From: Achromobacter sp. MYb9
Lineage (GTDB): Bacteria > Pseudomonadota > Gammaproteobacteria > Burkholderiales > Burkholderiaceae_B
Direction: 5' to 3'
Length of the DNA: 64,000 nt
NCBI RefSeq assembly: GCF_002975275.1
Contig: NZ_PCOQ01000001.1
Coordinates: 186,001 to 250,000 of the forward strand
Below, piece after piece: positions 1 through 64,000 of the stretch; positions within the stretch are counted from its first letter, which is position 1, and each line of letters starts with the position of its first letter. The notes under the pieces are model-generated. The model was not told where the DNA came from. It searched no databases and saw only the letters and a program-made list of their open reading frames with translations. A program made the position numbers and the translations under genes.

Positions 1-21
1 ACGAACAAGGAGTCCGTCTTC

Positions 22-1002
22 ATGAAAACCCCTTTCCCCTTTTCCCGCCGGCTGGCGATTGGCCTGTCCGCCGCGCTGCTGGCCGTTGCCGCGTATGCGC
101 AGGAAGGCTCGTCCCTCGTGATCCAGGGCAAGGACAACTGGCTGTTCCCCGGTTGGGGCAGCCTGACGCAGGTGGACATGCGCGGCATCGACGCCTCGAC
201 CCAGCTGGTACGCGAAACCCGCGACGCCTTGGCCGCCAAGGGCATCCAGCTGGAAGTGCTGGTGCTGCCGGACAAGACACTGTTCTATCAGGACAAGCTG
301 CCCGACGGGAAATCGCTGAGCGCCGACGTGAAGAAGCGCTATCAGACCATCCAGGACAAGCTGAAGCAGGCCGGCGTGTCGACCTTCGACGACGAAGCCG
401 TACTGAAGCAAGTGAAGGACAGCGGCAAGGACGTCTTCTACCGCACCGACCAGCACTGGACGCAGGCCGCCGCCGACGCCACCGCCGAAGCGCTGGCGCA
501 GCAGATCCAGCAAGACGTGAAGACGCTGGCCGGCAAGCCCGGCACCGGCATGCCGCTGGGCAGCGTGGTCAACGAGCGCCGCTATGGCGATCTGGCTGAA
601 CTGTTCCTGACGCCCGACCAGCGCAAGCAGGCCGGCCGCGAGACCTACACCGTGCGCCGCCAGGCCGAAAACCAGAGCCTGCTGGACGACGCGCCGGCCC
701 CCGTGCACGTGACCGGCCACAGCATGGTGCAGCCGTATTTCGGTTTTCCGCAGAAGCTGTCCAACGTGCTGGACCGCCCGGTCTCCGTCAATTGGAAGCC
801 CGGCAACGTCGGCCAGTGGATCATGCTGCTGGAGTACCTGGAGTCGCCCGCGTTCAAGCAGAACAAGCCGCAGGTGCTGGTCTGGCAGATGTTCGAACCC
901 ACCTATGCCCAAGGACCGGACGCCAAGGGCTTATGGGACAACGCGTCCATCATGGGCGCCGACACCTGGCGCAACCGCATGAAGGCCGCCATTGGCAAGT
1001 AG
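22..1002 (+). CDS. AlgJ/AlgX-like SGNH-fold periplasmic protein, copy 1
   Basis: This 326-residue protein starts with a signal peptide (about residues 1-26, ending AYAQ) and resembles the periplasmic alginate O-acetylation proteins AlgJ/AlgX, which pass acyl groups to polysaccharide. The family Asp-x-His pair is visible as TDQH (D143, H145). The nucleophile region reads GHS (S234) rather than the usual GTS. An AAGGAG site at about 7-12 precedes the ATG. It is the first gene seen of a seven-gene run; its stop overlaps the next gene's TTG start. Function as an acyl transfer or polysaccharide-binding protein is inferred from family and context. The glycan substrate and any upstream genes lie outside the window. 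Confidence 0.75.
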   Translation: MKTPFPFSRRLAIGLSAALLAVAAYAQEGSSLVIQGKDNWLFPGWGSLTQVDMRGIDASTQLVRETRDALAAKGIQLEVLVLPDKTLFYQDKLPDGKSLSADVKKRYQTIQDKLKQAGVSTFDDEAVLKQVKDSGKDVFYRTDQHWTQAAADATAEALAQQIQQDVKTLAGKPGTGMPLGSVVNERRYGDLAELFLTPDQRKQAGRETYTVRRQAENQSLLDDAPAPVHVTGHSMVQPYFGFPQKLSNVLDRPVSVNWKPGNVGQWIMLLEYLESPAFKQNKPQVLVWQMFEPTYAQGPDAKGLWDNASIMGADTWRNRMKAAIGK

Positions 1003-2101
1003 CGCCGTGGAACCCTCTGACAAAGCCGCCGCGCCCAGCCACCGGCTGAGCGCCTGCGTGGTCGCGTTGCTGCTGGCGATGGGCTTGGGCTGGGGCGCCT
1101 GGTGCCTGGTCGACGCCAAGATCAGCCCGGCCGAGGTGTCGCCGTCCGCGTGGGCCGACGGATCGGCGGGCAGCGTGCTGAACAAGGCCATGCATATGCC
1201 CAGGCAGCCGGAAGTGGACACCTGGAACGCCTCGGTGCGCTACCGCGTGCTGGGCGACCTGGGCGATCAGGTCGCGATGGGCTGCCCGCAATGGCTGTTC
1301 TACCGCGACGGCTTGCGCCCGCAGCCAGGCGTCCACGTCTTCAATGAGCGCCTGCGCCTGATGCGGCACTGGGTGGATGAACTGCGCAAGAAGCAGGTAC
1401 AGGTGCTGGTCGTTGCCGTGCCGGATAAATCGCGTATTGAAGCTGACCGGCTCTGCGGCCTGCCGGTGTCGATGCCGATGCGCCAGACGCTGGATGCATG
1501 GCAGGATGCCCTGCGTGCGCAAGGCGTGCCTTTCGTGGACCTGCGCGACGCGTTACGCGCCGCGCCCGCCCCCCGCTTCTTCCGCACCGACGTGCACATG
1601 AACGCGCAGGGCGCGAAGGCCGCCGCGCAGCGTGTGGCCGAGGCGGCCTTGCCCCTGCTGCAAGGCCCCGGCACGCAAGCGTTCAAGACCGATGCGCCCA
1701 CGCCCGCCACGACGCGGATGGGCGACCTGATCGTGCTGGCAGGGCTGGAGCATGCGCGGCCGGGCTGGCGTCCCGAACTGGAAGTGGTATCGGAGCAGAG
1801 AATCGAACCGGTGCGCGCCGGCGGGCTGCTGGACGAGGCGCCGCCCGTGGAAGTACTGCTGGCAGGCACGTCCAACGGCCGCCGCAGCCAGTTCGCGGAA
1901 CGGCTGGGCATCGGCCTGGGCCGCGAAGTCTGGAACATGAGCCTGGACGGCGGGCAGTTCTCGGGAGCGTTGCAGATCGCGCTGAAGCAGCGCGATCAAT
2001 GGCCCAAGAGCCTGAAGGTACTGATCTGGGAATTCTCGGAAAACGCCTTGTCCCTGCCGCTGACCCCGGACGAACAGGCCGTGCTGGCCCGCCTGCCGTA
2101 G
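992..2101 (+). CDS. AlgJ/AlgX-like SGNH-fold protein, copy 2 (membrane-anchored)
   Basis: The protein has 369 residues if the TTG at 992 is used; a GTG at 1007 is an alternative five codons later. One hydrophobic segment near residues 13-36 should anchor it so that the rest is periplasmic. The AlgJ/AlgX signature is complete: TDVH (D200, H202) and GTSNG (S294), consistent with the Ser-His-Asp machinery that acetylates alginate. It overlaps copy 1 and sits 9 bases before the MBOAT gene, so the three are almost certainly co-expressed. Having both a soluble and an anchored copy parallels AlgX and AlgJ in Pseudomonas. A DltD-like role with an aminoacyl donor is possible given the neighbours. Confidence 0.75.
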   Translation: MASSAVEPSDKAAAPSHRLSACVVALLLAMGLGWGAWCLVDAKISPAEVSPSAWADGSAGSVLNKAMHMPRQPEVDTWNASVRYRVLGDLGDQVAMGCPQWLFYRDGLRPQPGVHVFNERLRLMRHWVDELRKKQVQVLVVAVPDKSRIEADRLCGLPVSMPMRQTLDAWQDALRAQGVPFVDLRDALRAAPAPRFFRTDVHMNAQGAKAAAQRVAEAALPLLQGPGTQAFKTDAPTPATTRMGDLIVLAGLEHARPGWRPELEVVSEQRIEPVRAGGLLDEAPPVEVLLAGTSNGRRSQFAERLGIGLGREVWNMSLDGGQFSGALQIALKQRDQWPKSLKVLIWEFSENALSLPLTPDEQAVLARLP

Positions 2102-2110
2102 CGAACCAAG

Positions 2111-3691
2111 ATGCTATTTAACTCTTACCTGTTCCTGCTGATCTTCCTGCCGGTCACGCTGGCCGTCTATTACGCGCTGGGGCCGCTGAACGTGCGCCTG
2201 GCGGCGTTGTGGCTATGTCTGACCTCGCTGGTCTTCTACGGCTGGTGGAACCCGCAGTTCGTGGCGCTTCTGGCTGGCTCCATCGCGTTCAACTACGTGA
2301 TCAGCCAGTTGATCCTGCACAACGCGGGACGGCCCCGGCTGCAGGGGCTGATCGTGGGACTGGGCGTGGGCGCCGACCTGGTGCTGCTGTTCCATTACAA
2401 GTACTTCGCCACGCTGCTGAACTTCCTGACCGACCTGGGGGTGACCCAGACGACGATGGACGACATCATCCTGCCGCTGGGTATTTCGTTCTTCACGTTC
2501 ACGCAGATCGGCTACCTGCTGGATTGCAAGGCCGGCGTGGTGAAAGAGCGCAGCCTGCTGAGCTATGTGCTGTTCGTCACGTTCTTTCCGCACTTGATCG
2601 CCGGCCCCATCCTGCATCACAAAGAAATGATGCCGCAGTTCGCGCAGGCCGAAAACTACCGCTTCAAGGCTGAAAACCTGTCGGTCGGCGCCATGCTGTT
2701 CGTCATCGGACTGGCCAAGAAGGTGCTGCTGGCCGATGGCATCGCGCCCTATGCGGACGCCGGCTTCGCCGCGCCGGGCGAACTGATGTTCTGGGGGTCG
2801 TGGGGCGCCAGCGTCTGCTACGCGCTGCAACTGTATTTCGATTTTTCGGGTTATTCGGACATGGCGTTGGGCCTGGCCAAGATGTTCGGCATCCGTTTCC
2901 CGCTGAACTTCAATTCGCCCTACAAAGCCAGCAGCATCATCGACTTCTGGGCCCGCTGGCACATGACGCTGACCCGCTACATCACCGCCTACCTTTACTA
3001 CCCCGTGGCGATGGCCGTGTCGACATGGCGCACCAACCGCAACCTGCCGGTGGGCTCCGCGGGCATCCGCACGCCGGGCGGATTCGCCAGCAGCATCGTG
3101 GTCCCCACGCTGTTCACGATGACGTTGGCGGGCGTGTGGCACGGCGCGGGCTTGCAGTTCATCGTCTTCGGACTACTGCACGCCATGTACCTGTCGGTGA
3201 ACCATGCCTGGCGCATCTTCGTCGTGGGCCGAAAACCCGCCGCGGCGCGCCAGGTCGGCGCCGTCAAGCGCGGCCTGTGCATTCTGCTGACCTTCGTGGC
3301 GGTGCTGGTGGCGCAGGCGTTCTTCCGCGCCCATGGCGTGGGCGACGCGATGCTGCTGATGCAAGGCATGGTTGGCATGCGCGGCATGGAATCGCTGGAC
3401 CTGTCCACGCATGTGGCCGGCCTGGCGTGGGGCGACGCCTGGCGCGTCATCGTGGGCCACCACCTGCAGCTGGTCTACGCGATCGTGCTGCTGGGCATTG
3501 CGTGGTTCACGCCCAATGCGCACCAGATCCTGGGCCGCTATTCGCCCGCGCTCTTTAAAACGCAGGAAGCGCCTCGCGCCTTCATGCGCTGGCGCCCCAA
3601 CGCGGCCTGGCTGGCCGCGATGCTGGTGTTGCTCTTTCTTTGCCTGGTAAACCTGCACAAGGAAACCCGGTTCCTCTATTTTCAATTCTGA
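2111..3691 (+). CDS. MBOAT-family membrane O-acyltransferase (AlgI/DltB-like)
   Basis: This 526-residue multispanning inner-membrane protein matches the AlgI/DltB/PatA branch of membrane-bound O-acyltransferases. These proteins move an acyl group from a cytoplasmic donor to the periplasm. The family histidines are present: HH at 169-170 in the IAGPILHH segment, and the catalytic-type VWHG motif with H344. Length agrees with AlgI (about 520). It lies between the two AlgJ-like genes and a carrier-protein gene. The donor is therefore likely an acyl-carrier thioester made by the next two genes, as in the Dlt system, rather than acetyl-CoA. The donor assignment is inference. Confidence 0.9.
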   Translation: MLFNSYLFLLIFLPVTLAVYYALGPLNVRLAALWLCLTSLVFYGWWNPQFVALLAGSIAFNYVISQLILHNAGRPRLQGLIVGLGVGADLVLLFHYKYFATLLNFLTDLGVTQTTMDDIILPLGISFFTFTQIGYLLDCKAGVVKERSLLSYVLFVTFFPHLIAGPILHHKEMMPQFAQAENYRFKAENLSVGAMLFVIGLAKKVLLADGIAPYADAGFAAPGELMFWGSWGASVCYALQLYFDFSGYSDMALGLAKMFGIRFPLNFNSPYKASSIIDFWARWHMTLTRYITAYLYYPVAMAVSTWRTNRNLPVGSAGIRTPGGFASSIVVPTLFTMTLAGVWHGAGLQFIVFGLLHAMYLSVNHAWRIFVVGRKPAAARQVGAVKRGLCILLTFVAVLVAQAFFRAHGVGDAMLLMQGMVGMRGMESLDLSTHVAGLAWGDAWRVIVGHHLQLVYAIVLLGIAWFTPNAHQILGRYSPALFKTQEAPRAFMRWRPNAAWLAAMLVLLFLCLVNLHKETRFLYFQF

Positions 3692-3716
3692 CCGCGTCGC
3701 GGTCCTGGAGCACCCT

Positions 3717-3956
3717 ATGGACATCAAGGCGATCGAGACCAAGGTCTCGGACATCATCGAGAACATCATCCTGACCAAGGTCGACCCGGACACACTGCTG
3801 ATCGACTCCGGCCTGGTGGATTCGCTGGCCGCCGTGGACCTGGCCCTGGCCGTGGAACGCGAATTCGGCTGCAAGATCCCGCCGACCGAAATCGACGTGC
3901 ACCTGGAATCGGTGCATACGCTTGCCGCATTCATCGCGGAGAACGCCCGCGCTTGA
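3717..3956 (+). CDS. Acyl/aminoacyl carrier protein (DltC-like)
   Basis: A 79-residue carrier protein with the phosphopantetheine attachment motif VDSLAAVDL (attachment serine S36). The sequence is acidic and helical, typical of ACP/PCP/DltC. The gene lies 25 bases after the MBOAT gene and directly before a DltA-like adenylating enzyme, so it most likely carries the aminoacyl group that enzyme activates. The acyl-CoA dehydrogenase at the end of the operon could act on the thioester held here. No phosphopantetheinyl transferase is encoded nearby, so a housekeeping one must load the arm. Confidence 0.9.
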   Translation: MDIKAIETKVSDIIENIILTKVDPDTLLIDSGLVDSLAAVDLALAVEREFGCKIPPTEIDVHLESVHTLAAFIAENARA

Positions 3957-3987
3957 GGCGCACGCCGGCAGCCAGGAGGACGGGATC

Positions 3988-5457
3988 ATGCGTTTCGATT
4001 TCAACACCTATGATTTTGCCGACGCTGCGGTCGACGCCGCCGCCATCGCGGTCGTCGACGCGCAAGGCGCCACGACATGGGGCGAGTTGAAGGCCGCCAC
4101 CGAAGCGTGGGAACAGGCCGCACGCCAGGCCGGCGCCACGGCGGGCGTGCCGCTTGCGATCTCGGGCCACAAGGAAACCGCGTTCCTGGTGGCCATCCTG
4201 GGGTGCCTGCGGCTGGGCGCGCCCTTCGTGCCCGTGGACGTCATCAATCCGCCCGACCGCATCGCGCGCATCGGCGAGCTGGTGCGTGCGGGCCTGCGCT
4301 ACGACGCGCAAGCCCGCACATTCCAGCCCGGCTGCGCCGCGCCGGCGCCGCTTGCCGAAGCGGGACTGGCCTACATCATGTTCACGTCCGGCAGCACAGG
4401 CGATCCCAAGGGCGTGCAGATCGGCCGCGAAAGCGTCACGCTGTTCGCAGGCTGGATCCGCGACTGCCTGGGCCTGGGCCCCGCGCCCGCGTTCATGGAC
4501 CAGATGCTGTTCAGCTTCGACTTTTCGTTGTTCAACTGGGTCGGCGCGCTGGCGCTGGGCGGCACCTGCGTGTTGTGCCCGCGCGAGATCATCGCCGAAC
4601 GCGACGCCTTCCTCCGGTACCTGGCCGATTCCCGCGTCAGTGTCTGGGCCTCGACACCGTCGTTCGTGCGGCAGCAGCTGTTCAATCCCGAGTTCGATCA
4701 CGCGCATCTGCCCGACCTGCGCGTCTTCGTGTTTGGCGCGGAATCCCTGACGCCCTCCCTGACTGACGCACTGTGGCAGCGGTTTCCGCACGTCCGCATC
4801 ATCAATTCCTACGGACCGACGGAGGCCACCTGCTCTACGACCTGGGTAGAAATTGACTCGAACCTGCGCGCGGCCGCGCCCAATCCCTTCCCCATCGGCC
4901 GTGCCAAACCGTATGCGGACGTTTTCATCGAAAACGGTGAAATCAACATCGCGGGCGACCACGTCATGCGCGGCTACCTGAACCGCCCCGACCTGAACGC
5001 GTCGCGCATGTTCGTGCGCAACGGCAAGCGTGGGTACCGCAGCGGCGACCTGGGTGAGATCGACGCGCAAGGCCTGGTCACCTTCCGTGGCCGCGTCGAC
5101 GACCAGATCAAACTGCACGGCTATCGCATCGAACTCGCCGAGATCGACGCAGCCATTGCCACGCTGCCCGGCGCCCGCGCTGGCGCCGCCGTCGCCCTGC
5201 GCCGTCCCGACGGCGCCATCGTCCGGCTGATCGGCTTTGTCGAACCCGCAGTGGCCGGCCCCGACGGCTTGCAGCCGCTACCGCCGGAACTGCATGATTG
5301 GAAGTCCGCGCTGGGACGCCGCCTGCCGCCCTACATGATCCCGTCCGAGCTGCTCGCCTGCCACCGCTTCCCCACGACCAGCACGGACAAGGCGGACCGC
5401 AAACAGCTGCAGCGCCTGTACCTGGACGCCCGCCTCAGCAAAAAACCGGAGCCCTGA
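3988..5457 (+). CDS. DltA-like adenylation enzyme (aminoacyl-carrier protein ligase)
   Basis: The start is the ATG at 3988 because a perfect AGGAGGA lies at 3974-3980; the open frame extends upstream only into the carrier gene. The 489-residue protein has the ANL motifs in order: A3 FTSGSTGDPKG (132-142), A4 FDFSLF with the amino-group-binding Asp type residue D178, A5 NSYGPTEAT (273-281), A8 GRVDDQIKLHGYRIEL, and the A10 lysine K468. The STPSFV and YGPTEAT stretches are close to DltA. However, the position of DltA's pocket cysteine (FCGE) appears to be FGAE here (G250), so D-alanine specificity is doubtful. It should load the adjacent carrier protein. The amino acid used is unknown. Confidence 0.85.
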   Translation: MRFDFNTYDFADAAVDAAAIAVVDAQGATTWGELKAATEAWEQAARQAGATAGVPLAISGHKETAFLVAILGCLRLGAPFVPVDVINPPDRIARIGELVRAGLRYDAQARTFQPGCAAPAPLAEAGLAYIMFTSGSTGDPKGVQIGRESVTLFAGWIRDCLGLGPAPAFMDQMLFSFDFSLFNWVGALALGGTCVLCPREIIAERDAFLRYLADSRVSVWASTPSFVRQQLFNPEFDHAHLPDLRVFVFGAESLTPSLTDALWQRFPHVRIINSYGPTEATCSTTWVEIDSNLRAAAPNPFPIGRAKPYADVFIENGEINIAGDHVMRGYLNRPDLNASRMFVRNGKRGYRSGDLGEIDAQGLVTFRGRVDDQIKLHGYRIELAEIDAAIATLPGARAGAAVALRRPDGAIVRLIGFVEPAVAGPDGLQPLPPELHDWKSALGRRLPPYMIPSELLACHRFPTTSTDKADRKQLQRLYLDARLSKKPEP

Positions 5458-5460
5458 ATC

Positions 5461-6135
5461 ATGCCCACCCTTTTTCGCAATGCGGCGCTTGCCGTCGCGC
5501 TGGCCGCCATGGCCGGCAACGCGGCGGCCGAAGGCGCGTTCGCGCAGCTCTACGCCGCCCGGCCACCCGCCGGATCCTCATTCGTGCGCATCGTGAACCC
5601 TGCCGCCACGCCGCTGCGTGTGCAGATCGCCGACGGGCCGGCGCAGGAAGCGGGCGCGGCCAAGCCCGCCACGACCTACGCCATCGTAAAAGGCAACCAG
5701 GCCTTCACCGTGCAGGTGGACGGCAAGCCCGCGGCCAGCCTGCAAGTGGCCCCCGACACCTTCAGCACGCTGATTCCACGGCGCGTGGACGGCAAACTGA
5801 CGTTCGCCGTTGTCGACGACAGCAATGGCGCGCAGGACGCGCTGAAGGCAGAGCTACGCTTCTACAACCTGGCGGCCGACTGCCCCGCCGGCCAGTTGGG
5901 CGTCAGCCCGTCCGGACCCGTGCTGTTCCAGGACGTGAAACCGGGCGCGGCCGCGGCACGCGCCATCAACCCCGTCAGTGCCACGCTGGCCGCAGGCTGC
6001 GGCGCGGCAGCCTCCCCCACGATGTCGCTGCCTGCCCTGCAGCCCGGCGACCACTACAGCCTGTTCCTGACCGGGTCCGCGGCCGCGCCAATACTGCGCG
6101 GCCAGGTCAGCACCACGGACCCCTACCGCCGCTAA
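5461..6135 (+). CDS. AlgF-like periplasmic O-acylation protein
   Basis: This 224-residue protein carries a signal peptide (about 1-23, ending NAAA) and resembles AlgF, the periplasmic partner of AlgI/AlgJ in alginate O-acetylation. Length matches AlgF (about 216). The sequence is beta-rich, opening with a SSFVRIVNPA stretch and repeating short Ala/Pro/Val strands. It starts 3 bases after the adenylation gene's stop and is followed 9 bases later by the acyl-CoA dehydrogenase gene, so it belongs to the same transcript. AlgF is thought to link the membrane transferase with the periplasmic ones; the same adaptor role is inferred here. Confidence 0.75.
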   Translation: MPTLFRNAALAVALAAMAGNAAAEGAFAQLYAARPPAGSSFVRIVNPAATPLRVQIADGPAQEAGAAKPATTYAIVKGNQAFTVQVDGKPAASLQVAPDTFSTLIPRRVDGKLTFAVVDDSNGAQDALKAELRFYNLAADCPAGQLGVSPSGPVLFQDVKPGAAAARAINPVSATLAAGCGAAASPTMSLPALQPGDHYSLFLTGSAAAPILRGQVSTTDPYRR

Positions 6136-6144
6136 GGAGACGTC

Positions 6145-7275
6145 ATGCGCCGCGTTTTCCGGGATGACCACGAACTGTTCCGCGATCAGGTCTGGCGCTT
6201 TGTCGCCAACGAGATCGCGCCCCACTATGCCGAATGGGAAAAGGCCGGCGTCACGCCGCGTTCGCTCTGGCGGCGCGCAGGCGAAGAAGGCCTGCTCAAC
6301 TGCGCTCTGCCCGACCCGTACGGCCTGGGCGGCGACTTCGGCCACGCCACGGTCGTGATCGAAGCGCTGGCCCACGCCAACTTCCTGGGCATCGGCTTTT
6401 CGATCCATTCCGACATGGTGTCGCCCTATCTGCTGAACTTCGGCACCAACGCGCAAAAGGAACGCTGGCTGCCGCCGATGACGCGCGGCGAGGTAATCGG
6501 CGCCATCGCCCTGACGGAACCGGGCGCTGGCAGCGATCTGAAGGCCATCCGCACGCGGGCGCGCCGCGACGGCGACAGCTATGTGCTCAATGGACAGAAG
6601 ACCTTCATCACCAATGGCGTCAATGCCGGCCTGGCCATCGTGCTGGCCAGCACCGACCCGGAGCTGGGCGCGCGCGGCCTGTCGCTATTCTGCGTCGAGG
6701 AAAACCTGCCCGGCTACACCAAGGGCGCGGCGCTGGACAAGATCGGCCAGCACAGCCAGGACACCTGCGAACTCTACTTCGACGACGTCCGCGTGCCGGC
6801 GGATTGCCTGCTGGGCCAGGAAAACGCCGCGTTTGAATACATGACCCGCGAACTGGCGCGCGAACGCCTGGCGATTGCCTTGCGCGCCGCCGCCTCGGTC
6901 GAAGGCATGCTGGACGAGGCCGCGCAATACACCCGCGACCGCAAGGTCTTCAGCCGCCGCGTGATCGACTATCAGAACACGCGTTTCAAGCTGGCCAACG
7001 CGCGTGCGCAGACCACGATGCTGCGCGTGTTCCTGGACGACTGCCTGGCGCGCCAGATGGCGGGCGAACTGGATCCCACGACGGCCGCCATCGCCAAGCT
7101 GAACGCCACCGAAATCCAGGGCCGCGTGCTGGACGACCTGCTGCAGATGTATGGCGGCTACGGCTATATGGCGGAATACGGCATCGGCCGCGCCTGGGTC
7201 GACGCGCGTGCGCTGCGGATATTCGGCGGCACCAGCGAAGTCATGCTGGAGATCATCGGCCGCAGTTTCAACTGA
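6145..7275 (+). CDS. Acyl-CoA dehydrogenase family flavoprotein
   Basis: A 376-residue FAD enzyme of the acyl-CoA dehydrogenase fold, with LTEPGAGSDL and the C-terminal MYGGYGYMAEYGI and FGGTSEVM motifs. The short-chain-type base (the Glu of YEGT) is Gly here. The likely base is instead in ELARERL (E240), as in long-chain and isovaleryl-CoA dehydrogenases. An AAGGAG site at 6135-6140 and a 9-base gap tie it to the glycan-acylation operon. In pyrrole natural-product pathways, proline bound to a carrier protein is oxidised by a flavoprotein of this family. With an adenylation enzyme and carrier two genes upstream, the same chemistry is a plausible inference. Ordinary fatty-acyl oxidation remains the alternative. 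Confidence 0.85.
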   Translation: MRRVFRDDHELFRDQVWRFVANEIAPHYAEWEKAGVTPRSLWRRAGEEGLLNCALPDPYGLGGDFGHATVVIEALAHANFLGIGFSIHSDMVSPYLLNFGTNAQKERWLPPMTRGEVIGAIALTEPGAGSDLKAIRTRARRDGDSYVLNGQKTFITNGVNAGLAIVLASTDPELGARGLSLFCVEENLPGYTKGAALDKIGQHSQDTCELYFDDVRVPADCLLGQENAAFEYMTRELARERLAIALRAAASVEGMLDEAAQYTRDRKVFSRRVIDYQNTRFKLANARAQTTMLRVFLDDCLARQMAGELDPTTAAIAKLNATEIQGRVLDDLLQMYGGYGYMAEYGIGRAWVDARALRIFGGTSEVMLEIIGRSFN

Positions 7276-7282
7276 CGCGCGT

Positions 7283-8272
7283 TCAGACGCGCGCCGCCAG
7301 CCACGCGCGCATCAGGGCGCGCGCTTCCGGCGTGTCGTCGATGACCCAGGGGTCCATCGCAAACGCCACGACCCGTTCGGCCCCGTAGCCGCGCGCCACT
7401 TCCCACTGCGCCTTCACGCGGGTGAAATCAGCCGAGCGCGCCTTGAACGTGGACCCGTCGGTACTGCCCGACGGCAGTTCCTCGAACAGTTCCATGACCA
7501 GGTCGAACGAGGCCCGGCGCGCAAGCAGCATGTCGTGCAACGGCTCCAGCGCCTGATAGTTCGCCAGGCCGGCCACGCCCACCCCGTCCTGGATCATCGG
7601 GTGGATGCGCACCTGGTCGAGGATGCCGCGCCACAGCATCATCAGCGACCCTTCACCGGGCAGGCGGCTGTGATAAGTGGAGATGCAGGGAACGCCTCGG
7701 CTGGTGGCTTGCGCCGTACGCGAGAACGCGTCCAGCCAGGGAATCAACTGCGCCTGGCGCTCGGCGGACGCCCAGTTGTATTGCTCTAGTTCGTAGGGCA
7801 GATACCAGCCCCGGAACGCACGGCGCTTGGACCACGGGGCGGATTCCATATACGCCACCCCACGCGCGCGCGTCTGGTTCAGAAAGCCCGTGAATGCCGC
7901 CTTGTCCCTGCCCGCCAGCACATCCCACCAGCGTTGATCGTAGGGCAGCCCGACATGCACGCCGAGCCCCTGGTGTTCGGCTTCGTCGAAGATGTGGCCC
8001 AGCACGGCATCGGGCGCCATCCAGTCGTCCGGACGCCCGCCCTCCAGCCCCACCCATTGCAGGAAGATCTCGCGGCAGCCCAGTCGGCGATAAGCCGACA
8101 GCCGCACACGCCAATCGTCGGGGCTCAGGTCCAGGTGGCTGCGCCACAATTGCAGGAACGTGGCGTTCAGCGCCAGTGGCGGCGCACAGGCGGCCAGCGG
8201 CGCCAGCGCACCCAGCGCTAGCGCCTGAAGCAGGCGCCGCCGGGACGGGGATGCAGGCAGACGGCGTGTCAG
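7283..8272 (-). CDS. DUF4434-like putative glycosidase, Tat lipoprotein with apparent CTG start
   Basis: With ATG/GTG/TTG starts only, the frame begins at TTG 8149 and lacks an export signal. Extending it 41 codons to a CTG at 8270-8272, preceded by AGGA, gives a coherent Tat lipoprotein leader: SRRRLLQ, a hydrophobic run, then the lipobox LAAC. The mature part (329 residues in total) looks like a TIM-barrel DUF4434 protein, a glycoside-hydrolase-like group; the family call is from memory and tentative. The gene is convergent with the glycan-acylation operon, 7 bases apart, and lies just after the YidB-like gene. A role on a surface polysaccharide is inferred from location only. Confidence 0.6.
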   Translation of the reverse strand: MTRRLPASPSRRRLLQALALGALAPLAACAPPLALNATFLQLWRSHLDLSPDDWRVRLSAYRRLGCREIFLQWVGLEGGRPDDWMAPDAVLGHIFDEAEHQGLGVHVGLPYDQRWWDVLAGRDKAAFTGFLNQTRARGVAYMESAPWSKRRAFRGWYLPYELEQYNWASAERQAQLIPWLDAFSRTAQATSRGVPCISTYHSRLPGEGSLMMLWRGILDQVRIHPMIQDGVGVAGLANYQALEPLHDMLLARRASFDLVMELFEELPSGSTDGSTFKARSADFTRVKAQWEVARGYGAERVVAFAMDPWVIDDTPEARALMRAWLAARV

Positions 8273-8292
8273 GAGAATATCCTGTGCCGCCT

Positions 8293-8706
8293 TTAGCCGC
8301 GGTTGCCGAACAGGCCGGACAGCGATGCCAGCAGGTCGGTCGGGTTGAATGGCTGACCCGGCTGCACCGCGCCTTCCGGCGTGGCCTTGTCCACCAACTG
8401 CGGCAGCAGCGAAGACAGCGACCCCAGCACGGAATCGGTGTCCTGGCCGGTCTTGGCAGCCAGATCATTGACGACGCCAGGATCCAGCACGGACCCGAGC
8501 TGGTCGGGACTGACGGGCAGGTTCTGCCCGGTGCCCACCCAAGACGCAACGATCTCGCTCAAGCCGCCCTGCTGGAAGCTGGCGATCAAGCCGCTCAGAC
8601 CGCCCGGGTATTTGTTCAATTGCTCGATCAGCGCGGGCAACAGCGATGCCGAGCCTCCTTGCTGACCGCCGCCGGCCATCGAGGCCAAAGTATCCAACAG
8701 ACTCAT
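8293..8706 (-). CDS. YidB-family (DUF937) protein
   Basis: A 137-residue protein starting MSLLDTLASMAGGG. The start was set at 8706 because AGGAG sits 7 bases upstream; an ATG two codons earlier is too close to that site and longer versions have no ribosome site. The Gly/Leu-rich sequence with LLPALIEQL, GLSEIVASWV and LSSLLPQLVDKATPEG is characteristic of YidB/DUF937 proteins, whose function is unknown. It is 20 bases upstream of the DUF4434-like gene on the same strand, so the two may be co-transcribed. Confidence 0.8.
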   Translation of the reverse strand: MSLLDTLASMAGGGQQGGSASLLPALIEQLNKYPGGLSGLIASFQQGGLSEIVASWVGTGQNLPVSPDQLGSVLDPGVVNDLAAKTGQDTDSVLGSLSSLLPQLVDKATPEGAVQPGQPFNPTDLLASLSGLFGNRG

Positions 8707-8818
8707 CGCCATGCTCCTGGAAAGTCGGAAAAACAGTATAGGGCCGCCGCGCGCGCAACGCATGTCAGCCCCGTTACCTGAGGCCGGATCTTTGCAAAAC
8801 TTGTAAATCGCGGGCCGG

Positions 8819-10042
8819 TCAACCGGGCGCCTTGGCGGTCGCCGATGCTTTCAAGGCTTTCAGCGCCTTCTGCCCGGCACGGCCGTCCGCCGGCAGACCC
8901 AGCTCCCGCTGCGCCGCCTGCAGAGCCTGGCGCGTACGGGCGCCGATCATGCCGTCGGGCTCGCCCACGTCATAGCCTTTGGCAATGAGCAGGCGTTGCA
9001 GCTCGCGCCGTTCCGCTCGCGAAAGACCCGGGTCGTCCGTCGGCCAGGCCTGCACCAGCGGACCGCCGCCCCGCAACCTGTCCGATAAATGGGCGATCGC
9101 CAGCGCGTAGCTCTCGGCTGCGTTGTAGGAATACAGGGCGTCGAAATTGCGCGTCACCAGGAAGGCGGGGCCATTGCGGCCCGCGGGCAGCAGCAGGCCG
9201 GCAGGCGTGTCGCCACCGGGCAAGGGCTGCCCGTCCGCCCGGGTCACGCCCTGCCTGGCCCACGACGACATCGGCCGCTTGTTCTTGCGGCCCGCGCCCG
9301 CCGTGTCCGTGCCGGCGGGAAGCCTGACCTCGTAGCCCCAGGCCAACGAGGGGTTCCAACCGGCGCGCTTCAGGAAATTGGCCGTGGAAGCCAGGGCATC
9401 CGGCACGCTGTCGACCAGGTCTCGGCGGCCATCACCGTCGAAGTCCACGGCCAGCCGCAGATAGGTGGACGGCATGAACTGCGTCTGCCCGAACGCGCCG
9501 GCCCAGGACCCCACCAGCCGATCGGGCGCAATGTGCTCGTCCTGGATGATCTTCAGGGTGGCGAAGAACTCGCCGCGAAAATACGCCTGGCGACGGCCGA
9601 AGCACGACAGCGTGGACAGCGACGTCAGCAGCGGGCGGCCGCCCAGCGTGCGGCCGAAATTGCTCTCCACGCCCCATACGGCCGCGATCGTGGCCGGGTC
9701 CACGCCGTAGCGCGACGCCGCGCGCGCCAGCTCGGACTGCCAGCGCGCCATGCCCGCCTGCCCGTCCGACACGCGTTCGTCATCAACCAGCCCGGCCATG
9801 TAGTCCCAGATCGGTGTCTTGAACTCGGGTTGGGCGTCCAGCAGGCCGATCACGGCCATGTCGGGCGTCAAGCCGGCCGTGTGCGCATCGAAGGTGGCGC
9901 CGGACACGCCCGCCTTGAGCGCGGGGCCGCGCAGTTGCGACAGGCAGGCCGCAAAGGGTTCCGCCGCATGCGCGGTCTGCGCGGCGCCCGTCAACAGGGT
10001 CAGGGCGGCGCCGGATAGCGCGGTAGCCAACAGGGATTTCAT
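8819..10042 (-). CDS. Lytic murein transglycosylase, MltB family
   Basis: A 407-residue periplasmic enzyme that cleaves peptidoglycan glycan strands with formation of 1,6-anhydromuramic ends. The start at 10042 gives a clean signal peptide (about 1-27, ending AHA). The open frame continues 97 codons upstream, but that part overlaps the next gene antisense-like and lacks export character. The catalytic Glu sits in VWGVESNFG (E126). The SLT/MltB domain spans about 30-330 with GAFGQTQFMPSTYL, followed by a C-terminal peptidoglycan-binding domain (about 340-400, with DGMIGARTRQALQ). No lipobox was seen, so it is probably soluble periplasmic rather than a lipoprotein like E. coli MltB. Confidence 0.9.
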   Translation of the reverse strand: MKSLLATALSGAALTLLTGAAQTAHAAEPFAACLSQLRGPALKAGVSGATFDAHTAGLTPDMAVIGLLDAQPEFKTPIWDYMAGLVDDERVSDGQAGMARWQSELARAASRYGVDPATIAAVWGVESNFGRTLGGRPLLTSLSTLSCFGRRQAYFRGEFFATLKIIQDEHIAPDRLVGSWAGAFGQTQFMPSTYLRLAVDFDGDGRRDLVDSVPDALASTANFLKRAGWNPSLAWGYEVRLPAGTDTAGAGRKNKRPMSSWARQGVTRADGQPLPGGDTPAGLLLPAGRNGPAFLVTRNFDALYSYNAAESYALAIAHLSDRLRGGGPLVQAWPTDDPGLSRAERRELQRLLIAKGYDVGEPDGMIGARTRQALQAAQRELGLPADGRAGQKALKALKASATAKAPG

Positions 10043-10097
10043 GTTCGGTAGTCCTTGGGATAGTCGGCGTGGGCGGGTGGATGCGGGACGAACCCGG

Positions 10098-10922
10098 TCA
10101 GCCCGCTTGCAATGCGGCAAGTTCATCGTCGTCGAAACCCGCAGCGCGGCGCGCCTCCAGGTTGAACGGGCCGCGCAGCCGGGGCGCGTCGTAACGCCGC
10201 GCCAACTCGGCATAGCAGGCGACGGGTTCCTGCCCGGCTTCGGCGCAGAGCCGCTTGAACCAGAAGTTGCCGATGGCGACGTGGCCGATTTCGTCGCGCA
10301 AGATAATGTCGACGATGGCCGCGCTTTCCGCATCGCCCGCGCCGGCCAGCTTGTTGCGGATCATGGGCGAGGCGTCCAGGCCGCGCGCCTCCAGCGTGCG
10401 CGGCACCAGCGCCAGGCGAGCCAGCAGATCGTCGCGCGTCCGTTCGGCCATGTCCCACAGGCCGTTGTGCGCCGGGAAATCGCCATAGGCGAAACCCAGC
10501 GCAGCCAGCCGCTGGCGCAGCAGGTCGAAGTGATAGGCCTCTTCGCGGGCGACGCGCAGCCAATCCCGGTAGAACGCATCTGGCATGCCGGCAAAGCGCC
10601 AAAGGATGTCCAGCGCCAGATTAACCGCGTTGAATTCGATGTGGGCCAGCGCATGCAGCAGCGCCGCGCGCCCTTCCTGGGTGGCCATGGAACGGTGCTT
10701 GACCTGCGCGGGCGCGACCAGTTCGGGCCGCGCCGGACGGCCGGGCAAGCCGGCGGGCGCCACGAATTCCCGCTGGCGGTCCAGTGCCGCGGTATCGGCG
10801 ATGGCGCGCACCGCCGCCATTTTCTCGGGCCATTCCAACGCGGCCAAAGCCGCCAGCGCCTGCCCGCGCAGGCAGTCGGCATGCGGCCCTTCCTGGCGGG
10901 AAGGCATCGTGTTGCTGTCCAT
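10098..10922 (-). CDS. DUF455 ferritin-like protein
   Basis: An all-helical protein of about 274 residues with paired metal-ligand motifs typical of ferritin-like folds: ALAHIEFNAVNLAL, REEAYHFDLL and RDEIGHVAIGN. This pattern matches the DUF455 family of predicted di-iron proteins. The ATG at 10922 is preferred; an in-frame TTG 16 codons upstream (10970) is possible. It lies upstream of the transglycosylase on the same strand and diverges from the FemAB-like gene. The substrate is unknown. It could be a monooxygenase or hydroxylase by analogy with related di-iron proteins, but the sequence does not decide this. Confidence 0.75.
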   Translation of the reverse strand: MDSNTMPSRQEGPHADCLRGQALAALAALEWPEKMAAVRAIADTAALDRQREFVAPAGLPGRPARPELVAPAQVKHRSMATQEGRAALLHALAHIEFNAVNLALDILWRFAGMPDAFYRDWLRVAREEAYHFDLLRQRLAALGFAYGDFPAHNGLWDMAERTRDDLLARLALVPRTLEARGLDASPMIRNKLAGAGDAESAAIVDIILRDEIGHVAIGNFWFKRLCAEAGQEPVACYAELARRYDAPRLRGPFNLEARRAAGFDDDELAALQAG

Positions 10923-11019
10923 GATGATTGCAAACCCCAAGCGGCGCGACACCGCTTCAAACCCTGACAAAACCCACGGTTTCAGTACCGTGCGTTGGCG
11001 ATGACTTTATCATTCACGG

Positions 11020-12150
11020 ATGGATTCCCTGCGCCTGACCATCGAAACCGACCTGTCCCGCATCGACGCCCAGCAATGGGACGCGCTGGCCGGCGATCAG
11101 CCCTTTCTGCAGCACGCCTTCCTGCGCGCCATGCACGAGACCGGCTGCGCGTCGCCCGGCACGGGTTGGGCGCCGCATTACCTGGCGCTGTGGCGCGGCG
11201 GCGTGCTGGCCGCGGCCACGCCGCTCTACCTGAAATCGCATTCCCGCGGCGAGTACGTGTTCGACTATGCCTGGGCCGACGCGTTCCAGCGCCACGGCAT
11301 GCGCTACTACCCCAAGTTGCTGTCGGCCATCCCCTACACCCCGGTGACGGGGCCGCGCCTGCTGGCATCCAGCGACGAAGACCGTGCGACGCTCGTGCGC
11401 GGCCTGGTCGCCTTTGCCGAAGAGGTCAAGGTGTCGTCCCTGCATGTGCTGTTCCCGTCGGACGCCGACATGCACGCGCTGCGCGACGCCGGCTTCATGA
11501 TTCGCGAAAGCGTGCAATTCCATTGGACCAACGCCGGCTATGCGGACTTCGACGCATTCCTGGCGCTGATGAGCCACGACAAGCGCAAGAAGATCCGGCA
11601 AGACCGCAAGAAGGTCGCGGCGGCCGGCTTGTCGTACCGCTGGCTGCGCGGCACCGAGATCGGCGACGCCGACCTGGGCTTCTTCTACGACTGCTATTGC
11701 CGCACCTATTTCCAGCACGGCAACCCGCCCTATCTGAACCGCGATTTCTTCGTGCGCGCGCACCGCGAACAGCCCGACGCCTTCGTGCTGATCCTGGCCG
11801 AGCGCGGCGGCCAGCCGGTCGCGGCGGCACTGAACCTGGCGGGCGGCGATGCGCTCTACGGCCGCTATTGGGGGGCGACGGAATATGTGCCGGGACTGCA
11901 CTTCGAGACCTGCTATATGCAGTCGATCGCATACTGCATCGCGCACGGCATCGCCCGCTTCGAAGGCGGTGCGCAGGGTGAACACAAGATGGCGCGCGGG
12001 CTGCTGCCCACGCCTACGTGGTCCGCGCATTGGGTCGCCCATCCCGGTTTTGCCGAAGCGATCCAGAACTTCCTGGACGAAGAGACTTCGGCCGTGACGG
12101 ATTACCTGGGTGAACTGGAAGGCCACACGCCGTTCAAGCGCAGCGAGTAG
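11020..12150 (+). CDS. FemAB/GNAT-like acyltransferase (DUF482 family)
   Basis: A 376-residue cytoplasmic protein matching the FemAB-like/DUF482 group, often annotated as peptidoglycan-biosynthesis or GNAT N-acetyltransferases. Recognisable stretches are QPFLQHAFLRAMHETG near the N terminus, SHDKRKKIRQDRKKV in the middle (a basic acceptor- or RNA-binding type segment), and GAQGEHKMARGL near the C terminus. FemAB proteins transfer amino acids from aminoacyl-tRNA, but the substrate of this subgroup is not established. It stands alone between a divergent DUF455 gene and a convergent DUF1854 gene. Confidence 0.8.
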   Translation: MDSLRLTIETDLSRIDAQQWDALAGDQPFLQHAFLRAMHETGCASPGTGWAPHYLALWRGGVLAAATPLYLKSHSRGEYVFDYAWADAFQRHGMRYYPKLLSAIPYTPVTGPRLLASSDEDRATLVRGLVAFAEEVKVSSLHVLFPSDADMHALRDAGFMIRESVQFHWTNAGYADFDAFLALMSHDKRKKIRQDRKKVAAAGLSYRWLRGTEIGDADLGFFYDCYCRTYFQHGNPPYLNRDFFVRAHREQPDAFVLILAERGGQPVAAALNLAGGDALYGRYWGATEYVPGLHFETCYMQSIAYCIAHGIARFEGGAQGEHKMARGLLPTPTWSAHWVAHPGFAEAIQNFLDEETSAVTDYLGELEGHTPFKRSE

Positions 12151-12201
12151 CCCGCGCCGACCCGGCCCCGGCCGGTTGCCAGGAAAGACCGGGCTTGAGC
12201 C

Positions 12202-12672
12202 TTAGAGGAAGCGGTCCAGCATCTTGCGGCTGTGCTTGTCCAACGACAGGATGTCGCGCACCAGGTAGAAGATGCCGTGGCTGTCGGCGATCAGCAGGGT
12301 TTGCGGGCTGAGGCGGCGGATGTCTTCTTCGCCGCGCAGCACGAAAGACGTGGGGCCGCGGTCCGTTTCCACCTTCCAGGTACTGGGCGTGGCGTACGTG
12401 GACACGCTGGCCAGCTTGCGGATCTCGGGCATGAATTCCCGGCCCGCCAACTCTTCTTCGATCAGCGCGCGCGGCCCCTCAGGCACATCGGACAAGTGTT
12501 CGATCCAGAGCAGCTCGTGGCCATCGCTCGTCACCAGCGACAGGCCACGGCCCGCTTCGCTGATCGGGAACGCGCGCACGGGGATGACGCCTTCGTGCAT
12601 CTCGCCGTCGGCGGATTGATATTCCAGACGCCCGAAGGCGTTGCGGCGCAGCTGAAAGGTCGGCAACGTCAT
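12202..12672 (-). CDS. DUF1854 protein of the cyanophycin locus
   Basis: A 156-residue soluble protein of the DUF1854 family, which is repeatedly found beside cyanophycin synthetase genes. Visible features are RNAFGRLEYQ, the GVIPVRAFPISEAG segment, and LLWIEHLSDVP. There are no membrane segments or catalytic motifs to read. It lies 21 bases downstream of the ABC exporter gene on the same strand, so both are probably one transcript running away from the synthetases. Its biochemical role is unknown; partnership with the exporter is inferred from position. Confidence 0.8.
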   Translation of the reverse strand: MTLPTFQLRRNAFGRLEYQSADGEMHEGVIPVRAFPISEAGRGLSLVTSDGHELLWIEHLSDVPEGPRALIEEELAGREFMPEIRKLASVSTYATPSTWKVETDRGPTSFVLRGEEDIRRLSPQTLLIADSHGIFYLVRDILSLDKHSRKMLDRFL

Positions 12673-12693
12673 GACGATAATCCCGGTTCCGCG

Positions 12694-14979
12694 TCAGGCC
12701 ACGGCGGCCATGTCTTCGCTGCCCGACGCCTGCGCGTCGGCTTCCGCCTGGCGCGCCTGCGCCTGGTAGAGGCGATAGTAGGCGCCCTCGCGGGCCATCA
12801 GTTCTTCGTGCGGCCCCTGCTCCACGATCTGGCCACGGTCCAGCACGACCAGTCGGTCGGCCTTGCGCAGCGTGCTCAGGCGGTGGGCGATGGCGATAGT
12901 GGTGCGGCCGCGCACCAGATTGTCCAGCGCCTTCTGGATTTCCTTCTCGGTCGTGGTGTCCACCGACGACGTCGCCTCGTCCAGGATCAGGATGCGCGGG
13001 TCGATCAGCAACGCGCGGGCGATCGAGATGCGTTGGCGCTCGCCGCCGGACAAGGCCTGGCCGCGTTCGCCAACCAGTGAGTCGTAACCGTGCGGCAGGC
13101 GCAGGATGAACTCGTGCGCATGGGCGGCGCGGGCCGCGGCCACGATCTCGTCGCGCGTCGCGTCCGGCTTGCCGTAGGCGATGTTTTCGGCGATGGTGCC
13201 GAAGAACAGGAACGGCTCCTGCAACACCAGCCCGATGTTGCGGCGGTAGTCCGCCACGCGCACCGAGCGGATGTCGGCGCCGTCCACCAGCACCGCGCCT
13301 TCGGACACGTCGTAGAAGCGGCAGATCAGGTTGATCAGCGTGCTCTTGCCTGAACCACTGTGGCCGACCAGGCCGATCATTTCGCCCGGGGCGATGGTCA
13401 GGTCCAGGCCACGGATGACCTGGCGATTGCCATAGCGGAAACCCACGTCGCGCAATTCGATGCGGCCGTTGATCTGCGGCAGCTTGGCCGGATTCTGCGG
13501 CTCTGGCACGCTGGATACGTGATCCAGAATGTCGAAGATGCGCTTGGCGCCCGCCGCCGCTTTCTGCGTAACCGAAACGATGCGGCTCATGGAATCCAGG
13601 CGCATGTAGAAACGCCCGATGTACGCCAGGAACGCCGCCAGGACACCGACGGTGATCTGCTTTTGCGAGACCTGCCAGATGCCGAAGATCCACACGACCA
13701 GCAAACCGACCTCCGTCAGCAGCGTGACGGTGGGCGAAAACAGCGACCAGGTCGTGTTTACGCGGTCGTTGACTTCCAGGTTGCGGTTGTTGGCTTCGCG
13801 GAAACGCGCGACTTCGCGCTTTTCCTGGGCGAACGCCTTCACCACGCGAATGCCCGGAATGGTGTCGGCCAGCACGTTGGTGATTTCGGACCAGATGCGA
13901 TCGACCTTTTCAAAGCCATGGCGCAGGCGGTCGCGCACCGCGTGGATCATCCAGATGATGAACGGCAGCGGCACCAGCGTGACCAGCGCCAGCCACGGGT
14001 TGATCGACACCAGGATCACCGCCGTCATGACGATCATCAGGATGTCGTTGGCGAAGTCCAGCAGATGCAGCGACAGGAACACGCAGATGCGGTCGGTTTC
14101 ACTGCCAATGCGCGAAATCAGGTCGCCCGTGCGCTTGCCGCCGAAATACTCCAGCGACAACTGCTGCAAATGCTCATAGGTGGTCGTGCGCAGATCGGCG
14201 CCGATGCGTTCGCTGACCCAGGCCAGGATGTAGGTTCGGGCCCAGCCCAGCCCCCAGGCCAGGAAGGCGGATGCCAGTAGCCCGCTGAGATACAGGCGGA
14301 CCTTGCTGTAGTCGATCGGCGCGCCGTTCTGGAATGGAATCAGCACATCGTCCATCAGCGGCATGGTCAGGTACGGCGGCACCAGGGTGGCGGCCGTGCC
14401 CAGCAGCGTCAGGATGAAGCCGGCCAGCAACGGGCCGCGGTACGGCCGGGCGAAGCGCCACAGGCGCAGGAGCGCCCAGGTGGTGGACGGCGCCGCCTGC
14501 GACTGGTGACAGGCGGGGCATTCTTCCTCGTCGGCGGGAATGACGTTATTACAGTTGGTGCAGGTACGCTCTGCCCGTTCCTGTTCCGGCAGGCCGGACA
14601 GCCGGATCGCCTGCTGCGCCTCGAATTGGGCCAACAGGCGCAGCGCGGCCGGATTGCGGGCCAGCGTAAACCGCCAGACCGCCAGACGGGCGTTGTCGTC
14701 GTGAAGCTCCAGCACGGCGGCGCCGGCGTGATCGGACAGGTTTAGCGTTAATTGGGGGCCATAGACCCACGATTCCCAGCCGTTGTCCTCGGCATTACGG
14801 GCCAGCAGGCGCCGGTCGGTGGCCGCGATCAGCCCAGGCTGGAACTTCAGCCGCTGGTCCAGGTCTATTTCAACCCAGGCCAGCAGGCTTTCGCCCTCCG
14901 CCAATTCAGCGCGGATTTCGTCCCGCCAGCGGGCAGGAAAGGCATCGGCAAGGCCGGAAAGCAGGTGTGGTTTTTTCAT
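12694..14979 (-). CDS. Cyanophycin-associated ABC exporter with N-terminal zinc ribbon
   Basis: A 761-residue half-transporter. Residues 1-130 form a beta-rich cytoplasmic domain of unknown type. A zinc ribbon follows: C140, C143, C154 and C157, as CTNC and CPAC. Six membrane helices lie at about 170-455 and the ATPase at about 505-745, with Walker A GHSGSGKST (539-547), signature LSGGERQ and Walker B ILILDEATSS. The core looks like an MsbA/lipid-type exporter. The extra front end distinguishes it from ordinary exporters. It diverges from the synthetase pair across a 269-base region and precedes the DUF1854 gene. Family association with cyanophycin metabolism is known from gene neighbourhoods; the transported substrate is not known. 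Confidence 0.85.
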   Translation of the reverse strand: MKKPHLLSGLADAFPARWRDEIRAELAEGESLLAWVEIDLDQRLKFQPGLIAATDRRLLARNAEDNGWESWVYGPQLTLNLSDHAGAAVLELHDDNARLAVWRFTLARNPAALRLLAQFEAQQAIRLSGLPEQERAERTCTNCNNVIPADEEECPACHQSQAAPSTTWALLRLWRFARPYRGPLLAGFILTLLGTAATLVPPYLTMPLMDDVLIPFQNGAPIDYSKVRLYLSGLLASAFLAWGLGWARTYILAWVSERIGADLRTTTYEHLQQLSLEYFGGKRTGDLISRIGSETDRICVFLSLHLLDFANDILMIVMTAVILVSINPWLALVTLVPLPFIIWMIHAVRDRLRHGFEKVDRIWSEITNVLADTIPGIRVVKAFAQEKREVARFREANNRNLEVNDRVNTTWSLFSPTVTLLTEVGLLVVWIFGIWQVSQKQITVGVLAAFLAYIGRFYMRLDSMSRIVSVTQKAAAGAKRIFDILDHVSSVPEPQNPAKLPQINGRIELRDVGFRYGNRQVIRGLDLTIAPGEMIGLVGHSGSGKSTLINLICRFYDVSEGAVLVDGADIRSVRVADYRRNIGLVLQEPFLFFGTIAENIAYGKPDATRDEIVAAARAAHAHEFILRLPHGYDSLVGERGQALSGGERQRISIARALLIDPRILILDEATSSVDTTTEKEIQKALDNLVRGRTTIAIAHRLSTLRKADRLVVLDRGQIVEQGPHEELMAREGAYYRLYQAQARQAEADAQASGSEDMAAVA

Positions 14980-15248
14980 TGGAACGCATACCGGGCCAGG
15001 ACTCTGCCCTACTAGGCGGCAACCGGTTTACCACCCACGGCGGCAAACGTGTCCCTTCCTTACAACACAACGAGTTCACGCCTTGAAGGCGTCGTATAGT
15101 AGCAGCCGATTTTTCTAATTAGGAATATCTGGGATCCCCCACTCGTTGGCATTATTCTTACAGCGCAACCCCAAAAATTCGTAATAAATTCGCGGTCTTA
15201 CATAGGGGCGTCCGCGCGTGCCAACCTGCTTCTCAAGTAAATTAAAAC
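14980..15248. promoter_or_regulatory. Divergent intergenic region between ABC exporter and cphA genes
   Basis: This 269-base spacer separates the leftward exporter operon from the rightward synthetase operon and must carry both promoters. From about 15110 it becomes clearly AT-richer than its surroundings, with tttttctaattag near 15111 and attcgtaataaattcg near 15176, suitable for the rightward promoter. No firm -35/-10 pair or operator could be assigned by eye. A 72-codon reading frame on the other strand here has no coding character. Confidence 0.45.
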
Positions 15249-17864
15249 ATGAAAAAGAAAGACATTGAATTTCTCGATGTCGTGGCTTTGCGCGGCCCGA
15301 ACATTTGGACGTATCGCCCGGTCCTTGAAGCATGGGTGGATATTGGTGAACTGGAAGACTTTCCGTCCAACACCATTCCCGGGTTTTACGAGCGCCTCTC
15401 CAACTGGTTGCCGACCCTGATCGAGCACCGTTGCAGCCCAGGCGTACGCGGAGGCTTCCTGGCCCGCCTGAAAGAAGGCACCTGGCCCGGCCACATTCTT
15501 GAACATGTCACCCTGGAATTGCAGAACCTGGCCGGATTGCGCGGCGGTTTTGGCAAAGCCCGGGAAACCTCGACCCGGGGCGTCTATAAGGTTGTTGTGC
15601 GCGCCTGGCAGGAACAGGTCACCCGCACCGCCCTGAACGAAGCCCGCGACCTGGTCATGGCGGCCATCGAAGACCGCCCGTTCGACGTGCCGGCTACCGT
15701 CGCCCGCCTGCGCAGCCTGGTGGACAAGCATTGCCTGGGCCCCAGCACGGCTTGCATCGTGGATGCCGCCGACGACCGCGACATCCCGTATATCCGCCTG
15801 TTCGAAGGCAACCTCGTGCAGTTCGGCTACGGTTCCGCCCAGCGCCGGATCTGGACGGCCGAAACCGACCGCACGAGCGCCATCGCCGAAGGGATCTCGC
15901 GCGACAAGGACCTGACCAAAGAGCTGCTGTCGACCTGCGGCGTGCCGGTGCCGGAAGGCCGCCTGGTGCGCAGCGAGGACGACGCCTGGGAAGCCGCCGA
16001 AGACATCGGCCTGCCCGTCGTGGTCAAGCCCTATGACGGCAACCATGGCCGCGGCGTGTTCACCAACCTGACGACCCGCGACGAAGTCGTTTCCGCCTAC
16101 CGCGTCGCGGTGGACGAAGGCAGCGGCGTCATTGTCGAGCGCTTCGTGCTGGGCAACGAACACCGCCTGCTGGTGGTGGGCAACCGCATGGTAGCTGCCG
16201 CCGCCGGCGAACTGGCCTGGGTGACCGGCGACGGCAAGTCGACCATCACCGAGCTGATCGACAGCCAGATCAACACCGACCCCCGCCGCGGCCGCACCGA
16301 GAACCATCCGCTGAATCCGGTGCGCCTGGATTCCGCCGCCCGCCTCGAGATCGCCCGCCAGGGCTTGTCCGAAGACAGCGTTCCCCAGGACGGCCAGCGC
16401 GTGCTGGTGCAGCGCAGCGGCAACGTCGCCTTCGACGTGACCGACCGCGTGCATCCCAGCATCGCCGCCACCGTGACGCTGGCCGCCCGCGTGGTGGGCC
16501 TGGACATCGCCGGCGTCGACCTGGTGGCCGAGGACATCTCCCGGCCGCTCGCGGAACAGCGCGGCGCCATCGTGGAAGTCAACGCCGGCCCGGGCCTGCT
16601 GATGCACCTGAAGCCGGCCGACGGCACGCCGCGCCCGGTGGGCCGCGCCATCGTCGATCATCTGTTCCCCGAAGGCGACGCCGGCCGCATCCCCATCGTG
16701 GGCGTTACCGGCACCAACGGCAAGACCGTGGTGGCGCGCCTGGTGGCCCGTCTGCTGCACCTGTCGGGCAAGCGCACCGGCCTGGCCTGCAGCGAAGGCC
16801 TCTACCTGGACCGCCGCCTGGTGCAAAAAGGCGATCGCGCCGACTTCGCGTCGGGCACCCGCCTGCTGATGAACCGCAATGTGGATGCGGCCGTCATCGA
16901 AAACGACAGCGGCGTCATTCTGGGCCAAGGCCTGGCCTATGACCGCTGCCAGGTCGGCGTGGTTACCAACATCGACGACGCCGACCATCTGGGCGACTTC
17001 GACATCAACGAAACGGAGCGCATGTTCAATGTGTTCCGTACGCAGGTCGACGTGGTTCTGCCCACCGGCGCCGCGGTCCTCAATGCGCGCGATCCGCGCG
17101 TGGTCGAAATGGCCGAGCTCTGCGACGGCGCCGTGATCTTCTTCGGCATCGACCCTGCCCTGCCCGCCATCGCCGCCCATCTGCAACAGGACGGCCGCGC
17201 CGTGTTCGTGCGTGACGGCAGCATCATTCTGGCCCAGGGCGCCCGCGAAGAACGGCTGGCCGACGTGGCCGCGATCCCGTTGACGCATGGCGGCCGCGTT
17301 GCCTTCCAGGTTGAAAACGTGCTGGCCGCGGTGGGCGCCGCCTGGGCGCTGGACATACCCGTGGAACTCATCCGCGCCGGCATCGAAACCTTCGACATCG
17401 ACCAGGCCGACGCGCCGTGGCAATTCACGCTGTTCGAACGCAACGGCGGCACGGTAGTGGTGGACGACGTGCACAACGCCTCGGCGCTGCGCCCCCTGAT
17501 CCAGGCCATCGACCAGTTCCCGTCGGCAACCCGCGCCGTGGTCTATTCCGCCGGCGCCGACCGCCGCGACGCGGACCTGATCGAGCAGGGCCGCTTGCTG
17601 GGCGACGCGTTTGATCGCGTCGTGCTCTACGACGACAAGACGGTCAACAGCAAGCGCCCCGAGGGCGAGGCGCGCGCGTTGCTGCGCCAGGGCCTGTCGC
17701 AAGGCAGCCGCGTGAAAGACATCCAGGATGAGCCCGACCATGGCAAGGCCATCGAGAGCGTGCTGAACGGCATTGCGGCCGGCGACTTCGCCCTGCTGCA
17801 GTCCGACGAAGCATTCTCCGGCCCCACCATCGATCTGGTCCGCCGCTGGATTCAACAATACTGA
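15249..17864 (+). CDS. Cyanophycin synthetase (first of tandem pair)
   Basis: An 871-residue enzyme that builds cyanophycin, a poly-aspartate backbone with arginine side chains that stores nitrogen. The N-terminal domain (to about 160) is followed by an ATP-grasp domain (about 220-480, with VVVKPYDGNHGRGV and EVNAGPGLLMHL). A Mur-ligase-like domain follows, with P-loop GTNGKT at 488-493. It ends 14 bases before the second synthetase. Paired, non-identical synthetases are known in other beta-proteobacteria such as Ralstonia eutropha (cphA and cphA'). Which copy corresponds to which was not determined. No cyanophycinase is present in the window. Confidence 0.9.
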   Translation: MKKKDIEFLDVVALRGPNIWTYRPVLEAWVDIGELEDFPSNTIPGFYERLSNWLPTLIEHRCSPGVRGGFLARLKEGTWPGHILEHVTLELQNLAGLRGGFGKARETSTRGVYKVVVRAWQEQVTRTALNEARDLVMAAIEDRPFDVPATVARLRSLVDKHCLGPSTACIVDAADDRDIPYIRLFEGNLVQFGYGSAQRRIWTAETDRTSAIAEGISRDKDLTKELLSTCGVPVPEGRLVRSEDDAWEAAEDIGLPVVVKPYDGNHGRGVFTNLTTRDEVVSAYRVAVDEGSGVIVERFVLGNEHRLLVVGNRMVAAAAGELAWVTGDGKSTITELIDSQINTDPRRGRTENHPLNPVRLDSAARLEIARQGLSEDSVPQDGQRVLVQRSGNVAFDVTDRVHPSIAATVTLAARVVGLDIAGVDLVAEDISRPLAEQRGAIVEVNAGPGLLMHLKPADGTPRPVGRAIVDHLFPEGDAGRIPIVGVTGTNGKTVVARLVARLLHLSGKRTGLACSEGLYLDRRLVQKGDRADFASGTRLLMNRNVDAAVIENDSGVILGQGLAYDRCQVGVVTNIDDADHLGDFDINETERMFNVFRTQVDVVLPTGAAVLNARDPRVVEMAELCDGAVIFFGIDPALPAIAAHLQQDGRAVFVRDGSIILAQGAREERLADVAAIPLTHGGRVAFQVENVLAAVGAAWALDIPVELIRAGIETFDIDQADAPWQFTLFERNGGTVVVDDVHNASALRPLIQAIDQFPSATRAVVYSAGADRRDADLIEQGRLLGDAFDRVVLYDDKTVNSKRPEGEARALLRQGLSQGSRVKDIQDEPDHGKAIESVLNGIAAGDFALLQSDEAFSGPTIDLVRRWIQQY

Positions 17865-17878
17865 CAGGAATACCTGCC

Positions 17879-20449
17879 ATGGAAGTTTCCCGTATCCGAG
17901 CTCTGCGCGGCCCTAATCTGTGGAGCAAGAACACCGCGATCGAGGCCATCGTTTCCTGCGCCGACGCCGAGTGCTCCATCGACAACCTGCCCGAGTTCGA
18001 AGCCCGCCTGCGCGCGCGGCTGCCGCAGATCGGCCTGATGCGCCCCGAGGGCCATCAAGATGCCGTCTCGATCGCCCACGTCTTGCAGATCGTCGCGCTG
18101 ACGATGCAGGCGCACGCCGGCTGCCCCGTCACCTTCGGCCGCACCTCCTCCACGATCGAACCCGGCGTGTTCCAGGTAGTGGTTGAATACAGCGAAGAGG
18201 AAGTCGGCAAGCTGGCGATGGAGCTGGCGCAAGCGCTGGTCCGCGCCGCGCTGGACGACACCCCGTTCGACTTCGCCGATGCGCTCAAGCGCCTGCGGGA
18301 ACTGGACGAAGACGTGCGCCTGGGACCCAGCACGGGTTCCATCGTGAACGCCGCCGTTGCCCGCAACATTCCCTACCGCCGCCTGACCCAGGGCAGCATG
18401 GTGCAGTTCGGCTGGGGCAGCAAGCAACGCCGCATCCAGGCCGCCGAAACCGACCGGACCAGCGCCATCTCCGAATCGATCGCGCAGGACAAGGACCTGA
18501 CCAAGATGCTGCTGGACGCCGCCGGCGTGCCGGTGCCGATGGGCCGCTCCGTGACATCGGCCGAGGAAGCCTGGGCCGCCGCGCAGGAGCTGGACGGCCC
18601 CGTGGTCGTCAAGCCGCGCGACGGCAGCCAGGGGCGCGGCGTGGCCGTGAACATCGAAACGCGCGAGCGCGTGATCCAGGCGTTCGAAGTGGCCGAAGAG
18701 ATCAGCTCGGAAGTGATTGTCGAACGCTACATCCCCGGCCACGATTTCCGCCTGCTGGTGGTGGGCGGCGCACTGGTCGCGGCATCGCGCCGCGATCCGC
18801 CCCAAGTCACGGGCGACGGCCAGCACACCATCCGGCAGCTGGTCGAACAGGTCAACGCCGACCCCTTGCGCGGCGATGGCCACGCGACGTCGCTGACCAA
18901 GATCCGGTTTGACGACATCGCCTTGGCAACGCTGAAAAAGCAGGGTTTCGACGCCGATTCCGTGCCACCCCCGGGCACCCTGATCTTCCTGCGCAACAAC
19001 GCCAATCTCAGCACCGGCGGTTCGGCCACCGACGTGACCGACGAGGTGCATCCCGAAATGGCGGCGCGCGCCGTGTCGGCGGCCCGCATGATCGGGCTGG
19101 ACATCTGCGGGGTGGACGTCGTGGCCGAGAGCGTGCAATACCCGCTGGAAGAGCAACATGGCGGCGTCGTGGAAGTGAACGCCGCGCCCGGCCTGCGCAT
19201 GCACTTGAACCCGTCGTTCGGCAAGGGCCGCGCGGTGGGCGACGCCATCATCGCCAACATGTACGCCGATGGCGACGACGGCCGCATTCCGGTCGTGGCC
19301 GTGGCCGGCACCAATGGCAAGACCACCACCGTGCGCCTGACCGCCCATCTGCTGGGCGCGGCCGGCAACCGCGTCGGCATGACGAATTCCGATGGCGTCT
19401 ACGTGGAGAACCTGCGCATCGACACCGGCGACTGCAGCGGCCCGCGCAGCGCCCGCAGCGTGCTCATGCACCCCGACGTGGATGCCGCGGTGTTCGAAAC
19501 GGCACGTGGCGGCATCCTGCGCGAAGGCCTGGCTTTCGACCGCTGCAACGTGGCCATCGTCACCAACATCGGCATGGGCGATCACCTGGGCCTGGGCTAC
19601 ATCAGCACGGTGGAAGACCTGGCCGTGGTCAAGCGCGTGATCGTGCAACACGTGCACCCGTCAGGCACCGCGGTACTGAACGCCGCCGACCCCATCGTGG
19701 CCGACATGGCCGCGAGCTGCCCGGGTTCAATCACCTACTTCGCCGAAGACCGCAACCATCCCGTGCTGGCCACCCATCGCGCGCAGGGCCTGCGTTCAGT
19801 CTACCGCGACGGCGATGACATCGTCGCGGCGCAAGGCGCGGACGAGGTCCGCCTGGCGCTACGCGACATCCCCCTCACGCGCAACGGCACAATCACGTTC
19901 CAGGTCGAAAACGCCATGGCATCCATCGCCGCCGCCTGGGCGCTGAATCTGGACTGGGACATCATCCGCCGCGGCCTGGTCACCTTCGTCAATGATGCCC
20001 AGACCGCGCCCGGACGCTTCAATGTGTTCGACCACCGCGGCGCCACGGTGATCGCGGACTACGGCCACAATCCCGACGCGATCCTTGCACTGGTGCGCGC
20101 CGTGGATGCCATGCCCGCCAAGCGCCGCTCGGTCGTCATCAGCGGGGCGGGCGACCGCCGCGATGAAGACATCCGCATGCAAACCGAGATCCTGGGCGCC
20201 GCGTTCGACGACGTGCTGCTGTATCAAGACCAATGCCAACGTGGCCGCGCCGACGGGGAAGTGCTGGCGCTGCTGCAGGAAGGCCTGGTCGGCGCGCCGC
20301 GCACGACGCACATCGAAGAGATCCACGGCGAGTTCCTGGCGATCGATACGGCGCTGGGACGCTTGGCGGCCGGTGACCTGTGCCTGATCCTGGTTGACCA
20401 GGTGGAAGCGGCGCTGGACCACATCGCCCGTCGCATCGCCGAGGGCTGA
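17879..20449 (+). CDS. cphA: Cyanophycin synthetase (second of tandem pair)
   Basis: An 856-residue cyanophycin synthetase with the same three-part layout as its upstream neighbour: N-terminal domain opening RIRALRGPNLWSKNTAIE, ATP-grasp region (VVVKPRDGSQGRGV, EVNAAPGLRMHL), and Mur-ligase-like domain with P-loop GTNGKT at 477-482. The RALRGPNLW opening and the ILREGLAFDRC stretch are typical of CphA. The two copies are clearly homologous but have diverged throughout. They share a transcript, and a strong terminator follows at 20482-20510. The second copy looks closer to the classical CphA. Confidence 0.9.
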   Translation: MEVSRIRALRGPNLWSKNTAIEAIVSCADAECSIDNLPEFEARLRARLPQIGLMRPEGHQDAVSIAHVLQIVALTMQAHAGCPVTFGRTSSTIEPGVFQVVVEYSEEEVGKLAMELAQALVRAALDDTPFDFADALKRLRELDEDVRLGPSTGSIVNAAVARNIPYRRLTQGSMVQFGWGSKQRRIQAAETDRTSAISESIAQDKDLTKMLLDAAGVPVPMGRSVTSAEEAWAAAQELDGPVVVKPRDGSQGRGVAVNIETRERVIQAFEVAEEISSEVIVERYIPGHDFRLLVVGGALVAASRRDPPQVTGDGQHTIRQLVEQVNADPLRGDGHATSLTKIRFDDIALATLKKQGFDADSVPPPGTLIFLRNNANLSTGGSATDVTDEVHPEMAARAVSAARMIGLDICGVDVVAESVQYPLEEQHGGVVEVNAAPGLRMHLNPSFGKGRAVGDAIIANMYADGDDGRIPVVAVAGTNGKTTTVRLTAHLLGAAGNRVGMTNSDGVYVENLRIDTGDCSGPRSARSVLMHPDVDAAVFETARGGILREGLAFDRCNVAIVTNIGMGDHLGLGYISTVEDLAVVKRVIVQHVHPSGTAVLNAADPIVADMAASCPGSITYFAEDRNHPVLATHRAQGLRSVYRDGDDIVAAQGADEVRLALRDIPLTRNGTITFQVENAMASIAAAWALNLDWDIIRRGLVTFVNDAQTAPGRFNVFDHRGATVIADYGHNPDAILALVRAVDAMPAKRRSVVISGAGDRRDEDIRMQTEILGAAFDDVLLYQDQCQRGRADGEVLALLQEGLVGAPRTTHIEEIHGEFLAIDTALGRLAAGDLCLILVDQVEAALDHIARRIAEG

Positions 20450-20481
20450 TCCTGCGGCATCCCTGGCCGTTGCGGTCATGC

Positions 20482-20510
20482 AAACGGGGCGCCTGGGCGC
20501 CCCGTTTTCT
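20482..20510 (+). terminator. Rho-independent terminator of the cphA operon
   Basis: A 12-bp perfect stem (AAACGGGGCGCC at 20482-20493 paired with 20496-20507) is followed by TTTTCTT. It lies 32 bases after the second synthetase stop. The small lipoprotein gene on the other strand ends just beyond it. Confidence 0.9.
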
Positions 20511-20522
20511 TGCCCGCCGGCG

Positions 20523-20642
20523 TCAGCCGCGGGACGCCTCGACGGGCGCTGTCGCCTGGTACTTGTCCGTTACGTGGGTGCACCCCACCGCCGCCATGGC
20601 GGCCAGCGTCAGCAAAATAGCGCTGCAAAGTCGTTGCGTCAT
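20523..20642 (-). CDS. Small lipoprotein (39 residues)
   Basis: A 39-residue entericidin-sized protein starting MTQRLCSAILLTLAAM with the lipobox AVGC, so a very short mature lipoprotein (about 21 residues, CTHVTDKYQATAP...) is predicted. The start at 20642 is supported by a purine-rich GGGAGAGG site about 8 bases upstream; the longer frame upstream has no leader character. It is convergent with the cphA operon. Small lipoproteins of this kind are common and usually uncharacterised. Confidence 0.65.
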   Translation of the reverse strand: MTQRLCSAILLTLAAMAAVGCTHVTDKYQATAPVEASRG

Positions 20643-21012
20643 GCGTGCCCTCTCCCTTCCTAGTTGATGAACCGCGCAGCGGCTTCCGCCACGACTATAC
20701 CGGGGCGCGTCCGCGACAGCCAGCGCAGCAAGGCCACGTGGACGCCGCACCTCCCGTTACCAGCCCCGATCAAAAGGGGACAAAACATTGCAAGAATGTA
20801 ACTGCCCGATCTAGTACGGCTGCGCTGCCCGCCCGTCGGAGAATGGCCAGGATCTTGCGCTTTGCCCCGTTACATTTGTCCACAGCCACGTTTGACAGGC
20901 CCGTTGTGGGGCTCGTACGGTAAAGGCTAGCTGATCAGTGTCCAACTCAACCGCGATTGCAGGACTTATAGGCCATAAGCCTTGTGTCGCACGCAGATAG
21001 AGAGAGGTCACC
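20643..21012. other. 370-base non-coding stretch upstream of csbD-like gene
   Basis: No gene is seen here. It should hold the leftward promoter of the small lipoprotein gene and the rightward promoter of the csbD-like cluster. It contains an inverted repeat, AATGTAAC at 20795-20802 and GTTACATT at 20869-20876. The second arm extends as GTTACATTTGTCC, and GGACAAA also occurs at about 20779, just left of the first arm. No clear sigma-factor hexamers were recognised. Confidence 0.4.
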
Positions 21013-21213
21013 ATGAATAACGACATCATCGCCGGCAAGTGGAAGCAACTGACCGGCAAGGCCAAAGCGGCCTGGGGTGAACTCACCGACGACGAGTTGA
21101 CCCGTACCGAAGGCAACGCCGAACGCCTCGCTGGCTTGATCCAGGAGCGTTACGGCAAGACCAAGGAAGAAGCGCAAAAGGAAGTCCGGGATTTCTTCGA
21201 CCGCAATCCCTGA
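21013..21213 (+). CDS. CsbD-family stress protein
   Basis: A 66-residue hydrophilic protein with the CsbD pattern: IIAGKWKQLTGKAKAAWGEL followed by an acidic helix and a final EVRDFFDRNP. A GAGAGAGGT ribosome site precedes the ATG. CsbD proteins are induced under general stress in many bacteria; the molecular role is unknown. It leads a short cluster with a DUF1328 membrane protein and a BON-domain protein, all of the type seen in envelope or osmotic stress regulons. Confidence 0.85.
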   Translation: MNNDIIAGKWKQLTGKAKAAWGELTDDELTRTEGNAERLAGLIQERYGKTKEEAQKEVRDFFDRNP

Positions 21214-21258
21214 ATCCGCCCACCGCCTTGATCGGTCGAATCTACTGGAGAAGCTGAC

Positions 21259-21423
21259 ATGTTGCACTACGCCGTTGTTTTCTTCGTTATCGCGATCATC
21301 GCGGCGGTTCTCGGCTTCGGTGGCATTGCCGCCGGCGCCGCGGGTATCGCCAAGGTCCTGTTCTTCGTATTCCTGGTGCTGGCGCTCTTGTCCATCCTGA
21401 GCGGCGCCCTACGGAAAAAATAG
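21259..21423 (+). CDS. DUF1328 (YtjA-like) small membrane protein
   Basis: A 54-residue gene: ATG at 21259, TAG at 21421-21423. The product opens [20 protein letters not shown], continues through a Gly/Ala-rich turn to a second hydrophobic helix ([15 protein letters not shown]), and ends GALRKK. Two helices with a [14 protein letters not shown] link are the hallmark of DUF1328. A CTGGAGAAG site lies just upstream. It sits between the CsbD and BON genes on the same strand and probably shares their regulation. Confidence 0.85.
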
Positions 21424-21519
21424 GACACGTTGATAGATAGAACGCGTAACCCGAAAGAGTCCTGCACGACCGCGTCGTCCCTGGACGGCGCCCCGAACAC
21501 TGAGTTTCAAGGAGGAACT

Positions 21520-21858
21520 ATGGAAATTCGCAAGCTGATCGCCGCCGCCGCACTGGGAACAGGCGCTGTCTTCACTTCCATGGCTTTTGCGGCCGATGAC
21601 GGCAAGCCCAAGCAGTCCGTGGGCGAATATGCCTCCGATGCAACCGTGACCACGAAAATCAAGGCCGCCTTCGTCGCCGACAAGCAACTGAGCGCCCTGG
21701 ACATCGCGGTCGAGACCAACAATGGCGTCGCCACGCTGACCGGCACGGTGGGCACGTCGGCCGAGGCCGATCACGCCGCCACCGTGACGCGCGGCGTGGA
21801 AGGCGTCAAGCAGGTCATGAACAACATCAAGGTCGACCCCGCCAAGAACAAGCGGTAA
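21520..21858 (+). CDS. BON-domain periplasmic protein
   Basis: A 112-residue protein with a signal peptide (about 1-25, ending AFAA) and one BON domain (about 40-108), including TVTTKIKAAFVADKQL, NGVATLTGTV and VKQVMNNIKV. The start at 21520 is fixed by AAGGAGGA at 21509-21516; a frame opening 30 codons upstream has no such site. BON proteins (OsmY, DolP type) bind phospholipid or protect the envelope. It closes the stress-type cluster and is followed by a strong terminator. Confidence 0.9.
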   Translation: MEIRKLIAAAALGTGAVFTSMAFAADDGKPKQSVGEYASDATVTTKIKAAFVADKQLSALDIAVETNNGVATLTGTVGTSAEADHAATVTRGVEGVKQVMNNIKVDPAKNKR

Positions 21859-21894
21859 GGCCGGCATCGTTTCCGACTGAGGCCTAGAGAGCCA

Positions 21895-21935
21895 GCGGCG
21901 CCTGTGTACGACACAGGCGCCGCTTTCGTTTTGGG
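21895..21935 (+). terminator. Rho-independent terminator after BON gene
   Basis: A 13-bp perfect stem (GCGGCGCCTGTGT at 21895-21907, partner at 21911-21923) with a 3-base loop is followed by TTTCGTTTT. It ends the csbD-DUF1328-BON cluster and separates it from the convergent phzF-like gene. Confidence 0.92.
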
Positions 21936-21998
21936 CTTCGGAGTGCCGAATCGGCGCGCCGGCTCCGGTTCGGCACGCATGTGTTCGGCACGCAAGCC

Positions 21999-22874
21999 TT
22001 AGAGGGTGATCGACCCCCGGCCGATCTCGAGCGCGCGGCCGCCCACCTGGATGCGGCCATCGGCCAGCACGTCCAACAGCAACCGGCAGGGCCGGCCCAT
22101 CTGATCGCCCTGCTCGACCAGGATGCTGGCCGGCAGCGGACGTTGATTGTGGACCAGCCAGCCGCCCAGGTTGGCGCAAGCCGACCCCGTGCCCGCATCC
22201 TCGTCCACGCCGCCTCCCGCCTTGGCAAAGAAGTAGCGGGCCACCACCACCTGGCGCGCATCCTGCACGCGGCGGCCTTCATCGAAGGCGAACACATACA
22301 GCGTCTTGCGGCCCAGGCTGCTGGTCTGCCAGCGGTGCAGTTTCGAGGCGTCGGGCGCCGCGCGGCGCACGGCCTCGACGCTAGCCAGCGGCACCAGCAA
22401 TTGGTCCGCGCCGGTATCCACCCAGATTGGCTCGCCCAACAGGTCATCGGCATCCAGGCCGACCAGGCCGGCGATCTCGGCGCGGTCCAGTTCGGGTGGC
22501 GCCGTGCGCACGCCATCGGGGCATGGCGCCGTGAAGGTCCAGGCATCCCCCCGGGCTTGTACCGGCACCACCCCGGCTTTGAACTCAAGCGTCAGCGCGT
22601 CGCCGGTTTTGCGCAGGTCGCGCACCACTTGCGAGGTGCCGATGGTGGGATGCCCGGCGAACTTCATTTCGTAGCCGGGCGTGAAGATGCGCACGCGCGC
22701 ATCCGCGCGGTCCGACGGCAGAATGAAGGTGGTTTCGGAAAGGTTGAACTGCGCCGCCAGGTTCAGCATGGTGGCGTCGTCCATGCCGCGCGCGTCTTCA
22801 AACACGCAAAGCTGGTTGCCGCTGAAAGTGGTGGACGCGAAAACGTTAAGCAGGCGAAACGCGTAGGAAGTCAT
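21999..22874 (-). CDS. PhzF-family isomerase
   Basis: A 291-residue protein of the PhzF/diaminopimelate-epimerase fold. PhzF of phenazine synthesis isomerises a dihydro-hydroxyanthranilate, but most family members have unknown substrates. The family catalytic Glu lies in FNLSETTF (E47), and the FAGHPTIGT and DEDAGTGSACANLG motifs are present. The start was taken at MTSYAFRLLNVF (22874), which gives the standard N-terminus; the frame runs 16 codons further upstream. No phenazine genes occur nearby, so a phenazine role is not supported. Confidence 0.88.
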   Translation of the reverse strand: MTSYAFRLLNVFASTTFSGNQLCVFEDARGMDDATMLNLAAQFNLSETTFILPSDRADARVRIFTPGYEMKFAGHPTIGTSQVVRDLRKTGDALTLEFKAGVVPVQARGDAWTFTAPCPDGVRTAPPELDRAEIAGLVGLDADDLLGEPIWVDTGADQLLVPLASVEAVRRAAPDASKLHRWQTSSLGRKTLYVFAFDEGRRVQDARQVVVARYFFAKAGGGVDEDAGTGSACANLGGWLVHNQRPLPASILVEQGDQMGRPCRLLLDVLADGRIQVGGRALEIGRGSITL

Positions 22875-22960
22875 GAAAAACGTCTGGAAAAAGGCAGCCG
22901 GCCGGTCCGGCGGGGCTTCCAATGTATCGCAGCGCCCCGCGTCGGACCATCAAGCCGTTC

Positions 22961-24364
22961 TTACCAGATCGCAAAGAAAAACACCCAGGCCATGCAGAAC
23001 GGCGCCAGTCCCGCCGCCAGCACGAGCCAGGCGGCGGCCTTGCGCCATCCTTGGGATTGACGCTGCGTCAGCAAACGCGCGAACAGGCGCAAGGTCCACA
23101 ACACCGCCAGGGTCAGCAAGGTGAAGCGCACCGGGCCGGCCCAGGCGGCTTGCACGCCCTCGTGCTTGAGCAGGTTGATCGTGGTGGCGGACAGGCCCAG
23201 GAACACGCCGATGCCAGCCGACGGGATCAGGCCCTGGGCCAGCTTGTGCACGCCGGGACGGATCCAGCGCGTGACGGGCGCGCCCGGCTGCTCCGCGGCC
23301 GGCGCCAGGCGGTCGGCGATCCACAGCGACAGGAAGCTTGCGCCGCCAACGATGACCGTGGCGCCGACGACGAACAGCAAGATGCCCGCGCCGTCCAGCC
23401 ACGAGAAGCTGTCGTTCACGTCCGGATAGTGCGTCAGGATGAACCAGGGCGCGTTGTCCATCAACGGCCACATGATGTCGTGTTCCACCAGCCAGGTGGC
23501 GGCCCATTGCTTGGCGGTCACGTACCAGGGGCTGGCGCTCCAGAGGAACGCGCCGATCGCGATGCCCATCAGCCCGAAGCACAGCAATGCGGTCTGCCAT
23601 GCGTCGCCGTCCGCGACGTGCACGATCTCTTCTTCGGGCGAACGCGGAGTCAGTGCGATCGCGCCGCGATAGCCGCTGCAACGCCCGCAGACGTGGCAAT
23701 CGCCCGCGCCCTTCATGTGGCGCAGCGGCACCAACGGCGCGCAGTTGATGGGTTCGATCCGGATGACCGGATGGCGCCACTTCTCTTCGTCGACCTTGAA
23801 GTGCCACGGCGCCAGCTTGGCCAGCAGGTTGAACACGCCGTTGACGGGACACAGGTACTTGCACCACACCCGCTTGCTGCGGCCATAGCGCCAGCCGACG
23901 ATCATGGCGGCGACGGTGGACCCGCCAAGCACGGCCAGCACCGCCAGCGGATACTGGTACACGCTGACCAACTGGCCGTAGACCGTCGTCAGCGCGAAGG
24001 CCACGAACGGCCAGCCGCCCCAGCGCATCCATTTGGGAATCGCACGGCCCTGCCCGCGCTCGCTGGCCCATTCGGTCAGCATGCCTTCGGGACAGAGCCA
24101 GCCACACCAGGCGCGGCCCAGGATAGGCATCGAGATCAGCACGAACGGCCACCAGACGCCCCAGAAGGCAAACTGCGCGACGATCGTCAGGTTGTTGAAG
24201 ACCGATGCCGTGTTGTCGGGCAAAGGCAGGATCGCGGGCACGATCAGAAGAAACGCGTACAACGCGACAATGCCCCACTGCAGCTTGCGCAACAGCGGGG
24301 CATGGTCACGGAGGAAATCGGCGATCCGGGAGGTCACCCTCCCGAGTACAGCAGCCATGTTCAC
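22961..24364 (-). CDS. ftrD: FtrD: polyferredoxin-like membrane protein of ferrous iron uptake
   Basis: A 467-residue inner-membrane protein with several helices and iron-sulfur cysteine motifs: GRAWCGWLCPEG, VWCKYLCPVN and CHVCGRCSG. In the Bordetella FtrABCD system the D component is a membrane ferredoxin-like protein thought to re-cycle electrons for the periplasmic redox step during ferrous iron import. It is the last gene of the leftward ftrABCD operon, 33 bases after ftrC. The name follows the gene order P19 / cupredoxin / FTR1 / polyferredoxin, which matches that system exactly. Confidence 0.88.
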   Translation of the reverse strand: MNMAAVLGRVTSRIADFLRDHAPLLRKLQWGIVALYAFLLIVPAILPLPDNTASVFNNLTIVAQFAFWGVWWPFVLISMPILGRAWCGWLCPEGMLTEWASERGQGRAIPKWMRWGGWPFVAFALTTVYGQLVSVYQYPLAVLAVLGGSTVAAMIVGWRYGRSKRVWCKYLCPVNGVFNLLAKLAPWHFKVDEEKWRHPVIRIEPINCAPLVPLRHMKGAGDCHVCGRCSGYRGAIALTPRSPEEEIVHVADGDAWQTALLCFGLMGIAIGAFLWSASPWYVTAKQWAATWLVEHDIMWPLMDNAPWFILTHYPDVNDSFSWLDGAGILLFVVGATVIVGGASFLSLWIADRLAPAAEQPGAPVTRWIRPGVHKLAQGLIPSAGIGVFLGLSATTINLLKHEGVQAAWAGPVRFTLLTLAVLWTLRLFARLLTQRQSQGWRKAAAWLVLAAGLAPFCMAWVFFFAIW

Positions 24365-24397
24365 ACCTTCATTGTTCAGTCCGGCATCACGTCGGAA

Positions 24398-25249
24398 TCA
24401 GGATGCGCGCTGGGCGGCCACCGGGGCGCGGGCGGACTTATTGCCCACCCAGCGCAGCAGCGCCCAGACCACGATCCAATAAGCCACCCACAGCAAGACC
24501 GAGATCAGTGCCGGCAGCGCGCGGTAGCCGGCGAAGTCGGCCAGGACCTTGCCAAAACCGGTGCTGTCGCTCAAGAGCCATGAGCTGTCCCAGACCGGGT
24601 CGACGATGGTCGGCAGCACGTCCAGCGAAATCAAGTGGTCCAGGCCGCCCACCAGCAGCGAACCCGCCAACAGCAGCAGCAGGATTTCGGTGACGCGGAA
24701 AAAGCGGCGCCAGGTAATCAGCTTGCCGCCCAACTGCAGCAGCCAGAACGTCAGCAAGGCCACCGCGAAGCCGGCGACGCCAGCCAGCGCCAGCATCAGC
24801 ATGTCGCTGCCGCCTTCGCCCGCCGACACGGTGCCGTACAGGAACACCACGGTTTCGCTGCCTTCACGCGCCACGGCGATGGCCACCAGCACGAACAGCC
24901 CCCACCAATTGTCGTTGGCCACGGAACTGCGCGCCCCGCTTTCCAATTCGCCTTTCAGCGTGCGGCCGTGCTTCTTCATCCACACGACCATCTGCACGAC
25001 CAGCGCGCACGCCGCCAGCGACATGATGGCCTGGAACCATTCCTGGCCCTCGTCGCTCAGCCAGGACGACACGCCCAGCAGCACCAGCGCCAGCGCGACG
25101 GCCAGCCCCAGACCGGCCGCTACGCCGCCCCACAGATAGTTCAGCCCGCGCTTGCCTTCGGGCGTGGAGCGCAGCCAGGTGTACAAAATGCCCACCACCA
25201 GCATGGCTTCGACGCTTTCACGCCAGACGATAAAAAGGACCTGTTCCAT
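24398..25249 (-). CDS. ftrC: FtrC: FTR1-family iron permease
   Basis: A 283-residue polytopic permease with both REXXE iron-binding signatures: RESVE at residues 10-14 and REGSE at 128-132. Seven or so hydrophobic helices are visible. This family imports ferric iron produced by periplasmic oxidation of ferrous iron; here the partner would be the cupredoxin and P19 proteins encoded upstream. It begins 13 bases after the ftrB stop and precedes ftrD, so the four genes form one operon. Confidence 0.92.
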   Translation of the reverse strand: MEQVLFIVWRESVEAMLVVGILYTWLRSTPEGKRGLNYLWGGVAAGLGLAVALALVLLGVSSWLSDEGQEWFQAIMSLAACALVVQMVVWMKKHGRTLKGELESGARSSVANDNWWGLFVLVAIAVAREGSETVVFLYGTVSAGEGGSDMLMLALAGVAGFAVALLTFWLLQLGGKLITWRRFFRVTEILLLLLAGSLLVGGLDHLISLDVLPTIVDPVWDSSWLLSDSTGFGKVLADFAGYRALPALISVLLWVAYWIVVWALLRWVGNKSARAPVAAQRAS

Positions 25250-25262
25250 GTATTGCTACCGC

Positions 25263-25622
25263 TTATTCCTTGGGCTTGACGACCAGGGTGCCTTTCACGC
25301 TCTGGTGAAAGTCATCAAAGAAGGGATACTCGCCGGGACGGGAAATGGTGATCACCACGAACGATTTCACCCCCGGGCCCAGCACTTTTTCCTTGCGCAG
25401 CGGAATGCTCTCGAATTCCACCGGCTCGTTGCTCTCGTTGATGAGCTCGATCTTGAAACGGCCGGCGGGCACTTCAAGCGTCGCCGGCTCGAAGGTGCCG
25501 TCCGGCTTGAACCGCAGCGTGAACGTCGGCAGTTCGTCCGCCTGCGCGGGCGCCATGCCGGCAAATACGGCCAGGCCGATCAGCACGGCGGCAGCAACGC
25601 GATGCAGGCGGCGCACGATCAA
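25263..25622 (-). CDS. ftrB: FtrB: periplasmic cupredoxin-like protein
   Basis: A 119-residue secreted protein with a signal peptide ending near AQADEL and a cupredoxin-type beta fold (FKIELINESNEPVEFESIPL, SRPGEYPFFDDFHQSVKGTL). The likely start is the TTG at 25622, which overlaps the ftrA stop as TTGA and sits about 6 bases after AAAGGCGG; a GTG two codons later (25616) is the alternative. The longer frame upstream only covers the end of ftrA. In FtrABCD, FtrB is the predicted oxidase partner of FtrA, preparing iron for FtrC. Confidence 0.85.
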   Translation of the reverse strand: MIVRRLHRVAAAVLIGLAVFAGMAPAQADELPTFTLRFKPDGTFEPATLEVPAGRFKIELINESNEPVEFESIPLRKEKVLGPGVKSFVVITISRPGEYPFFDDFHQSVKGTLVVKPKE

Positions 25623-26155
25623 TATCCGCCTTTCTTGCCGGTGCCGGCGTAGACGAATTCGTACTCCAGCTCGAACGGTTCGAACCACGGGCCCACGCCG
25701 GTTTCCTTGTCGACGTGGCGGCCGAAGTGAGCCATCTTGTTTTCGGACGGCGGCAAAATCGAATACTTCAGCTTGTACTTGCCCGGGCCTTCCAGCTTGA
25801 CGTTGTCGCCATAGTGCGGGCCGTCGTTGGCGACCATGGGCATGAAGGTGCCCTTCTGCACGTTCTGGCTACCGACCTTCTGGATCTCGAAATTCACGAC
25901 CAGGTAGGGCACCCATTCGCCTTCGGGGAAACCGGTCTTGTTGCCCGCGGTGGCGTGGATATCGGCCTCAAGGTGGACGTCGGAATCCTTGGCGGGACGC
26001 ATCATCCCGGGCGGGTCCATTTCGATCGGCTGCAGATAGACCGCGCCGACTTCCATGCCGCCCTTCTCAACCGGCTTGCCGATGGGGTATTCGGCCGCTT
26101 GCGCGGCGGATACGCTCAGAGCGACGATGGCCAGCGCCAAGGCTTTCTTGATCAT
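25619..26155 (-). CDS. ftrA: FtrA: P19-type periplasmic iron-binding protein
   Basis: A 178-residue protein with a signal peptide (1-20, ending AQA) and the P19/Tp34 beta fold: EMDPPGMMRPAKDSDVHLEADIHA, with conserved Met, Asp and His residues that bind copper and iron in this family. The start at 26155 follows AGGA about 9 bases upstream; an upstream extension of 37 codons is non-coding promoter DNA. It is the first gene of ftrABCD. In Bordetella the system is iron- and pH-responsive. The upstream region is AT-rich, but no strong Fur box could be read. Confidence 0.88.
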   Translation of the reverse strand: MIKKALALAIVALSVSAAQAAEYPIGKPVEKGGMEVGAVYLQPIEMDPPGMMRPAKDSDVHLEADIHATAGNKTGFPEGEWVPYLVVNFEIQKVGSQNVQKGTFMPMVANDGPHYGDNVKLEGPGKYKLKYSILPPSENKMAHFGRHVDKETGVGPWFEPFELEYEFVYAGTGKKGGY

Positions 26156-26316
26156 GTGCAAAATCCTCGAGACACAAATGAATGGCGGTTCCGATAAAAC
26201 TAAACAAGAACCGTTTTCATTAATGTAACCAAAAAAACTGACATATCCCTGAACCTCAAGGGCCAAAAAGGGGCGGATTATTGCGTTCAGTCAAAGGGCG
26301 GCAGGGCCGGCGCGGG
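26156..26316 (-). promoter_or_regulatory. Probable ftrABCD promoter region
   Basis: The stretch 26180-26240 is distinctly AT-rich within GC-rich DNA, with ggttacattaatgaaaac and gtttagttttatcgg on the minus strand upstream of ftrA. This is the only room for the operon promoter. A 15-base Fur palindrome of good quality was not found, so Fur control here rests on knowledge of the Bordetella system, not on a visible site. Confidence 0.4.
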
Positions 26317-26320
26317 CAAC

Positions 26321-26353
26321 AAAAAAGCCGGTCAGGCTAACGCCCTACCGGCT
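26321..26353 (-). terminator. Rho-independent terminator of phaR
   Basis: Read on the minus strand, the stem AGCCGGT/ACCGGCT (26347-26353 with 26326-26332) is followed by a run of six T. It lies 48 bases downstream of the phaR stop. Confidence 0.8.
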
Positions 26354-26400
26354 TCTGGATCAACGGGAAAGGGCCTCGGCCCACCCGCTTGCAGCGGTGA

Positions 26401-26970
26401 TTACTTGCGGCCCGAACCCGGCGGCGTGCTGCCGGGCGTGAACGGGAACGTCGAGAACATCGCGCGCGTCTGGTCCTGCATCTGGTCCTGCATCTGCACG
26501 AACAGGTTCTTGCTCTGGTCGATGTAGTTATTCATCATGTTCTGCAGCATCGGAGTCTGCACATTCATGAACTGGGTCCAGGCTTCGGGCCCGAACTGGC
26601 TGCCGTACAGCCCTTTGGACTGCTCGGCCATGCGGGTCTGGATTTCCATGAAGGCCTGGATGTTCTTCTCAAGGTAAGAACCCATGATGCCCTGCATGGC
26701 GTGGCCGTAGAAACGGATGATCTGCGACAGCATGTTCGACGAGAACATCGGCATGCCGCCGCTTTCCTCTTCCAGGATGATTTGCAGAAGGATGCTGCGC
26801 GTCAGGTCTTCGCCGCTTTTGGCGTCGACCACCTGGAACTCTTCGTTGGCCAGGACCAGTTGCTTGACATCTGCCAGAGTGATGTAGGTGCTGGTCCGGG
26901 TGTCGTATAGGCGACGGTTGGGGTATTTTTTAATCAGGCGCAGGCTGGCGCCGGTTTGTGCTTGCGTCAT
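26401..26970 (-). CDS. phaR: PHB synthesis repressor PhaR
   Basis: A 189-residue regulator with the PHB/PHA accumulation DNA-binding domain at the N terminus (LIKKYPNRRLYDTRTSTYITL), followed by the PHB-binding helices (EESGGMPMFSSNMLSQ, FYGHAMQGIMGSYLEKNI). PhaR represses phasin genes and its own gene, and is released when it binds nascent PHB granules. Near the C terminus a 12-base tandem duplication encodes QMQDQMQDQ. It is the last of the leftward run phaC-phaB-phaR, with its own 121-base upstream gap. Confidence 0.93.
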   Translation of the reverse strand: MTQAQTGASLRLIKKYPNRRLYDTRTSTYITLADVKQLVLANEEFQVVDAKSGEDLTRSILLQIILEEESGGMPMFSSNMLSQIIRFYGHAMQGIMGSYLEKNIQAFMEIQTRMAEQSKGLYGSQFGPEAWTQFMNVQTPMLQNMMNNYIDQSKNLFVQMQDQMQDQTRAMFSTFPFTPGSTPPGSGRK

Positions 26971-27091
26971 GTGTGTCCCCGGATCGGGCGATCTCTAAGA
27001 CTTCGAATAAGGTGGAGTGTAATGCCGGAAGGCCCTGTCCCCGAGGCCTTCCGACGCCTGGAGCCGCCCGATGGCGGCCCGCTGCCCAACA

Positions 27092-27829
27092 TTAGCCCAT
27101 GTGCAGGCCGCCGTTGAGCGAGAAATCCGCGCCGGTCGAAAAGCCCGATTCATCCGAGGCCAGCCACGAGGTCATGGACGCGATTTCCTCGGGTGTTCCC
27201 AGACGGCGAACCGGAATGGTGGCCACGATCTTCTCGAGCACTTCGGGACGGATGGCGCGAACCATGTCCGTGCCGATGTAGCCCGGCGAAATCGTGTTGA
27301 CCGTGACGCCCTTGCTGGCGACTTCCTGAGCCAGCGCCATGGTGAAGCCGTGAATGCCCGCCTTCGCCGTGGAGTAGTTCGTTTGGCCGAACTGGCCCTT
27401 CTGCCCGTTCACCGAGCTGATGTTGATGATCCGGCCCCACTGACGCTCGACCATGCCTTCGATGACCTGCTTGGTCACATTGAACAGACTGTTCAAGTTG
27501 GTATCGATGACCGCGCGCCAATCGTCCGCGGTCATTTTGCGGAACAGACCGTCGCGCGTGATGCCCGCATTATTGACCAGCACATCGACCGGACCCATGT
27601 CGGCCGTGACCCGCTCAAAGGCCGCTACCGTTGATTCCCAGTCGGACACGTTGCCCACCGAGGCATAGAACGTGTAGCCCTGCGCTGCCTGCTCATCCAG
27701 CCATTGCTGGTAATTGCGGCTTGGGCCGCAACCTGCCACCACGCGAAAGCCATCCTTGGCCAAGCGCTGGCAAATAGAGGTGCCGATACCGCCCATCCCG
27801 CCTGTTACGTAAGCCAGTTTTCCGCTCAT
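27092..27829 (-). CDS. phaB: Acetoacetyl-CoA reductase PhaB
   Basis: A 245-residue NADPH-type short-chain dehydrogenase that reduces acetoacetyl-CoA to (R)-3-hydroxybutyryl-CoA for PHB synthesis. Visible features are the cofactor loop TGGMGGIG (9-16), NNAG (86-89), and the catalytic Y152-x3-K156 with S139. The FGQTNYSTAKAG and GYIGTDMV segments are typical of PhaB. It lies 77 bases after phaC. A beta-ketothiolase gene (phaA) is missing from the cluster and must be elsewhere. Confidence 0.93.
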   Translation of the reverse strand: MSGKLAYVTGGMGGIGTSICQRLAKDGFRVVAGCGPSRNYQQWLDEQAAQGYTFYASVGNVSDWESTVAAFERVTADMGPVDVLVNNAGITRDGLFRKMTADDWRAVIDTNLNSLFNVTKQVIEGMVERQWGRIINISSVNGQKGQFGQTNYSTAKAGIHGFTMALAQEVASKGVTVNTISPGYIGTDMVRAIRPEVLEKIVATIPVRRLGTPEEIASMTSWLASDESGFSTGADFSLNGGLHMG

Positions 27830-27906
27830 TGGACTTCCTCCTGTGTGCGACGGACGCCTCGTTGATTAACTTTCTTATTGGCCTGGGTGAACCGCGCATG
27901 GCGGCT

Positions 27907-29544
27907 TCAGGCAGCCCTGACCTTTACATACCTGCCAGGCGCCGGCTCGATCGGCCGGTACTTGGCATTGCCTAATTTTGTACGCGCCTTGACCTGCTTG
28001 CCCGCGTGTCCCGACAGCCATTGCGTCCAGTCGGGCCACCAGCTGCCCGCGTTTTCAGTGGCCTGCGCGAACCAGGCGTTGGGGTCGCCGGGCATGTCGT
28101 GCCCCGCGTGCCCCAGCTTGTCCGCCACCCAGTAGCTGCGGCGCTTCTTGGCGGGCGGATTCACCACGCCGGCGATGTGGCCCGAGGCCCCCAGCACGAA
28201 GCGTTGCGGGCCGCGCAGCAACTGCGTGGAGGCATAGGCCGACACCCAAGGCACGATGTGGTCTTCGCGTGAACCGAATATATACGCCGGCATCGTCAGG
28301 CGCGTCAGGTCCAGCGGCAGGCCGGCGGCTTGCGCGCGGCCCGGCACTTTCAAATTGTTCTCAAGGTAGGTATTGCGGAAGTACCAGGAGAAGAACGGCC
28401 CGGGCAGATTGGTGCTGTCGCCATTCCAGAACAGCAGATCGAACGCGGGCGGCTTCTGGCCCTTCAGGTAGTTGCCCACCACATAGTTCCAGACCAGCTC
28501 GTTGGGCCGCAGGAACGAGAACGTGGTGGCCAGGTCGCGCCCGGGCATCAGCCCGCCGTTACCCAGTTGGTGGTCGCGCAGCAGCGCATGGGCTTCGTCG
28601 ACGAAGACTTTCAGGATGCCGGTGTCGTGGAAATCCAGCAGCGACGTCAGCAGCGTCAGCGACGCCACGGGCTGTTCGCCGCGGGCCTCGGCCAACGCCA
28701 GCGCCGACGCTAGCATCGTGCCGCCCACGCAGAAACCCAGGCCATTGACCTTGGGCTGCTTGGTGATGTCGCTGGCCACGCGCAGCGCCTGCAGCACCGC
28801 GTCGTCCAGATAGTCGGACCAGGTGGCGCGGTCCACGCCATCGGTATCGCTGGCGACGGGATTGCGCCACGAAACCAGGAACACCGTATAGCCCTGCTCG
28901 ACCGCATGGCGCACGAAGGAATTTTCGGGCTGCAAGTCCAGGATGTAGAACTTGTTGATGTTCGGCGGCACGATCACCAACGGCAATTCGTGCACCGTGG
29001 CCGTCGACGGCGCGTACTGGATCAGTTGGAACAGCGTGTTCTCGAACACCACTTCGCCGGGCGTCACCGCCACGTTGCGGCCGATCTCGAACTGCGATTC
29101 GTCGGTCTGGGTGATGCGGCCTTTCTTGACGTCGCCCAGCAGGTTGGCCAACCCTTCGTTCAAGGCGCGTCCCGCGCTTTCCACGATGGATTGCTGGGCG
29201 TCCGGATTCAGCGCCAGGAAGTTCGATGGGGACAGCGCATCGACCCACTGCATGATGGAAAAGCGCAGGCGCTCGCGCATGGGCTCGCTGACCTGGGCCG
29301 CGTCGACCATGCGTTGCATGGCGCGGGCCGACAGCAAATAGGTGTGCGCCAGCAGCAGATGCGAACCGTTGGCGGCCCAGGCATCGCCTGCGAAACGGCG
29401 GTCGGCCAAGGGCGCAAGCGCGCCGCGTCGGGCGTCGTCACAAAGGCGCTGCCACTCGCGAGAGAATTCGGCCTGAATGTCGGCCAGGATTTCCGGTGCC
29501 ACGCTCACCGGTATGGGCCCTGCGGCGGAGAGATTGGCATTCAC
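27907..29544 (-). CDS. phaC: Class I poly(3-hydroxyalkanoate) synthase PhaC
   Basis: A 545-residue enzyme that polymerises 3-hydroxyacyl-CoA on the surface of PHB granules. The catalytic triad is visible: C272 in the lipase-like box GFCVGG, D428 in SREDHIVPW, and H456 in ASGHIAGVVNPP. Length and the absence of a partner subunit gene (phaE, phaR of class IV) put it in class I. The start is a GTG with AAGG about 7 bases upstream. It is first in the phaC-phaB-phaR order on this strand. Confidence 0.94.
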   Translation of the reverse strand: MNANLSAAGPIPVSVAPEILADIQAEFSREWQRLCDDARRGALAPLADRRFAGDAWAANGSHLLLAHTYLLSARAMQRMVDAAQVSEPMRERLRFSIMQWVDALSPSNFLALNPDAQQSIVESAGRALNEGLANLLGDVKKGRITQTDESQFEIGRNVAVTPGEVVFENTLFQLIQYAPSTATVHELPLVIVPPNINKFYILDLQPENSFVRHAVEQGYTVFLVSWRNPVASDTDGVDRATWSDYLDDAVLQALRVASDITKQPKVNGLGFCVGGTMLASALALAEARGEQPVASLTLLTSLLDFHDTGILKVFVDEAHALLRDHQLGNGGLMPGRDLATTFSFLRPNELVWNYVVGNYLKGQKPPAFDLLFWNGDSTNLPGPFFSWYFRNTYLENNLKVPGRAQAAGLPLDLTRLTMPAYIFGSREDHIVPWVSAYASTQLLRGPQRFVLGASGHIAGVVNPPAKKRRSYWVADKLGHAGHDMPGDPNAWFAQATENAGSWWPDWTQWLSGHAGKQVKARTKLGNAKYRPIEPAPGRYVKVRAA

Positions 29545-29667
29545 TTCGACACCTTGTTATCGAGACTTCTCGATTGATGTTGCATTCCGGGTCCTGGACT
29601 GTCAATGCGGGTATACAAGGAGGCCGCCGGGGCGGGCGACAAGCCCGCGCGCAGCCCTTGCGCAAGA

Positions 29668-30432
29668 TCAATCCGGGTGGAGCCAGGCCAGCAGCGCCAT
29701 GCGTCCGGTTTCACCATCGCGCCGGTACGAAAAGAAGCGTTCCGAGTCGGTCACGGTGCACATCCCGCTCAAGGACACCTCTTGTACTCCGGCACGGCGC
29801 AGGCGGAAATCGGCCAATCCGGCGAGGTCTGCCAGCCACTTTCCCGAGAGGCCCGGACGCGGCGTGAAATAGCGGGCGGTAGCGGGATCATCATGGGTGA
29901 AGGCGTCAAGCACGTCCTGGCCCACTTCGAAAACCCGCGGGCCGATGCCGGGGCCGACCCAGGCGCGCCAGCCAGTGGCCGCGGGCACCTTGGCGCGCAT
30001 GGCCGCCAGCGTATGCTCGAGCACGCCACCCGACAAGCCGCGCCAGCCGGCATGCGCCGCGCCCAGCACCTTGCCATCGGCGTCGGCGATGACGACCGGC
30101 AGGCAGTCCGCCACCATGACGGCCAGCACGCGGCCCGGTTGCGACGTGACGCTGGCATCCACCGCCGGTTCGTCCGGCACATCCTGCGCATCGGCGTCCA
30201 CGACGTCGCTGCCGTGCACCTGGCGCAGCCACAGCGGGTCGGCCGGCACCGCGGCGCGCACCCGGCGCCGGTTCTCGGCCACCGTGTCCGGATCGTCGCC
30301 CGCCCGGCGCCCCAGGTTCAGGGTGTCGTGCGGCGCCACGCCCGCGCCGCCTGCGCGCGTGGTGCAGAAATAGCTCACGCCGGCCCATTCCGGGCCCGTT
30401 ACGACAGGCAGGCTGGCGATCACGCGTTCCAT
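29668..30432 (-). CDS. pgeF: Peptidoglycan editing factor PgeF (YfiH family)
   Basis: A 254-residue protein of the YfiH/DUF152 family. It is known in E. coli to remove mis-incorporated amino acids from peptidoglycan precursors and has often been called a polyphenol oxidase or laccase. The metal-binding motifs LRQVHGSDV, VADCLPVVIAD and AAHAGWRGL are intact. The gene starts within the rluD end (13-base overlap), the common rluD-pgeF arrangement, so translation is coupled. Confidence 0.9.
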   Translation of the reverse strand: MERVIASLPVVTGPEWAGVSYFCTTRAGGAGVAPHDTLNLGRRAGDDPDTVAENRRRVRAAVPADPLWLRQVHGSDVVDADAQDVPDEPAVDASVTSQPGRVLAVMVADCLPVVIADADGKVLGAAHAGWRGLSGGVLEHTLAAMRAKVPAATGWRAWVGPGIGPRVFEVGQDVLDAFTHDDPATARYFTPRPGLSGKWLADLAGLADFRLRRAGVQEVSLSGMCTVTDSERFFSYRRDGETGRMALLAWLHPD

Positions 30433-31427
30433 GCGATGTTTTCCTGGACCTGGGTCATGTCCTCGGGCAGCGCGGCGGCGAACTGGACTTCGCCACTACC
30501 GCCCGGGTCATCGAAATGCAGGGCGCGGGCATGCAGCATCTGGCGCTGCGCGCCTGCGATGTTCTTGCCGCCGTAGATCGTGTCGGCCAGCAGCGGATGG
30601 CCCAGGCTGGCCATGTGGACGCGGATCTGGTGGGTGCGGCCCGTTTCCAGGCGGCACACCACTTCGGTGACACGACCGCCGGGATCCACCTGGCCACGGC
30701 GGGCGGGCGCGTAATTGGTAATGGCGGGCTTGGGCGCCACCGGGCGTTCGACGCTCATGCGGATCGGCACGCGGGCATCGCGGCCAATGGCGCGTTCGAC
30801 ACGGCCGGCGCCGGCGATCCAGCCATGCGCCAGCGCCACATATTCGCGGCCCATGCTGCGCGCCTGCAACTGGCGCACCAGGTGCGTCTGGGCGCGCTCA
30901 TTGCGGGCGACCACCATCAGGCCAGAGGTGTCCTTGTCCAGTCTGTGAACGATGCCGGCACGCGCGACGGACGCCAATTCCGGAAAGCGGTACAGCAAGC
31001 CGTTGAGCAGCGTGCCGCTCCAGTTGCCCGCGCCGGGATGCGTGACCAGGCCAGCGGGCTTGTTCACCACGATCCATTCGGGGCTTTCGGCCACGACGAC
31101 GAATTCAACGGGTTCAGGGGTGAAGGCGCGCGCATCGGGCGCCGGCTGGGCCCAGACTTGCAACTCGTCGCCCGGACCGACCGTCTGACGGATCTTGCCG
31201 GGCGCGCCGTTGACGTGCACGTTGCCGGCTTCGATCCAGCCTTGCAGGCGGCTGCGCGAATGGTCGGGCAACAAGCCGGCCAGCACCTTGTCCAGCCGGT
31301 CGGCCTTCACGGTGGAAGGCACGGTTACAAGTTGCGGTTCGCCCCGGTTTCCACTGGGGGTTTCGTCGGAAAGGCCCAGAAGTTCATCGTCGGAAACGAG
31401 ATCTGTGCCGGCGGCTGTATCAGACAT
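30420..31427 (-). CDS. rluD: Ribosomal large-subunit pseudouridine synthase RluD
   Basis: A 335-residue RNA-modifying enzyme that makes pseudouridines in helix 69 of 23S rRNA. An N-terminal S4 RNA-binding domain lies at about 38-85, followed by the RluA-type catalytic domain with HRLDKDTSGL (catalytic D164) and GRTHQIRVH. It carries about 25 extra acidic residues at the front. It diverges from bamD across only 53 bases and overlaps pgeF downstream; the rluD/bamD divergence is conserved in many proteobacteria. Confidence 0.92.
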   Translation of the reverse strand: MSDTAAGTDLVSDDELLGLSDETPSGNRGEPQLVTVPSTVKADRLDKVLAGLLPDHSRSRLQGWIEAGNVHVNGAPGKIRQTVGPGDELQVWAQPAPDARAFTPEPVEFVVVAESPEWIVVNKPAGLVTHPGAGNWSGTLLNGLLYRFPELASVARAGIVHRLDKDTSGLMVVARNERAQTHLVRQLQARSMGREYVALAHGWIAGAGRVERAIGRDARVPIRMSVERPVAPKPAITNYAPARRGQVDPGGRVTEVVCRLETGRTHQIRVHMASLGHPLLADTIYGGKNIAGAQRQMLHARALHFDDPGGSGEVQFAAALPEDMTQVQENIAWNA

Positions 31428-31439
31428 GGAGACAAATCA

Positions 31440-31445
31440 TATAAT
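31440..31445 (+). promoter_or_regulatory. Likely -10 box for bamD
   Basis: A perfect TATAAT lies in the 53-base gap between rluD and bamD, 36 bases before the bamD start codon. No good -35 hexamer was seen 17 bases upstream, which would lie inside rluD. Confidence 0.5.
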
Positions 31446-31480
31446 CAGCCTGCCATGCTAACACCAAGGATACGATTCTC

Positions 31481-32323
31481 GTGATTCACCACTCCGCAGC
31501 TCCCTCGAACCCCGCATCCCGAAGCGGGCCGGTTTTGCGCGTGGTTATCGCGCTATTTGCCGTCATCGTCATCGCCGGTTGCGGCTCGACCAACAGCAAA
31601 TACGACAAGACCACCAACTGGAGCGCCGAACAGCTCTACGCCGACGCCAAGGCCGAAATGTCCTCCGGAGGCTGGAAGGAAGCACGCGAACGCCTGACCG
31701 CCATCGAAAGCCGCTACCCCTTCGGCGTCTACGCCCAGCAAGCCCTGCTTGAACTGGCCTACGTCAACTGGAAAGACGGCGAAAACGAACAGGCCCTGGC
31801 CGCGATCGACCGCTTCCAGCAGCTGTATCCCAACCACCCCGGCACCGATTACGCCCTGTACCTGAAGGGCCTGATCAACTTCACGCCGGCCAGCGCCTTC
31901 ATGAGCAACATCACCGGCCAGGATCCCGCCGAGCGCGACCCCAAGGGGCTGCGGGCGTCTTATGACGCGTTCAATGAACTGATCAAGCGCTACCCGGACA
32001 GCAAGTACACGGTGGACGCCGAAAAGCGCGTGGCATGGCTGGTCAACACCATCGCCATGAACGAAGTCCACGTTGCCCGCTATTACTACGAGCGCGGCGC
32101 CTACGTGGCAGCGGCCAACCGCGCACAAACCGTGATCACCGACTTCGAAGGCGCCCCCGCCACCGAAGAGGCGCTCTACCTGATGGTCGAGTCCTACGAC
32201 AAGCTTGGCATGACGGAACTGAAGAACGACGCGCAACGCGTCTACGACAAGAACTTCCCCAACAGCGACTTCAAGAGCAAGGGTCTGACGGCCGACCGCA
32301 GCTGGTGGAACCCGTTTGATTGA
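31481..32323 (+). CDS. bamD: Outer-membrane assembly lipoprotein BamD
   Basis: A 280-residue lipoprotein of the BAM complex, which inserts beta-barrel proteins into the outer membrane. The GTG start (31481) gives a leader with hydrophobic run VVIALFAVIVIAGC, lipidated at C34. TPR repeats follow (YADAKAEMSSGGWKEARERL, YPFGVYAQQALLELAYVNW, YPNHPGTDYALYLKGL). AAGGA lies about 10 bases upstream. The gene is isolated, with its own promoter and terminator, as expected for an essential gene. Confidence 0.95.
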   Translation: MIHHSAAPSNPASRSGPVLRVVIALFAVIVIAGCGSTNSKYDKTTNWSAEQLYADAKAEMSSGGWKEARERLTAIESRYPFGVYAQQALLELAYVNWKDGENEQALAAIDRFQQLYPNHPGTDYALYLKGLINFTPASAFMSNITGQDPAERDPKGLRASYDAFNELIKRYPDSKYTVDAEKRVAWLVNTIAMNEVHVARYYYERGAYVAAANRAQTVITDFEGAPATEEALYLMVESYDKLGMTELKNDAQRVYDKNFPNSDFKSKGLTADRSWWNPFD

Positions 32324-32395
32324 TGGGTCCGTGTCCGGCTGGCCAGTGCGCGTTTGATTGGCCAGCCAGCGCAATCTCGCCGCATGGGAAAAAGC

Positions 32396-32425
32396 AAAGC
32401 CCCTCGATCGAGGGGCTTTCTTTTT
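32396..32425 (+). terminator. Terminator between bamD and the convergent helicase gene
   Basis: A self-complementary 24-base stem-loop, AAAGCCCCTCGA paired with TCGAGGGGCTTT (32396-32419), is followed by CTTTTTG. An A-rich run on the left side may let it also serve the minus-strand helicase gene. Confidence 0.9.
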
Positions 32426-32470
32426 GTCCGCCGGGGCCACGGGGCCGCCGGAGCCGTTATCCCTGCGGCG

Positions 32471-34573
32471 CTACGCGTCCCCGCCTTCCTGCTTGCGCCG
32501 ATAGAACGCCAGCACCTCCTCCAGTTCGCGCGTCCGCGCGAAAGGCGGCAGGCCGCGCCAAAGGCGCTTGCCGTATGGCTTTTCGACCAGGCGCGCATCT
32601 CCCACCATCAGCACGCCCCAATCCGACTCGGTACGGATCAGACGGCCCGCGCCCTGCTTGAGCGAGATCGCGGCCTCGGGCAACTGGTATTCCGAAAACG
32701 GATTGCCCCCCTCGGCCCGGCACGCGCGCAAGCGCGCTTCGATGACGGGGTCGTCGGGCGGCGCGAACGGCAGTTTGTCGATGGCGACCAGGGTCAGCAC
32801 GTCGCCGGGCAGGTCAATACCTTCCCAGAAACTGGCGCTGCCCACCAGCACCGGATGCTTGAGCTTGCAAAAACGGTCCAACAGGTCGCGGCGCGTGCCC
32901 TCGCCCTGTTTAAGCAGCGGCCAGTCGTGCCCGGCGTCGTCGAAGGCGTCGGCCAGCAAGGTCGCGACCTTGTCGACCGCGCGCAGCGTCGTGCACAGCA
33001 CCAGCGTGCCGCCGGGGCTGGCTTCAAGCAGGGGCAACAGCGTCTGGACGAAACGGTCCAGGAACTGGGGCGATTGCGGTTCGGGCATGCCGCGCGGCAC
33101 GAAAAGCAGCGCCTGCTCGGGGTAGTTGAACGGCGATTCCCACTTGCCGGTGCGGGCGCTGGAAAGCCCCAACTGGCTGGTGAAGTGCGTGAACTCGCCG
33201 TTCACCGACAGCGTGGCCGACGTCATGATCCAGGCCTGGCCCGGCTTGCGGTATTTGGAGAACGCCTGGGCCACCGATAGCGGCGCCGAGTGCAGCCGCA
33301 CGTGGTGCTGACCGTGTTCGACCCAACGCACCGCGGGCCCCGTCCATTGGACGGCCGCGGCGGCCACGCCTTCCAGGATGGAAGCCGGCGTGGCGGGGCC
33401 GTCGCCCAAGTCGGCGGCGGCGGTGGCGTCGGGCGATTGGTCGTCGCGCCCCCAGCCTTCATCGGCCATGCCGGCATCGGCGCGGCCCGGCGTGGCCCAG
33501 CGTTTGAGGCGCACGGAGATTTCAGCGCCGCTGCGTGCAGCAGCCATCAGGTCGGGGTGTTTCTCGGCCACCGCGCCCAAGGCTTTGGTGGCCGTATCCA
33601 CGGCCTCTCGCAGGGCGGCCAGCGCCTCGTCGAATTCCTCGGGGTTGGGGATGGCGTCGAACGTGGCTTTGCGGCCCGGCATCCGGTCCAGCGGCGCACA
33701 GACCAGCCGCAATTCGCGCGCGGCGGTTTCCAGATGGCGACTGACGTCGCTCCATTTGGCGGCTTCGCGCGCGTACGCCAGGCCCGCGACTTCCAGCGCG
33801 CGGCCGAAGTCCATCAGTTGGTGCGTGGACACGCTGCTGCCCAGGAAGCGGGTGGCGGTGTCGGGCAATTGATGGGCTTCGTCGAAGATGACCGTATCGG
33901 CTTCTGGCAACAGGTCGGTCACGCCCTCTTCGCGCAGCACCAGGTCGGCCATGAAAAGCGCGTGGTTGACCACCACCACGTCGGCCTCCTGGGCCTGGCG
34001 GCGTGCCTTGACGACGAAACAGTCGCGGATGCGCGGGCATTCCTGGCCCAGGCAGTTCTCACGCGTGGACGTCACGCGTTGCCAGATGTCGGCGTCTTCG
34101 GGCACCTGGGCGAGATCGCTGCGGTCGCCCGTCTTCGTAATGCCCGCGAAGACCTGGATCTGGCGCAGTTGCTGGATCTCGGTGCGCGATTTCAGCGCGC
34201 GCTCATCGCCCTGCAGGCGTTCAAGGTGATAGTGGCAGACGTAATTGCCGCGGCCCTTGAGCAGCGCCGCCGTCACGGGCGCGGCCAGCGCGGCGCGCAC
34301 GCGCGGCAGATCGCGCGCGAACAACTGGTCCTGAAGCGTGCGGGTGCCGGTAGAGATCAGCACCTTGCCGCCCTGGATGAAGGCGGGTACAAGATAGGCC
34401 CAGGTCTTGCCGATACCGGTGCCCGCTTCCGCCACCAGCGTGGCGCGGTCCTGGATGGCGTCGCCGATGGCCTGCGACAGCTCCACCTGCGAAGGGCGTG
34501 GCTTGTAGCCGGGCATGGCCGTGGCCAGAGGCCCGTCCTCGTCAAAAAATTCGGAAATATCCAGGTCCAGCAT
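32471..34573 (-). CDS. DinG/YoaA-family ATP-dependent DNA helicase
   Basis: A 700-residue superfamily-2 helicase of the iron-sulfur XPD-like group. Walker A is AGTGIGKT (50-57) and the DEAH box is at 231-234. Four cysteines at 113, 174, 179 and 185 fit the iron-sulfur cluster domain between motifs I and II. The C-terminal half carries AGRLIRTESDWG (motif VI). YoaA helps resolve stalled replication forks with the Pol III chi subunit; DinG resolves R-loops. Length and cysteine spacing suit YoaA, but the two cannot be separated with certainty here. It is convergent with bamD. Confidence 0.88.
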   Translation of the reverse strand: MLDLDISEFFDEDGPLATAMPGYKPRPSQVELSQAIGDAIQDRATLVAEAGTGIGKTWAYLVPAFIQGGKVLISTGTRTLQDQLFARDLPRVRAALAAPVTAALLKGRGNYVCHYHLERLQGDERALKSRTEIQQLRQIQVFAGITKTGDRSDLAQVPEDADIWQRVTSTRENCLGQECPRIRDCFVVKARRQAQEADVVVVNHALFMADLVLREEGVTDLLPEADTVIFDEAHQLPDTATRFLGSSVSTHQLMDFGRALEVAGLAYAREAAKWSDVSRHLETAARELRLVCAPLDRMPGRKATFDAIPNPEEFDEALAALREAVDTATKALGAVAEKHPDLMAAARSGAEISVRLKRWATPGRADAGMADEGWGRDDQSPDATAAADLGDGPATPASILEGVAAAAVQWTGPAVRWVEHGQHHVRLHSAPLSVAQAFSKYRKPGQAWIMTSATLSVNGEFTHFTSQLGLSSARTGKWESPFNYPEQALLFVPRGMPEPQSPQFLDRFVQTLLPLLEASPGGTLVLCTTLRAVDKVATLLADAFDDAGHDWPLLKQGEGTRRDLLDRFCKLKHPVLVGSASFWEGIDLPGDVLTLVAIDKLPFAPPDDPVIEARLRACRAEGGNPFSEYQLPEAAISLKQGAGRLIRTESDWGVLMVGDARLVEKPYGKRLWRGLPPFARTRELEEVLAFYRRKQEGGDA

Positions 34574-34786
34574 TACGGCAGCCTAGTGTCGGTCGGCGTC
34601 TATGGTGAACCGGTACCGCGTACGGTTCGGCCGCCAGACACTGATGTGGGAAAGGACCAAATGATACCCGTTGCAGCGCCCGTCTCCGGCGGTCGCAGGG
34701 ACGGATCGGTCCATGTTGGCACGTTCTGTAACAGTGGCTTATGGCACAATCCGCCCCTTGTTTTTCCTTTTTGTCGTCGTATAGAG

Positions 34787-37159
34787 ATGTCTGAAACTTC
34801 CGCTATCACGAACGTCGCCGCCGGCGTCGACAACGCCCGCATCGTCGCGCAGCTTGCCACCGAGCTCGGCGCGCGCCCCTCCCAGATCGCTTCGGCGGTG
34901 GAACTGCTGGATGACGGCGCCACCGTGCCCTTCATCTCGCGCTATCGCAAGGAAGCCACCGGCGGCCTGGACGATACCGTGCTGCGCAATCTGGAAGTGC
35001 GCCTCGGGTACCTGCGCGAACTCGAAGAGCGCCGCGGCTCCATCTTTGAATCCATCTCGCAACAGGGCAAACTCACGCCCGAGCTGCAGCAGGAAATCGC
35101 AACGGCCGATACCAAGCAGCGCCTGGAAGACTTGTACGCGCCGTACAAACCCAAGCGCCGCACCCGCGCCCAGATCGCCCGCGAAGCGGGCCTGGAACCG
35201 CTGGCGGACGCGATCCTGGCCGATCCGGCCTGCGACCCTGCCGCGCTGGCCGCGCAATACCTGAACCCCGAAGCGTCCATCAACGACGCCAAGGCGGCGC
35301 TGGACGGCGCGCGTGACATCCTGGCCGAGCGCTACGCCGAAAACGCGGATCTGCTGGCCGACATGCGCGAGCATCTCTGGTCCACCGGCCTGATCTATTC
35401 CAAGATGGTCGACGGCAAGGAAACCGAAGGCGCGAACTTCCGCGACTGGTTCGATTTCAACGAGCCGCTGCGCACGCTGCCCTCGCACCGCATTCTGGCG
35501 CTGCTGCGCGGACGCCAGCAGGGCGTGCTGGAACTGCGCCTGGGCCTGGAAGCCGAACTGGAAGCGCAGCTGCCGCACCCGTGCGTCGCGCGCATCGCCA
35601 ACTTCCTGAAGCTGGGCAACGGGCTGTTCGCGCTGGACGCCACGCCGCGCGCGCGCTGGCTGGGCGAAGTCTGCCGCTGGACCTGGCGCGTGAAGCTGTT
35701 GACGGCGTTTGAAAGCGAACTGATCGGCCGTCTGCGCGAAAGCGGCGAAGCCGAAGCCATCCGCGTGTTCGCGGCCAACCTGAAGGACCTGCTGCTGGCG
35801 GCTCCCGCCGGCCCCAAGGCCGTGCTGGGCCTGGACCCGGGTATCCGCACGGGTTGCAAGATCGCCGTGATCGACCAGACCGGCAAGGTGGTCGATACCA
35901 CCACTGTCTACCCGTTCGAGCCGCGTCGCGACCGCGAAGGCACGATCAACACGCTGGCCGCGCTGGTCGCGCGCCACAAGGTGGACCTGATCGCCATCGG
36001 CAACGGCACCGCTTCGCGTGAAAGCGAAAAGCTGGTGGGCGACATGATGGAACGCTTCCCCGACCTGAAGGTCACCCGCGTGGTGGTCTCCGAGGCCGGC
36101 GCGTCCGTGTATTCCGCATCGGAAACCGCGGCGCTGGAATTCCCCGACCTGGACGTGACCCTGCGCGGCGCCGTGTCCATCGCGCGCCGCCTGCAGGATC
36201 CCCTGGCCGAACTGGTCAAGATCGATCCCAAGGCGATCGGCGTGGGCCAGTACCAGCACGACGTGAACCAGCGCGAACTCGCGCGTTCGCTGGACGCCGT
36301 GGTCGAGGACTGCGTGAACGCCGTCGGCGTGGACGTGAATACCGCATCGGCCGCGCTGCTGGCCCGCGTATCGGGCCTGAACTCGCTGCTGGCCAAGAAC
36401 ATCGTGGCGTGGCGCGACGAGAACGGCGCGTTCCCCACCCGCGATATCCTGCGCAAGGTGCCGCGCTTTGGCGATAAAGCCTTCGAACAGGCGGCGGGCT
36501 TTTTGCGCATCCCGAACGGCGACAACCCGCTGGACGCCTCGTCGGTCCACCCCGAGGCGTATCCGGTGGTCGAGCGCATCGTCGCCAAGATCAAGGCCGA
36601 GGTAAAGCAGATCATCGGCCAGCGCGATGCCTTGAAGGGCGTATCGCCGTCCGACTTCACCGACGAGCGGTTCGGGCTGCCCACGGTGCGCGACATCTTC
36701 GCCGAACTGGAAAAGCCTGGCCGCGATCCGCGCCCGGAGTTCAAGACGGCGCAGTTCAAGGAAGGCGTGGAAACGCTGAATGACCTGTACCCCGGCATGG
36801 TGCTGGAAGGCGTCGTGACCAACGTCGCCAATTTCGGCGCGTTTGTCGATATCGGCGTGCACCAGGACGGCCTGGTCCATATCTCGGCGCTGGCCGAGAA
36901 GTTCGTCAAGGATCCCCGCGATGTGGTGCGTGTGGGCCAGACGGTCAGCGTGAAGGTGTTGGAAGTGGATGCCGCGCGCAAGCGCGTCGCCCTGACCATG
37001 CGCCTGAACGATACCGCGGCCCCGGCACGCCGCAGCGGCGACGCACCCAAGGGCGGCGACCGGCCCCGCCGCCCCCAAGGCGATGGCGGGCGCGGCAATG
37101 CAGGCGGCGGCGCGGCGAACAGCGCAATGGCGGATGCCTTCGCCAAACTCAAGCGCTGA
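34787..37159 (+). CDS. tex: RNA-binding transcription accessory protein Tex
   Basis: A 790-residue cytoplasmic protein first studied in Bordetella pertussis, where it affects toxin gene expression. The order is: N-terminal helical Tex domain (PSQIASAVELLDDGATVPFI), YqgF/RNase-H-like domain near 346 (VLGLDPGIRTGCKIAVID), helix-hairpin-helix segments (NTASAALLARVSGL), and a C-terminal S1 RNA-binding domain at about 670-740 (VTNVANFGAFVDIGVHQDG), with a Gly/Arg-rich tail. The start at 34787 is the family start (MSETSAITN); the open frame extends far upstream only by chance, antisense to the helicase gene. A strong terminator follows. Confidence 0.94.
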   Translation: MSETSAITNVAAGVDNARIVAQLATELGARPSQIASAVELLDDGATVPFISRYRKEATGGLDDTVLRNLEVRLGYLRELEERRGSIFESISQQGKLTPELQQEIATADTKQRLEDLYAPYKPKRRTRAQIAREAGLEPLADAILADPACDPAALAAQYLNPEASINDAKAALDGARDILAERYAENADLLADMREHLWSTGLIYSKMVDGKETEGANFRDWFDFNEPLRTLPSHRILALLRGRQQGVLELRLGLEAELEAQLPHPCVARIANFLKLGNGLFALDATPRARWLGEVCRWTWRVKLLTAFESELIGRLRESGEAEAIRVFAANLKDLLLAAPAGPKAVLGLDPGIRTGCKIAVIDQTGKVVDTTTVYPFEPRRDREGTINTLAALVARHKVDLIAIGNGTASRESEKLVGDMMERFPDLKVTRVVVSEAGASVYSASETAALEFPDLDVTLRGAVSIARRLQDPLAELVKIDPKAIGVGQYQHDVNQRELARSLDAVVEDCVNAVGVDVNTASAALLARVSGLNSLLAKNIVAWRDENGAFPTRDILRKVPRFGDKAFEQAAGFLRIPNGDNPLDASSVHPEAYPVVERIVAKIKAEVKQIIGQRDALKGVSPSDFTDERFGLPTVRDIFAELEKPGRDPRPEFKTAQFKEGVETLNDLYPGMVLEGVVTNVANFGAFVDIGVHQDGLVHISALAEKFVKDPRDVVRVGQTVSVKVLEVDAARKRVALTMRLNDTAAPARRSGDAPKGGDRPRRPQGDGGRGNAGGGAANSAMADAFAKLKR

Positions 37160-37178
37160 TCTTTCCTGGTCAGGCGAC

Positions 37179-37213
37179 AAAAGCCCGGTGCGTTGCGCGC
37201 CGGGCTTTTTTTC
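37179..37213 (+). terminator. Rho-independent terminator of tex
   Basis: The stem AAAAGCCCGG (37179-37188) pairs with 37200-37209, with inner TGCG/CGCG pairing, followed by a run of T to 37213. It begins 20 bases after the tex stop. Confidence 0.93.
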
Positions 37214-37447
37214 TTCAGCTTAGGACTTTCCCTTAAATGGGCTTTTCCTTGCGCTCCCTCAAGCATCAAACCATAAAAATAAGGGAAAATATCTAATTGT
37301 GTCTAAATAATAAAAGCTGGTGGCGTAGGGGAACCCGGCAGGCACAAATTCCATGATCAGGCGAACAGCGGCGCGACCCGTCTATCAGGCACGAAGCACA
37401 ACAACAACAGCGCCCTATCCCTGAGATTCCCCGGAGAGCCATCCGTC
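37214..37447 (+). promoter_or_regulatory. AT-rich leader upstream of the unknown gene at 37448
   Basis: From about 37220 to 37320 the DNA is strikingly AT-rich for this genome (cataaaaataagggaaaatatctaattgtgtctaaataataaa). This is followed by a normal GC stretch to the start codon. It probably holds a promoter with long untranslated leader of about 120 bases. Candidate hexamers are ambiguous because the run is so A/T-rich. Confidence 0.45.
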
Positions 37448-37954
37448 ATGCGCGATACCATTACGCTTGCCGCTAATGAAGCGGCAACCATTACCGAACA
37501 AGAAGCCGGCCATAGCGGCGCTTACAACGAAGTCACGCTGGGCCAGTACGCGCATCTGATCGTCGATGGCGCTGAAGTGACCTTCAAGCACATCACGCTG
37601 GAACGCCTGGGCACCCGCGTCATCGAACTGCGCAATGGCGCCCAACTGCATGTGGGCGCGCTGGGTTTCGCCAGCATGGGGGCCAGCATCATCTATCGCA
37701 TCGGCGCGGGCTGCGCGCTGGTCTTCGATGCCAGCCAATGGGATCCGGAAGTCGTCGCCAACACCACCTTCGACTTCGCCAGCCAAGGCAGCGGCACGCT
37801 GAAGTACTTTCCGTTCATCAACCCGGAGTGGCTGGACTGCCCGAACGTCACGGGCTATTCGGAAGGCGACATGCTTGAAATCGCGGGCCAGGGCAGCGCC
37901 CAGCGTTTCCAGGTGCGCGATGGCCGCATCGTGGCCAGCGCCCGACTGGCCTGA
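37448..37954 (+). CDS. Unrecognised beta-rich protein
   Basis: A 168-residue protein that I do not recognise. It has no signal peptide or membrane helix. The sequence alternates short beta strands and turns (YAHLIVDGAEVTFKHITL, GTRVIELRNGAQLHVGAL, ASIIYRIGAGCALVFDAS), reminiscent of a beta-solenoid or bacteriophage/filament-type protein. The gene stands alone behind an AT-rich leader and ends before a palindrome at 38009-38031. Codon use looks native. A surface or secreted role without a classical signal is possible but unproven. Confidence 0.6.
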   Translation: MRDTITLAANEAATITEQEAGHSGAYNEVTLGQYAHLIVDGAEVTFKHITLERLGTRVIELRNGAQLHVGALGFASMGASIIYRIGAGCALVFDASQWDPEVVANTTFDFASQGSGTLKYFPFINPEWLDCPNVTGYSEGDMLEIAGQGSAQRFQVRDGRIVASARLA

Positions 37955-38008
37955 GCGCGCGGGTTACCGGGCCACACCCGGAACGTTCCTGATATTGCGG
38001 TAAGGTCG

Positions 38009-38031
38009 CCGGCGGCGCATTGCGCCGCCGG
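38009..38031. terminator. Palindromic hairpin between convergent genes
   Basis: An 11-bp perfect stem, CCGGCGGCGCA (38009-38019) with 38021-38031, around a single base. There is no T-run, so it is at best a weak or Rho-assisted terminator shared by the unknown gene and trpS. Confidence 0.45.
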
Positions 38032-38039
38032 TTGACACC

Positions 38040-39392
38040 TTATTCCTGCGACAACGACGCCAAGGCCTCGCGCGCACGTACCAATTGCGCGTCGGACCCG
38101 GCCTGCGCGCCCGACGGCGCCGTAGCGACCGCCACGCCGTCGATCATGGCCGCATAGCCCTCGGCGCTGGCCTGCAGCACGCTGTCAGCCGGTTCGGACT
38201 GCAAGCGGCGCATCAAGGCGCCGGCCTCCTTCGGGTCGGCAAAGCGCTGCGACAGCAGCAACTCTTCGCCGTCGGCAGCCAGCAGGCGGAAACGGAAGCC
38301 GCCGTCTTCATCGCGGAAGCTGACAAAGCGGGCGCCCTTGCCCTTTTCCTTTTTGCCCTGCGCCTTGCCTGCCGCCACGCCGGCGCCAAGGTTGCGAAGG
38401 CCCACGGCCTCGCGCAATTGCTGCATCAGCGGCAGGGCCAGTTTGCGGGCGCGGGCGGCGCCGGCTTGCAGGATGTCTTCGATGCGGCCCGGGTTGGCGA
38501 TCAGGTCAACGTACTTTTCACGCATCGGCGCCAGCAGCGCTTCCAGGTGTTCGTACAGCGCCTGCTTGGCGTCGCCCCAGCCCATTCCCTCTTCCAGCTG
38601 CTTGCGGAATGCGGCCGATTCGGCCTGCGTCGCAAACGCGCGGTACAGCGTGTACAGATGCGAGCTTTCGGCGTCCTTGGGTTCGCCCGGCGCGCGCGAA
38701 TCCGTCACGATGCGCATCACCGACGCGCGCAGCGCATTCGCACCGCCTTCGAACAACGGAATCGTGTTGTTGTAGCTCTTGGACATCTTGCGGCCGTCCA
38801 GGCCGGGCAGCGTCGCCACGTCTTCCTCGATCGTCACTTCCGGCAGCGTGAAGTAGTCGCGGCCATACAAGTGGTTGAAGCGTTGGGCGATATCGCGCGC
38901 CATTTCCAGATGCTGGATCTGATCGCGGCCCACCGGCACCTTGTTCGCATTGAACATGAGGATGTCGGCCGCCATCAGGATCGGGTACGAGAAGAGCCCC
39001 ATCGTGACCCCGTCGTCGGGGTCCACGCTTTTGGCCACGTTCTGGTCCACCGACGCCTTGTAGGCGTGCGCGCGGTTCATCAGGCCCTTGGCCGTGACGC
39101 AGGTCAGCAGCCAGCTGAGTTCGGGAATTTCGGGAATGTCGGACTGGCGGTAGAACGTCACGCGTTCGTGGTCCAGGCCCACCGCAAGCCAGGTGGCCGC
39201 GATTTCCAGGCGGGATCGCGCGACGCGGGCAGGGTCATCGCACTTGATCAGCGCGTGGTAATCCGCCAGAAAGAAGAATGCGTCCACGCCGGGCTGGGTA
39301 CTGGCCTGGACCGCGGGACGGATCGCGCCTGCGTAATTGCCGAGGTGGGGAGTTCCAGTCGTGGTGATGCCGGTAAGGACGCGGGTATTCAT
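38040..39392 (-). CDS. trpS: Tryptophan-tRNA ligase with C-terminal YegP-like domain
   Basis: A 450-residue class I aminoacyl-tRNA synthetase that charges tRNA-Trp. The ATP-binding motifs are GTPHLGNY (HIGH region, 13-20) and KMSKS (202-206). The catalytic and anticodon parts end near residue 335, the normal length of bacterial TrpRS. After a Lys/Gly-rich linker (342-353), an extra module of about 45 residues ([20 protein letters not shown], 354-373, and onward) resembles the YegP/DUF1508 fold, then a tail to 450. It precedes no other gene in an obvious operon; the DUF3325 gene upstream is on the same strand 96 bases away. Confidence 0.93.
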
Positions 39393-39488
39393 GGGGCGAA
39401 GAGGCGTTTGCTAGGGGAAACAAGCAGTGTAACGTGCTGGCGGCACGGAACCGCCTGGCGGCGCCCCGCCCAAGGTGGAATCGGCGCG

Positions 39489-39812
39489 CTACAGGACGGC
39501 CAGCAGCGGCGCCGCCAACGCGCATAGCCCGCCCGTGGTCAACGCGGCACGCGGGCGGAACGTCAGGAACCAGATCAGCAGCAGGCCTGCGATGCTGAGG
39601 ATGCCGATCCATTCGACCGTGCCGTAGCTCCATCCCCAGACCGCGGCGGAGGCGCACAGCGACAACGCCAGCGCGCCCCAGCCGAACGCCCGCAGCGGCA
39701 CGCGGTGGCGCCGCGGCATGGCGCGGTCGAACAGGTTTTCGTAGTGGCGATCCATGCCCAGGCAAAGGGCGGAAAAGCCGGCGTAAGCCAGGCAAAATGC
39801 GGCAAGCGTCAT
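39489..39812 (-). CDS. DUF3325 small membrane protein (iron-uptake accessory)
   Basis: A 107-residue protein with three or four hydrophobic helices (LAAFCLAYAGFSALCLGM, WGALALSLCASAAVWGW, IGILSIAGLLLIWFL), matching DUF3325. Its ATG overlaps the stop of the PepSY gene as ATGA, so it is translationally coupled. Genes of this family routinely end operons that hold a PepSY-TM reductase-like protein and a TonB receptor. Function is unknown. Confidence 0.8.
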   Translation of the reverse strand: MTLAAFCLAYAGFSALCLGMDRHYENLFDRAMPRRHRVPLRAFGWGALALSLCASAAVWGWSYGTVEWIGILSIAGLLLIWFLTFRPRAALTTGGLCALAAPLLAVL

Positions 39813-41500
39813 GGCGTATCGCCTCGCGGTTCATAGACGACGGGGTTCGGGGCGCGCGGCGCCTCGGGTTCAGCGGCTTGGGCGGAAACCGTTTGAACGG
39901 CAGGCTGGCCGGCGCGGGGTTGGGCCACGGCCTTCGCGCGGACCTTCACCGGGGCTTTGCGTACCCGCGCCGCCTTGCGGGCCATCCAGGCGAACAGCAA
40001 CGCGCTGGCCAGGCAGGTCAGGTCGAATCCGGCCATGACCCAATCGCCTTGCGGCAGGGACACGCCCAGATGGCGCGACGTAGTGAACGCGTTGACAACC
40101 GGCACCAGGGCCAACGATGCAGCGGCTACGGCCAGCAGGTCCTGCCATTTGCGGCGCTGGAACAAGAAGGCATAGACCAGCGACAGCGCCCAAGCCGAAA
40201 AGAAGGCACGCACTTCCCAGACCTGGCGCCCCGGCATGTCTGCGGGCAGCAAACGATTGACCAGGAAAAAGGCCGCTACGCCAAAGACCACGCCCGCGAT
40301 CGTACCGGCGTTCAGGCCATCGACCAGACGCAAGGAAAACGCCTCGCGGGCATCGCCCGGCCGCGCCTTTTGACGGCGCTTGGCAATCCACAGCACCAGG
40401 CCGGTGCCGACCATGGCGGTGCCCGCCAGGCTGACGAGGAAATAGAACCAGCGCAGCAGCGGGGCCGCGAACAACCCCAGGTGCAGGCCCGTGATAACGC
40501 CGGCGGTCTTTACCGTGGCGCTCAGATCGTCTTCGCTTTCCTGGAGTTCGCCCGTCACGCCGTTAAAGCGCATATAAGGCGCCAGGCGGCCATACGACAC
40601 GCCGTCGGCGGCATCGCGCACCAGCGTGACGGTGGCGCCGGCATCTCCGGGGTTGTTGACCGTGACGCGGCCGACCCGGCCCTGCCAGTGCTGCTGGGCT
40701 TGTTCCACCAGCGGCGCAAGCCGGACCAGCGGCGCGGGCTGATTCAGCGGCGGCGTGACCTTGAACTGCTTGAAGACGTCGTCCGTGTATTGGCGCGAGC
40801 TTTCGTAGACGGCATGGATGCCCGCGGGCATCAGCATGATCATGAACAGCACCAGGCCGCTGAACGTGATCATCAGGTGGAACGGCAGCCCCAACACGGA
40901 CAATACGTTGTGCCCATCCATCCAGGCGCGTTGTCCGCCCTTTCCAGGACGGAAGGTAAAGAAGTCGGTGAATATTTTCTTATGCGTGATGATGCCGCTG
41001 ATGATGGCCACCAGCATGAACATGCCCGCAATGCTGGCCAGCCAGCGCCCCCACGGGAACGCGGTTTCCAGCTCGAAGTGGAACCGGTAGAAAAACTCTC
41101 CGCCGCGTGTCTCGCGGCCGGTCACGGCCTGCCCGGTCGCCGGATCCAGCTTCACGCGCACGAATCCGCGTTCGCCCGGCTTGGGCTTGGGCACCTGATA
41201 CAGCATCTGGATCAGCGGTTCACGGTCCGTAGGCGGTGTGATGAACCAGCGTTTGGCATCCGGCGCATGTTCGCTCAGGTAACGTTGTCCGATTTCGACC
41301 GCCTGCACGGCGGGTACCGGCTTCGCCTCGATCTCGGGTTGCATCCACTGCGTGATTTCGGGCCGGAAGAACGCCAGCGATCCCGTCAGGAACATCGCGA
41401 ACAGCACCCAGCCGAAGATCAGCCCAGCCCAGGTGTGCAGCCAGGACATGGACTGGCGCAGGCCTTCTTCGCCCTGCGCTTTGACTTTGGCTGCCTTCAT
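39809..41500 (-). CDS. PepSY-associated TM protein (siderophore-iron reductase type)
   Basis: A 563-residue inner-membrane protein with the PepSY-TM pattern: helix SWLHTWAGLIFGWVLFAMFL at the front, a large periplasmic PepSY part, and repeated His-containing helices (DGHNVLSVLGLPFHLMITFSG). The paired histidines suggest haem binding, as in FpvG/FoxB-type proteins that reduce siderophore-bound iron. The start at 41500 overlaps the DUF3649 stop as ATGA. The longer frame upstream is a shadow of that gene. Iron reductase activity is inferred from family and the Fur box upstream of the operon. Confidence 0.85.
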   Translation of the reverse strand: MKAAKVKAQGEEGLRQSMSWLHTWAGLIFGWVLFAMFLTGSLAFFRPEITQWMQPEIEAKPVPAVQAVEIGQRYLSEHAPDAKRWFITPPTDREPLIQMLYQVPKPKPGERGFVRVKLDPATGQAVTGRETRGGEFFYRFHFELETAFPWGRWLASIAGMFMLVAIISGIITHKKIFTDFFTFRPGKGGQRAWMDGHNVLSVLGLPFHLMITFSGLVLFMIMLMPAGIHAVYESSRQYTDDVFKQFKVTPPLNQPAPLVRLAPLVEQAQQHWQGRVGRVTVNNPGDAGATVTLVRDAADGVSYGRLAPYMRFNGVTGELQESEDDLSATVKTAGVITGLHLGLFAAPLLRWFYFLVSLAGTAMVGTGLVLWIAKRRQKARPGDAREAFSLRLVDGLNAGTIAGVVFGVAAFFLVNRLLPADMPGRQVWEVRAFFSAWALSLVYAFLFQRRKWQDLLAVAAASLALVPVVNAFTTSRHLGVSLPQGDWVMAGFDLTCLASALLFAWMARKAARVRKAPVKVRAKAVAQPRAGQPAVQTVSAQAAEPEAPRAPNPVVYEPRGDTP

Positions 41501-41778
41501 GCCGCCCCCATCATTCGCCCGGCCAGGAACAGCCCGCCCAGCACGGCAGCCGGCAGCAGGACGCCGGCCCAGGCGCGCCAGGCGTTGCGCGTGGCGAATA
41601 CCCAGATCACGCCACAGGTATAGAACACGAAGGACAGCATCTGCGCCGTGGTGACGGCGTCTGCCCGCCCCATCGGCAGCCAGACGGCCAGGCACGCCGC
41701 AGCCGCCGAGGCAAGGACATAGCCGCCCAGGATGGCCGCAGCCATTCTGGAAAATACGGCCATTCGGTAGCGCATCAT
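41497..41778 (-). CDS. DUF3649 small membrane protein (iron-uptake accessory)
   Basis: A 93-residue protein, start MMRYRMAVFSRMAAAILGGY (41778, or the next ATG at 41775), with three hydrophobic helices. It matches DUF3649, found beside PepSY-TM and DUF3325 proteins in iron-uptake operons. It starts 23 bases after the DUF4198 gene and overlaps the PepSY start by four bases. No catalytic motif is visible; a subunit or assembly factor of the reductase is a reasonable guess. Confidence 0.8.
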   Translation of the reverse strand: MMRYRMAVFSRMAAAILGGYVLASAAAACLAVWLPMGRADAVTTAQMLSFVFYTCGVIWVFATRNAWRAWAGVLLPAAVLGGLFLAGRMMGAA

Positions 41779-41801
41779 GCCTGCGCCGGCTGCGGGAGCT
41801 T

Positions 41802-42434
41802 TCACTTGGACACGTTGAAGGTCAAGGTGGATACGTAGCGGATCTTGGCGTAGGACTTGCCGTCGGCCTCGCCCGCCTTCTCTTCGGCGTGCGCGGCTTC
41901 CAGCACATACTGGCCGGGCCACGGCGTCGTGATTTCGATGCGGCCATTTTCATCGCTGTGGAAACGCTTTTCCCACTTCGGCGGGCCGAACACGGTGACT
42001 TCGGTTTTGGCCAGCGGCTTGCCCTGGAACTGCAGGACGAACGTGTTCGCGCCGGCGGCGGTCGGCACAAGCTCCAGGTCCAGCTTGCCCTGCGTGTCGG
42101 CCCGGCCCGCCTTGGCGTTGTACTTGACGAGCGTTTCCTTGAACTGGATAGGCTGGGCCAGACGGACATCGCCCTTGCCTGCCGCGCCGAACTCAACGAA
42201 ATCCGCGCCTTCGGCCGACATCTTCAGCGTCTTGCCGTCGGCACCGGTCACGACGGGCGACACCAGAACCTTGCCCAGCAGGCCGTCGCGCTTTTCACGC
42301 AGGTCATCAGCCCATTCGCCAAAGTACGCCTTGGCCGAACCTTCGGCGCTGCGTTCCAGCCAAACAAAGTGCGCCTGCGCGGCGCCCGCGCTGCCCAACA
42401 GGGCAATAGCGGCCAAAGTCCTAGCGAATTTCAT
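41802..42434 (-). CDS. DUF4198 periplasmic protein
   Basis: A 210-residue secreted protein with a clear signal peptide (1-21, ending AQA) and a mature start HFVWLERS. The beta-sandwich pattern and the HFVW opening are typical of DUF4198, a family near nickel/cobalt or iron transport genes. It leads the four-gene leftward operon, about 85 bases downstream of a Fur box. A role in binding iron or a siderophore in the periplasm is inferred from context only. Confidence 0.83.
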   Translation of the reverse strand: MKFARTLAAIALLGSAGAAQAHFVWLERSAEGSAKAYFGEWADDLREKRDGLLGKVLVSPVVTGADGKTLKMSAEGADFVEFGAAGKGDVRLAQPIQFKETLVKYNAKAGRADTQGKLDLELVPTAAGANTFVLQFQGKPLAKTEVTVFGPPKWEKRFHSDENGRIEITTPWPGQYVLEAAHAEEKAGEADGKSYAKIRYVSTLTFNVSK

Positions 42435-42521
42435 TTTGGATTTTTTCCTTTAGTCCGAAAACCGGTCCAACAACCCAATCAGGCAAGCCCCGCGGCCGAT
42501 GCCTGTTTGGCAGGGCCTAAA

Positions 42522-42536
42522 TTATAACCATTCTCA
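42522..42536 (-). promoter_or_regulatory. Fur box upstream of DUF4198-PepSY operon
   Basis: Minus-strand TGAGAATGGTTATAA matches the Fur 7-1-7 consensus TGATAATNATTATCA at 12 of 14 positions. It lies 88 bases upstream of the DUF4198 start. It also lies about 130 bases before the divergent hydroxyproline-cluster gene, but its strength there is unknown. Confidence 0.75.
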
Positions 42537-42664
42537 CTACGGACGGGGTGAAAAACTGGGGAAGGATAGGACACGCTGGTTAACCCCTATTCTTTTAAAT
42601 TCTGCTTTAAATATATTAATTACATATCAATGTTCTTCAACCGCTCTTCAACCAGGAGGTCCTC

Positions 42665-43579
42665 ATGACCCATCCCCGCTGGACTGGCATTTTTCCCGCC
42701 ATCACCACCAAGTTCCACGCCGACGAACGGATCGATGCCGAAGGCACCGCGAAGCACATCGATTTCCAGATCCGCAACGGCATCCATGGCATCGTCACCT
42801 GCGGCTCGCTGGGTGAAGCCAGCACCTTGACGCTGGAAGAAAAACTGGAGGTCACGAAGATCGCCCTGGACGCCGCCGGCGGCCGCATACCCGTCCTGGC
42901 CAACGTCTCGGAAACCAGTACCCGTGAGGCGCTGCGCTACATCGAAGGGGCCAACAAACTGGGCGTCGCCGGGTTCATGCTCATGCCATCCCTGATCTAC
43001 GTGGCGGATGCGCGCGAAGCCATGCTGAACGTGCGCACCATGGCTGACGCCGCGCAGCAGCCCGTCATGGTCTACAACAATCCGCTGGCATATCGCGTCG
43101 ACCTGAAGCCGGAACACATGGCCGAACTGGCCGATTGCAAATGGATCGCGGCCGTGAAAGACAGCTCGGGCGATACCCGCCGCGTCACGGACCTGCGCAA
43201 TGCCGTGGGCGACCGCTACCAGATTTTCCTGGGCGTGGACGACCTGGCCTACGAAGGGCTGGCATTGGGCTGCGACGGCCTGCTGGCCGGTGTGGGCTGC
43301 GCTTTCCCGCGCGAAACCGTTGCCCTCTATGACCTGATGAAAGCCGGCCAGCATGCCGAGGCCCTGGCGCTCTACCAATGGATGACGCCGCTGCTGCATC
43401 TGGACGTTTCGGCCAAGCTGGTGCAGAACCTGAAACTGATCGACGTGCTGGTGGGCGTGGGTACCGAACACGTGCGCCGCCCGCGTCTGCCCGTGATCGG
43501 CGAAGAGCGCGCGCTGATCGAACGCGTGGTGGCGAAGGCACTGGCCACCCGCCCGGCGAAATACCAGTCCGTGCCTTGA
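42665..43579 (+). CDS. DHDPS-family lyase, candidate hydroxy-pyrroline carboxylate deaminase
   Basis: A 304-residue enzyme of the dihydrodipicolinate synthase/N-acetylneuraminate lyase family. The Schiff-base lysine is K165 (IAAVKDSSGD) and the tyrosine is Y137 (MVYNNP); the GSLGEAS loop is at 47-53. A strong AGGAGGT site precedes the ATG. In hydroxyproline catabolism a member of this family deaminates pyrroline-4-hydroxy-2-carboxylate to 2-oxoglutarate semialdehyde. The epimerase and dehydrogenase genes downstream make that role likely. DHDPS itself is unlikely because of this context. Alternative: a sugar-acid aldolase. Confidence 0.85.
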   Translation: MTHPRWTGIFPAITTKFHADERIDAEGTAKHIDFQIRNGIHGIVTCGSLGEASTLTLEEKLEVTKIALDAAGGRIPVLANVSETSTREALRYIEGANKLGVAGFMLMPSLIYVADAREAMLNVRTMADAAQQPVMVYNNPLAYRVDLKPEHMAELADCKWIAAVKDSSGDTRRVTDLRNAVGDRYQIFLGVDDLAYEGLALGCDGLLAGVGCAFPRETVALYDLMKAGQHAEALALYQWMTPLLHLDVSAKLVQNLKLIDVLVGVGTEHVRRPRLPVIGEERALIERVVAKALATRPAKYQSVP

Positions 43580-43619
43580 ACGGCGGCGCAAGGCGGTATC
43601 CGGCGGCGATACGCCCGTA

Positions 43620-43636
43620 GATAACCCAAGGTTATC
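43620..43636. repeat. Inverted repeat GATAACC-CAA-GGTTATC
   Basis: A 7-base inverted repeat around CAA, 150 bases upstream of the epimerase start, followed by two more GTTATCC-like copies within about 35 bases (43629-43665). It may be an operator, or a processing hairpin between the first two genes of the cluster. Confidence 0.4.
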
Positions 43637-43680
43637 CCGCCGCGTCATCCGCCGCGTTATCCGGCTCCGGAACGGGGTGA

Positions 43681-43700
43681 TGCTGCGGTCGACCGCAGCA
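43681..43700. promoter_or_regulatory. Perfect 20-bp palindrome, putative operator
   Basis: TGCTGCGGTCGACCGCAGCA is a perfect 10+10 palindrome with no loop, 90 bases upstream of the epimerase gene. It looks like a site for a symmetric dimeric repressor or activator. No regulator gene is encoded in the cluster as seen here, so the binding protein is unknown. Confidence 0.55.
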
Positions 43701-43789
43701 CGACGTCGCCCCGTTCCCTGCCTAGACTAAGGCTGCATCCCCCTTCCCCTCACGCTGAGGGCCAACCCTGCTGAACCAAAGGCGGCGCC

Positions 43790-44722
43790 ATGAAGCAGAT
43801 CCGTGTCATCGATTCCCACACAGGTGGCGAACCCACCCGGCTGGTCATTTCGGGGTTCCCCGACCTGGGCGCCGGCACCATGGCCGAGCGGCAACGACGG
43901 CTGGCCGGCCAGCATGACGCATGGCGCGCCGCCACGGTACTGGAACCCCGGGGCAGCGATGTCATGGTGGGCGCATTGCTGTGCGCCCCGGCCGACCCGA
44001 CCAATGCCGCCGGCGTGATCTTCTTCAACAACGCCGGCTATCTGGGCATGTGCGGTCACGGCACCATCGGTCTGGTCGCCACCTTGGCCCATCTGAATCG
44101 CCTTGTTCCCGGCGAACATGGCATCGAGACGCCCGTCGGCACCGTCCGGGCCACCCTGCACGACGACGGCTCGGTCAGCGTGCGCAACGTGCCCGCCTAC
44201 CGGCTGCATCACGCTGTGCGCGTGAAGGTGCCGGGCCACGGCGACGTGACCGGCGACGTGGCCTGGGGCGGTAATTGGTTTTTCCTGGCCGCTGACCACG
44301 ACCAGCGCATCGCGCCGGACAACCTCGAGGCCCTGACCGCCTATGCCTGGGCCATTCGCCAGGCCTTGCAACGCGCGGGCATCACGGGCGCCGACGGCGC
44401 GGAAATCGACCATATCGAACTGTTTGGGGCGGACCCCGACGCCGACAGCCGCAATTTCGTCCTATGCCCCGGCAAAGCCTATGACCGCTCGCCTTGCGGC
44501 ACGGGCACCAGCGCCAAGCTGGCCTGCCTGGCGGCCGACGGCAAACTTGCCCCCGGCCAGATCTGGCGTCAGGCCAGCGTGATCGGAAGCGTATTCGAAG
44601 CGAGCTATGCGCGCGCCGAAGACCAGATCCACCCCATCATCCGCGGGCGTGCCCATGTCTGCGCCGACGCCACCCTGTTGATCCAGCCCGACGATCCCTT
44701 CGGCTGGGGCATCCGCCTGTAG
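43790..44722 (+). CDS. 4-hydroxyproline 2-epimerase (proline racemase family)
   Basis: A 310-residue enzyme that converts trans-4-hydroxy-L-proline to cis-4-hydroxy-D-proline, the first step of hydroxyproline breakdown. Both catalytic cysteines are present: C88 in MCGHGTIG and C236 in SPCGTGTSA. Enzymes with Thr at the first position are dehydratases instead, so epimerase is favoured. It precedes an FAD oxidase and a dehydrogenase of the D-hydroxyproline type. A 210-base upstream gap with palindromes suggests its own regulation. Confidence 0.92.
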
Positions 44723-44741
44723 CCGGCAAAGAAGCCTTCTC

Positions 44742-45872
44742 ATGTCACACCGTCATACGGATGTCCTGGTGATCGGCGCCGGCATCGTCGGCGCCGCCTG
44801 CGCCCACGAGCTGGCGCACGCCGGCCTCTCTGTGCATGTGGTCGACGCCCGCTTGGGCGGCGCCACGCAAGCCGGCATGGGCCACCTTGTCGCCATGGAC
44901 GACAACGCGGCCGAACTCGCGCTAAGCAGCGCGTCGCTGGAAATCTGGAAAGCATGGGGGCCTCGCATGAACGCAACAGCGCCCGGCTGCGCCTACACCC
45001 GCTGCGGCACGATGTGGATCGCCGCCCGCGACGAGGAAATGGCCGAGGCCGAACGCAAGCAAGCGCGCCTGCACGCCTGCGGCATTCCCGCCACGCTGTT
45101 GAACGCGCGTCAACTCGCCACCGCCGAACCCGCCTTGCGCACAGGCCTGGCCGGCGCGCTGCAAGTGCCCGGCGACGGCCTGGTCTACGCGCCCGGCGCC
45201 GCCCGTTGGCTGCTGGCGCATGCGCCAGCCACGCTATCGTTCGAAGCCGTCGAAGTCCGCGAGATCGACGCGCAAGGCGCAGTGCTGAACAACGGCACGC
45301 GGCGCAACGCCAACGCGGTGGTCCTGGCCGCCGGCATGCCGGCCGCCCGCCTTTGCGCGGACCTGCCCCTGCATCCCAAGAAAGGCCACTTGGCCATCAC
45401 CGACCGCTACCCCTTTGCAATCCATCACCAATTGGTCGAGCTGGGCTACATGGCCAGCACGCAGCAGCGGGAAGGCGCTGCCGTCGCGTTCAACGTGCAG
45501 CCCCGTCCCACGGGCCAATTGCTGATCGGCTCATCACGCCAGGTGGGCGAGGCCGACCCCGCCATCGAGCCCGCCGTGCTGTCGCGCATGCTCAAACTCG
45601 CCATCGACTACCTGCCGGCGCTGTCCGGCCACGACATCATCCGCACCTGGACGGGCGTGCGCGCTGCCACCCCGGACGGCCTGCCCATCATCGGTCCGCA
45701 TCCCACGCGCAAGGGGCTCTGGCTGGCGGTGGGCCACGAAGGCCTGGGCGTGACCACCGCCCCGGCCACCGCAAAATTGCTGACCGCCTTGATAACGGGC
45801 GCGCCGCCGCCGCTGGACGCCGCGCCATTTTCGGCCACCCGCCACTTTCCCGTTCACAAGGCCGCGACATGA
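44742..45872 (+). CDS. FAD-dependent D-amino acid oxidase-type subunit of D-hydroxyproline dehydrogenase
   Basis: A 376-residue DAO-family flavoprotein with the Rossmann motif VIGAGIVGAACAHE (12-17 GxGxxG). It lies 19 bases after the epimerase gene and overlaps the next gene by four bases (ATGA). In characterised clusters the D-hydroxyproline dehydrogenase is a multi-subunit flavoenzyme with a DAO-type subunit plus ferredoxin-type and FAD subunits; this gene and its neighbour match that set. It oxidises cis-4-hydroxy-D-proline to pyrroline-4-hydroxy-2-carboxylate. The precise acceptor is unknown. Confidence 0.88.
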   Translation: MSHRHTDVLVIGAGIVGAACAHELAHAGLSVHVVDARLGGATQAGMGHLVAMDDNAAELALSSASLEIWKAWGPRMNATAPGCAYTRCGTMWIAARDEEMAEAERKQARLHACGIPATLLNARQLATAEPALRTGLAGALQVPGDGLVYAPGAARWLLAHAPATLSFEAVEVREIDAQGAVLNNGTRRNANAVVLAAGMPAARLCADLPLHPKKGHLAITDRYPFAIHHQLVELGYMASTQQREGAAVAFNVQPRPTGQLLIGSSRQVGEADPAIEPAVLSRMLKLAIDYLPALSGHDIIRTWTGVRAATPDGLPIIGPHPTRKGLWLAVGHEGLGVTTAPATAKLLTALITGAPPPLDAAPFSATRHFPVHKAAT

Positions 45873-47500
45873 CGCCCACCCCGCTTGCACGCGTGCGCAT
45901 CCAGCTCGATGGGCAACCCGTGAACGTTGCCGCGGGCAGCAGCGTCGCCGCCGCCCTGGCCGCCCGCTCGCCCGGCAACTCGCGCATCTCGGTCACCGGA
46001 GAAAATCGAGCCGCCGTCTGTGGCATGGGCGTCTGCCACGAATGCCGCGTTCTGATCGACGGGCAATTACGCCTGGCGTGCCAGACGCTTTGCCAACAAG
46101 GCATGCGCATCGAAACGGTACTGGACCCTGGCACGCGCGCCGCTTGCTCCGGGGCGCCGCTGGAAAGCCACGACGACACCTGCGACCTGCTCATCATCGG
46201 CGCGGGTCCCGCCGGAATGGCCGCGGCGCTGGCCGCCGCTCCCAGTGGGCGCGCGATCGTCGTCGTGGACGACAATCCGGCCCCAGGCGGACAGATCTGG
46301 CGCGACGGCCCCGCCGTAACGCTGCCCGATTTCGCCAAGCAGCAACGCGAGCAACTGGCGCGCCACACCAACATCCGTCTGCGCTGCGGCACACGCGTGG
46401 CCGGGCTGGCGGGCAAGCCCGGATCGTCCGCGCTGCTTCTGGAAGACGCGCGGCAAGGATGGGTCCAACACTATGGCTCGCTGATCCTCTGCACGGGTGC
46501 GCGCGAGCTGCTGTTGCCGTTCCCCGGCTGGACGCTGCCCGGCGTGACGGGCGCCGGCGGCCTGCAAGCGTTGATCAAAGGCGGCATGGCCGTGCGCGGC
46601 CAACGCATCGTGATCGCAGGGTCCGGCCCGCTGCTGCTGGCGGCCGCGCAAAGCGCGCGCCACGCCGGCGCGACGGTGGTTCGCATTGCGGAACAAGCCG
46701 CGTGGCCGGCGCTATTGCGCTTTTCCGGCAGCCTGGCGCGCTGGCCCGGCAAGGCCCTGCAAGCGGCAGCCCTGTTCCACCCCCGATACCGCAGCGCCAG
46801 CCATGTGCTTGAAGCCGGCGGCGACGGCCGGCTGCAACACGTAAGGCTGCGCCGCGGCCGCCAGGTAGAACAGCTTGCCTGCCATCGTCTGGCCTGCGGG
46901 TTCGGCCTGGCGCCCAACACGCAGTTGGGCCAGATGCTGGGTTGCGCGCTCAACGCCCACGACGGCCTGCAAGTCGACGACCTGCTCCAGACCGGCGTGC
47001 CCGGCGTGTATGCGGCCGGCGAATGCACGGGTGTCGGCGGCAGCGAACGGGCGAGCATCCAGGGCACGATCGCGGGATACGCGGCGATCGGCGAACTGGC
47101 GCGTGCTACGCGCCTGGCGCCCCGCCTGGCGCGATGGCAGGCTTTCGCAAACACGTTGCGTCGTCATTTTTCATTAGGCCCGCCCGTGCTGGCATTGGCC
47201 CGCCCCGACACGCTGGTCTGCCGCTGCGAAGACGTGCCGCAATCCGCCCTGGCCGGCTGCGACGGCTGGATCGACGCCAAGCTACATACCCGCTGTGGCA
47301 TGGGCGCCTGCCAGGGCCGCGTGTGCGGCGCCGCCACGCAAGCGTTGTACGGCTGGCGGCCCATGCCCTCCCGCCACCTGCTTGCGCCCACGCGCATCGA
47401 CACCCTGGCCGGCCTAGACCTTCACGATGGCCACGCCCCCGCCCCCACGACAACACGCTGCGCTGACGCGGCGGATTCCCCGAATAAGGAGCCCCAATGA
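45869..47500 (+). CDS. Fused [2Fe-2S] / FAD / BFD subunit of D-hydroxyproline dehydrogenase
   Basis: A 543-residue fusion. The front part is a plant-type [2Fe-2S] domain with cysteines at 51, 56, 59 and 71 (VCGMGVCHEC). The middle is an FAD/NAD oxidoreductase (GAGPAG at 111-116, GSGPLLLAAA later). The end has a BFD-like [2Fe-2S] motif (C451, C453, C476, C481). In Pseudomonas these parts are separate small and large subunits. The start is the ATG overlapping the previous stop; the open frame continues far upstream only as shadow of the oxidase gene. It likely passes electrons from the DAO subunit to the respiratory chain. Confidence 0.87.
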   Translation: MTPTPLARVRIQLDGQPVNVAAGSSVAAALAARSPGNSRISVTGENRAAVCGMGVCHECRVLIDGQLRLACQTLCQQGMRIETVLDPGTRAACSGAPLESHDDTCDLLIIGAGPAGMAAALAAAPSGRAIVVVDDNPAPGGQIWRDGPAVTLPDFAKQQREQLARHTNIRLRCGTRVAGLAGKPGSSALLLEDARQGWVQHYGSLILCTGARELLLPFPGWTLPGVTGAGGLQALIKGGMAVRGQRIVIAGSGPLLLAAAQSARHAGATVVRIAEQAAWPALLRFSGSLARWPGKALQAAALFHPRYRSASHVLEAGGDGRLQHVRLRRGRQVEQLACHRLACGFGLAPNTQLGQMLGCALNAHDGLQVDDLLQTGVPGVYAAGECTGVGGSERASIQGTIAGYAAIGELARATRLAPRLARWQAFANTLRRHFSLGPPVLALARPDTLVCRCEDVPQSALAGCDGWIDAKLHTRCGMGACQGRVCGAATQALYGWRPMPSRHLLAPTRIDTLAGLDLHDGHAPAPTTTRCADAADSPNKEPQ

Positions 47501-48285
47501 CGAATACCCTGGACGACGGCATCGCCTTCGCCGAGCGCCTGGCCGATGAAGCGCGCGACCTGTACGCGCCCTACTTGAGCGCCGCGCCGCGCACCGACAT
47601 CAAGCCGGACCGCAGCCTCGTCACCGCGCTGGACCAGGCCATCGAGGCGCATTTGCGCTCGCGCATCGAAAGCGCGTTCCCTGGCCACGGCATTTATGGC
47701 GAAGAAGGTGGCACTGTCCGGCTGGACGCCGAGTACGTCTGGGTGCTGGACCCCATCGACGGCACCGCTCCCTTCATTGCCGGAATCCCCGTGTTCGGTA
47801 CGCTGATCGCCCTGCTGCGCCGCGGCGTGCCTGTCATGGGCCTGATGGATTTCCCCGCGACCCGAGACCGCTGGGTCGGCGCGGCCGACCGCCCCACCCG
47901 GCACCAGGGCCAGCCTTGCCGCACACGGGCTTGCGGCCAACTGGCCGACGCCATGCTCACCACCAGCAACCCCGACTTTTATGCGCCGCACGAGCTTCCC
48001 GCCTTCCAGGCCCTGCGCGAACGCACGCGCTGGCGCATTTACGGCGGTTGCTGCCTGGCTTACGGCGTATTGGCGTCGGGCCGCACGGACGTCGCGATCG
48101 ACGCCAGGCTGGCGCTGTACGACTACGCGCCGTTCATTCCGGTCATCCAGGGCGCTGGCGGCGTCATCACCGACTGGAACGGCCAGCCCCTAAGCCTGGA
48201 CAACCCCAGCCCGCGCATTCTTGCCGCAGGCGATCCCGCGCGGCACCGCGAAGCGCTGGACCTGGTGCGCCACGCCATGGCCTGA
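47497..48285 (+). CDS. Inositol-monophosphatase family phosphatase
   Basis: A 262-residue metal-dependent phosphatase of the IMPase family. Metal ligands are E69/E70 in GEEGG, D85 and D88 in LDPIDGT, and D209 in LYDYAP, all intact. It could act as inositol, histidinol or sugar phosphatase; the sequence does not say which. Its ATG overlaps the dehydrogenase stop, so it is translationally coupled to the hydroxyproline genes. It lies directly before an Fbp/Afu-type ABC importer. A phosphorylated substrate imported and then dephosphorylated is a possible link, but this is speculation. Confidence 0.85.
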   Translation: MTNTLDDGIAFAERLADEARDLYAPYLSAAPRTDIKPDRSLVTALDQAIEAHLRSRIESAFPGHGIYGEEGGTVRLDAEYVWVLDPIDGTAPFIAGIPVFGTLIALLRRGVPVMGLMDFPATRDRWVGAADRPTRHQGQPCRTRACGQLADAMLTTSNPDFYAPHELPAFQALRERTRWRIYGGCCLAYGVLASGRTDVAIDARLALYDYAPFIPVIQGAGGVITDWNGQPLSLDNPSPRILAAGDPARHREALDLVRHAMA

Positions 48286-48358
48286 CCTGCCGCAAGCCGC
48301 AACCGCCGGCTGTTTCCCCGCACTGACATGTTCCCTCTTGGGCCAGGAGCCTCCTGCC

Positions 48359-49408
48359 ATGGATATTCGCATCGAAAATCTTTGCATCTCGTACCACCAG
48401 CAACGCGTCATCGACGGGTTGAATCTGGACATCGCGCCGGGCAGCTTCTTCACGCTGCTCGGGCCCAGCGGCTGCGGCAAGACCACCTTGCTGCGCACGC
48501 TGGCGGGATTCATCCCCGTCGAATCCGGCCGCCTGCTGTTCGGCGGCAAGGACGTCACCCGCTTGCCCGCGCACCAGCGCAATATCGGCATGGTGTTCCA
48601 GGACTACGCGCTCTTTCCCAATCGAAGCGTCTTCGACAATGCGGCGTATGGCCTGCGTGCCCGAAAAGTCGCGCCGGCCCTGATCAAGCAGAAGGTCGCG
48701 GCCGCGCTGGAACGTGTCGGTCTGGCGGAATACGGCAAGCGGCTGCCCGCCGAGCTTTCCGGCGGCCAGCGTCAACGCGTGGCGCTGGCCCGCGCACTGG
48801 TCATCCAGCCTCAGGTGCTGCTCATGGACGAACCCCTGTCGAACCTGGACGCCAAGCTGCGCATCCAGGTCCGGCAGACCATCGCCGACCTGCAACGAGA
48901 GGCCGGCATCACCACCGTCTTCGTCACCCATGACCAGGAAGAGGCGCTGGCGCTGTCAGATCAGATCGCGGTCATGCAAAAAGGCCGCGTGGCGCAGCTG
49001 GGTGCGCCACGCGACGTCTATGGGCATCCCGCCAGCGGCTATGTCGCGGACTTCATCGGCGCCGCGAACTTGCTGCCCGTGCAATGCGTGGCTGCCGCCT
49101 CCGGCCCCGTGCGGCTGGACCTGGATGGATACGCCATTGCCGCGCATGCACCTGCGCCCTTGAACGGCGCGGCCGTACTGGTCGCGCGGCCCGAAGATAT
49201 CCGGCTGTCGGCGTCCCCTGGGCCCGGCGTGCCCGCGCGCATCCTGGCGGAACAGTACCTGGGGATCAAGATGAACTACCGCGTTCAACTGCCCGGCGGC
49301 CGTCTCATGAACGTGGACGTGCATGGCGGCCAAGCCTCGCCGCTCTCCCGCGGCATGACGGTCAGCCTGGCGTTCGACCCCAGCAAGACCCTGGTGTTGG
49401 CATCATGA
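48359..49408 (+). CDS. ABC importer ATP-binding protein (FbpC/AfuC-like)
   Basis: A 349-residue ATPase with Walker A GPSGCGKTT (35-43), signature LSGGQRQRVALARAL, Walker B LLMDEPLSNLDAK, and a TOBE domain at the C terminus (about 250-345). AGGAG sits 10 bases before the ATG. It is the first of three importer genes that follow the hydroxyproline enzymes. The subfamily includes ferric-iron, sugar-phosphate and 2-aminoethylphosphonate importers; the substrate here is not known. Confidence 0.92.
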   Translation: MDIRIENLCISYHQQRVIDGLNLDIAPGSFFTLLGPSGCGKTTLLRTLAGFIPVESGRLLFGGKDVTRLPAHQRNIGMVFQDYALFPNRSVFDNAAYGLRARKVAPALIKQKVAAALERVGLAEYGKRLPAELSGGQRQRVALARALVIQPQVLLMDEPLSNLDAKLRIQVRQTIADLQREAGITTVFVTHDQEEALALSDQIAVMQKGRVAQLGAPRDVYGHPASGYVADFIGAANLLPVQCVAAASGPVRLDLDGYAIAAHAPAPLNGAAVLVARPEDIRLSASPGPGVPARILAEQYLGIKMNYRVQLPGGRLMNVDVHGGQASPLSRGMTVSLAFDPSKTLVLAS

Positions 49409-51057
49409 AGCGGCTGATCTCCTCATTGCGGTCGCCCTGGACCTGGCTGTCGCTGGCGGTGTTGGCCGTGCTGGCCGTCTTCCTGGTGTGGCCCGTGCTG
49501 AACATCCTGTCGGCCAGCGTGCTGGCTCGCAACGAAGACGGCCATTCGGGCTGGCGCCTGCTGTTGTCCGACCCGCGCTACCTGCGCGCCATCGGCAACA
49601 CCCTGATGCTGGGAGCGGGCGTCACGGTGCTGGCCGCCGGCATCGGCGTGCCGCTCGCCTACCTGACCGCGCGCCACCGCTATCCCGGCAAAGTCCTGGT
49701 GTCGATCCTGCCCCTGATCACGCTGGTCATCCCCGAAGTGATCGGCGCGCAGACCTGGCTGATGATCCTGGGCAACAACGGCGTACTGACGCGCGCCCTG
49801 CGCGACGGGCTAGGGCTGGACATCCCTTCGTTCTACGGCTGGCCCGGCCTGCTCATCGTCATGACCTTCACCTACTACGCCTATATCTACATCGGCACGC
49901 TGGCGGCGATCCGCGGTTTCGATTCGCAATTGGAAGAAGCCGCGCAAAGCCTGGGCACATCGCCATCCGTGTCGCGGCTGAAGGTCATGGCGCCGGTCGT
50001 GATGCCCGCCATCCTGGCCAGCGCCCTGCTGGTGTTCACCATGGTGGTGGGCAACTTCGCCACCTCGATGATCCTGGGGCACGAGGTCGAACTACTGTCC
50101 GTCCTGACTTACCAGGCGTCGGTATCGGAAACCGGCAGCGACCCGGTCATGCAAAGCACGCTGGCGACCACATCGATTTCGCTGGTGATGCTGGCGCTCT
50201 TTCTTCAACGCTGGATCGTGTCGCGCGGACGCTACGAGATCACGCAAGGGCGCGGCGCGCCTGCCACGCCCTTGCGTGGCCCACGCGCGCTGGCAATGGC
50301 AGGCGCCGCGCTGGGCGTCATGGCGCTGTCCATGCTGCCGTTGGGAACCCTGGCCGCGGGCGCCTTTACCCGCGCCAACGGCCCCGTGATGCGTTGGGGT
50401 GAATGGACGGCCGCACACCTTGAACGCGTGTTGATCAGCGCGCCGGCGCCGGTCCTGAATTCCATCGTCTACGCTGGCGTGGCCACGCTGATCGCCATCG
50501 CCTTCAGCACGCTGGCCAGCTATTTGATCGTCAAGAAGCGCAACCTGCTGACGCCGTGGTTGGATTACCTCAGTTCGATTCCGCTGGCGCTGTCGGGCAC
50601 GGTGATCGGCATCGGCCTGCTGATGACTTTCGGCCACGGCGCGTTCGATCTTTCAGGTACCGCTGCGCTGATCGTGCTGGCCTACATCGTGCGGCGCTTG
50701 CCGTTCGGCGTGCGCAACGCCTCGTCCACGCTCTTCAACCTACCCGACTCCATCGAAGAGGCGTCCGTCAGCCTGGGCGTGCCGCCGTTGGCGTCGTTCG
50801 TGAAAGTCGTGCTGCCGCTGATGGCGCCGGCTATCGCGGCCGCGGCCGTGCTGACCTGGACCACCACCGTGTCGGAGCTGAGCGCGTCGGTCATCGTGTA
50901 TTCGCCGGGGCACGAAACCCTGCCCATTCAGATTTTCCGGCTGATCGACAGCGGGCTCATGGCCCAGGCGTCGGCCTACGGTCTGGTCCTGATCACCGTG
51001 ATCCTGGCGCCCGTGCTGCTGGCGACCCGGATATTCAAGCTGCGGCTCTTCGCCTGA
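49405..51057 (+). CDS. ABC importer permease, two-domain FbpB-like
   Basis: A 550-residue permease holding two binding-protein-dependent transport domains in one chain (each with an EAA loop: EEAAQSLGTSPSVSRLKV and EEASVSLGVPPLASFVKV). The start at 49405 overlaps the ATPase stop as ATGA. About 12 helices are seen. Fused two-domain permeases are typical of the FbpB/AfuB class. It requires the ATPase upstream and the binding protein downstream. Confidence 0.9.
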   Translation: MKRLISSLRSPWTWLSLAVLAVLAVFLVWPVLNILSASVLARNEDGHSGWRLLLSDPRYLRAIGNTLMLGAGVTVLAAGIGVPLAYLTARHRYPGKVLVSILPLITLVIPEVIGAQTWLMILGNNGVLTRALRDGLGLDIPSFYGWPGLLIVMTFTYYAYIYIGTLAAIRGFDSQLEEAAQSLGTSPSVSRLKVMAPVVMPAILASALLVFTMVVGNFATSMILGHEVELLSVLTYQASVSETGSDPVMQSTLATTSISLVMLALFLQRWIVSRGRYEITQGRGAPATPLRGPRALAMAGAALGVMALSMLPLGTLAAGAFTRANGPVMRWGEWTAAHLERVLISAPAPVLNSIVYAGVATLIAIAFSTLASYLIVKKRNLLTPWLDYLSSIPLALSGTVIGIGLLMTFGHGAFDLSGTAALIVLAYIVRRLPFGVRNASSTLFNLPDSIEEASVSLGVPPLASFVKVVLPLMAPAIAAAAVLTWTTTVSELSASVIVYSPGHETLPIQIFRLIDSGLMAQASAYGLVLITVILAPVLLATRIFKLRLFA

Positions 51058-51094
51058 GCCGGCTGCATTCACCCCTAGCGCAAGAGGCCTCATC

Positions 51095-52114
51095 ATGACT
51101 CATCTTCCCCCGCTCAGCCGCCGCCAGATGCTCAAGCTACTGGCCGCCAGCGGCGGCGCCTGCGCCCTGCCCGCCCGCGCGCTGGCCCAACGCGCCGAGC
51201 AGGTCGTGCTGTACACCACGCTGAATTCGCAGTCGGTGGAAACGGCCAACGACATGGCCCGCGAAAAAATGCCCGGCGTCCGGCCCAGTGCGGTCGTCGG
51301 TGGCAGCAGCCAGCTGCTTAAACGGATCGAAGCCGAAGCGGCCAAACCGAAGAGCGATTTGTTCTGGACGTCCAGCGCCAACATCATGAATGCCTACCGG
51401 GCGCTGTTCGAGCCCTACCTGTCTCCGGAGGCCGCGGCGATCCCCGGCACGCTGCATGGTCCCGACAAGCTTTGGACCGCCGCCAACATCCATATCGTGG
51501 TGGCCATGGTCAACGCGCGCCAGCTTGCTGGCGCCGCGCCGGCCAGTTGGGCCGATCTGGCCGACCCCCGGTTCAAAGGCAAGATCATCATTGGCGACCC
51601 GGGCAACAGCTCGACCGCATATACGGCATTGTGGGGTATCGAGCGCGTCCTGGGGGATGCGGGCCTGAAAGCCCTGGCGCGCAACGTCAGCGTCTCGACC
51701 TCGGCCTCGCATGTGGTGCGCAGCGTCGGCCAGGGCGAATACGCCGTCGGCATCACCTTCGAATCCACGGCCTACCCCTATGTGGCCGGCGGCCAGAAAG
51801 AGATCGGCATCATGTACCCGGAAGACGGCACCTTCACCGTGGCCGACAACATGGCGCTGGTGAAAGGCGGCCCAAATCCGAAGGCCGCGCGTCGCATGTA
51901 TGACCTGCTGCTATCACGCGATATGCAGCTGGCCCTGTTGCAAAACGCGTACCGGCGCCCCAGCCGCAACGACATCGACGTCAGCAAGCACCTGGGCATG
52001 CCGCCGCTTGCAGACATCCGGATCGTGACCGCGGACGAAGCCGACGCCTCCGCCGACCGCGATGCGTTCTTGCGCCGGTGGCGGGCGCACGTGGCAGCGG
52101 CGCGCGCCGGCTGA
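51095..52114 (+). CDS. Extracellular solute-binding protein, Tat-exported (FbpA/AfuA-like)
   Basis: A 339-residue periplasmic binding protein with a Tat-like leader (LSRRQMLKLLAASGG, cleavage near ALA at about 31). The mature start EQVVLYTTLNSQSVETAN is typical of the FbpA/AfuA/PhnS class 1 fold. Family members bind ferric iron, hexose phosphates or phosphonates. No cluster of paired tyrosines that would clearly mark ferric binding was found by eye. It closes the cluster. Confidence 0.88.
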   Translation: MTHLPPLSRRQMLKLLAASGGACALPARALAQRAEQVVLYTTLNSQSVETANDMAREKMPGVRPSAVVGGSSQLLKRIEAEAAKPKSDLFWTSSANIMNAYRALFEPYLSPEAAAIPGTLHGPDKLWTAANIHIVVAMVNARQLAGAAPASWADLADPRFKGKIIIGDPGNSSTAYTALWGIERVLGDAGLKALARNVSVSTSASHVVRSVGQGEYAVGITFESTAYPYVAGGQKEIGIMYPEDGTFTVADNMALVKGGPNPKAARRMYDLLLSRDMQLALLQNAYRRPSRNDIDVSKHLGMPPLADIRIVTADEADASADRDAFLRRWRAHVAAARAG

Positions 52115-52150
52115 TGCGCCCTGGGCAGGAGCCGCCCGCGTGTTCCCCAA

Positions 52151-52175
52151 AAAAAAGCGGCCCGAAGGCCGCTTT
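52151..52175 (-). terminator. Terminator of TonB receptor gene with UUCG loop
   Basis: On the minus strand, the stem AAAGCGGCC/GGCCGCTTT (52175-52167 with 52162-52154) encloses a TTCG tetraloop and is followed by a long T-run. It lies between the convergent binding-protein and receptor genes. In the plus direction it has only a short T-run. Confidence 0.88.
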
Positions 52176-52187
52176 CCATGGGCTTAC

Positions 52188-54698
52188 CTACCAGCGATAC
52201 CGCAAGCTTGCCTTCACCGAACGCTGGTAGCCATACCAGCACCAGGAATCGCCCGAGCAAGACGCGATGTACTCCTTATCAAAGAGGTTCTGCACGTTCA
52301 GCGCCACCTGCATGCCCTTCAACGACGGCGACACGCGGCCCAGGTCGTAATCCAGCATCAGGTCGAACAATGTGACGGACGGCACCTTCATCGTGTTGGT
52401 GTCGTTCGCGTACGAGGAGCCGATGTAACGCACCCCGCCCCCCACTCCCATGCCGGCCAGCGGCCCATCCTGCAGTTGGTACCGCGCCCATGCCGACGCC
52501 TGTTGCGACGGCACGCCCACCGGCGTCTTGCCCTTCAGATCCAGACCGGCCAAGCTGGGATTCGCCTTGGTGTATTCGTTGTCCATCAACGAATACGCCG
52601 CCACCAGCGTCAGCCCCCGCAACGGTTCCGTCTTCGCTTCCAGCTCGATCCCCTGCGTGCGCAGTTCACCCGCCTGGATCGAACACCGGCCGCCCGCCGT
52701 GCCGCAGATATGCGTCGGATCGGGATCGGTCGTCGTCATGTTCTCGCGGCGGATATCGAAGGCCGCGAACGACAGCATCGTGGCGCTGCCCGGCGGCTGG
52801 TACTTGATGCCGACTTCGTACTGGTTGCCTTCAATCGGCTTGAAGGGCACGTTCTGCCAACCCGTGCCCGATTGCGGTTCGAACGATTCGGAATAGCTGA
52901 AATACGGCGCCACGCCATTGTCAAAGTTGTAGATCACGCCCAGCCGGCCCGTGAACGCCTCGGCGTTCAGTGACGACGGCGCGACGCGGCCCGACGCGAT
53001 CGTGGTGGTTTCACCCACCGTGCGCGACCAGTCATAGCGTCCGCCCAGCAGCACCGACAATCGGTCGATCTTGATCTGGTCCTGGAAGTACAGGCCGGTC
53101 TGATACTGCTTGGACGTCGCGTCAGTCGAAAAAGCCGGCACCGGGATGTTCTGATGGTTATCCGGATTCAGCACATACAACGGCGGCGCGCTGCCAAAGC
53201 CGGACAAGGTATCCGTCTTGACGTGCTGGTAATCGAAACCCAGCAGCACGGTGTGTCCGAACGCGCCCGTGTTGAAGCGCGCTTGCATGTTGTTATCGAT
53301 GGTCAGAGCGCCAACATCCACATCGGTCGCGATCGAGGCGCGCTGCTGATACAGGTAGTTGGGGTCCAGATAGCCGAAGTTGGAATTGGACGCACCGTAA
53401 ACGCTTCGGTACGTTGCCTCGGAACGCGTCCAGCGCAGGCTTTGCGTCGCCTTGAACGTGTCGTTGAACCGGTGGTCCAGCACGTAGCCCAGCGAATAGC
53501 TCTTGCGGTCGCTCTTTTCGAAATTGGCGTCGCCGTCGTAGTAATCGGCAGGCAAGCGGATGCCATCGGGCGCCCGTTGCAGCGTGCGCATCGACGACAA
53601 GCTACCGTAGGACCCCATATCGGGATCCCGCTGGAAATTCGTCAGCACGGTCAGCGAGGTGTCGCCGTTGGGCTTCCAGGTGAAGGCCGGCGCCACGAAA
53701 TAGCGGCGTTCCTTGGTGTCCTTGACCTGGCCGTCGGACAGGTAACCCGAGCCGACCAGGCGATAGAGGTACTTACCCTCTTCGTCGACAGGGCCCCCAA
53801 AATCAAAGTTGGCGCGGCGGTAATCATAGTTGCCGACTTGCACTTCCACTTCGCGTAGCGTCTCTTCCAGCGGGCGCTTGCTGACCTGGTTCACCACGCC
53901 GCCTGGGCCGCCTTGGCCATACATGACCGATGCCGGCCCTTTCAGGACATCCACGCGTTCAAGGCGGTAGGCGTCCACTTGCGGCAAGGCGTCGCGGCCG
54001 CCGAACACCCGCAAGCCGTCCAGGTAGGTCGACGCCGAAAAGCCGCGCACCGTGAACTGATCCAGGCGCGTGGCCGTGGCGCCGCGCGACTCGGTCGCCA
54101 CGCCCGCCGTATAGCGCAGCACCTGATTCAAGGTCTGCGCGCCCTGCTCCGTGATCTGTTCACGCGTTACGACGGACACCGATTGCGGCGTCTCGATCAG
54201 CGGCGTGTCGGTCTTCGTTGCGCTGACGCTGGCGCGGGCGACATACCCGACCGTGGGCGCCAACGCGCTGTCCGCCATGCCGGACACGGTCACCGGCGCC
54301 AGCACAAGCGCATCGCCCGACGACGCCGCCGGCGCAGGCGCCAGCGTCCAGGTGTTGCCCGATTGTGCGCGTGCCTGCAAGCCGCTGCCCGACAACAGGC
54401 GGGCAAAGCCCGCGCCCACCGAATACGCGCCGTTCAGCCCGTCCGACCGGCGACCGCGCACCAGCGCGGGGTCGAATGACAGGATCACGCCCGCGCTGCG
54501 CGCGAACTGCGTCAGCGCATCGGCCAGTTCCCCGGCGGGGATCTGGTAGCTACGCTGGGCATTGGCGGCGGCGGGGGTGGATTGTGCCCAAGCCACGGGC
54601 ATGCCGGCGGCAAACGCGCCCGCGCAAGTTGCGGCCAACACGGCCATGCGGCCGGCGGTCAGCGTGGAGCGCAAGCGCGCGTGTGATGAAGCAGACAC
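52188..54698 (-). CDS. TonB-dependent siderophore receptor with STN signalling domain
   Basis: An 836-residue outer-membrane receptor. A signal peptide (about 1-39, ending AWAQ) is followed by an STN signalling domain (about 48-125, QRSYQIPAGELADALTQFA), a plug, and a 22-strand barrel ending in RYRW. The STN domain means it can signal through FecR/FecI, whose genes are just upstream on the same strand. The siderophore is unknown. The gene is 88 bases after fecR. Confidence 0.93.
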   Translation of the reverse strand: MSASSHARLRSTLTAGRMAVLAATCAGAFAAGMPVAWAQSTPAAANAQRSYQIPAGELADALTQFARSAGVILSFDPALVRGRRSDGLNGAYSVGAGFARLLSGSGLQARAQSGNTWTLAPAPAASSGDALVLAPVTVSGMADSALAPTVGYVARASVSATKTDTPLIETPQSVSVVTREQITEQGAQTLNQVLRYTAGVATESRGATATRLDQFTVRGFSASTYLDGLRVFGGRDALPQVDAYRLERVDVLKGPASVMYGQGGPGGVVNQVSKRPLEETLREVEVQVGNYDYRRANFDFGGPVDEEGKYLYRLVGSGYLSDGQVKDTKERRYFVAPAFTWKPNGDTSLTVLTNFQRDPDMGSYGSLSSMRTLQRAPDGIRLPADYYDGDANFEKSDRKSYSLGYVLDHRFNDTFKATQSLRWTRSEATYRSVYGASNSNFGYLDPNYLYQQRASIATDVDVGALTIDNNMQARFNTGAFGHTVLLGFDYQHVKTDTLSGFGSAPPLYVLNPDNHQNIPVPAFSTDATSKQYQTGLYFQDQIKIDRLSVLLGGRYDWSRTVGETTTIASGRVAPSSLNAEAFTGRLGVIYNFDNGVAPYFSYSESFEPQSGTGWQNVPFKPIEGNQYEVGIKYQPPGSATMLSFAAFDIRRENMTTTDPDPTHICGTAGGRCSIQAGELRTQGIELEAKTEPLRGLTLVAAYSLMDNEYTKANPSLAGLDLKGKTPVGVPSQQASAWARYQLQDGPLAGMGVGGGVRYIGSSYANDTNTMKVPSVTLFDLMLDYDLGRVSPSLKGMQVALNVQNLFDKEYIASCSGDSWCWYGYQRSVKASLRYRW

Positions 54699-54786
54699 AG
54701 AAACTCTCCCTGTACGGTGGTCTATCTCTGCCTTTCCGTATGGGAATTGAAAACCTGCAACCCGTCAGAAAAAAAAGATGTAACGC

Positions 54787-55746
54787 TCAGGCTTGGCGCG
54801 GGCCAACCTGCAGCCAATATTGCGTGTGCCGCGTCACCGAGATAGGCAATGCGGGCTCCAGCGCCTTGAGCGCGCGTTCGGCGTCGTCCAGCGGGAAGAC
54901 ACCCGACAACCGCAGGGCCGCCACCGCCGGGTCCACCCGGATCAGTCCTACACGCTGGCGCGCCAGGTACTGGGCGAAATAATCCAGGCGCCAGTCCTTC
55001 GCCACCACCAGCCCGTCCACCCAGGCCAGACGGTCCGGGTCGGCGGCATGGCGGTCGATCTGGCCGCCCGCCGCGAACCCCAGGCGTTCGCCCGCGGCGG
55101 CATGCGTCCACACGCCGTCGCGCCATAGCGCCACGCTGCCTTCGTATACGCCCAGGCGTGACCCCTCGCCCGTGCGGCGCACATCGAACCGGGCGCGTTC
55201 GGCGCGAAGTTCTCCATACCCCGTGTCCACGCGCAACGCGCCGATGCCGGGTCGCGATTCAGTGTTCACCAGCATTTCGCCGCGCAGCAGGTCGATGCCC
55301 CGCACATTGCCGCTCAGGTGCAGGCGCACCGCGCTGTCGCTGTTCAGCGTGATGTTCAAGCCATCAGCCAGCGCCACCGTGCGGCGCTCGCCCACCTCCG
55401 TGCTCAGGTCGGCGGCCAGACGTTGCCACGGCGCATGCTCGTAGCCAGCCCATCCCGTGGCAGCCAGCCCGGTGAACGCCAGCAAACCACGCAGCGCCGT
55501 GCGGCGTGCGGGCGACGGCGGCGCATTCAGTGCGGCGTGCGCCAACGCCGCGGGCACCCGGCGCGCATCGCGGCCAATGACCTGCAAGCGATCCCAGGCC
55601 TGTTGGTGCGAGGCGTCCGCCTGAAGCCAGGCGGCACAGGATTCCCGGTCGTGCGCGTTGGCCAGGCCCGACTGCAGCTTGGCCCACCAGGCGATAGCCT
55701 GGCGCACCACCGGGTCCGGCGGCATGCCGCGCGCGGCGTCACTCAT
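54787..55746 (-). CDS. fecR: FecR-type anti-sigma/transmembrane sensor
   Basis: A 319-residue inner-membrane sensor. The N-terminal DUF4880 domain (VVRQAIAWWAKLQSGLANAH, CAAWLQADASHQQAWDRL) binds the sigma factor. One membrane helix lies at about 88-105 (TALRGLLAFTGLAATGWAG), then the periplasmic FecR domain. It relays receptor occupancy to FecI. The start at 55746 overlaps the fecI end by 8 bases. The receptor gene follows. Confidence 0.92.
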   Translation of the reverse strand: MSDAARGMPPDPVVRQAIAWWAKLQSGLANAHDRESCAAWLQADASHQQAWDRLQVIGRDARRVPAALAHAALNAPPSPARRTALRGLLAFTGLAATGWAGYEHAPWQRLAADLSTEVGERRTVALADGLNITLNSDSAVRLHLSGNVRGIDLLRGEMLVNTESRPGIGALRVDTGYGELRAERARFDVRRTGEGSRLGVYEGSVALWRDGVWTHAAAGERLGFAAGGQIDRHAADPDRLAWVDGLVVAKDWRLDYFAQYLARQRVGLIRVDPAVAALRLSGVFPLDDAERALKALEPALPISVTRHTQYWLQVGPRQA

Positions 55747-56272
55747 AGAAGGCCGCATAGCACGCGGACATCGCGCGCACCATGTACTGTTGGACGGAAC
55801 TGAGGGATACGCCCAGGCGCCGGGCGATTTCGGGATACGTCAGGCCGTCCAGCTGCGACAGCAGGAAAGCCGAACGCGCCTTGGGCGGCAGCCCGTCCAG
55901 CAGGCGATCCAGTTGCATCAGCGATTGCAGTTGCTCGGCCTGCGTCTCGGGTGAAGGCGCATAGGCCTCGGGCAGCGTGGCCAGATACGCCAGGTACGAA
56001 TACTCAAGTGCGGCATGGCGCTGATGGTCCACCACCAGCCCCTTGGCGATCGTGGTCAGCAAGGCGCGCGCCTCGTTCACGCGCACCACTTTGCGGCCCT
56101 GGATCACCCGGACGAAGACATCCTGCGCCAGGTCCTCCGCGCGGTGCTCGCAACCCAGCTTGCGGCGCAACCAGCCGAACAGCCAGGGGCGATGTTCGCG
56201 ATACAAGCCATCGACAGGCGCGACAGCGGCGTCGGCGCACGGGATCGATGCGGGAAGATAAGGGGAGGACAC
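55739..56272 (-). CDS. fecI: ECF sigma factor, FecI type
   Basis: A 177-residue ECF sigma factor with region 2 (LYREHRPWLFGWLRRKLGC, AEDLAQDVFVRVI) and region 4 (LDGLTYPEIARRLGVSLSS). It would direct transcription of the adjacent TonB receptor gene when ferric siderophore is bound. A Fur box lies 44 bases upstream, so iron limitation is needed first. It overlaps the fecR gene by 8 bases. Confidence 0.93.
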   Translation of the reverse strand: MSSPYLPASIPCADAAVAPVDGLYREHRPWLFGWLRRKLGCEHRAEDLAQDVFVRVIQGRKVVRVNEARALLTTIAKGLVVDHQRHAALEYSYLAYLATLPEAYAPSPETQAEQLQSLMQLDRLLDGLPPKARSAFLLSQLDGLTYPEIARRLGVSLSSVQQYMVRAMSACYAAFYE

Positions 56273-56315
56273 GATTGAGACGGCGGCGCGGGACCAGAAG
56301 TCTCAAAATCTTAAT

Positions 56316-56330
56316 TGATAATGACTAGCG
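56316..56330. promoter_or_regulatory. Fur box upstream of fecI
   Basis: TGATAATGACTAGCG matches the Fur 7-1-7 consensus at 11 of 14 positions and has a perfect left half. It lies 44 bases before the fecI start, where a Fur site is expected. Confidence 0.7.
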
Positions 56331-56383
56331 TTACCAATCCTATATCCGTTCGGCCCCTGCAACAGAGGCCGTATGCGGCATAA

Positions 56384-57475
56384 CTACAACGTCACCGCCA
56401 ACCGGCGCTCGGATTCCAGGTATTCGCGCGACTGCATTTCAAGAATGCGCGACACGGTGCGATGGAATTCATTGGCCAGCGCGCCTTCGGTGTAGATTTC
56501 CTCGGGTTCGCATTCGGCCGACATGATGAGCTTCACGCGATGGTCGTAGAACACATCGATCAGCCACGTGAAGCGGCGCGCCTCGGACGCTTGGCGCGGC
56601 CCCATCTTCGGCACGCCGGACAGGATCACGGCATGGAAACGGTTGGCCAGTTCCAGATAGTCGTTCTGCGACCGGGGGCCGCCGCAGAGCGTGGCGAAAT
56701 CAAACCACACCACCGAGCCCGCCAGCGCCAGCGCGCGGATCTCCCGGTGCTCGATGTGCAGCAGCGGTTCTTGCGGCGGCGTGTCGGCCAGGCTGTCGAA
56801 TGCCTTCTGCAGCGCGGCTTGGGCGTGTTCGTCCAGCGGCGTGTGATAGCACTGCACCTGTTCCAGCGAACGGCGACGGTAGTCGATGCCGGCGTCCACG
56901 TTCATCACGTCCATGCGCGACTGGATCAGTGCGATGGCGGGCAGCACGCGGTCGCGGTGCAGGCCATCGGTGTACAGCGTCGAGGGTTCGTAATTGGACG
57001 TCATCACGAAGGACGTGCCGTATTCGAACAATTTCAGCAGCAGGCGGTGCAGGATCATCGCATCGGCCACATCCGACACGTGGAATTCGTCAAAGCAGAT
57101 CAGGCGGTAGCGCTTGGCCACCCGCTTGGCCACTTCATCCAGCGGATCTTGCATGCCCTTCACTTCTTCCAGCTCGCGGTGCACGCCACGCATGAACTCG
57201 TGGAAGTGCAGGCGCGTCTTGCGCACCACGGGCACGGTGGCATAGAACGCGTCCATCAGGAAGCTCTTGCCACGACCCACCCCGCCCCACAGATACACGC
57301 CGCGCGGCACGTCGGGCCGGTTCAGCAGCTTCTTCAACGCGTTCGAGCGCATCGATTTGAACTTGAGCCATTCATCGTAATAGCGCTGCAGGCGGTCGAT
57401 CGCCAGCTTCTGGGCGGCATCGGGCTCGTAGCCGCGCTCGGCCAGGGCGTGTTCGTAGTATTCGCGGACGTTCAT
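56384..57475 (-). CDS. zapE: Cell division ATPase ZapE (AFG1 family)
   Basis: A 363-residue AAA-type ATPase that in E. coli acts on the Z-ring under low oxygen and high temperature. Walker A is GGVGRGKS (64-71) and Walker B is RLICFDEFHVSD. The start at MNVREYYEHAL is the family N-terminus; the frame opens 19 codons further upstream. It lies downstream of the odhA-odhB-lpdA operon and its terminator, as is common in this group. Confidence 0.92.
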   Translation of the reverse strand: MNVREYYEHALAERGYEPDAAQKLAIDRLQRYYDEWLKFKSMRSNALKKLLNRPDVPRGVYLWGGVGRGKSFLMDAFYATVPVVRKTRLHFHEFMRGVHRELEEVKGMQDPLDEVAKRVAKRYRLICFDEFHVSDVADAMILHRLLLKLFEYGTSFVMTSNYEPSTLYTDGLHRDRVLPAIALIQSRMDVMNVDAGIDYRRRSLEQVQCYHTPLDEHAQAALQKAFDSLADTPPQEPLLHIEHREIRALALAGSVVWFDFATLCGGPRSQNDYLELANRFHAVILSGVPKMGPRQASEARRFTWLIDVFYDHRVKLIMSAECEPEEIYTEGALANEFHRTVSRILEMQSREYLESERRLAVTL

Positions 57476-57567
57476 GTGGATCAGATAACCTTGACGATGC
57501 CCCACGACACGCATGCATCGCATGCTTCCCACCCCGTGGGGTGCTTCTATCTTGGGGCGGCCCGGCG

Positions 57568-57600
57568 ATAAAAAAAAGGGCGGGTTCTGGAACCCGCCCC
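57568..57600 (-). terminator. Rho-independent terminator of odh operon
   Basis: On the minus strand, GGGCGGGTTC pairs with GAACCCGCCC (57599-57590 with 57587-57578), followed by a T-run at 57577-57570. It starts 26 bases after the lpdA stop. Confidence 0.92.
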
Positions 57601-57625
57601 CTGTCTTGCTCAGGTCAAGCGTCGC

Positions 57626-59053
<1,428 letters not shown>

Positions 59054-59185
59054 AGTGTTCTCGCGTGTGAGATGTGGGGTGGAACTCGCCCCGCCCGACG
59101 CGGTGGCGCCGGAGGCCGGCAGAGGGCCGGCCGGGGCGCCGCCGGCCCGAAGGCCCGGTGCGGCGCCGCGCGCGGAGCGTCGAGA
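59054..59185 (-). other. GC-rich, hairpin-prone spacer between odhB and lpdA
   Basis: This 132-base spacer is extremely GC-rich, with overlapping inverted repeats built from GGCCGG/CCGGCC and GGCGCC. It could form strong RNA structure and set the relative expression of the E3 gene. No conserved riboswitch or T-run was seen. Confidence 0.4.
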
Positions 59186-60421
59186 TTACAGGTCCAGCAA
59201 CAGACGCTGCGGATCTTCCAGGGCGTCCTTCATGGCGACCAGGCCCAGCACGGCTTCGCGGCCGTCAATGATGCGGTGGTCGTAGGACAGCGCCAGGTAG
59301 TTCATCGGGCGGATGACGATCTGGCCGTTTTCGACAACGGCGCGATCCTTGGTGGCGTGAACGCCCAGGATGGCCGATTGCGGCGGGTTGATGATCGGGG
59401 TCGACAGCATCGAACCGAACACGCCGCCGTTGGAGATCGAGAACGTACCGCCGGTCATTTCTTCAATGCCCAGCTTGCCGTCAGCGGCGCGGCGGCCGAA
59501 GTCGGCGATGGTCTTTTCGATTTCAGCGATGGACAGCTGGTCGGCGTTGCGCAGGATCGGCACCACCAGGCCACGCGGGCTGCCGACAGCGATACCGATG
59601 TCGAAGTAGCCGTGATAGATGATGTCCTTGCCGTCGATCGATGCGTTGATCAGCGGGTACTTCTTCAGCGCGGCCACGGCGGCCTTGACGAAGAACGACA
59701 TGAAGCCCAGTTTGATGCCGTGTTCCTTTTCGAACTTGTCCTTGTACTTGCTGCGCAGATCGATGACCGCTTGCATGTTCACTTCGTTGAACGTGGTCAG
59801 GATTGCGTTTTCTTGCTGCGATTGCAGCAGGCGCTCGGCGATGCGGGCGCGCAGGCGGCTCATCGGCACGCGCTGTTCCGGACGGCCGTCCAGCGACAGC
59901 GTGGTCGGGGCCGGGGCGGCCGGGGCCTTGGCCGGAGCAGCCTTGGCGGCGGGAGCGCCAGCAGCCAGGGCGTCGCCCTTGGTCACGCGGCCATCGCGGC
60001 CGGTGCCGGCCACGGAAGCGGCGTCAACGCCCTTCTCGGCCAGAATCTTGGCGGCGGCGGGCGATGCCACGCCGGCAGCAGCCGACGAAGCCGGCGCAGC
60101 GGCGGGGGCCGGGGCGGCAGCGGCTTGTTCGGCGGCCTTCGGGGCTTCGGCCGGGGCGGTCGCGGCGGCGGCGGCCTTGGCGGCGGTGTCGATGCGGGCC
60201 AGCACTTCGCCCGAGGTCACGGTGCTGCCATCGCCCTTGACGATTTCAGCCAGCACGCCCGAGGCGGGCGCCGGCACTTCCAGCACGACCTTGTCGGTTT
60301 CGACTTCGATCAGGATTTCGTCCGCTTCAACGGCAGCGCCCGGCTGCTTCTTCCAGGTCAGCAGGGTCGCTTCGGAGACGGATTCGGAAAGTTGGGGGAC
60401 GACGACGTCGGTGATAGCCAT
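59186..60421 (-). CDS. odhB: Dihydrolipoyllysine succinyltransferase (E2 of 2-oxoglutarate dehydrogenase)
   Basis: A 411-residue E2 enzyme. The N-terminal lipoyl domain has the lipoylated Lys in [10 protein letters not shown]. An Ala/Pro-rich linker follows, then the subunit-binding domain ([18 protein letters not shown]) and the catalytic domain with [14 protein letters not shown]. The start at 60421 gives the standard [15 protein letters not shown]; the frame opens 15 codons earlier. It lies 102 bases after odhA. Confidence 0.95.
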
Positions 60422-60523
60422 TTTGTTTATTCCGTAAAGTTGTGTTCTGGTCACGCGGCGCGGCAAGGTTCGAAACGGGGTTCCAAAACGCTTGCCGCCC
60501 GCGGCGCGTGCATCAAGTCAGGA

Positions 60524-63391
60524 TTACTTCGTCAACATGACCTTGAACTTGGGCGCGAAAGCCGTTTCGATCAGGGCCTTCTGCTGCTCTTGGTGCTTGG
60601 CCAGGTAGCCCACGGCCGGCGATGCCGACGCGGCACGACCAGCGTAGCCCAGCTTCTGGCCTTCGACCATGTTCTCGTACACGTGATGCTGAACGTAGAA
60701 CCAGGCGCCTTGGTTCTGCGGTTCGTCCTGAACCCAGATCACTTCGGTTGCCTTCGGGTACTTGCGCAGTTCCGTTTCGAACGCCTTGTGGGCGAACGGG
60801 TACAGCTGCTCGACACGGATGATCGCGACATTGTCGGCGCCACGCTCGCGGCGGGCGTTGACCAGGTCGTAATACACCTTGCCCGAGCAAGCCAGCACGC
60901 GCTTGACCTTGCCTGCGTCGATCGTGTCGTCCACTTCGCCGATCACCGGACGGAAGCTGCCACCGGCCAGATCGGTCAGGGGCGAACCTGCGTCCTTGTT
61001 GCGCAGCAACGACTTCGGCGTGAACAACACCAGCGGCTTGCGGAACGGGCGGATCATCTGGCGACGCAGCACATGGAAGATCTGCGAAGCCGAGGTCGGC
61101 TGGATCACTTGCATGTTGTTGTCGGCGCACAGTTGCAGGAAGCGCTCGATGCGGCCCGAGGAGTGCTCGGGGCCTTGGCCTTCGTAGCCGTGCGGCAGCA
61201 TCAGCGTCAGGCCCGATTGGCGGCCCCACTTGGCTTCGCCGGAGCTGATGAACTGGTCGATCACGACCTGGGCGCCGTTGACGAAGTCGCCAAACTGGCC
61301 TTCCCAGATGGTCAGCGTATTCGGCTCGGCGCTGGAGTAGCCGTATTCAAAGCCCAGCACCGCCTCTTCGGACAGCACGGAGTCGATGACGGTGAACGGG
61401 GCCTGGCCTTCCGACACGTTCTGCAGCGGAATGTAGGTACCGTCGTTCCAGCGTTCGCGGTTCTGGTCGTGCAGCACGGCGTGGCGGTGCGTGAACGTGC
61501 CACGGCCCGAATCCTGGCCGGTGATGCGGATGGCGTAGCCCGAGGACACCAGGGTTGCGAAGGCGAGGTGTTCGCCCATGCCCCAGTCCAGGTTCATTTC
61601 GCCCTTGGCCATCGTGCGGCGGTCGTTCAGCAGCTTGGCCACCAGCGGGTGCACCGTGAAGCCTTCCGGAACCGTCGTGATGCGTTCGCCGATGCGCTTG
61701 AGTTCAGCCAGCGGCACGGCCGTGTCGGCCTGGTCGGTCCACTTGGCGCCCAGGAATGGCGACCAGTCGATGGCGTATTTGCTCTTGTAGTCGGTCAGCA
61801 CCGGTTCGATGGTGCGCTGGCCGTCTTCCATCAGCTGACGGTAGTCCTTGACCAGTTGATCGGCTTCGCCTTCAGCCAGCACGCCTTGCGTGGTCAGCTT
61901 GTCGGCGTACAGCTTGCGCGTGCCGGGGTGATGGCCGATGCGCTTGTACATCAGGGGCTGCGTCAGCGACGGGGTGTCTTGCTCGTTGTGGCCCAGCTTG
62001 CGGAAGCAAACGATGTCCACGACGATGTCGTGACGGAATTGCAGGCGGTAGTCCAGCGCCAGCTTGGTGACGAACACCACGGCTTCGGGGTCGTCGCCGT
62101 TGACGTGGAACACCGGGGCTTCGATCATCTTGACGACGTCGGTGCAATACAGCGTCGAACGCGAATCGCGCGGGTCGGACGTCGTGAAGCCGATCTGGTT
62201 GTTGATGACGATGTGCAGCGTGCCGCCCGTGCCGTAGCCGCGGGTTTGCGCCAGGTTCAGCGTTTCCATGACCACACCCTGGCCGGCGAAAGCCGCGTCG
62301 CCGTGCACCAGCACCGGCAGCACTTGCTTGCCTTCGGCATCGCCGCGGCGTTCCTGGCGAGCGCGCACGCTGCCTTCGACCACGGGGTTGACGATTTCAA
62401 GGTGGGACGGGTTGAACGCCAACGACAGGTGGACCGGGCCGCCACGGGTGGACAGGTCGGAAGAGAAGCCGTTGTGGTACTTCACGTCACCGTCGGTCAG
62501 GCCTTCGGCGTGCTTGCCTTCGAACTCGGCGAACAGGTCGCCGGGCATCTTGCCCATGATGTTCACGAGCAGGTTCAGGCGGCCGCGGTGGGCCATGCCG
62601 ACCACGATTTCCTGAACGCCGTTTTCACCGGCGTGGTTCACCACTTCGTCCATCGAGGCGATGAAGCTTTCGCCGCCTTCCAGCGAGAAACGCTTCTGGC
62701 CGACGTACTTGGTGTGCAGGAAGCGCTCAAGCCCTTCGGACTCGGTCAGTTGCTGCAGGATGTGGCGCTTTTCTTCGGCCGAGTAGGCGGGCGCGCCCAG
62801 CGTGGTTTCCAGGCGTTCCTGGATCCAGCGCTTCGCGGCGGGGTCGGAGATGTGCGTGAATTCAGCACCGACGCTGCGGCAATACGTGTCGCGCAGCGCC
62901 TTCAGGATGTCGCGCAGCGTCATCGTGCTGGCGGTCGTGAAGTAGGTGTTGGTGGCCGAGTAGGTCTGGTCCAGATCGGCTTCGGTCAGGCCGTAGAAGG
63001 CGGGATCGAGTTCCGGGATCGGGGGACGTTCCTGGCGCTTGAGCGGGTCCAGGTCGGCCCAGCGCGAACCCAGCGAGCGGTAGGCGGCAATCAGCGATTG
63101 CACCGAAACCTGCTTGCTGGCGACGCTCAGGTCGGGTTCGGCCGAGCGTTGCACGAAGGCATTGGCCTTGGCGCGCTGGGCAAACGATTCGACGATGGGA
63201 GCGTGGGCCTGGTCGCGAGTGGATTCCTGGCCATCGGTAGCGGGAGCGTGCTGCAACTGGTCGAAATACTCACGCCAATTGTCAGGAACCGAACCGGGGT
63301 TGTCGAGGTAGGCTTCGTAAAGCTCCTCAACATATGGGGCGTTACCCCCAAAGAGATAAGACGTGGATAGAGATTCTATTTCCGAAGACAT
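60524..63391 (-). CDS. odhA: 2-oxoglutarate dehydrogenase E1 component
   Basis: A 955-residue thiamine-diphosphate enzyme of the TCA cycle that decarboxylates 2-oxoglutarate. Visible family parts are the N-terminal TSYLFGGNAPYVEELYEAYL, the ThDP/Mg region HGDAAFAGQGVV, and NNQIGFTTS with YCTDV. Length is normal (about 930-960). It leads the odhA-odhB-lpdA operon on the minus strand. A 327-base upstream region carries a plausible promoter. Confidence 0.96.
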   Translation of the reverse strand: MSSEIESLSTSYLFGGNAPYVEELYEAYLDNPGSVPDNWREYFDQLQHAPATDGQESTRDQAHAPIVESFAQRAKANAFVQRSAEPDLSVASKQVSVQSLIAAYRSLGSRWADLDPLKRQERPPIPELDPAFYGLTEADLDQTYSATNTYFTTASTMTLRDILKALRDTYCRSVGAEFTHISDPAAKRWIQERLETTLGAPAYSAEEKRHILQQLTESEGLERFLHTKYVGQKRFSLEGGESFIASMDEVVNHAGENGVQEIVVGMAHRGRLNLLVNIMGKMPGDLFAEFEGKHAEGLTDGDVKYHNGFSSDLSTRGGPVHLSLAFNPSHLEIVNPVVEGSVRARQERRGDAEGKQVLPVLVHGDAAFAGQGVVMETLNLAQTRGYGTGGTLHIVINNQIGFTTSDPRDSRSTLYCTDVVKMIEAPVFHVNGDDPEAVVFVTKLALDYRLQFRHDIVVDIVCFRKLGHNEQDTPSLTQPLMYKRIGHHPGTRKLYADKLTTQGVLAEGEADQLVKDYRQLMEDGQRTIEPVLTDYKSKYAIDWSPFLGAKWTDQADTAVPLAELKRIGERITTVPEGFTVHPLVAKLLNDRRTMAKGEMNLDWGMGEHLAFATLVSSGYAIRITGQDSGRGTFTHRHAVLHDQNRERWNDGTYIPLQNVSEGQAPFTVIDSVLSEEAVLGFEYGYSSAEPNTLTIWEGQFGDFVNGAQVVIDQFISSGEAKWGRQSGLTLMLPHGYEGQGPEHSSGRIERFLQLCADNNMQVIQPTSASQIFHVLRRQMIRPFRKPLVLFTPKSLLRNKDAGSPLTDLAGGSFRPVIGEVDDTIDAGKVKRVLACSGKVYYDLVNARRERGADNVAIIRVEQLYPFAHKAFETELRKYPKATEVIWVQDEPQNQGAWFYVQHHVYENMVEGQKLGYAGRAASASPAVGYLAKHQEQQKALIETAFAPKFKVMLTK

Positions 63392-63718
63392 ATCGCTTCA
63401 CCTTTACGAGTGCTTCACTCGACACGATGCAGGAAAACCTTCCGCAGCACGGGCTTCCCGTTAAGCGGATCGCAGGGGCAGAAGGCGCGTACAAGCCTTG
63501 ATAGCCGTATGTTTGAAAGTATAACCCTTTGAGTTTATGGGCGTCTTGCTGCATTTGCGTGACGCAAAAGCCCGTGCGGAATACCTGCATGCGGCTTTGG
63601 AATGTCCGTCGAACGCCTGCAATCCAGCCGTCTACGCGCCATCAAATTCCGTCAATCGAAAATGCCGCAGCGCGTCATTTTCAGGCACTCCAAACAAGAG
63701 TGTTGCGCAATAGCCGCG
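63392..63718 (-). promoter_or_regulatory. odhA upstream region with promoter and palindrome
   Basis: There is no convincing gene in these 327 bases. On the minus strand TTATACT at 63524-63518 is a good -10, with a weak AAGACG -35 at 63547-63542. The transcript would have a leader of about 120 bases. A 7-1-7 palindrome, TTTGCGTGACGCAAA, sits at 63554-63568 just upstream of the -35, in operator position. A short open frame at 63342-63590 overlaps the odhA start and looks non-coding. Confidence 0.5.
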
Positions 63719-64000
63719 TCATACCGGCAGCGAGGTCGTGGACAGGATCTCTTTCAACACAAAAAAGGTGCGGATCTGACGGACGCCGGGCAACTTGATG
63801 ATCTCGCCCGCATGCAGCTTGTTGAAGCGTTCCAGATCGCGGATGCGCAGCATCAGAAAGTAGTCGAATTCGCCGGCCACCAGATGGCATTCCAGGCAAC
63901 CGCTGATACCGCGCGCCGCTTCCTCGAAATCGGTGAAGGACTCGGGCGTGGAACGGTCCAGCACCACGCCCACGATGACCAGCGTGGCCATGTCGACCGC
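63719..64000 (-). CDS. Lrp/AsnC-family regulator, C-terminal part (cut by window edge)
   Basis: Only the C-terminal ligand-binding (RAM) domain is inside the window, about 93 codons reading in from the edge. It shows the typical LVIVGVVLDRSTPESFTDFE start, the GISGCLECHLVAGEFDYFL core and the ending LPGVRQIRTFFVLKEI. The DNA-binding half must lie beyond 64000; the frame stays open to the edge, so the ATG at 63991 is internal. The effector is unknown. Confidence 0.85.
   Translation of the reverse strand, partial: AVDMATLVIVGVVLDRSTPESFTDFEEAARGISGCLECHLVAGEFDYFLMLRIRDLERFNKLHAGEIIKLPGVRQIRTFFVLKEILSTTSLPV

What the first reader, a model, noticed from the sequence alone, without database searches (positions are those of the whole stretch)
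22..7275. Hybrid Alg/Dlt operon ending in an acyl-CoA dehydrogenase: a possible novel aminoacyl modification of a surface glycan
Seen: seven packed genes combine AlgI-, AlgJ/X- (two) and AlgF-like glycan O-acylation proteins with a DltA/DltC-like adenylation enzyme and carrier protein, closed by an acyl-CoA dehydrogenase. Known: alginate acetylation uses AlgI/J/F/X; Dlt uses an adenylating enzyme, carrier, MBOAT and DltD; in pyoluteorin, prodigiosin and clorobiocin pathways a stand-alone adenylation enzyme, carrier and flavoprotein dehydrogenase turn proline into a carrier-bound pyrrole-2-carboxyl group. Inference: this operon may activate an amino acid, oxidise it on the carrier and export it onto a polysaccharide, giving a dehydro-aminoacyl or pyrrolyl ester not described for surface glycans as far as I know.
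Basis: partly seen in the sequence, partly recalled or inferred. Interest (0 to 1): 0.8.

Follow-up and report, generated by a model that had tools for sequence, protein, structure and literature searches.

The report
Carrier-fed acylation of phage-receptor-type glycan
These seven genes are the second half of a larger gene set for a bacterial surface sugar of a type known as a phage receptor, and they look built to load an amino acid onto a small carrier protein, perhaps oxidise it, and attach it to that sugar.

Summary
The seven genes are real. They form the 3' half of an 11-gene operon, wecB-bcsB-nfrB-nfrA-algX-algJ-algI-acp-A-algF-acad, of the N4-glycan-receptor (NGR) type, in Achromobacter. 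The MBOAT ends in FLYFQF, the fused acyl-tyrosine shuttle of Alg/Pat systems, yet lies beside a Dlt-like carrier and adenylation (A) enzyme: a true hybrid.

I found 38 distinct 'type I' loci in eight Burkholderiales genera. The dehydrogenase is present in 32, absent in 5 (one Pandoraea clade, one change on the tree) and unreadable in 1. The A pocket keeps the amino-binding Asp but departs from the D-Ala pocket (C269 to G, V301 to C, L198 and M201 to F) and from A enzymes beside RedW-like dehydrogenases. The dehydrogenase keeps the catalytic Glu but groups with LCAD-like catabolic enzymes.

Two variants swap the loader: a D-Ala-like A enzyme with an unrelated ACAD-fold protein (4 loci), and FkbH (1 locus). 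Thirteen Achromobacter loci have the nfr core with no acylation gene found.

Carrier-bound aminoacylation of an NGR-like glycan is likely. Pyrrole is not supported. On-carrier oxidation is plausible but unproven.

The parts
22..1002 (+). AlgX/AlgJ-like SGNH protein
   Evidence: PF16822 247 bits; best solved relatives AlgJ 79.8 bits and AlgX 48.1 bits; TDQH motif at residue 142
1001..2101 (+). second AlgJ/AlgX-like SGNH protein
   Evidence: PF16822 219 bits; TDVH motif at residue 196; start chosen at 1001, an upstream TTG at 992 is in frame
2111..3691 (+). AlgI/DltB-type MBOAT with C-terminal FLYFQF acyl-shuttle motif
   Evidence: PF03062 75.5 bits; DltB best solved relative, 98 bits; motif in 41 of 42 distinct cluster MBOATs
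3717..3956 (+). carrier protein, phosphopantetheine Ser36 in DSL
   Evidence: PF00550 36.4 bits; DltC-like but below cut-off, 32 of 68 bits; Ser position
3988..5457 (+). stand-alone adenylation enzyme, pocket code DFFAVGSCSK
   Evidence: AMP-binding 171.9 bits; DltA 320.8 bits, below cut-off 476; pocket
5461..6135 (+). AlgF-like protein
   Evidence: PF11182 46.1 bits, cut-off 34.4
6145..7275 (+). LCAD-like acyl-CoA dehydrogenase, base Glu240
   Evidence: three ACAD Pfam domains; human LCAD 361 bits; Glu240
7283..8149 (-). convergent DUF4434 gene that ends the conserved block (function unknown)
   Evidence: PF14488 186 bits; found after the block

Best explanation
This is the acylation module of an NfrB/NfrA-type, probably ManNAc-based, exported glycan. 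Step 1 (inferred from pocket and neighbours): the A enzyme activates an alpha-amino acid, probably neither D-Ala nor proline, and loads it on the carrier. Step 2 (inferred from genomic linkage and an intact catalytic base): the operon's flavoprotein dehydrogenates the carrier-bound aminoacyl group at alpha,beta, giving a dehydro-aminoacyl or, after tautomerisation and hydrolysis, an alpha-keto-acyl group. Step 3 (by homology with Dlt and PatAB): the MBOAT moves the group from the carrier to its own C-terminal tyrosine (FLYFQF). Step 4 (by homology with alginate acetylation): the two AlgX/AlgJ-type SGNH proteins, helped by AlgF, ester-link it to the glycan made by the nfrB glycosyltransferase and exported through NfrA. 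Shown: operon composition, order and conservation. Not shown: substrate, redox step, product.
For: 11-gene operon with wecB, bcsB, nfrB, nfrA. MBOAT C-terminal FLYFQF in 41 of 42 distinct cluster MBOATs; the shuttle model is from PMC12148441 (passages). Carrier Ser in DSL motif. A pocket keeps Asp197 (D178) but has G250 for Cys269, C282 for Val301, F179 and F182 for Leu198 and Met201; the code is exact in 32 of 37 readable distinct type I loci, the other five differing at site 278 or 299 or cut off. ACAD in 32 of 38 distinct loci, always after algF, one clade at 100/100, Glu240 in 48 of 48 cluster rows incl. duplicates, dN/dS 0.122 against 0.138 for A and 0.122 for the carrier in 18 Achromobacter loci. 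A different ACAD-fold protein accompanies A and carrier in all four type II loci, and an FkbH loader with carrier replaces them in type III.
Against: Five Pandoraea genomes keep every other gene and lack the ACAD, with the same A pocket. The ACAD's nearest relatives (61-62% identity) stand beside CoA-transferase III, thiolase and acyl-CoA ligase genes, which suggests acyl-CoA substrates. Alpha,beta-dehydro-aminoacyl thioesters without N-protection are expected to be unstable (general chemistry, recalled). No substrate could be assigned from the pocket. The type II ACAD-fold protein lacks both usual base positions, so it is not evidence for the same reaction.
Confidence: 0.45

Rival explanations
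1. Carrier-fed aminoacylation without on-carrier oxidation: A, carrier, MBOAT and SGNH proteins put an unmodified amino acid on the glycan, and the dehydrogenase works on an acyl-CoA, for example in making or recycling a precursor.
For: ACAD descends from acyl-CoA catabolic enzymes; five Pandoraea do without it and keep the same A pocket.
Against: No other acyl-CoA enzyme lies in the operon; ACAD is co-inherited with A and carrier in 32 of 38 loci; a second ACAD-superfamily protein sits with A and carrier in type II.
Confidence: 0.35
2. Ordinary D-alanylation moved to an Alg-type transferase, with the dehydrogenase as a passenger.
For: A is nearest to DltA among NCBIfam models; type II A enzymes keep a D-Ala-like pocket.
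Against: The type I pocket has lost Cys269 and Val301 in every readable type I row; the same genome already has a dra-type Dlt locus.
Confidence: 0.1
3. Plain O-acetylation from acetyl-CoA, with carrier, A and ACAD serving some other product.
For: AlgI, AlgJ/X and AlgF are all present; PMC8669472 (passages) describes the A. xylosoxidans cluster as having O-acetyltransferase homologues.
Against: Carrier and loader lie among the alg genes in types I and III and beside them in type II; in 13 nfr loci without a module, none of alg, carrier, A or ACAD was found.
Confidence: 0.05
4. One reading: proline is activated and oxidised on the carrier to a pyrrole-2-carboxyl ester.
For: Same three protein kinds as in pyrrole pathways; NCBIfam RedW and PigA models match the ACAD below cut-off (206 of 650 and 182 of 500 bits); the base Glu is at the same place in RedW-like proteins.
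Against: A code DFFAVGSCSK against DLFYLALVVK, DMLYLGVQCK and DIFFLGVGCK beside RedW-like ACADs; ACAD groups with LCAD-like enzymes. Those comparison ACADs are themselves below the RedW cut-off.
Confidence: 0.02

Closest known systems
Teichoic acid D-alanylation (DltABCDX) and the Bordetella dra locus
   Same: A enzyme and carrier nearest to DltA/DltC, MBOAT, SGNH transferase
   Different: Pocket not D-Ala-like in type I; shuttle motif fused to the MBOAT instead of in DltX; AlgF and two AlgX/J-type proteins; extra ACAD; linked to nfr glycan genes. The own genome has a separate dra-type locus (L010). The Bordetella dra locus is recalled and seen only in a search listing.
Alginate O-acetylation (AlgIJFX) and PatAB
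   Same: MBOAT with C-terminal F-x-Y-x-x-F, AlgJ/AlgX-type SGNH proteins, AlgF
   Different: Those are described as acyl-CoA-fed and without a carrier (PMC12148441, passages); here a carrier and loader are in the operon
N4 glycan receptor (nfrBA-wecB) systems
   Same: wecB, nfrB-type synthase, nfrA; the A. xylosoxidans cluster with BcsB and O-acetyltransferase homologues is noted in PMC8669472, an alginate-type insert in Simplicispira suum in PMC8669469 (passages)
   Different: The passages read do not mention a carrier, A enzyme or dehydrogenase; their figures and supplements were not seen
Carrier-bound prolyl oxidation (RedW/PigA/PltE/CloN3; clorobiocin acylates a sugar with the product, recalled)
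   Same: A enzyme + carrier + ACAD-fold flavoprotein feeding an ester on a sugar
   Different: A code and ACAD lineage differ; transfer here is to an exported polymer by an MBOAT

Membership tests
Dlt D-alanylation system | A enzyme with D-Ala pocket (Asp197, Leu198, Met201, Cys269, Val301 of B. cereus DltA) | tested here: not met
   Only Asp197 kept; F, F, G and C at the others
Dlt D-alanylation system | carrier of DltC family | tested here: inconclusive
   Best NCBIfam match DltC, 32 bits against a cut-off of 68
Dlt D-alanylation system | separate DltX with F-x-Y-x-x-F; MBOAT without it | tested here: not met
   Motif fused to the MBOAT here; separate small ORF ending FQYQQF in the own dra locus
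Alginate-type MBOAT/SGNH acylation (AlgIJFX) | MBOAT with fused F-x-Y-x-x-F, AlgJ/X SGNH proteins and AlgF | tested here: met
Alginate-type MBOAT/SGNH acylation (AlgIJFX) | acyl-CoA donor, no carrier protein | tested here: inconclusive
   A carrier and loader are encoded in the operon; the donor itself cannot be tested here
NGR (nfr) glycan locus | wecB, nfrB-type GT2 synthase and nfrA together | tested here: met
   Epimerase_2 384 bits, Glyco_trans_2_3 133 bits, NfrA_C 98.8 bits
NGR (nfr) glycan locus | MshEN c-di-GMP-binding domain on NfrB | tested here: inconclusive
   The C-terminal tail looks MshEN-like by eye; Pfam did not call it
NGR (nfr) glycan locus | ManNAc-containing polymer | not testable with these tools
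   Only wecB in the operon points to it
Prolyl-carrier dehydrogenase (RedW/PigA) | above the NCBIfam cut-offs | tested here: not met
   206 of 650 bits and 182 of 500 bits
LCAD-like acyl-CoA dehydrogenase | base Glu at the LCAD position and LCAD-like sequence | tested here: met
   that this Glu is the base is recalled and fits the Glu-to-Gln chain 8w0z
LCAD-like acyl-CoA dehydrogenase | uses a CoA thioester | not testable with these tools
   needs enzymology

The most novel reading that the evidence does not exclude
A surface polysaccharide of the phage-receptor (NGR) type carries a dehydro-aminoacyl or alpha-keto-acyl ester, made by flavoprotein oxidation of an amino acid on a carrier protein and delivered through an MBOAT with a fused acyl-tyrosine shuttle. 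The loader (unusual amino acid, D-Ala-like, FkbH-type glyceryl) is exchanged between species like a cassette, perhaps under phage pressure.
Probability: 0.3. Interest if true: 0.8.

Novelty: new variant of a known kind. Interest (0 to 1): 0.62.

Why it matters
Dlt is described as the carrier-fed MBOAT/SGNH pathway and the others as acyl-CoA-fed (PMC12148441, passages). This module breaks that division: a carrier with exchangeable loaders stands beside an Alg-type MBOAT. Carrier feeding would let a cell put unusual, pre-modified acyl groups on a surface glycan. The glycan belongs to a type used by N4-like phages, and the module differs between genomes of one genus (of 43: 20 type I, 1 type III, 13 nfr core alone, 9 with neither found). 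That makes receptor modification and its link to phage host range directly testable.

Tried and rejected
Rejected: proline/pyrrole chemistry; plain D-alanylation; chance adjacency. Naming the amino acid from the code: I compared DFFAVGSCSK with codes recalled from memory and none fits well, so no assignment is made. NCBIfam named no ACAD above cut-off. Paper searches on the novelty question showed no title or abstract start describing a carrier, A enzyme or ACAD with nfr/alg genes; two searches returned no paper at their thresholds. Only open-licence PMC papers are covered, and most papers were seen as listings; PMC8669469, PMC8669472, PMC8972799, PMC4176424 and PMC12148441 were seen as passages. 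Structure prediction never ran.

Limits of the counts. The 38 distinct type I loci are 25 from the genome search (window included) and 13 of the 29 loci, 16 of which duplicate fetched ones (contig lengths and coordinates). L061 (the G274 hit) ends before the ACAD. L040's A frame is in two pieces, so it is not in the pocket count (37 distinct). L065's MBOAT frame is in two pieces and is the one of 42 without a readable shuttle motif. Rows include duplicates. one search lists 53 'acad' rows; L094-L098 are not cluster copies. Genome samples were drawn evenly, not complete; absence elsewhere is not shown. 'dra-type' in 42 of 43 genomes rests on 52-55% identity, with three loci looked at. The A tree used 28 type I rows and warns of long branches (L067, L016, L017, and where types I and II meet); the ACAD tree places the cluster clade among catabolic ACADs at 85-94% support, unstarred. 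The three comparison ACADs (3 of 321 genomes at E<=1e-100) lie below the RedW cut-off; L102 has a second A enzyme reading DLTKIGEVGK. A profile of the type II ACAD-fold protein matched 14 of 180 genomes at E<=1e-60: 3 are type II loci, the other 11 score 307 bits or less and their surroundings were not checked.
Full report
What is there. The seven genes are present on the + strand with gaps of about 30 bases or less, and family searches confirm each class. The window is bases 186001-250000 of contig C1 of its genome. Upstream, on the same strand and equally tightly, lie a UDP-GlcNAc 2-epimerase (wecB, L009:8118-9278), a BcsB-like protein (to 11529), a GT2 synthase (11542-13239) and an NfrA-type outer-membrane protein (13236-15983), running into the first alg gene at L009:16022, which is window base 22. 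The finding is therefore the 3' half of an 11-gene operon. A convergent DUF4434 gene follows (7283-8149).

What kind of locus. wecB + nfrB + nfrA is the core of the N4 glycan receptor (NGR) system. Two 2021 papers (passages) noted that Achromobacter xylosoxidans carries this cluster with BcsB and O-acetyltransferase homologues (PMC8669472) and that Simplicispira suum has an alginate-type acetylation insert (PMC8669469). The passages read do not mention a carrier, adenylation enzyme or dehydrogenase. The genus is Achromobacter: genomes that the tool calls same-genus (for example G138 and G275) coincide with named Achromobacter records in contig length and coordinates.

Hybrid nature. According to PMC12148441 (passages), Dlt uses a carrier protein and a separate shuttle protein DltX with F-x-Y-x-x-F, while other MBOAT/SGNH pathways lack a carrier, evidently use acyl-CoA, and have that motif fused to the MBOAT. 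The window MBOAT ends in FLYFQF, as do 41 of 42 distinct cluster MBOATs, types II and III included; the exception has a frame in two pieces. Yet carrier and loader genes lie beside it. The same genome's dra-type locus (L010) is arranged like Dlt: an MBOAT without the motif, a small upstream ORF ending in FQYQQF, a carrier and a D-Ala-type A enzyme. The two systems can thus be compared within one cell.

Distribution. In the genus, 42 of 43 genomes have a dra-type A match (52-55% identity) and 20 of 43 a type I match (82% or more). nfrB is found in 33 of 43: 19 with type I, 1 with type III, and 13 in which tblastn of the fetched 19.9 kb found wecB/bcsB/nfrB/nfrA genes but no alg, carrier, A or ACAD. 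The twentieth type I genome (G274) has its hit on a short contig and no nfrB hit. In an even sample of the order, 7 of 250 genomes have any A relative at E<=1e-60; in an even sample of another family, 10 of 349 at E<=1e-80, six type I and four type II. A scan of one genome per species gave 29 loci. Type I occurs in Achromobacter, Pandoraea, Delftia, Diaphorobacter, Trinickia, Burkholderia sp. lig30, Cupriavidus basilensis and Oxalicibacterium flavum. Distinct type I loci: 38; ACAD present in 32, absent in 5, undetermined in 1.

The counter-evidence. The five loci without ACAD are all Pandoraea (L054, L055, L057, L063, L069): algF is followed by DUF4434. A search of those five genomes with the P. 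horticolens ACAD found nothing at E<=1e-80, while P. horticolens, Trinickia and Oxalicibacterium gave hits (3 of 8 genomes). On the A-enzyme tree the five form one clade (100/100) among ACAD-bearing lineages, needing one change. The count itself cannot tell gain from loss; with Cupriavidus, Oxalicibacterium and Achromobacter all bearing the gene on the outgroup-rooted tree, loss is the simpler reading. Their A pocket code is unchanged. The ACAD therefore does not decide what A loads, and is best seen as a tailoring enzyme.

The adenylation enzyme. Aligned with B. cereus DltA through the dra enzyme, the window enzyme keeps the amino-binding Asp197 (D178) but has F179 for Leu198, F182 for Met201, G250 for Cys269 and C282 for Val301. 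Cys269 contributes to choosing D- over L-Ala (PMC4176424 and PMC8972799, passages). The code DFFAVGSCSK is exact in 32 of 37 readable distinct type I loci; four differ at site 278 or 299 and one is cut off. The dra-type rows read DLYVLC(T/S)VAK and the four type II rows DVYV(L/V)CTVAK. A enzymes beside three RedW-like ACADs read DLFYLALVVK, DMLYLGVQCK and DIFFLGVGCK. So the substrate is probably an alpha-amino acid that is neither D-Ala nor proline; which one is open.

The dehydrogenase. The best solved relative is human LCAD (361 bits). Entry 8w0z is an LCAD chain with Gln at the site that aligns with window Glu240, recalled as the catalytic base; Glu is there in all 48 cluster rows read, duplicates included. 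Cluster ACADs form one clade at 100/100. It lies among LCAD-like enzymes (support 85-94%), whose nearest members (61-62% identity) sit beside CoA-transferase III, and in one case thiolase and acyl-CoA ligase genes; the RedW-like proteins fall elsewhere. In the order sample, matches of 70% or more were found only in the three genomes with a type I A enzyme. dN/dS is 0.122, like the carrier (0.122) and A (0.138). By homology it is an intact, selected alpha,beta-dehydrogenase tied to this operon and recruited from acyl-CoA catabolism. Whether it now takes a carrier thioester is not shown.

Loader swaps. In four genomes (L015, L041, L042, L043) A and carrier are followed by a different ACAD-superfamily protein, which the window ACAD did not hit by tblastn in L015 and which lacks both usual base positions; where the alg genes are on the stretch (three of four) this trio lies on the opposite strand to them. 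The A pocket there is D-Ala-like. In L087 an FkbH protein (322.9 bits, cut-off 146.65), a carrier and a methylmalonyl-CoA-epimerase-like protein lie among the same alg genes, with no A or ACAD hit. These swaps are the strongest indirect evidence that the carrier feeds the MBOAT and that the acyl group changes between lineages.

Judgement. Shown: genes, order, conservation, hybrid MBOAT motif, altered pocket, intact base, and ACAD absence in one Pandoraea clade. Inferred: aminoacylation of the glycan from the carrier (about 0.8) and oxidation on the carrier (about 0.55 given the first). Not supported: pyrrole. The system is a new variant of MBOAT/SGNH surface-glycan acylation, joining Dlt-type feeding to Alg-type transfer on a phage-receptor-type glycan.

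Noticed in passing
L087:3372-7594 (G256): An nfr/alg cluster in an Achromobacter-genus genome with FkbH, a carrier and a methylmalonyl-CoA-epimerase-like protein, suggesting a glyceryl-type acyl group.
   Followed up: partly
L015:11040-12212, L041, L042, L043: A divergent ACAD-superfamily protein without the usual catalytic Glu positions, always with a D-Ala-like A enzyme and carrier; solved relatives include nitrososynthase, DszC and short-chain ACADs.
   Followed up: partly
L010:8467-12602 (own genome): A dra/dlt-type locus with a small ORF ending FQYQQF upstream of the DltB-like gene, a candidate DltX in a Gram-negative.
   Followed up: partly
window 7283-8149 (-): A DUF4434 gene lies beside the block in types I, II and III and also beside most nfr loci that lack the acylation module (12 of 13), so it may act on the glycan itself.
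   Followed up: partly
L040 (A enzyme) and L065 (MBOAT): The frame is in two overlapping pieces in each, from sequencing error or decay.
   Followed up: no
window 63394-63475 (-): SucA RNA motif (RF01070, 50.5 bits), the only Rfam match in the window at gathering threshold.
   Followed up: no
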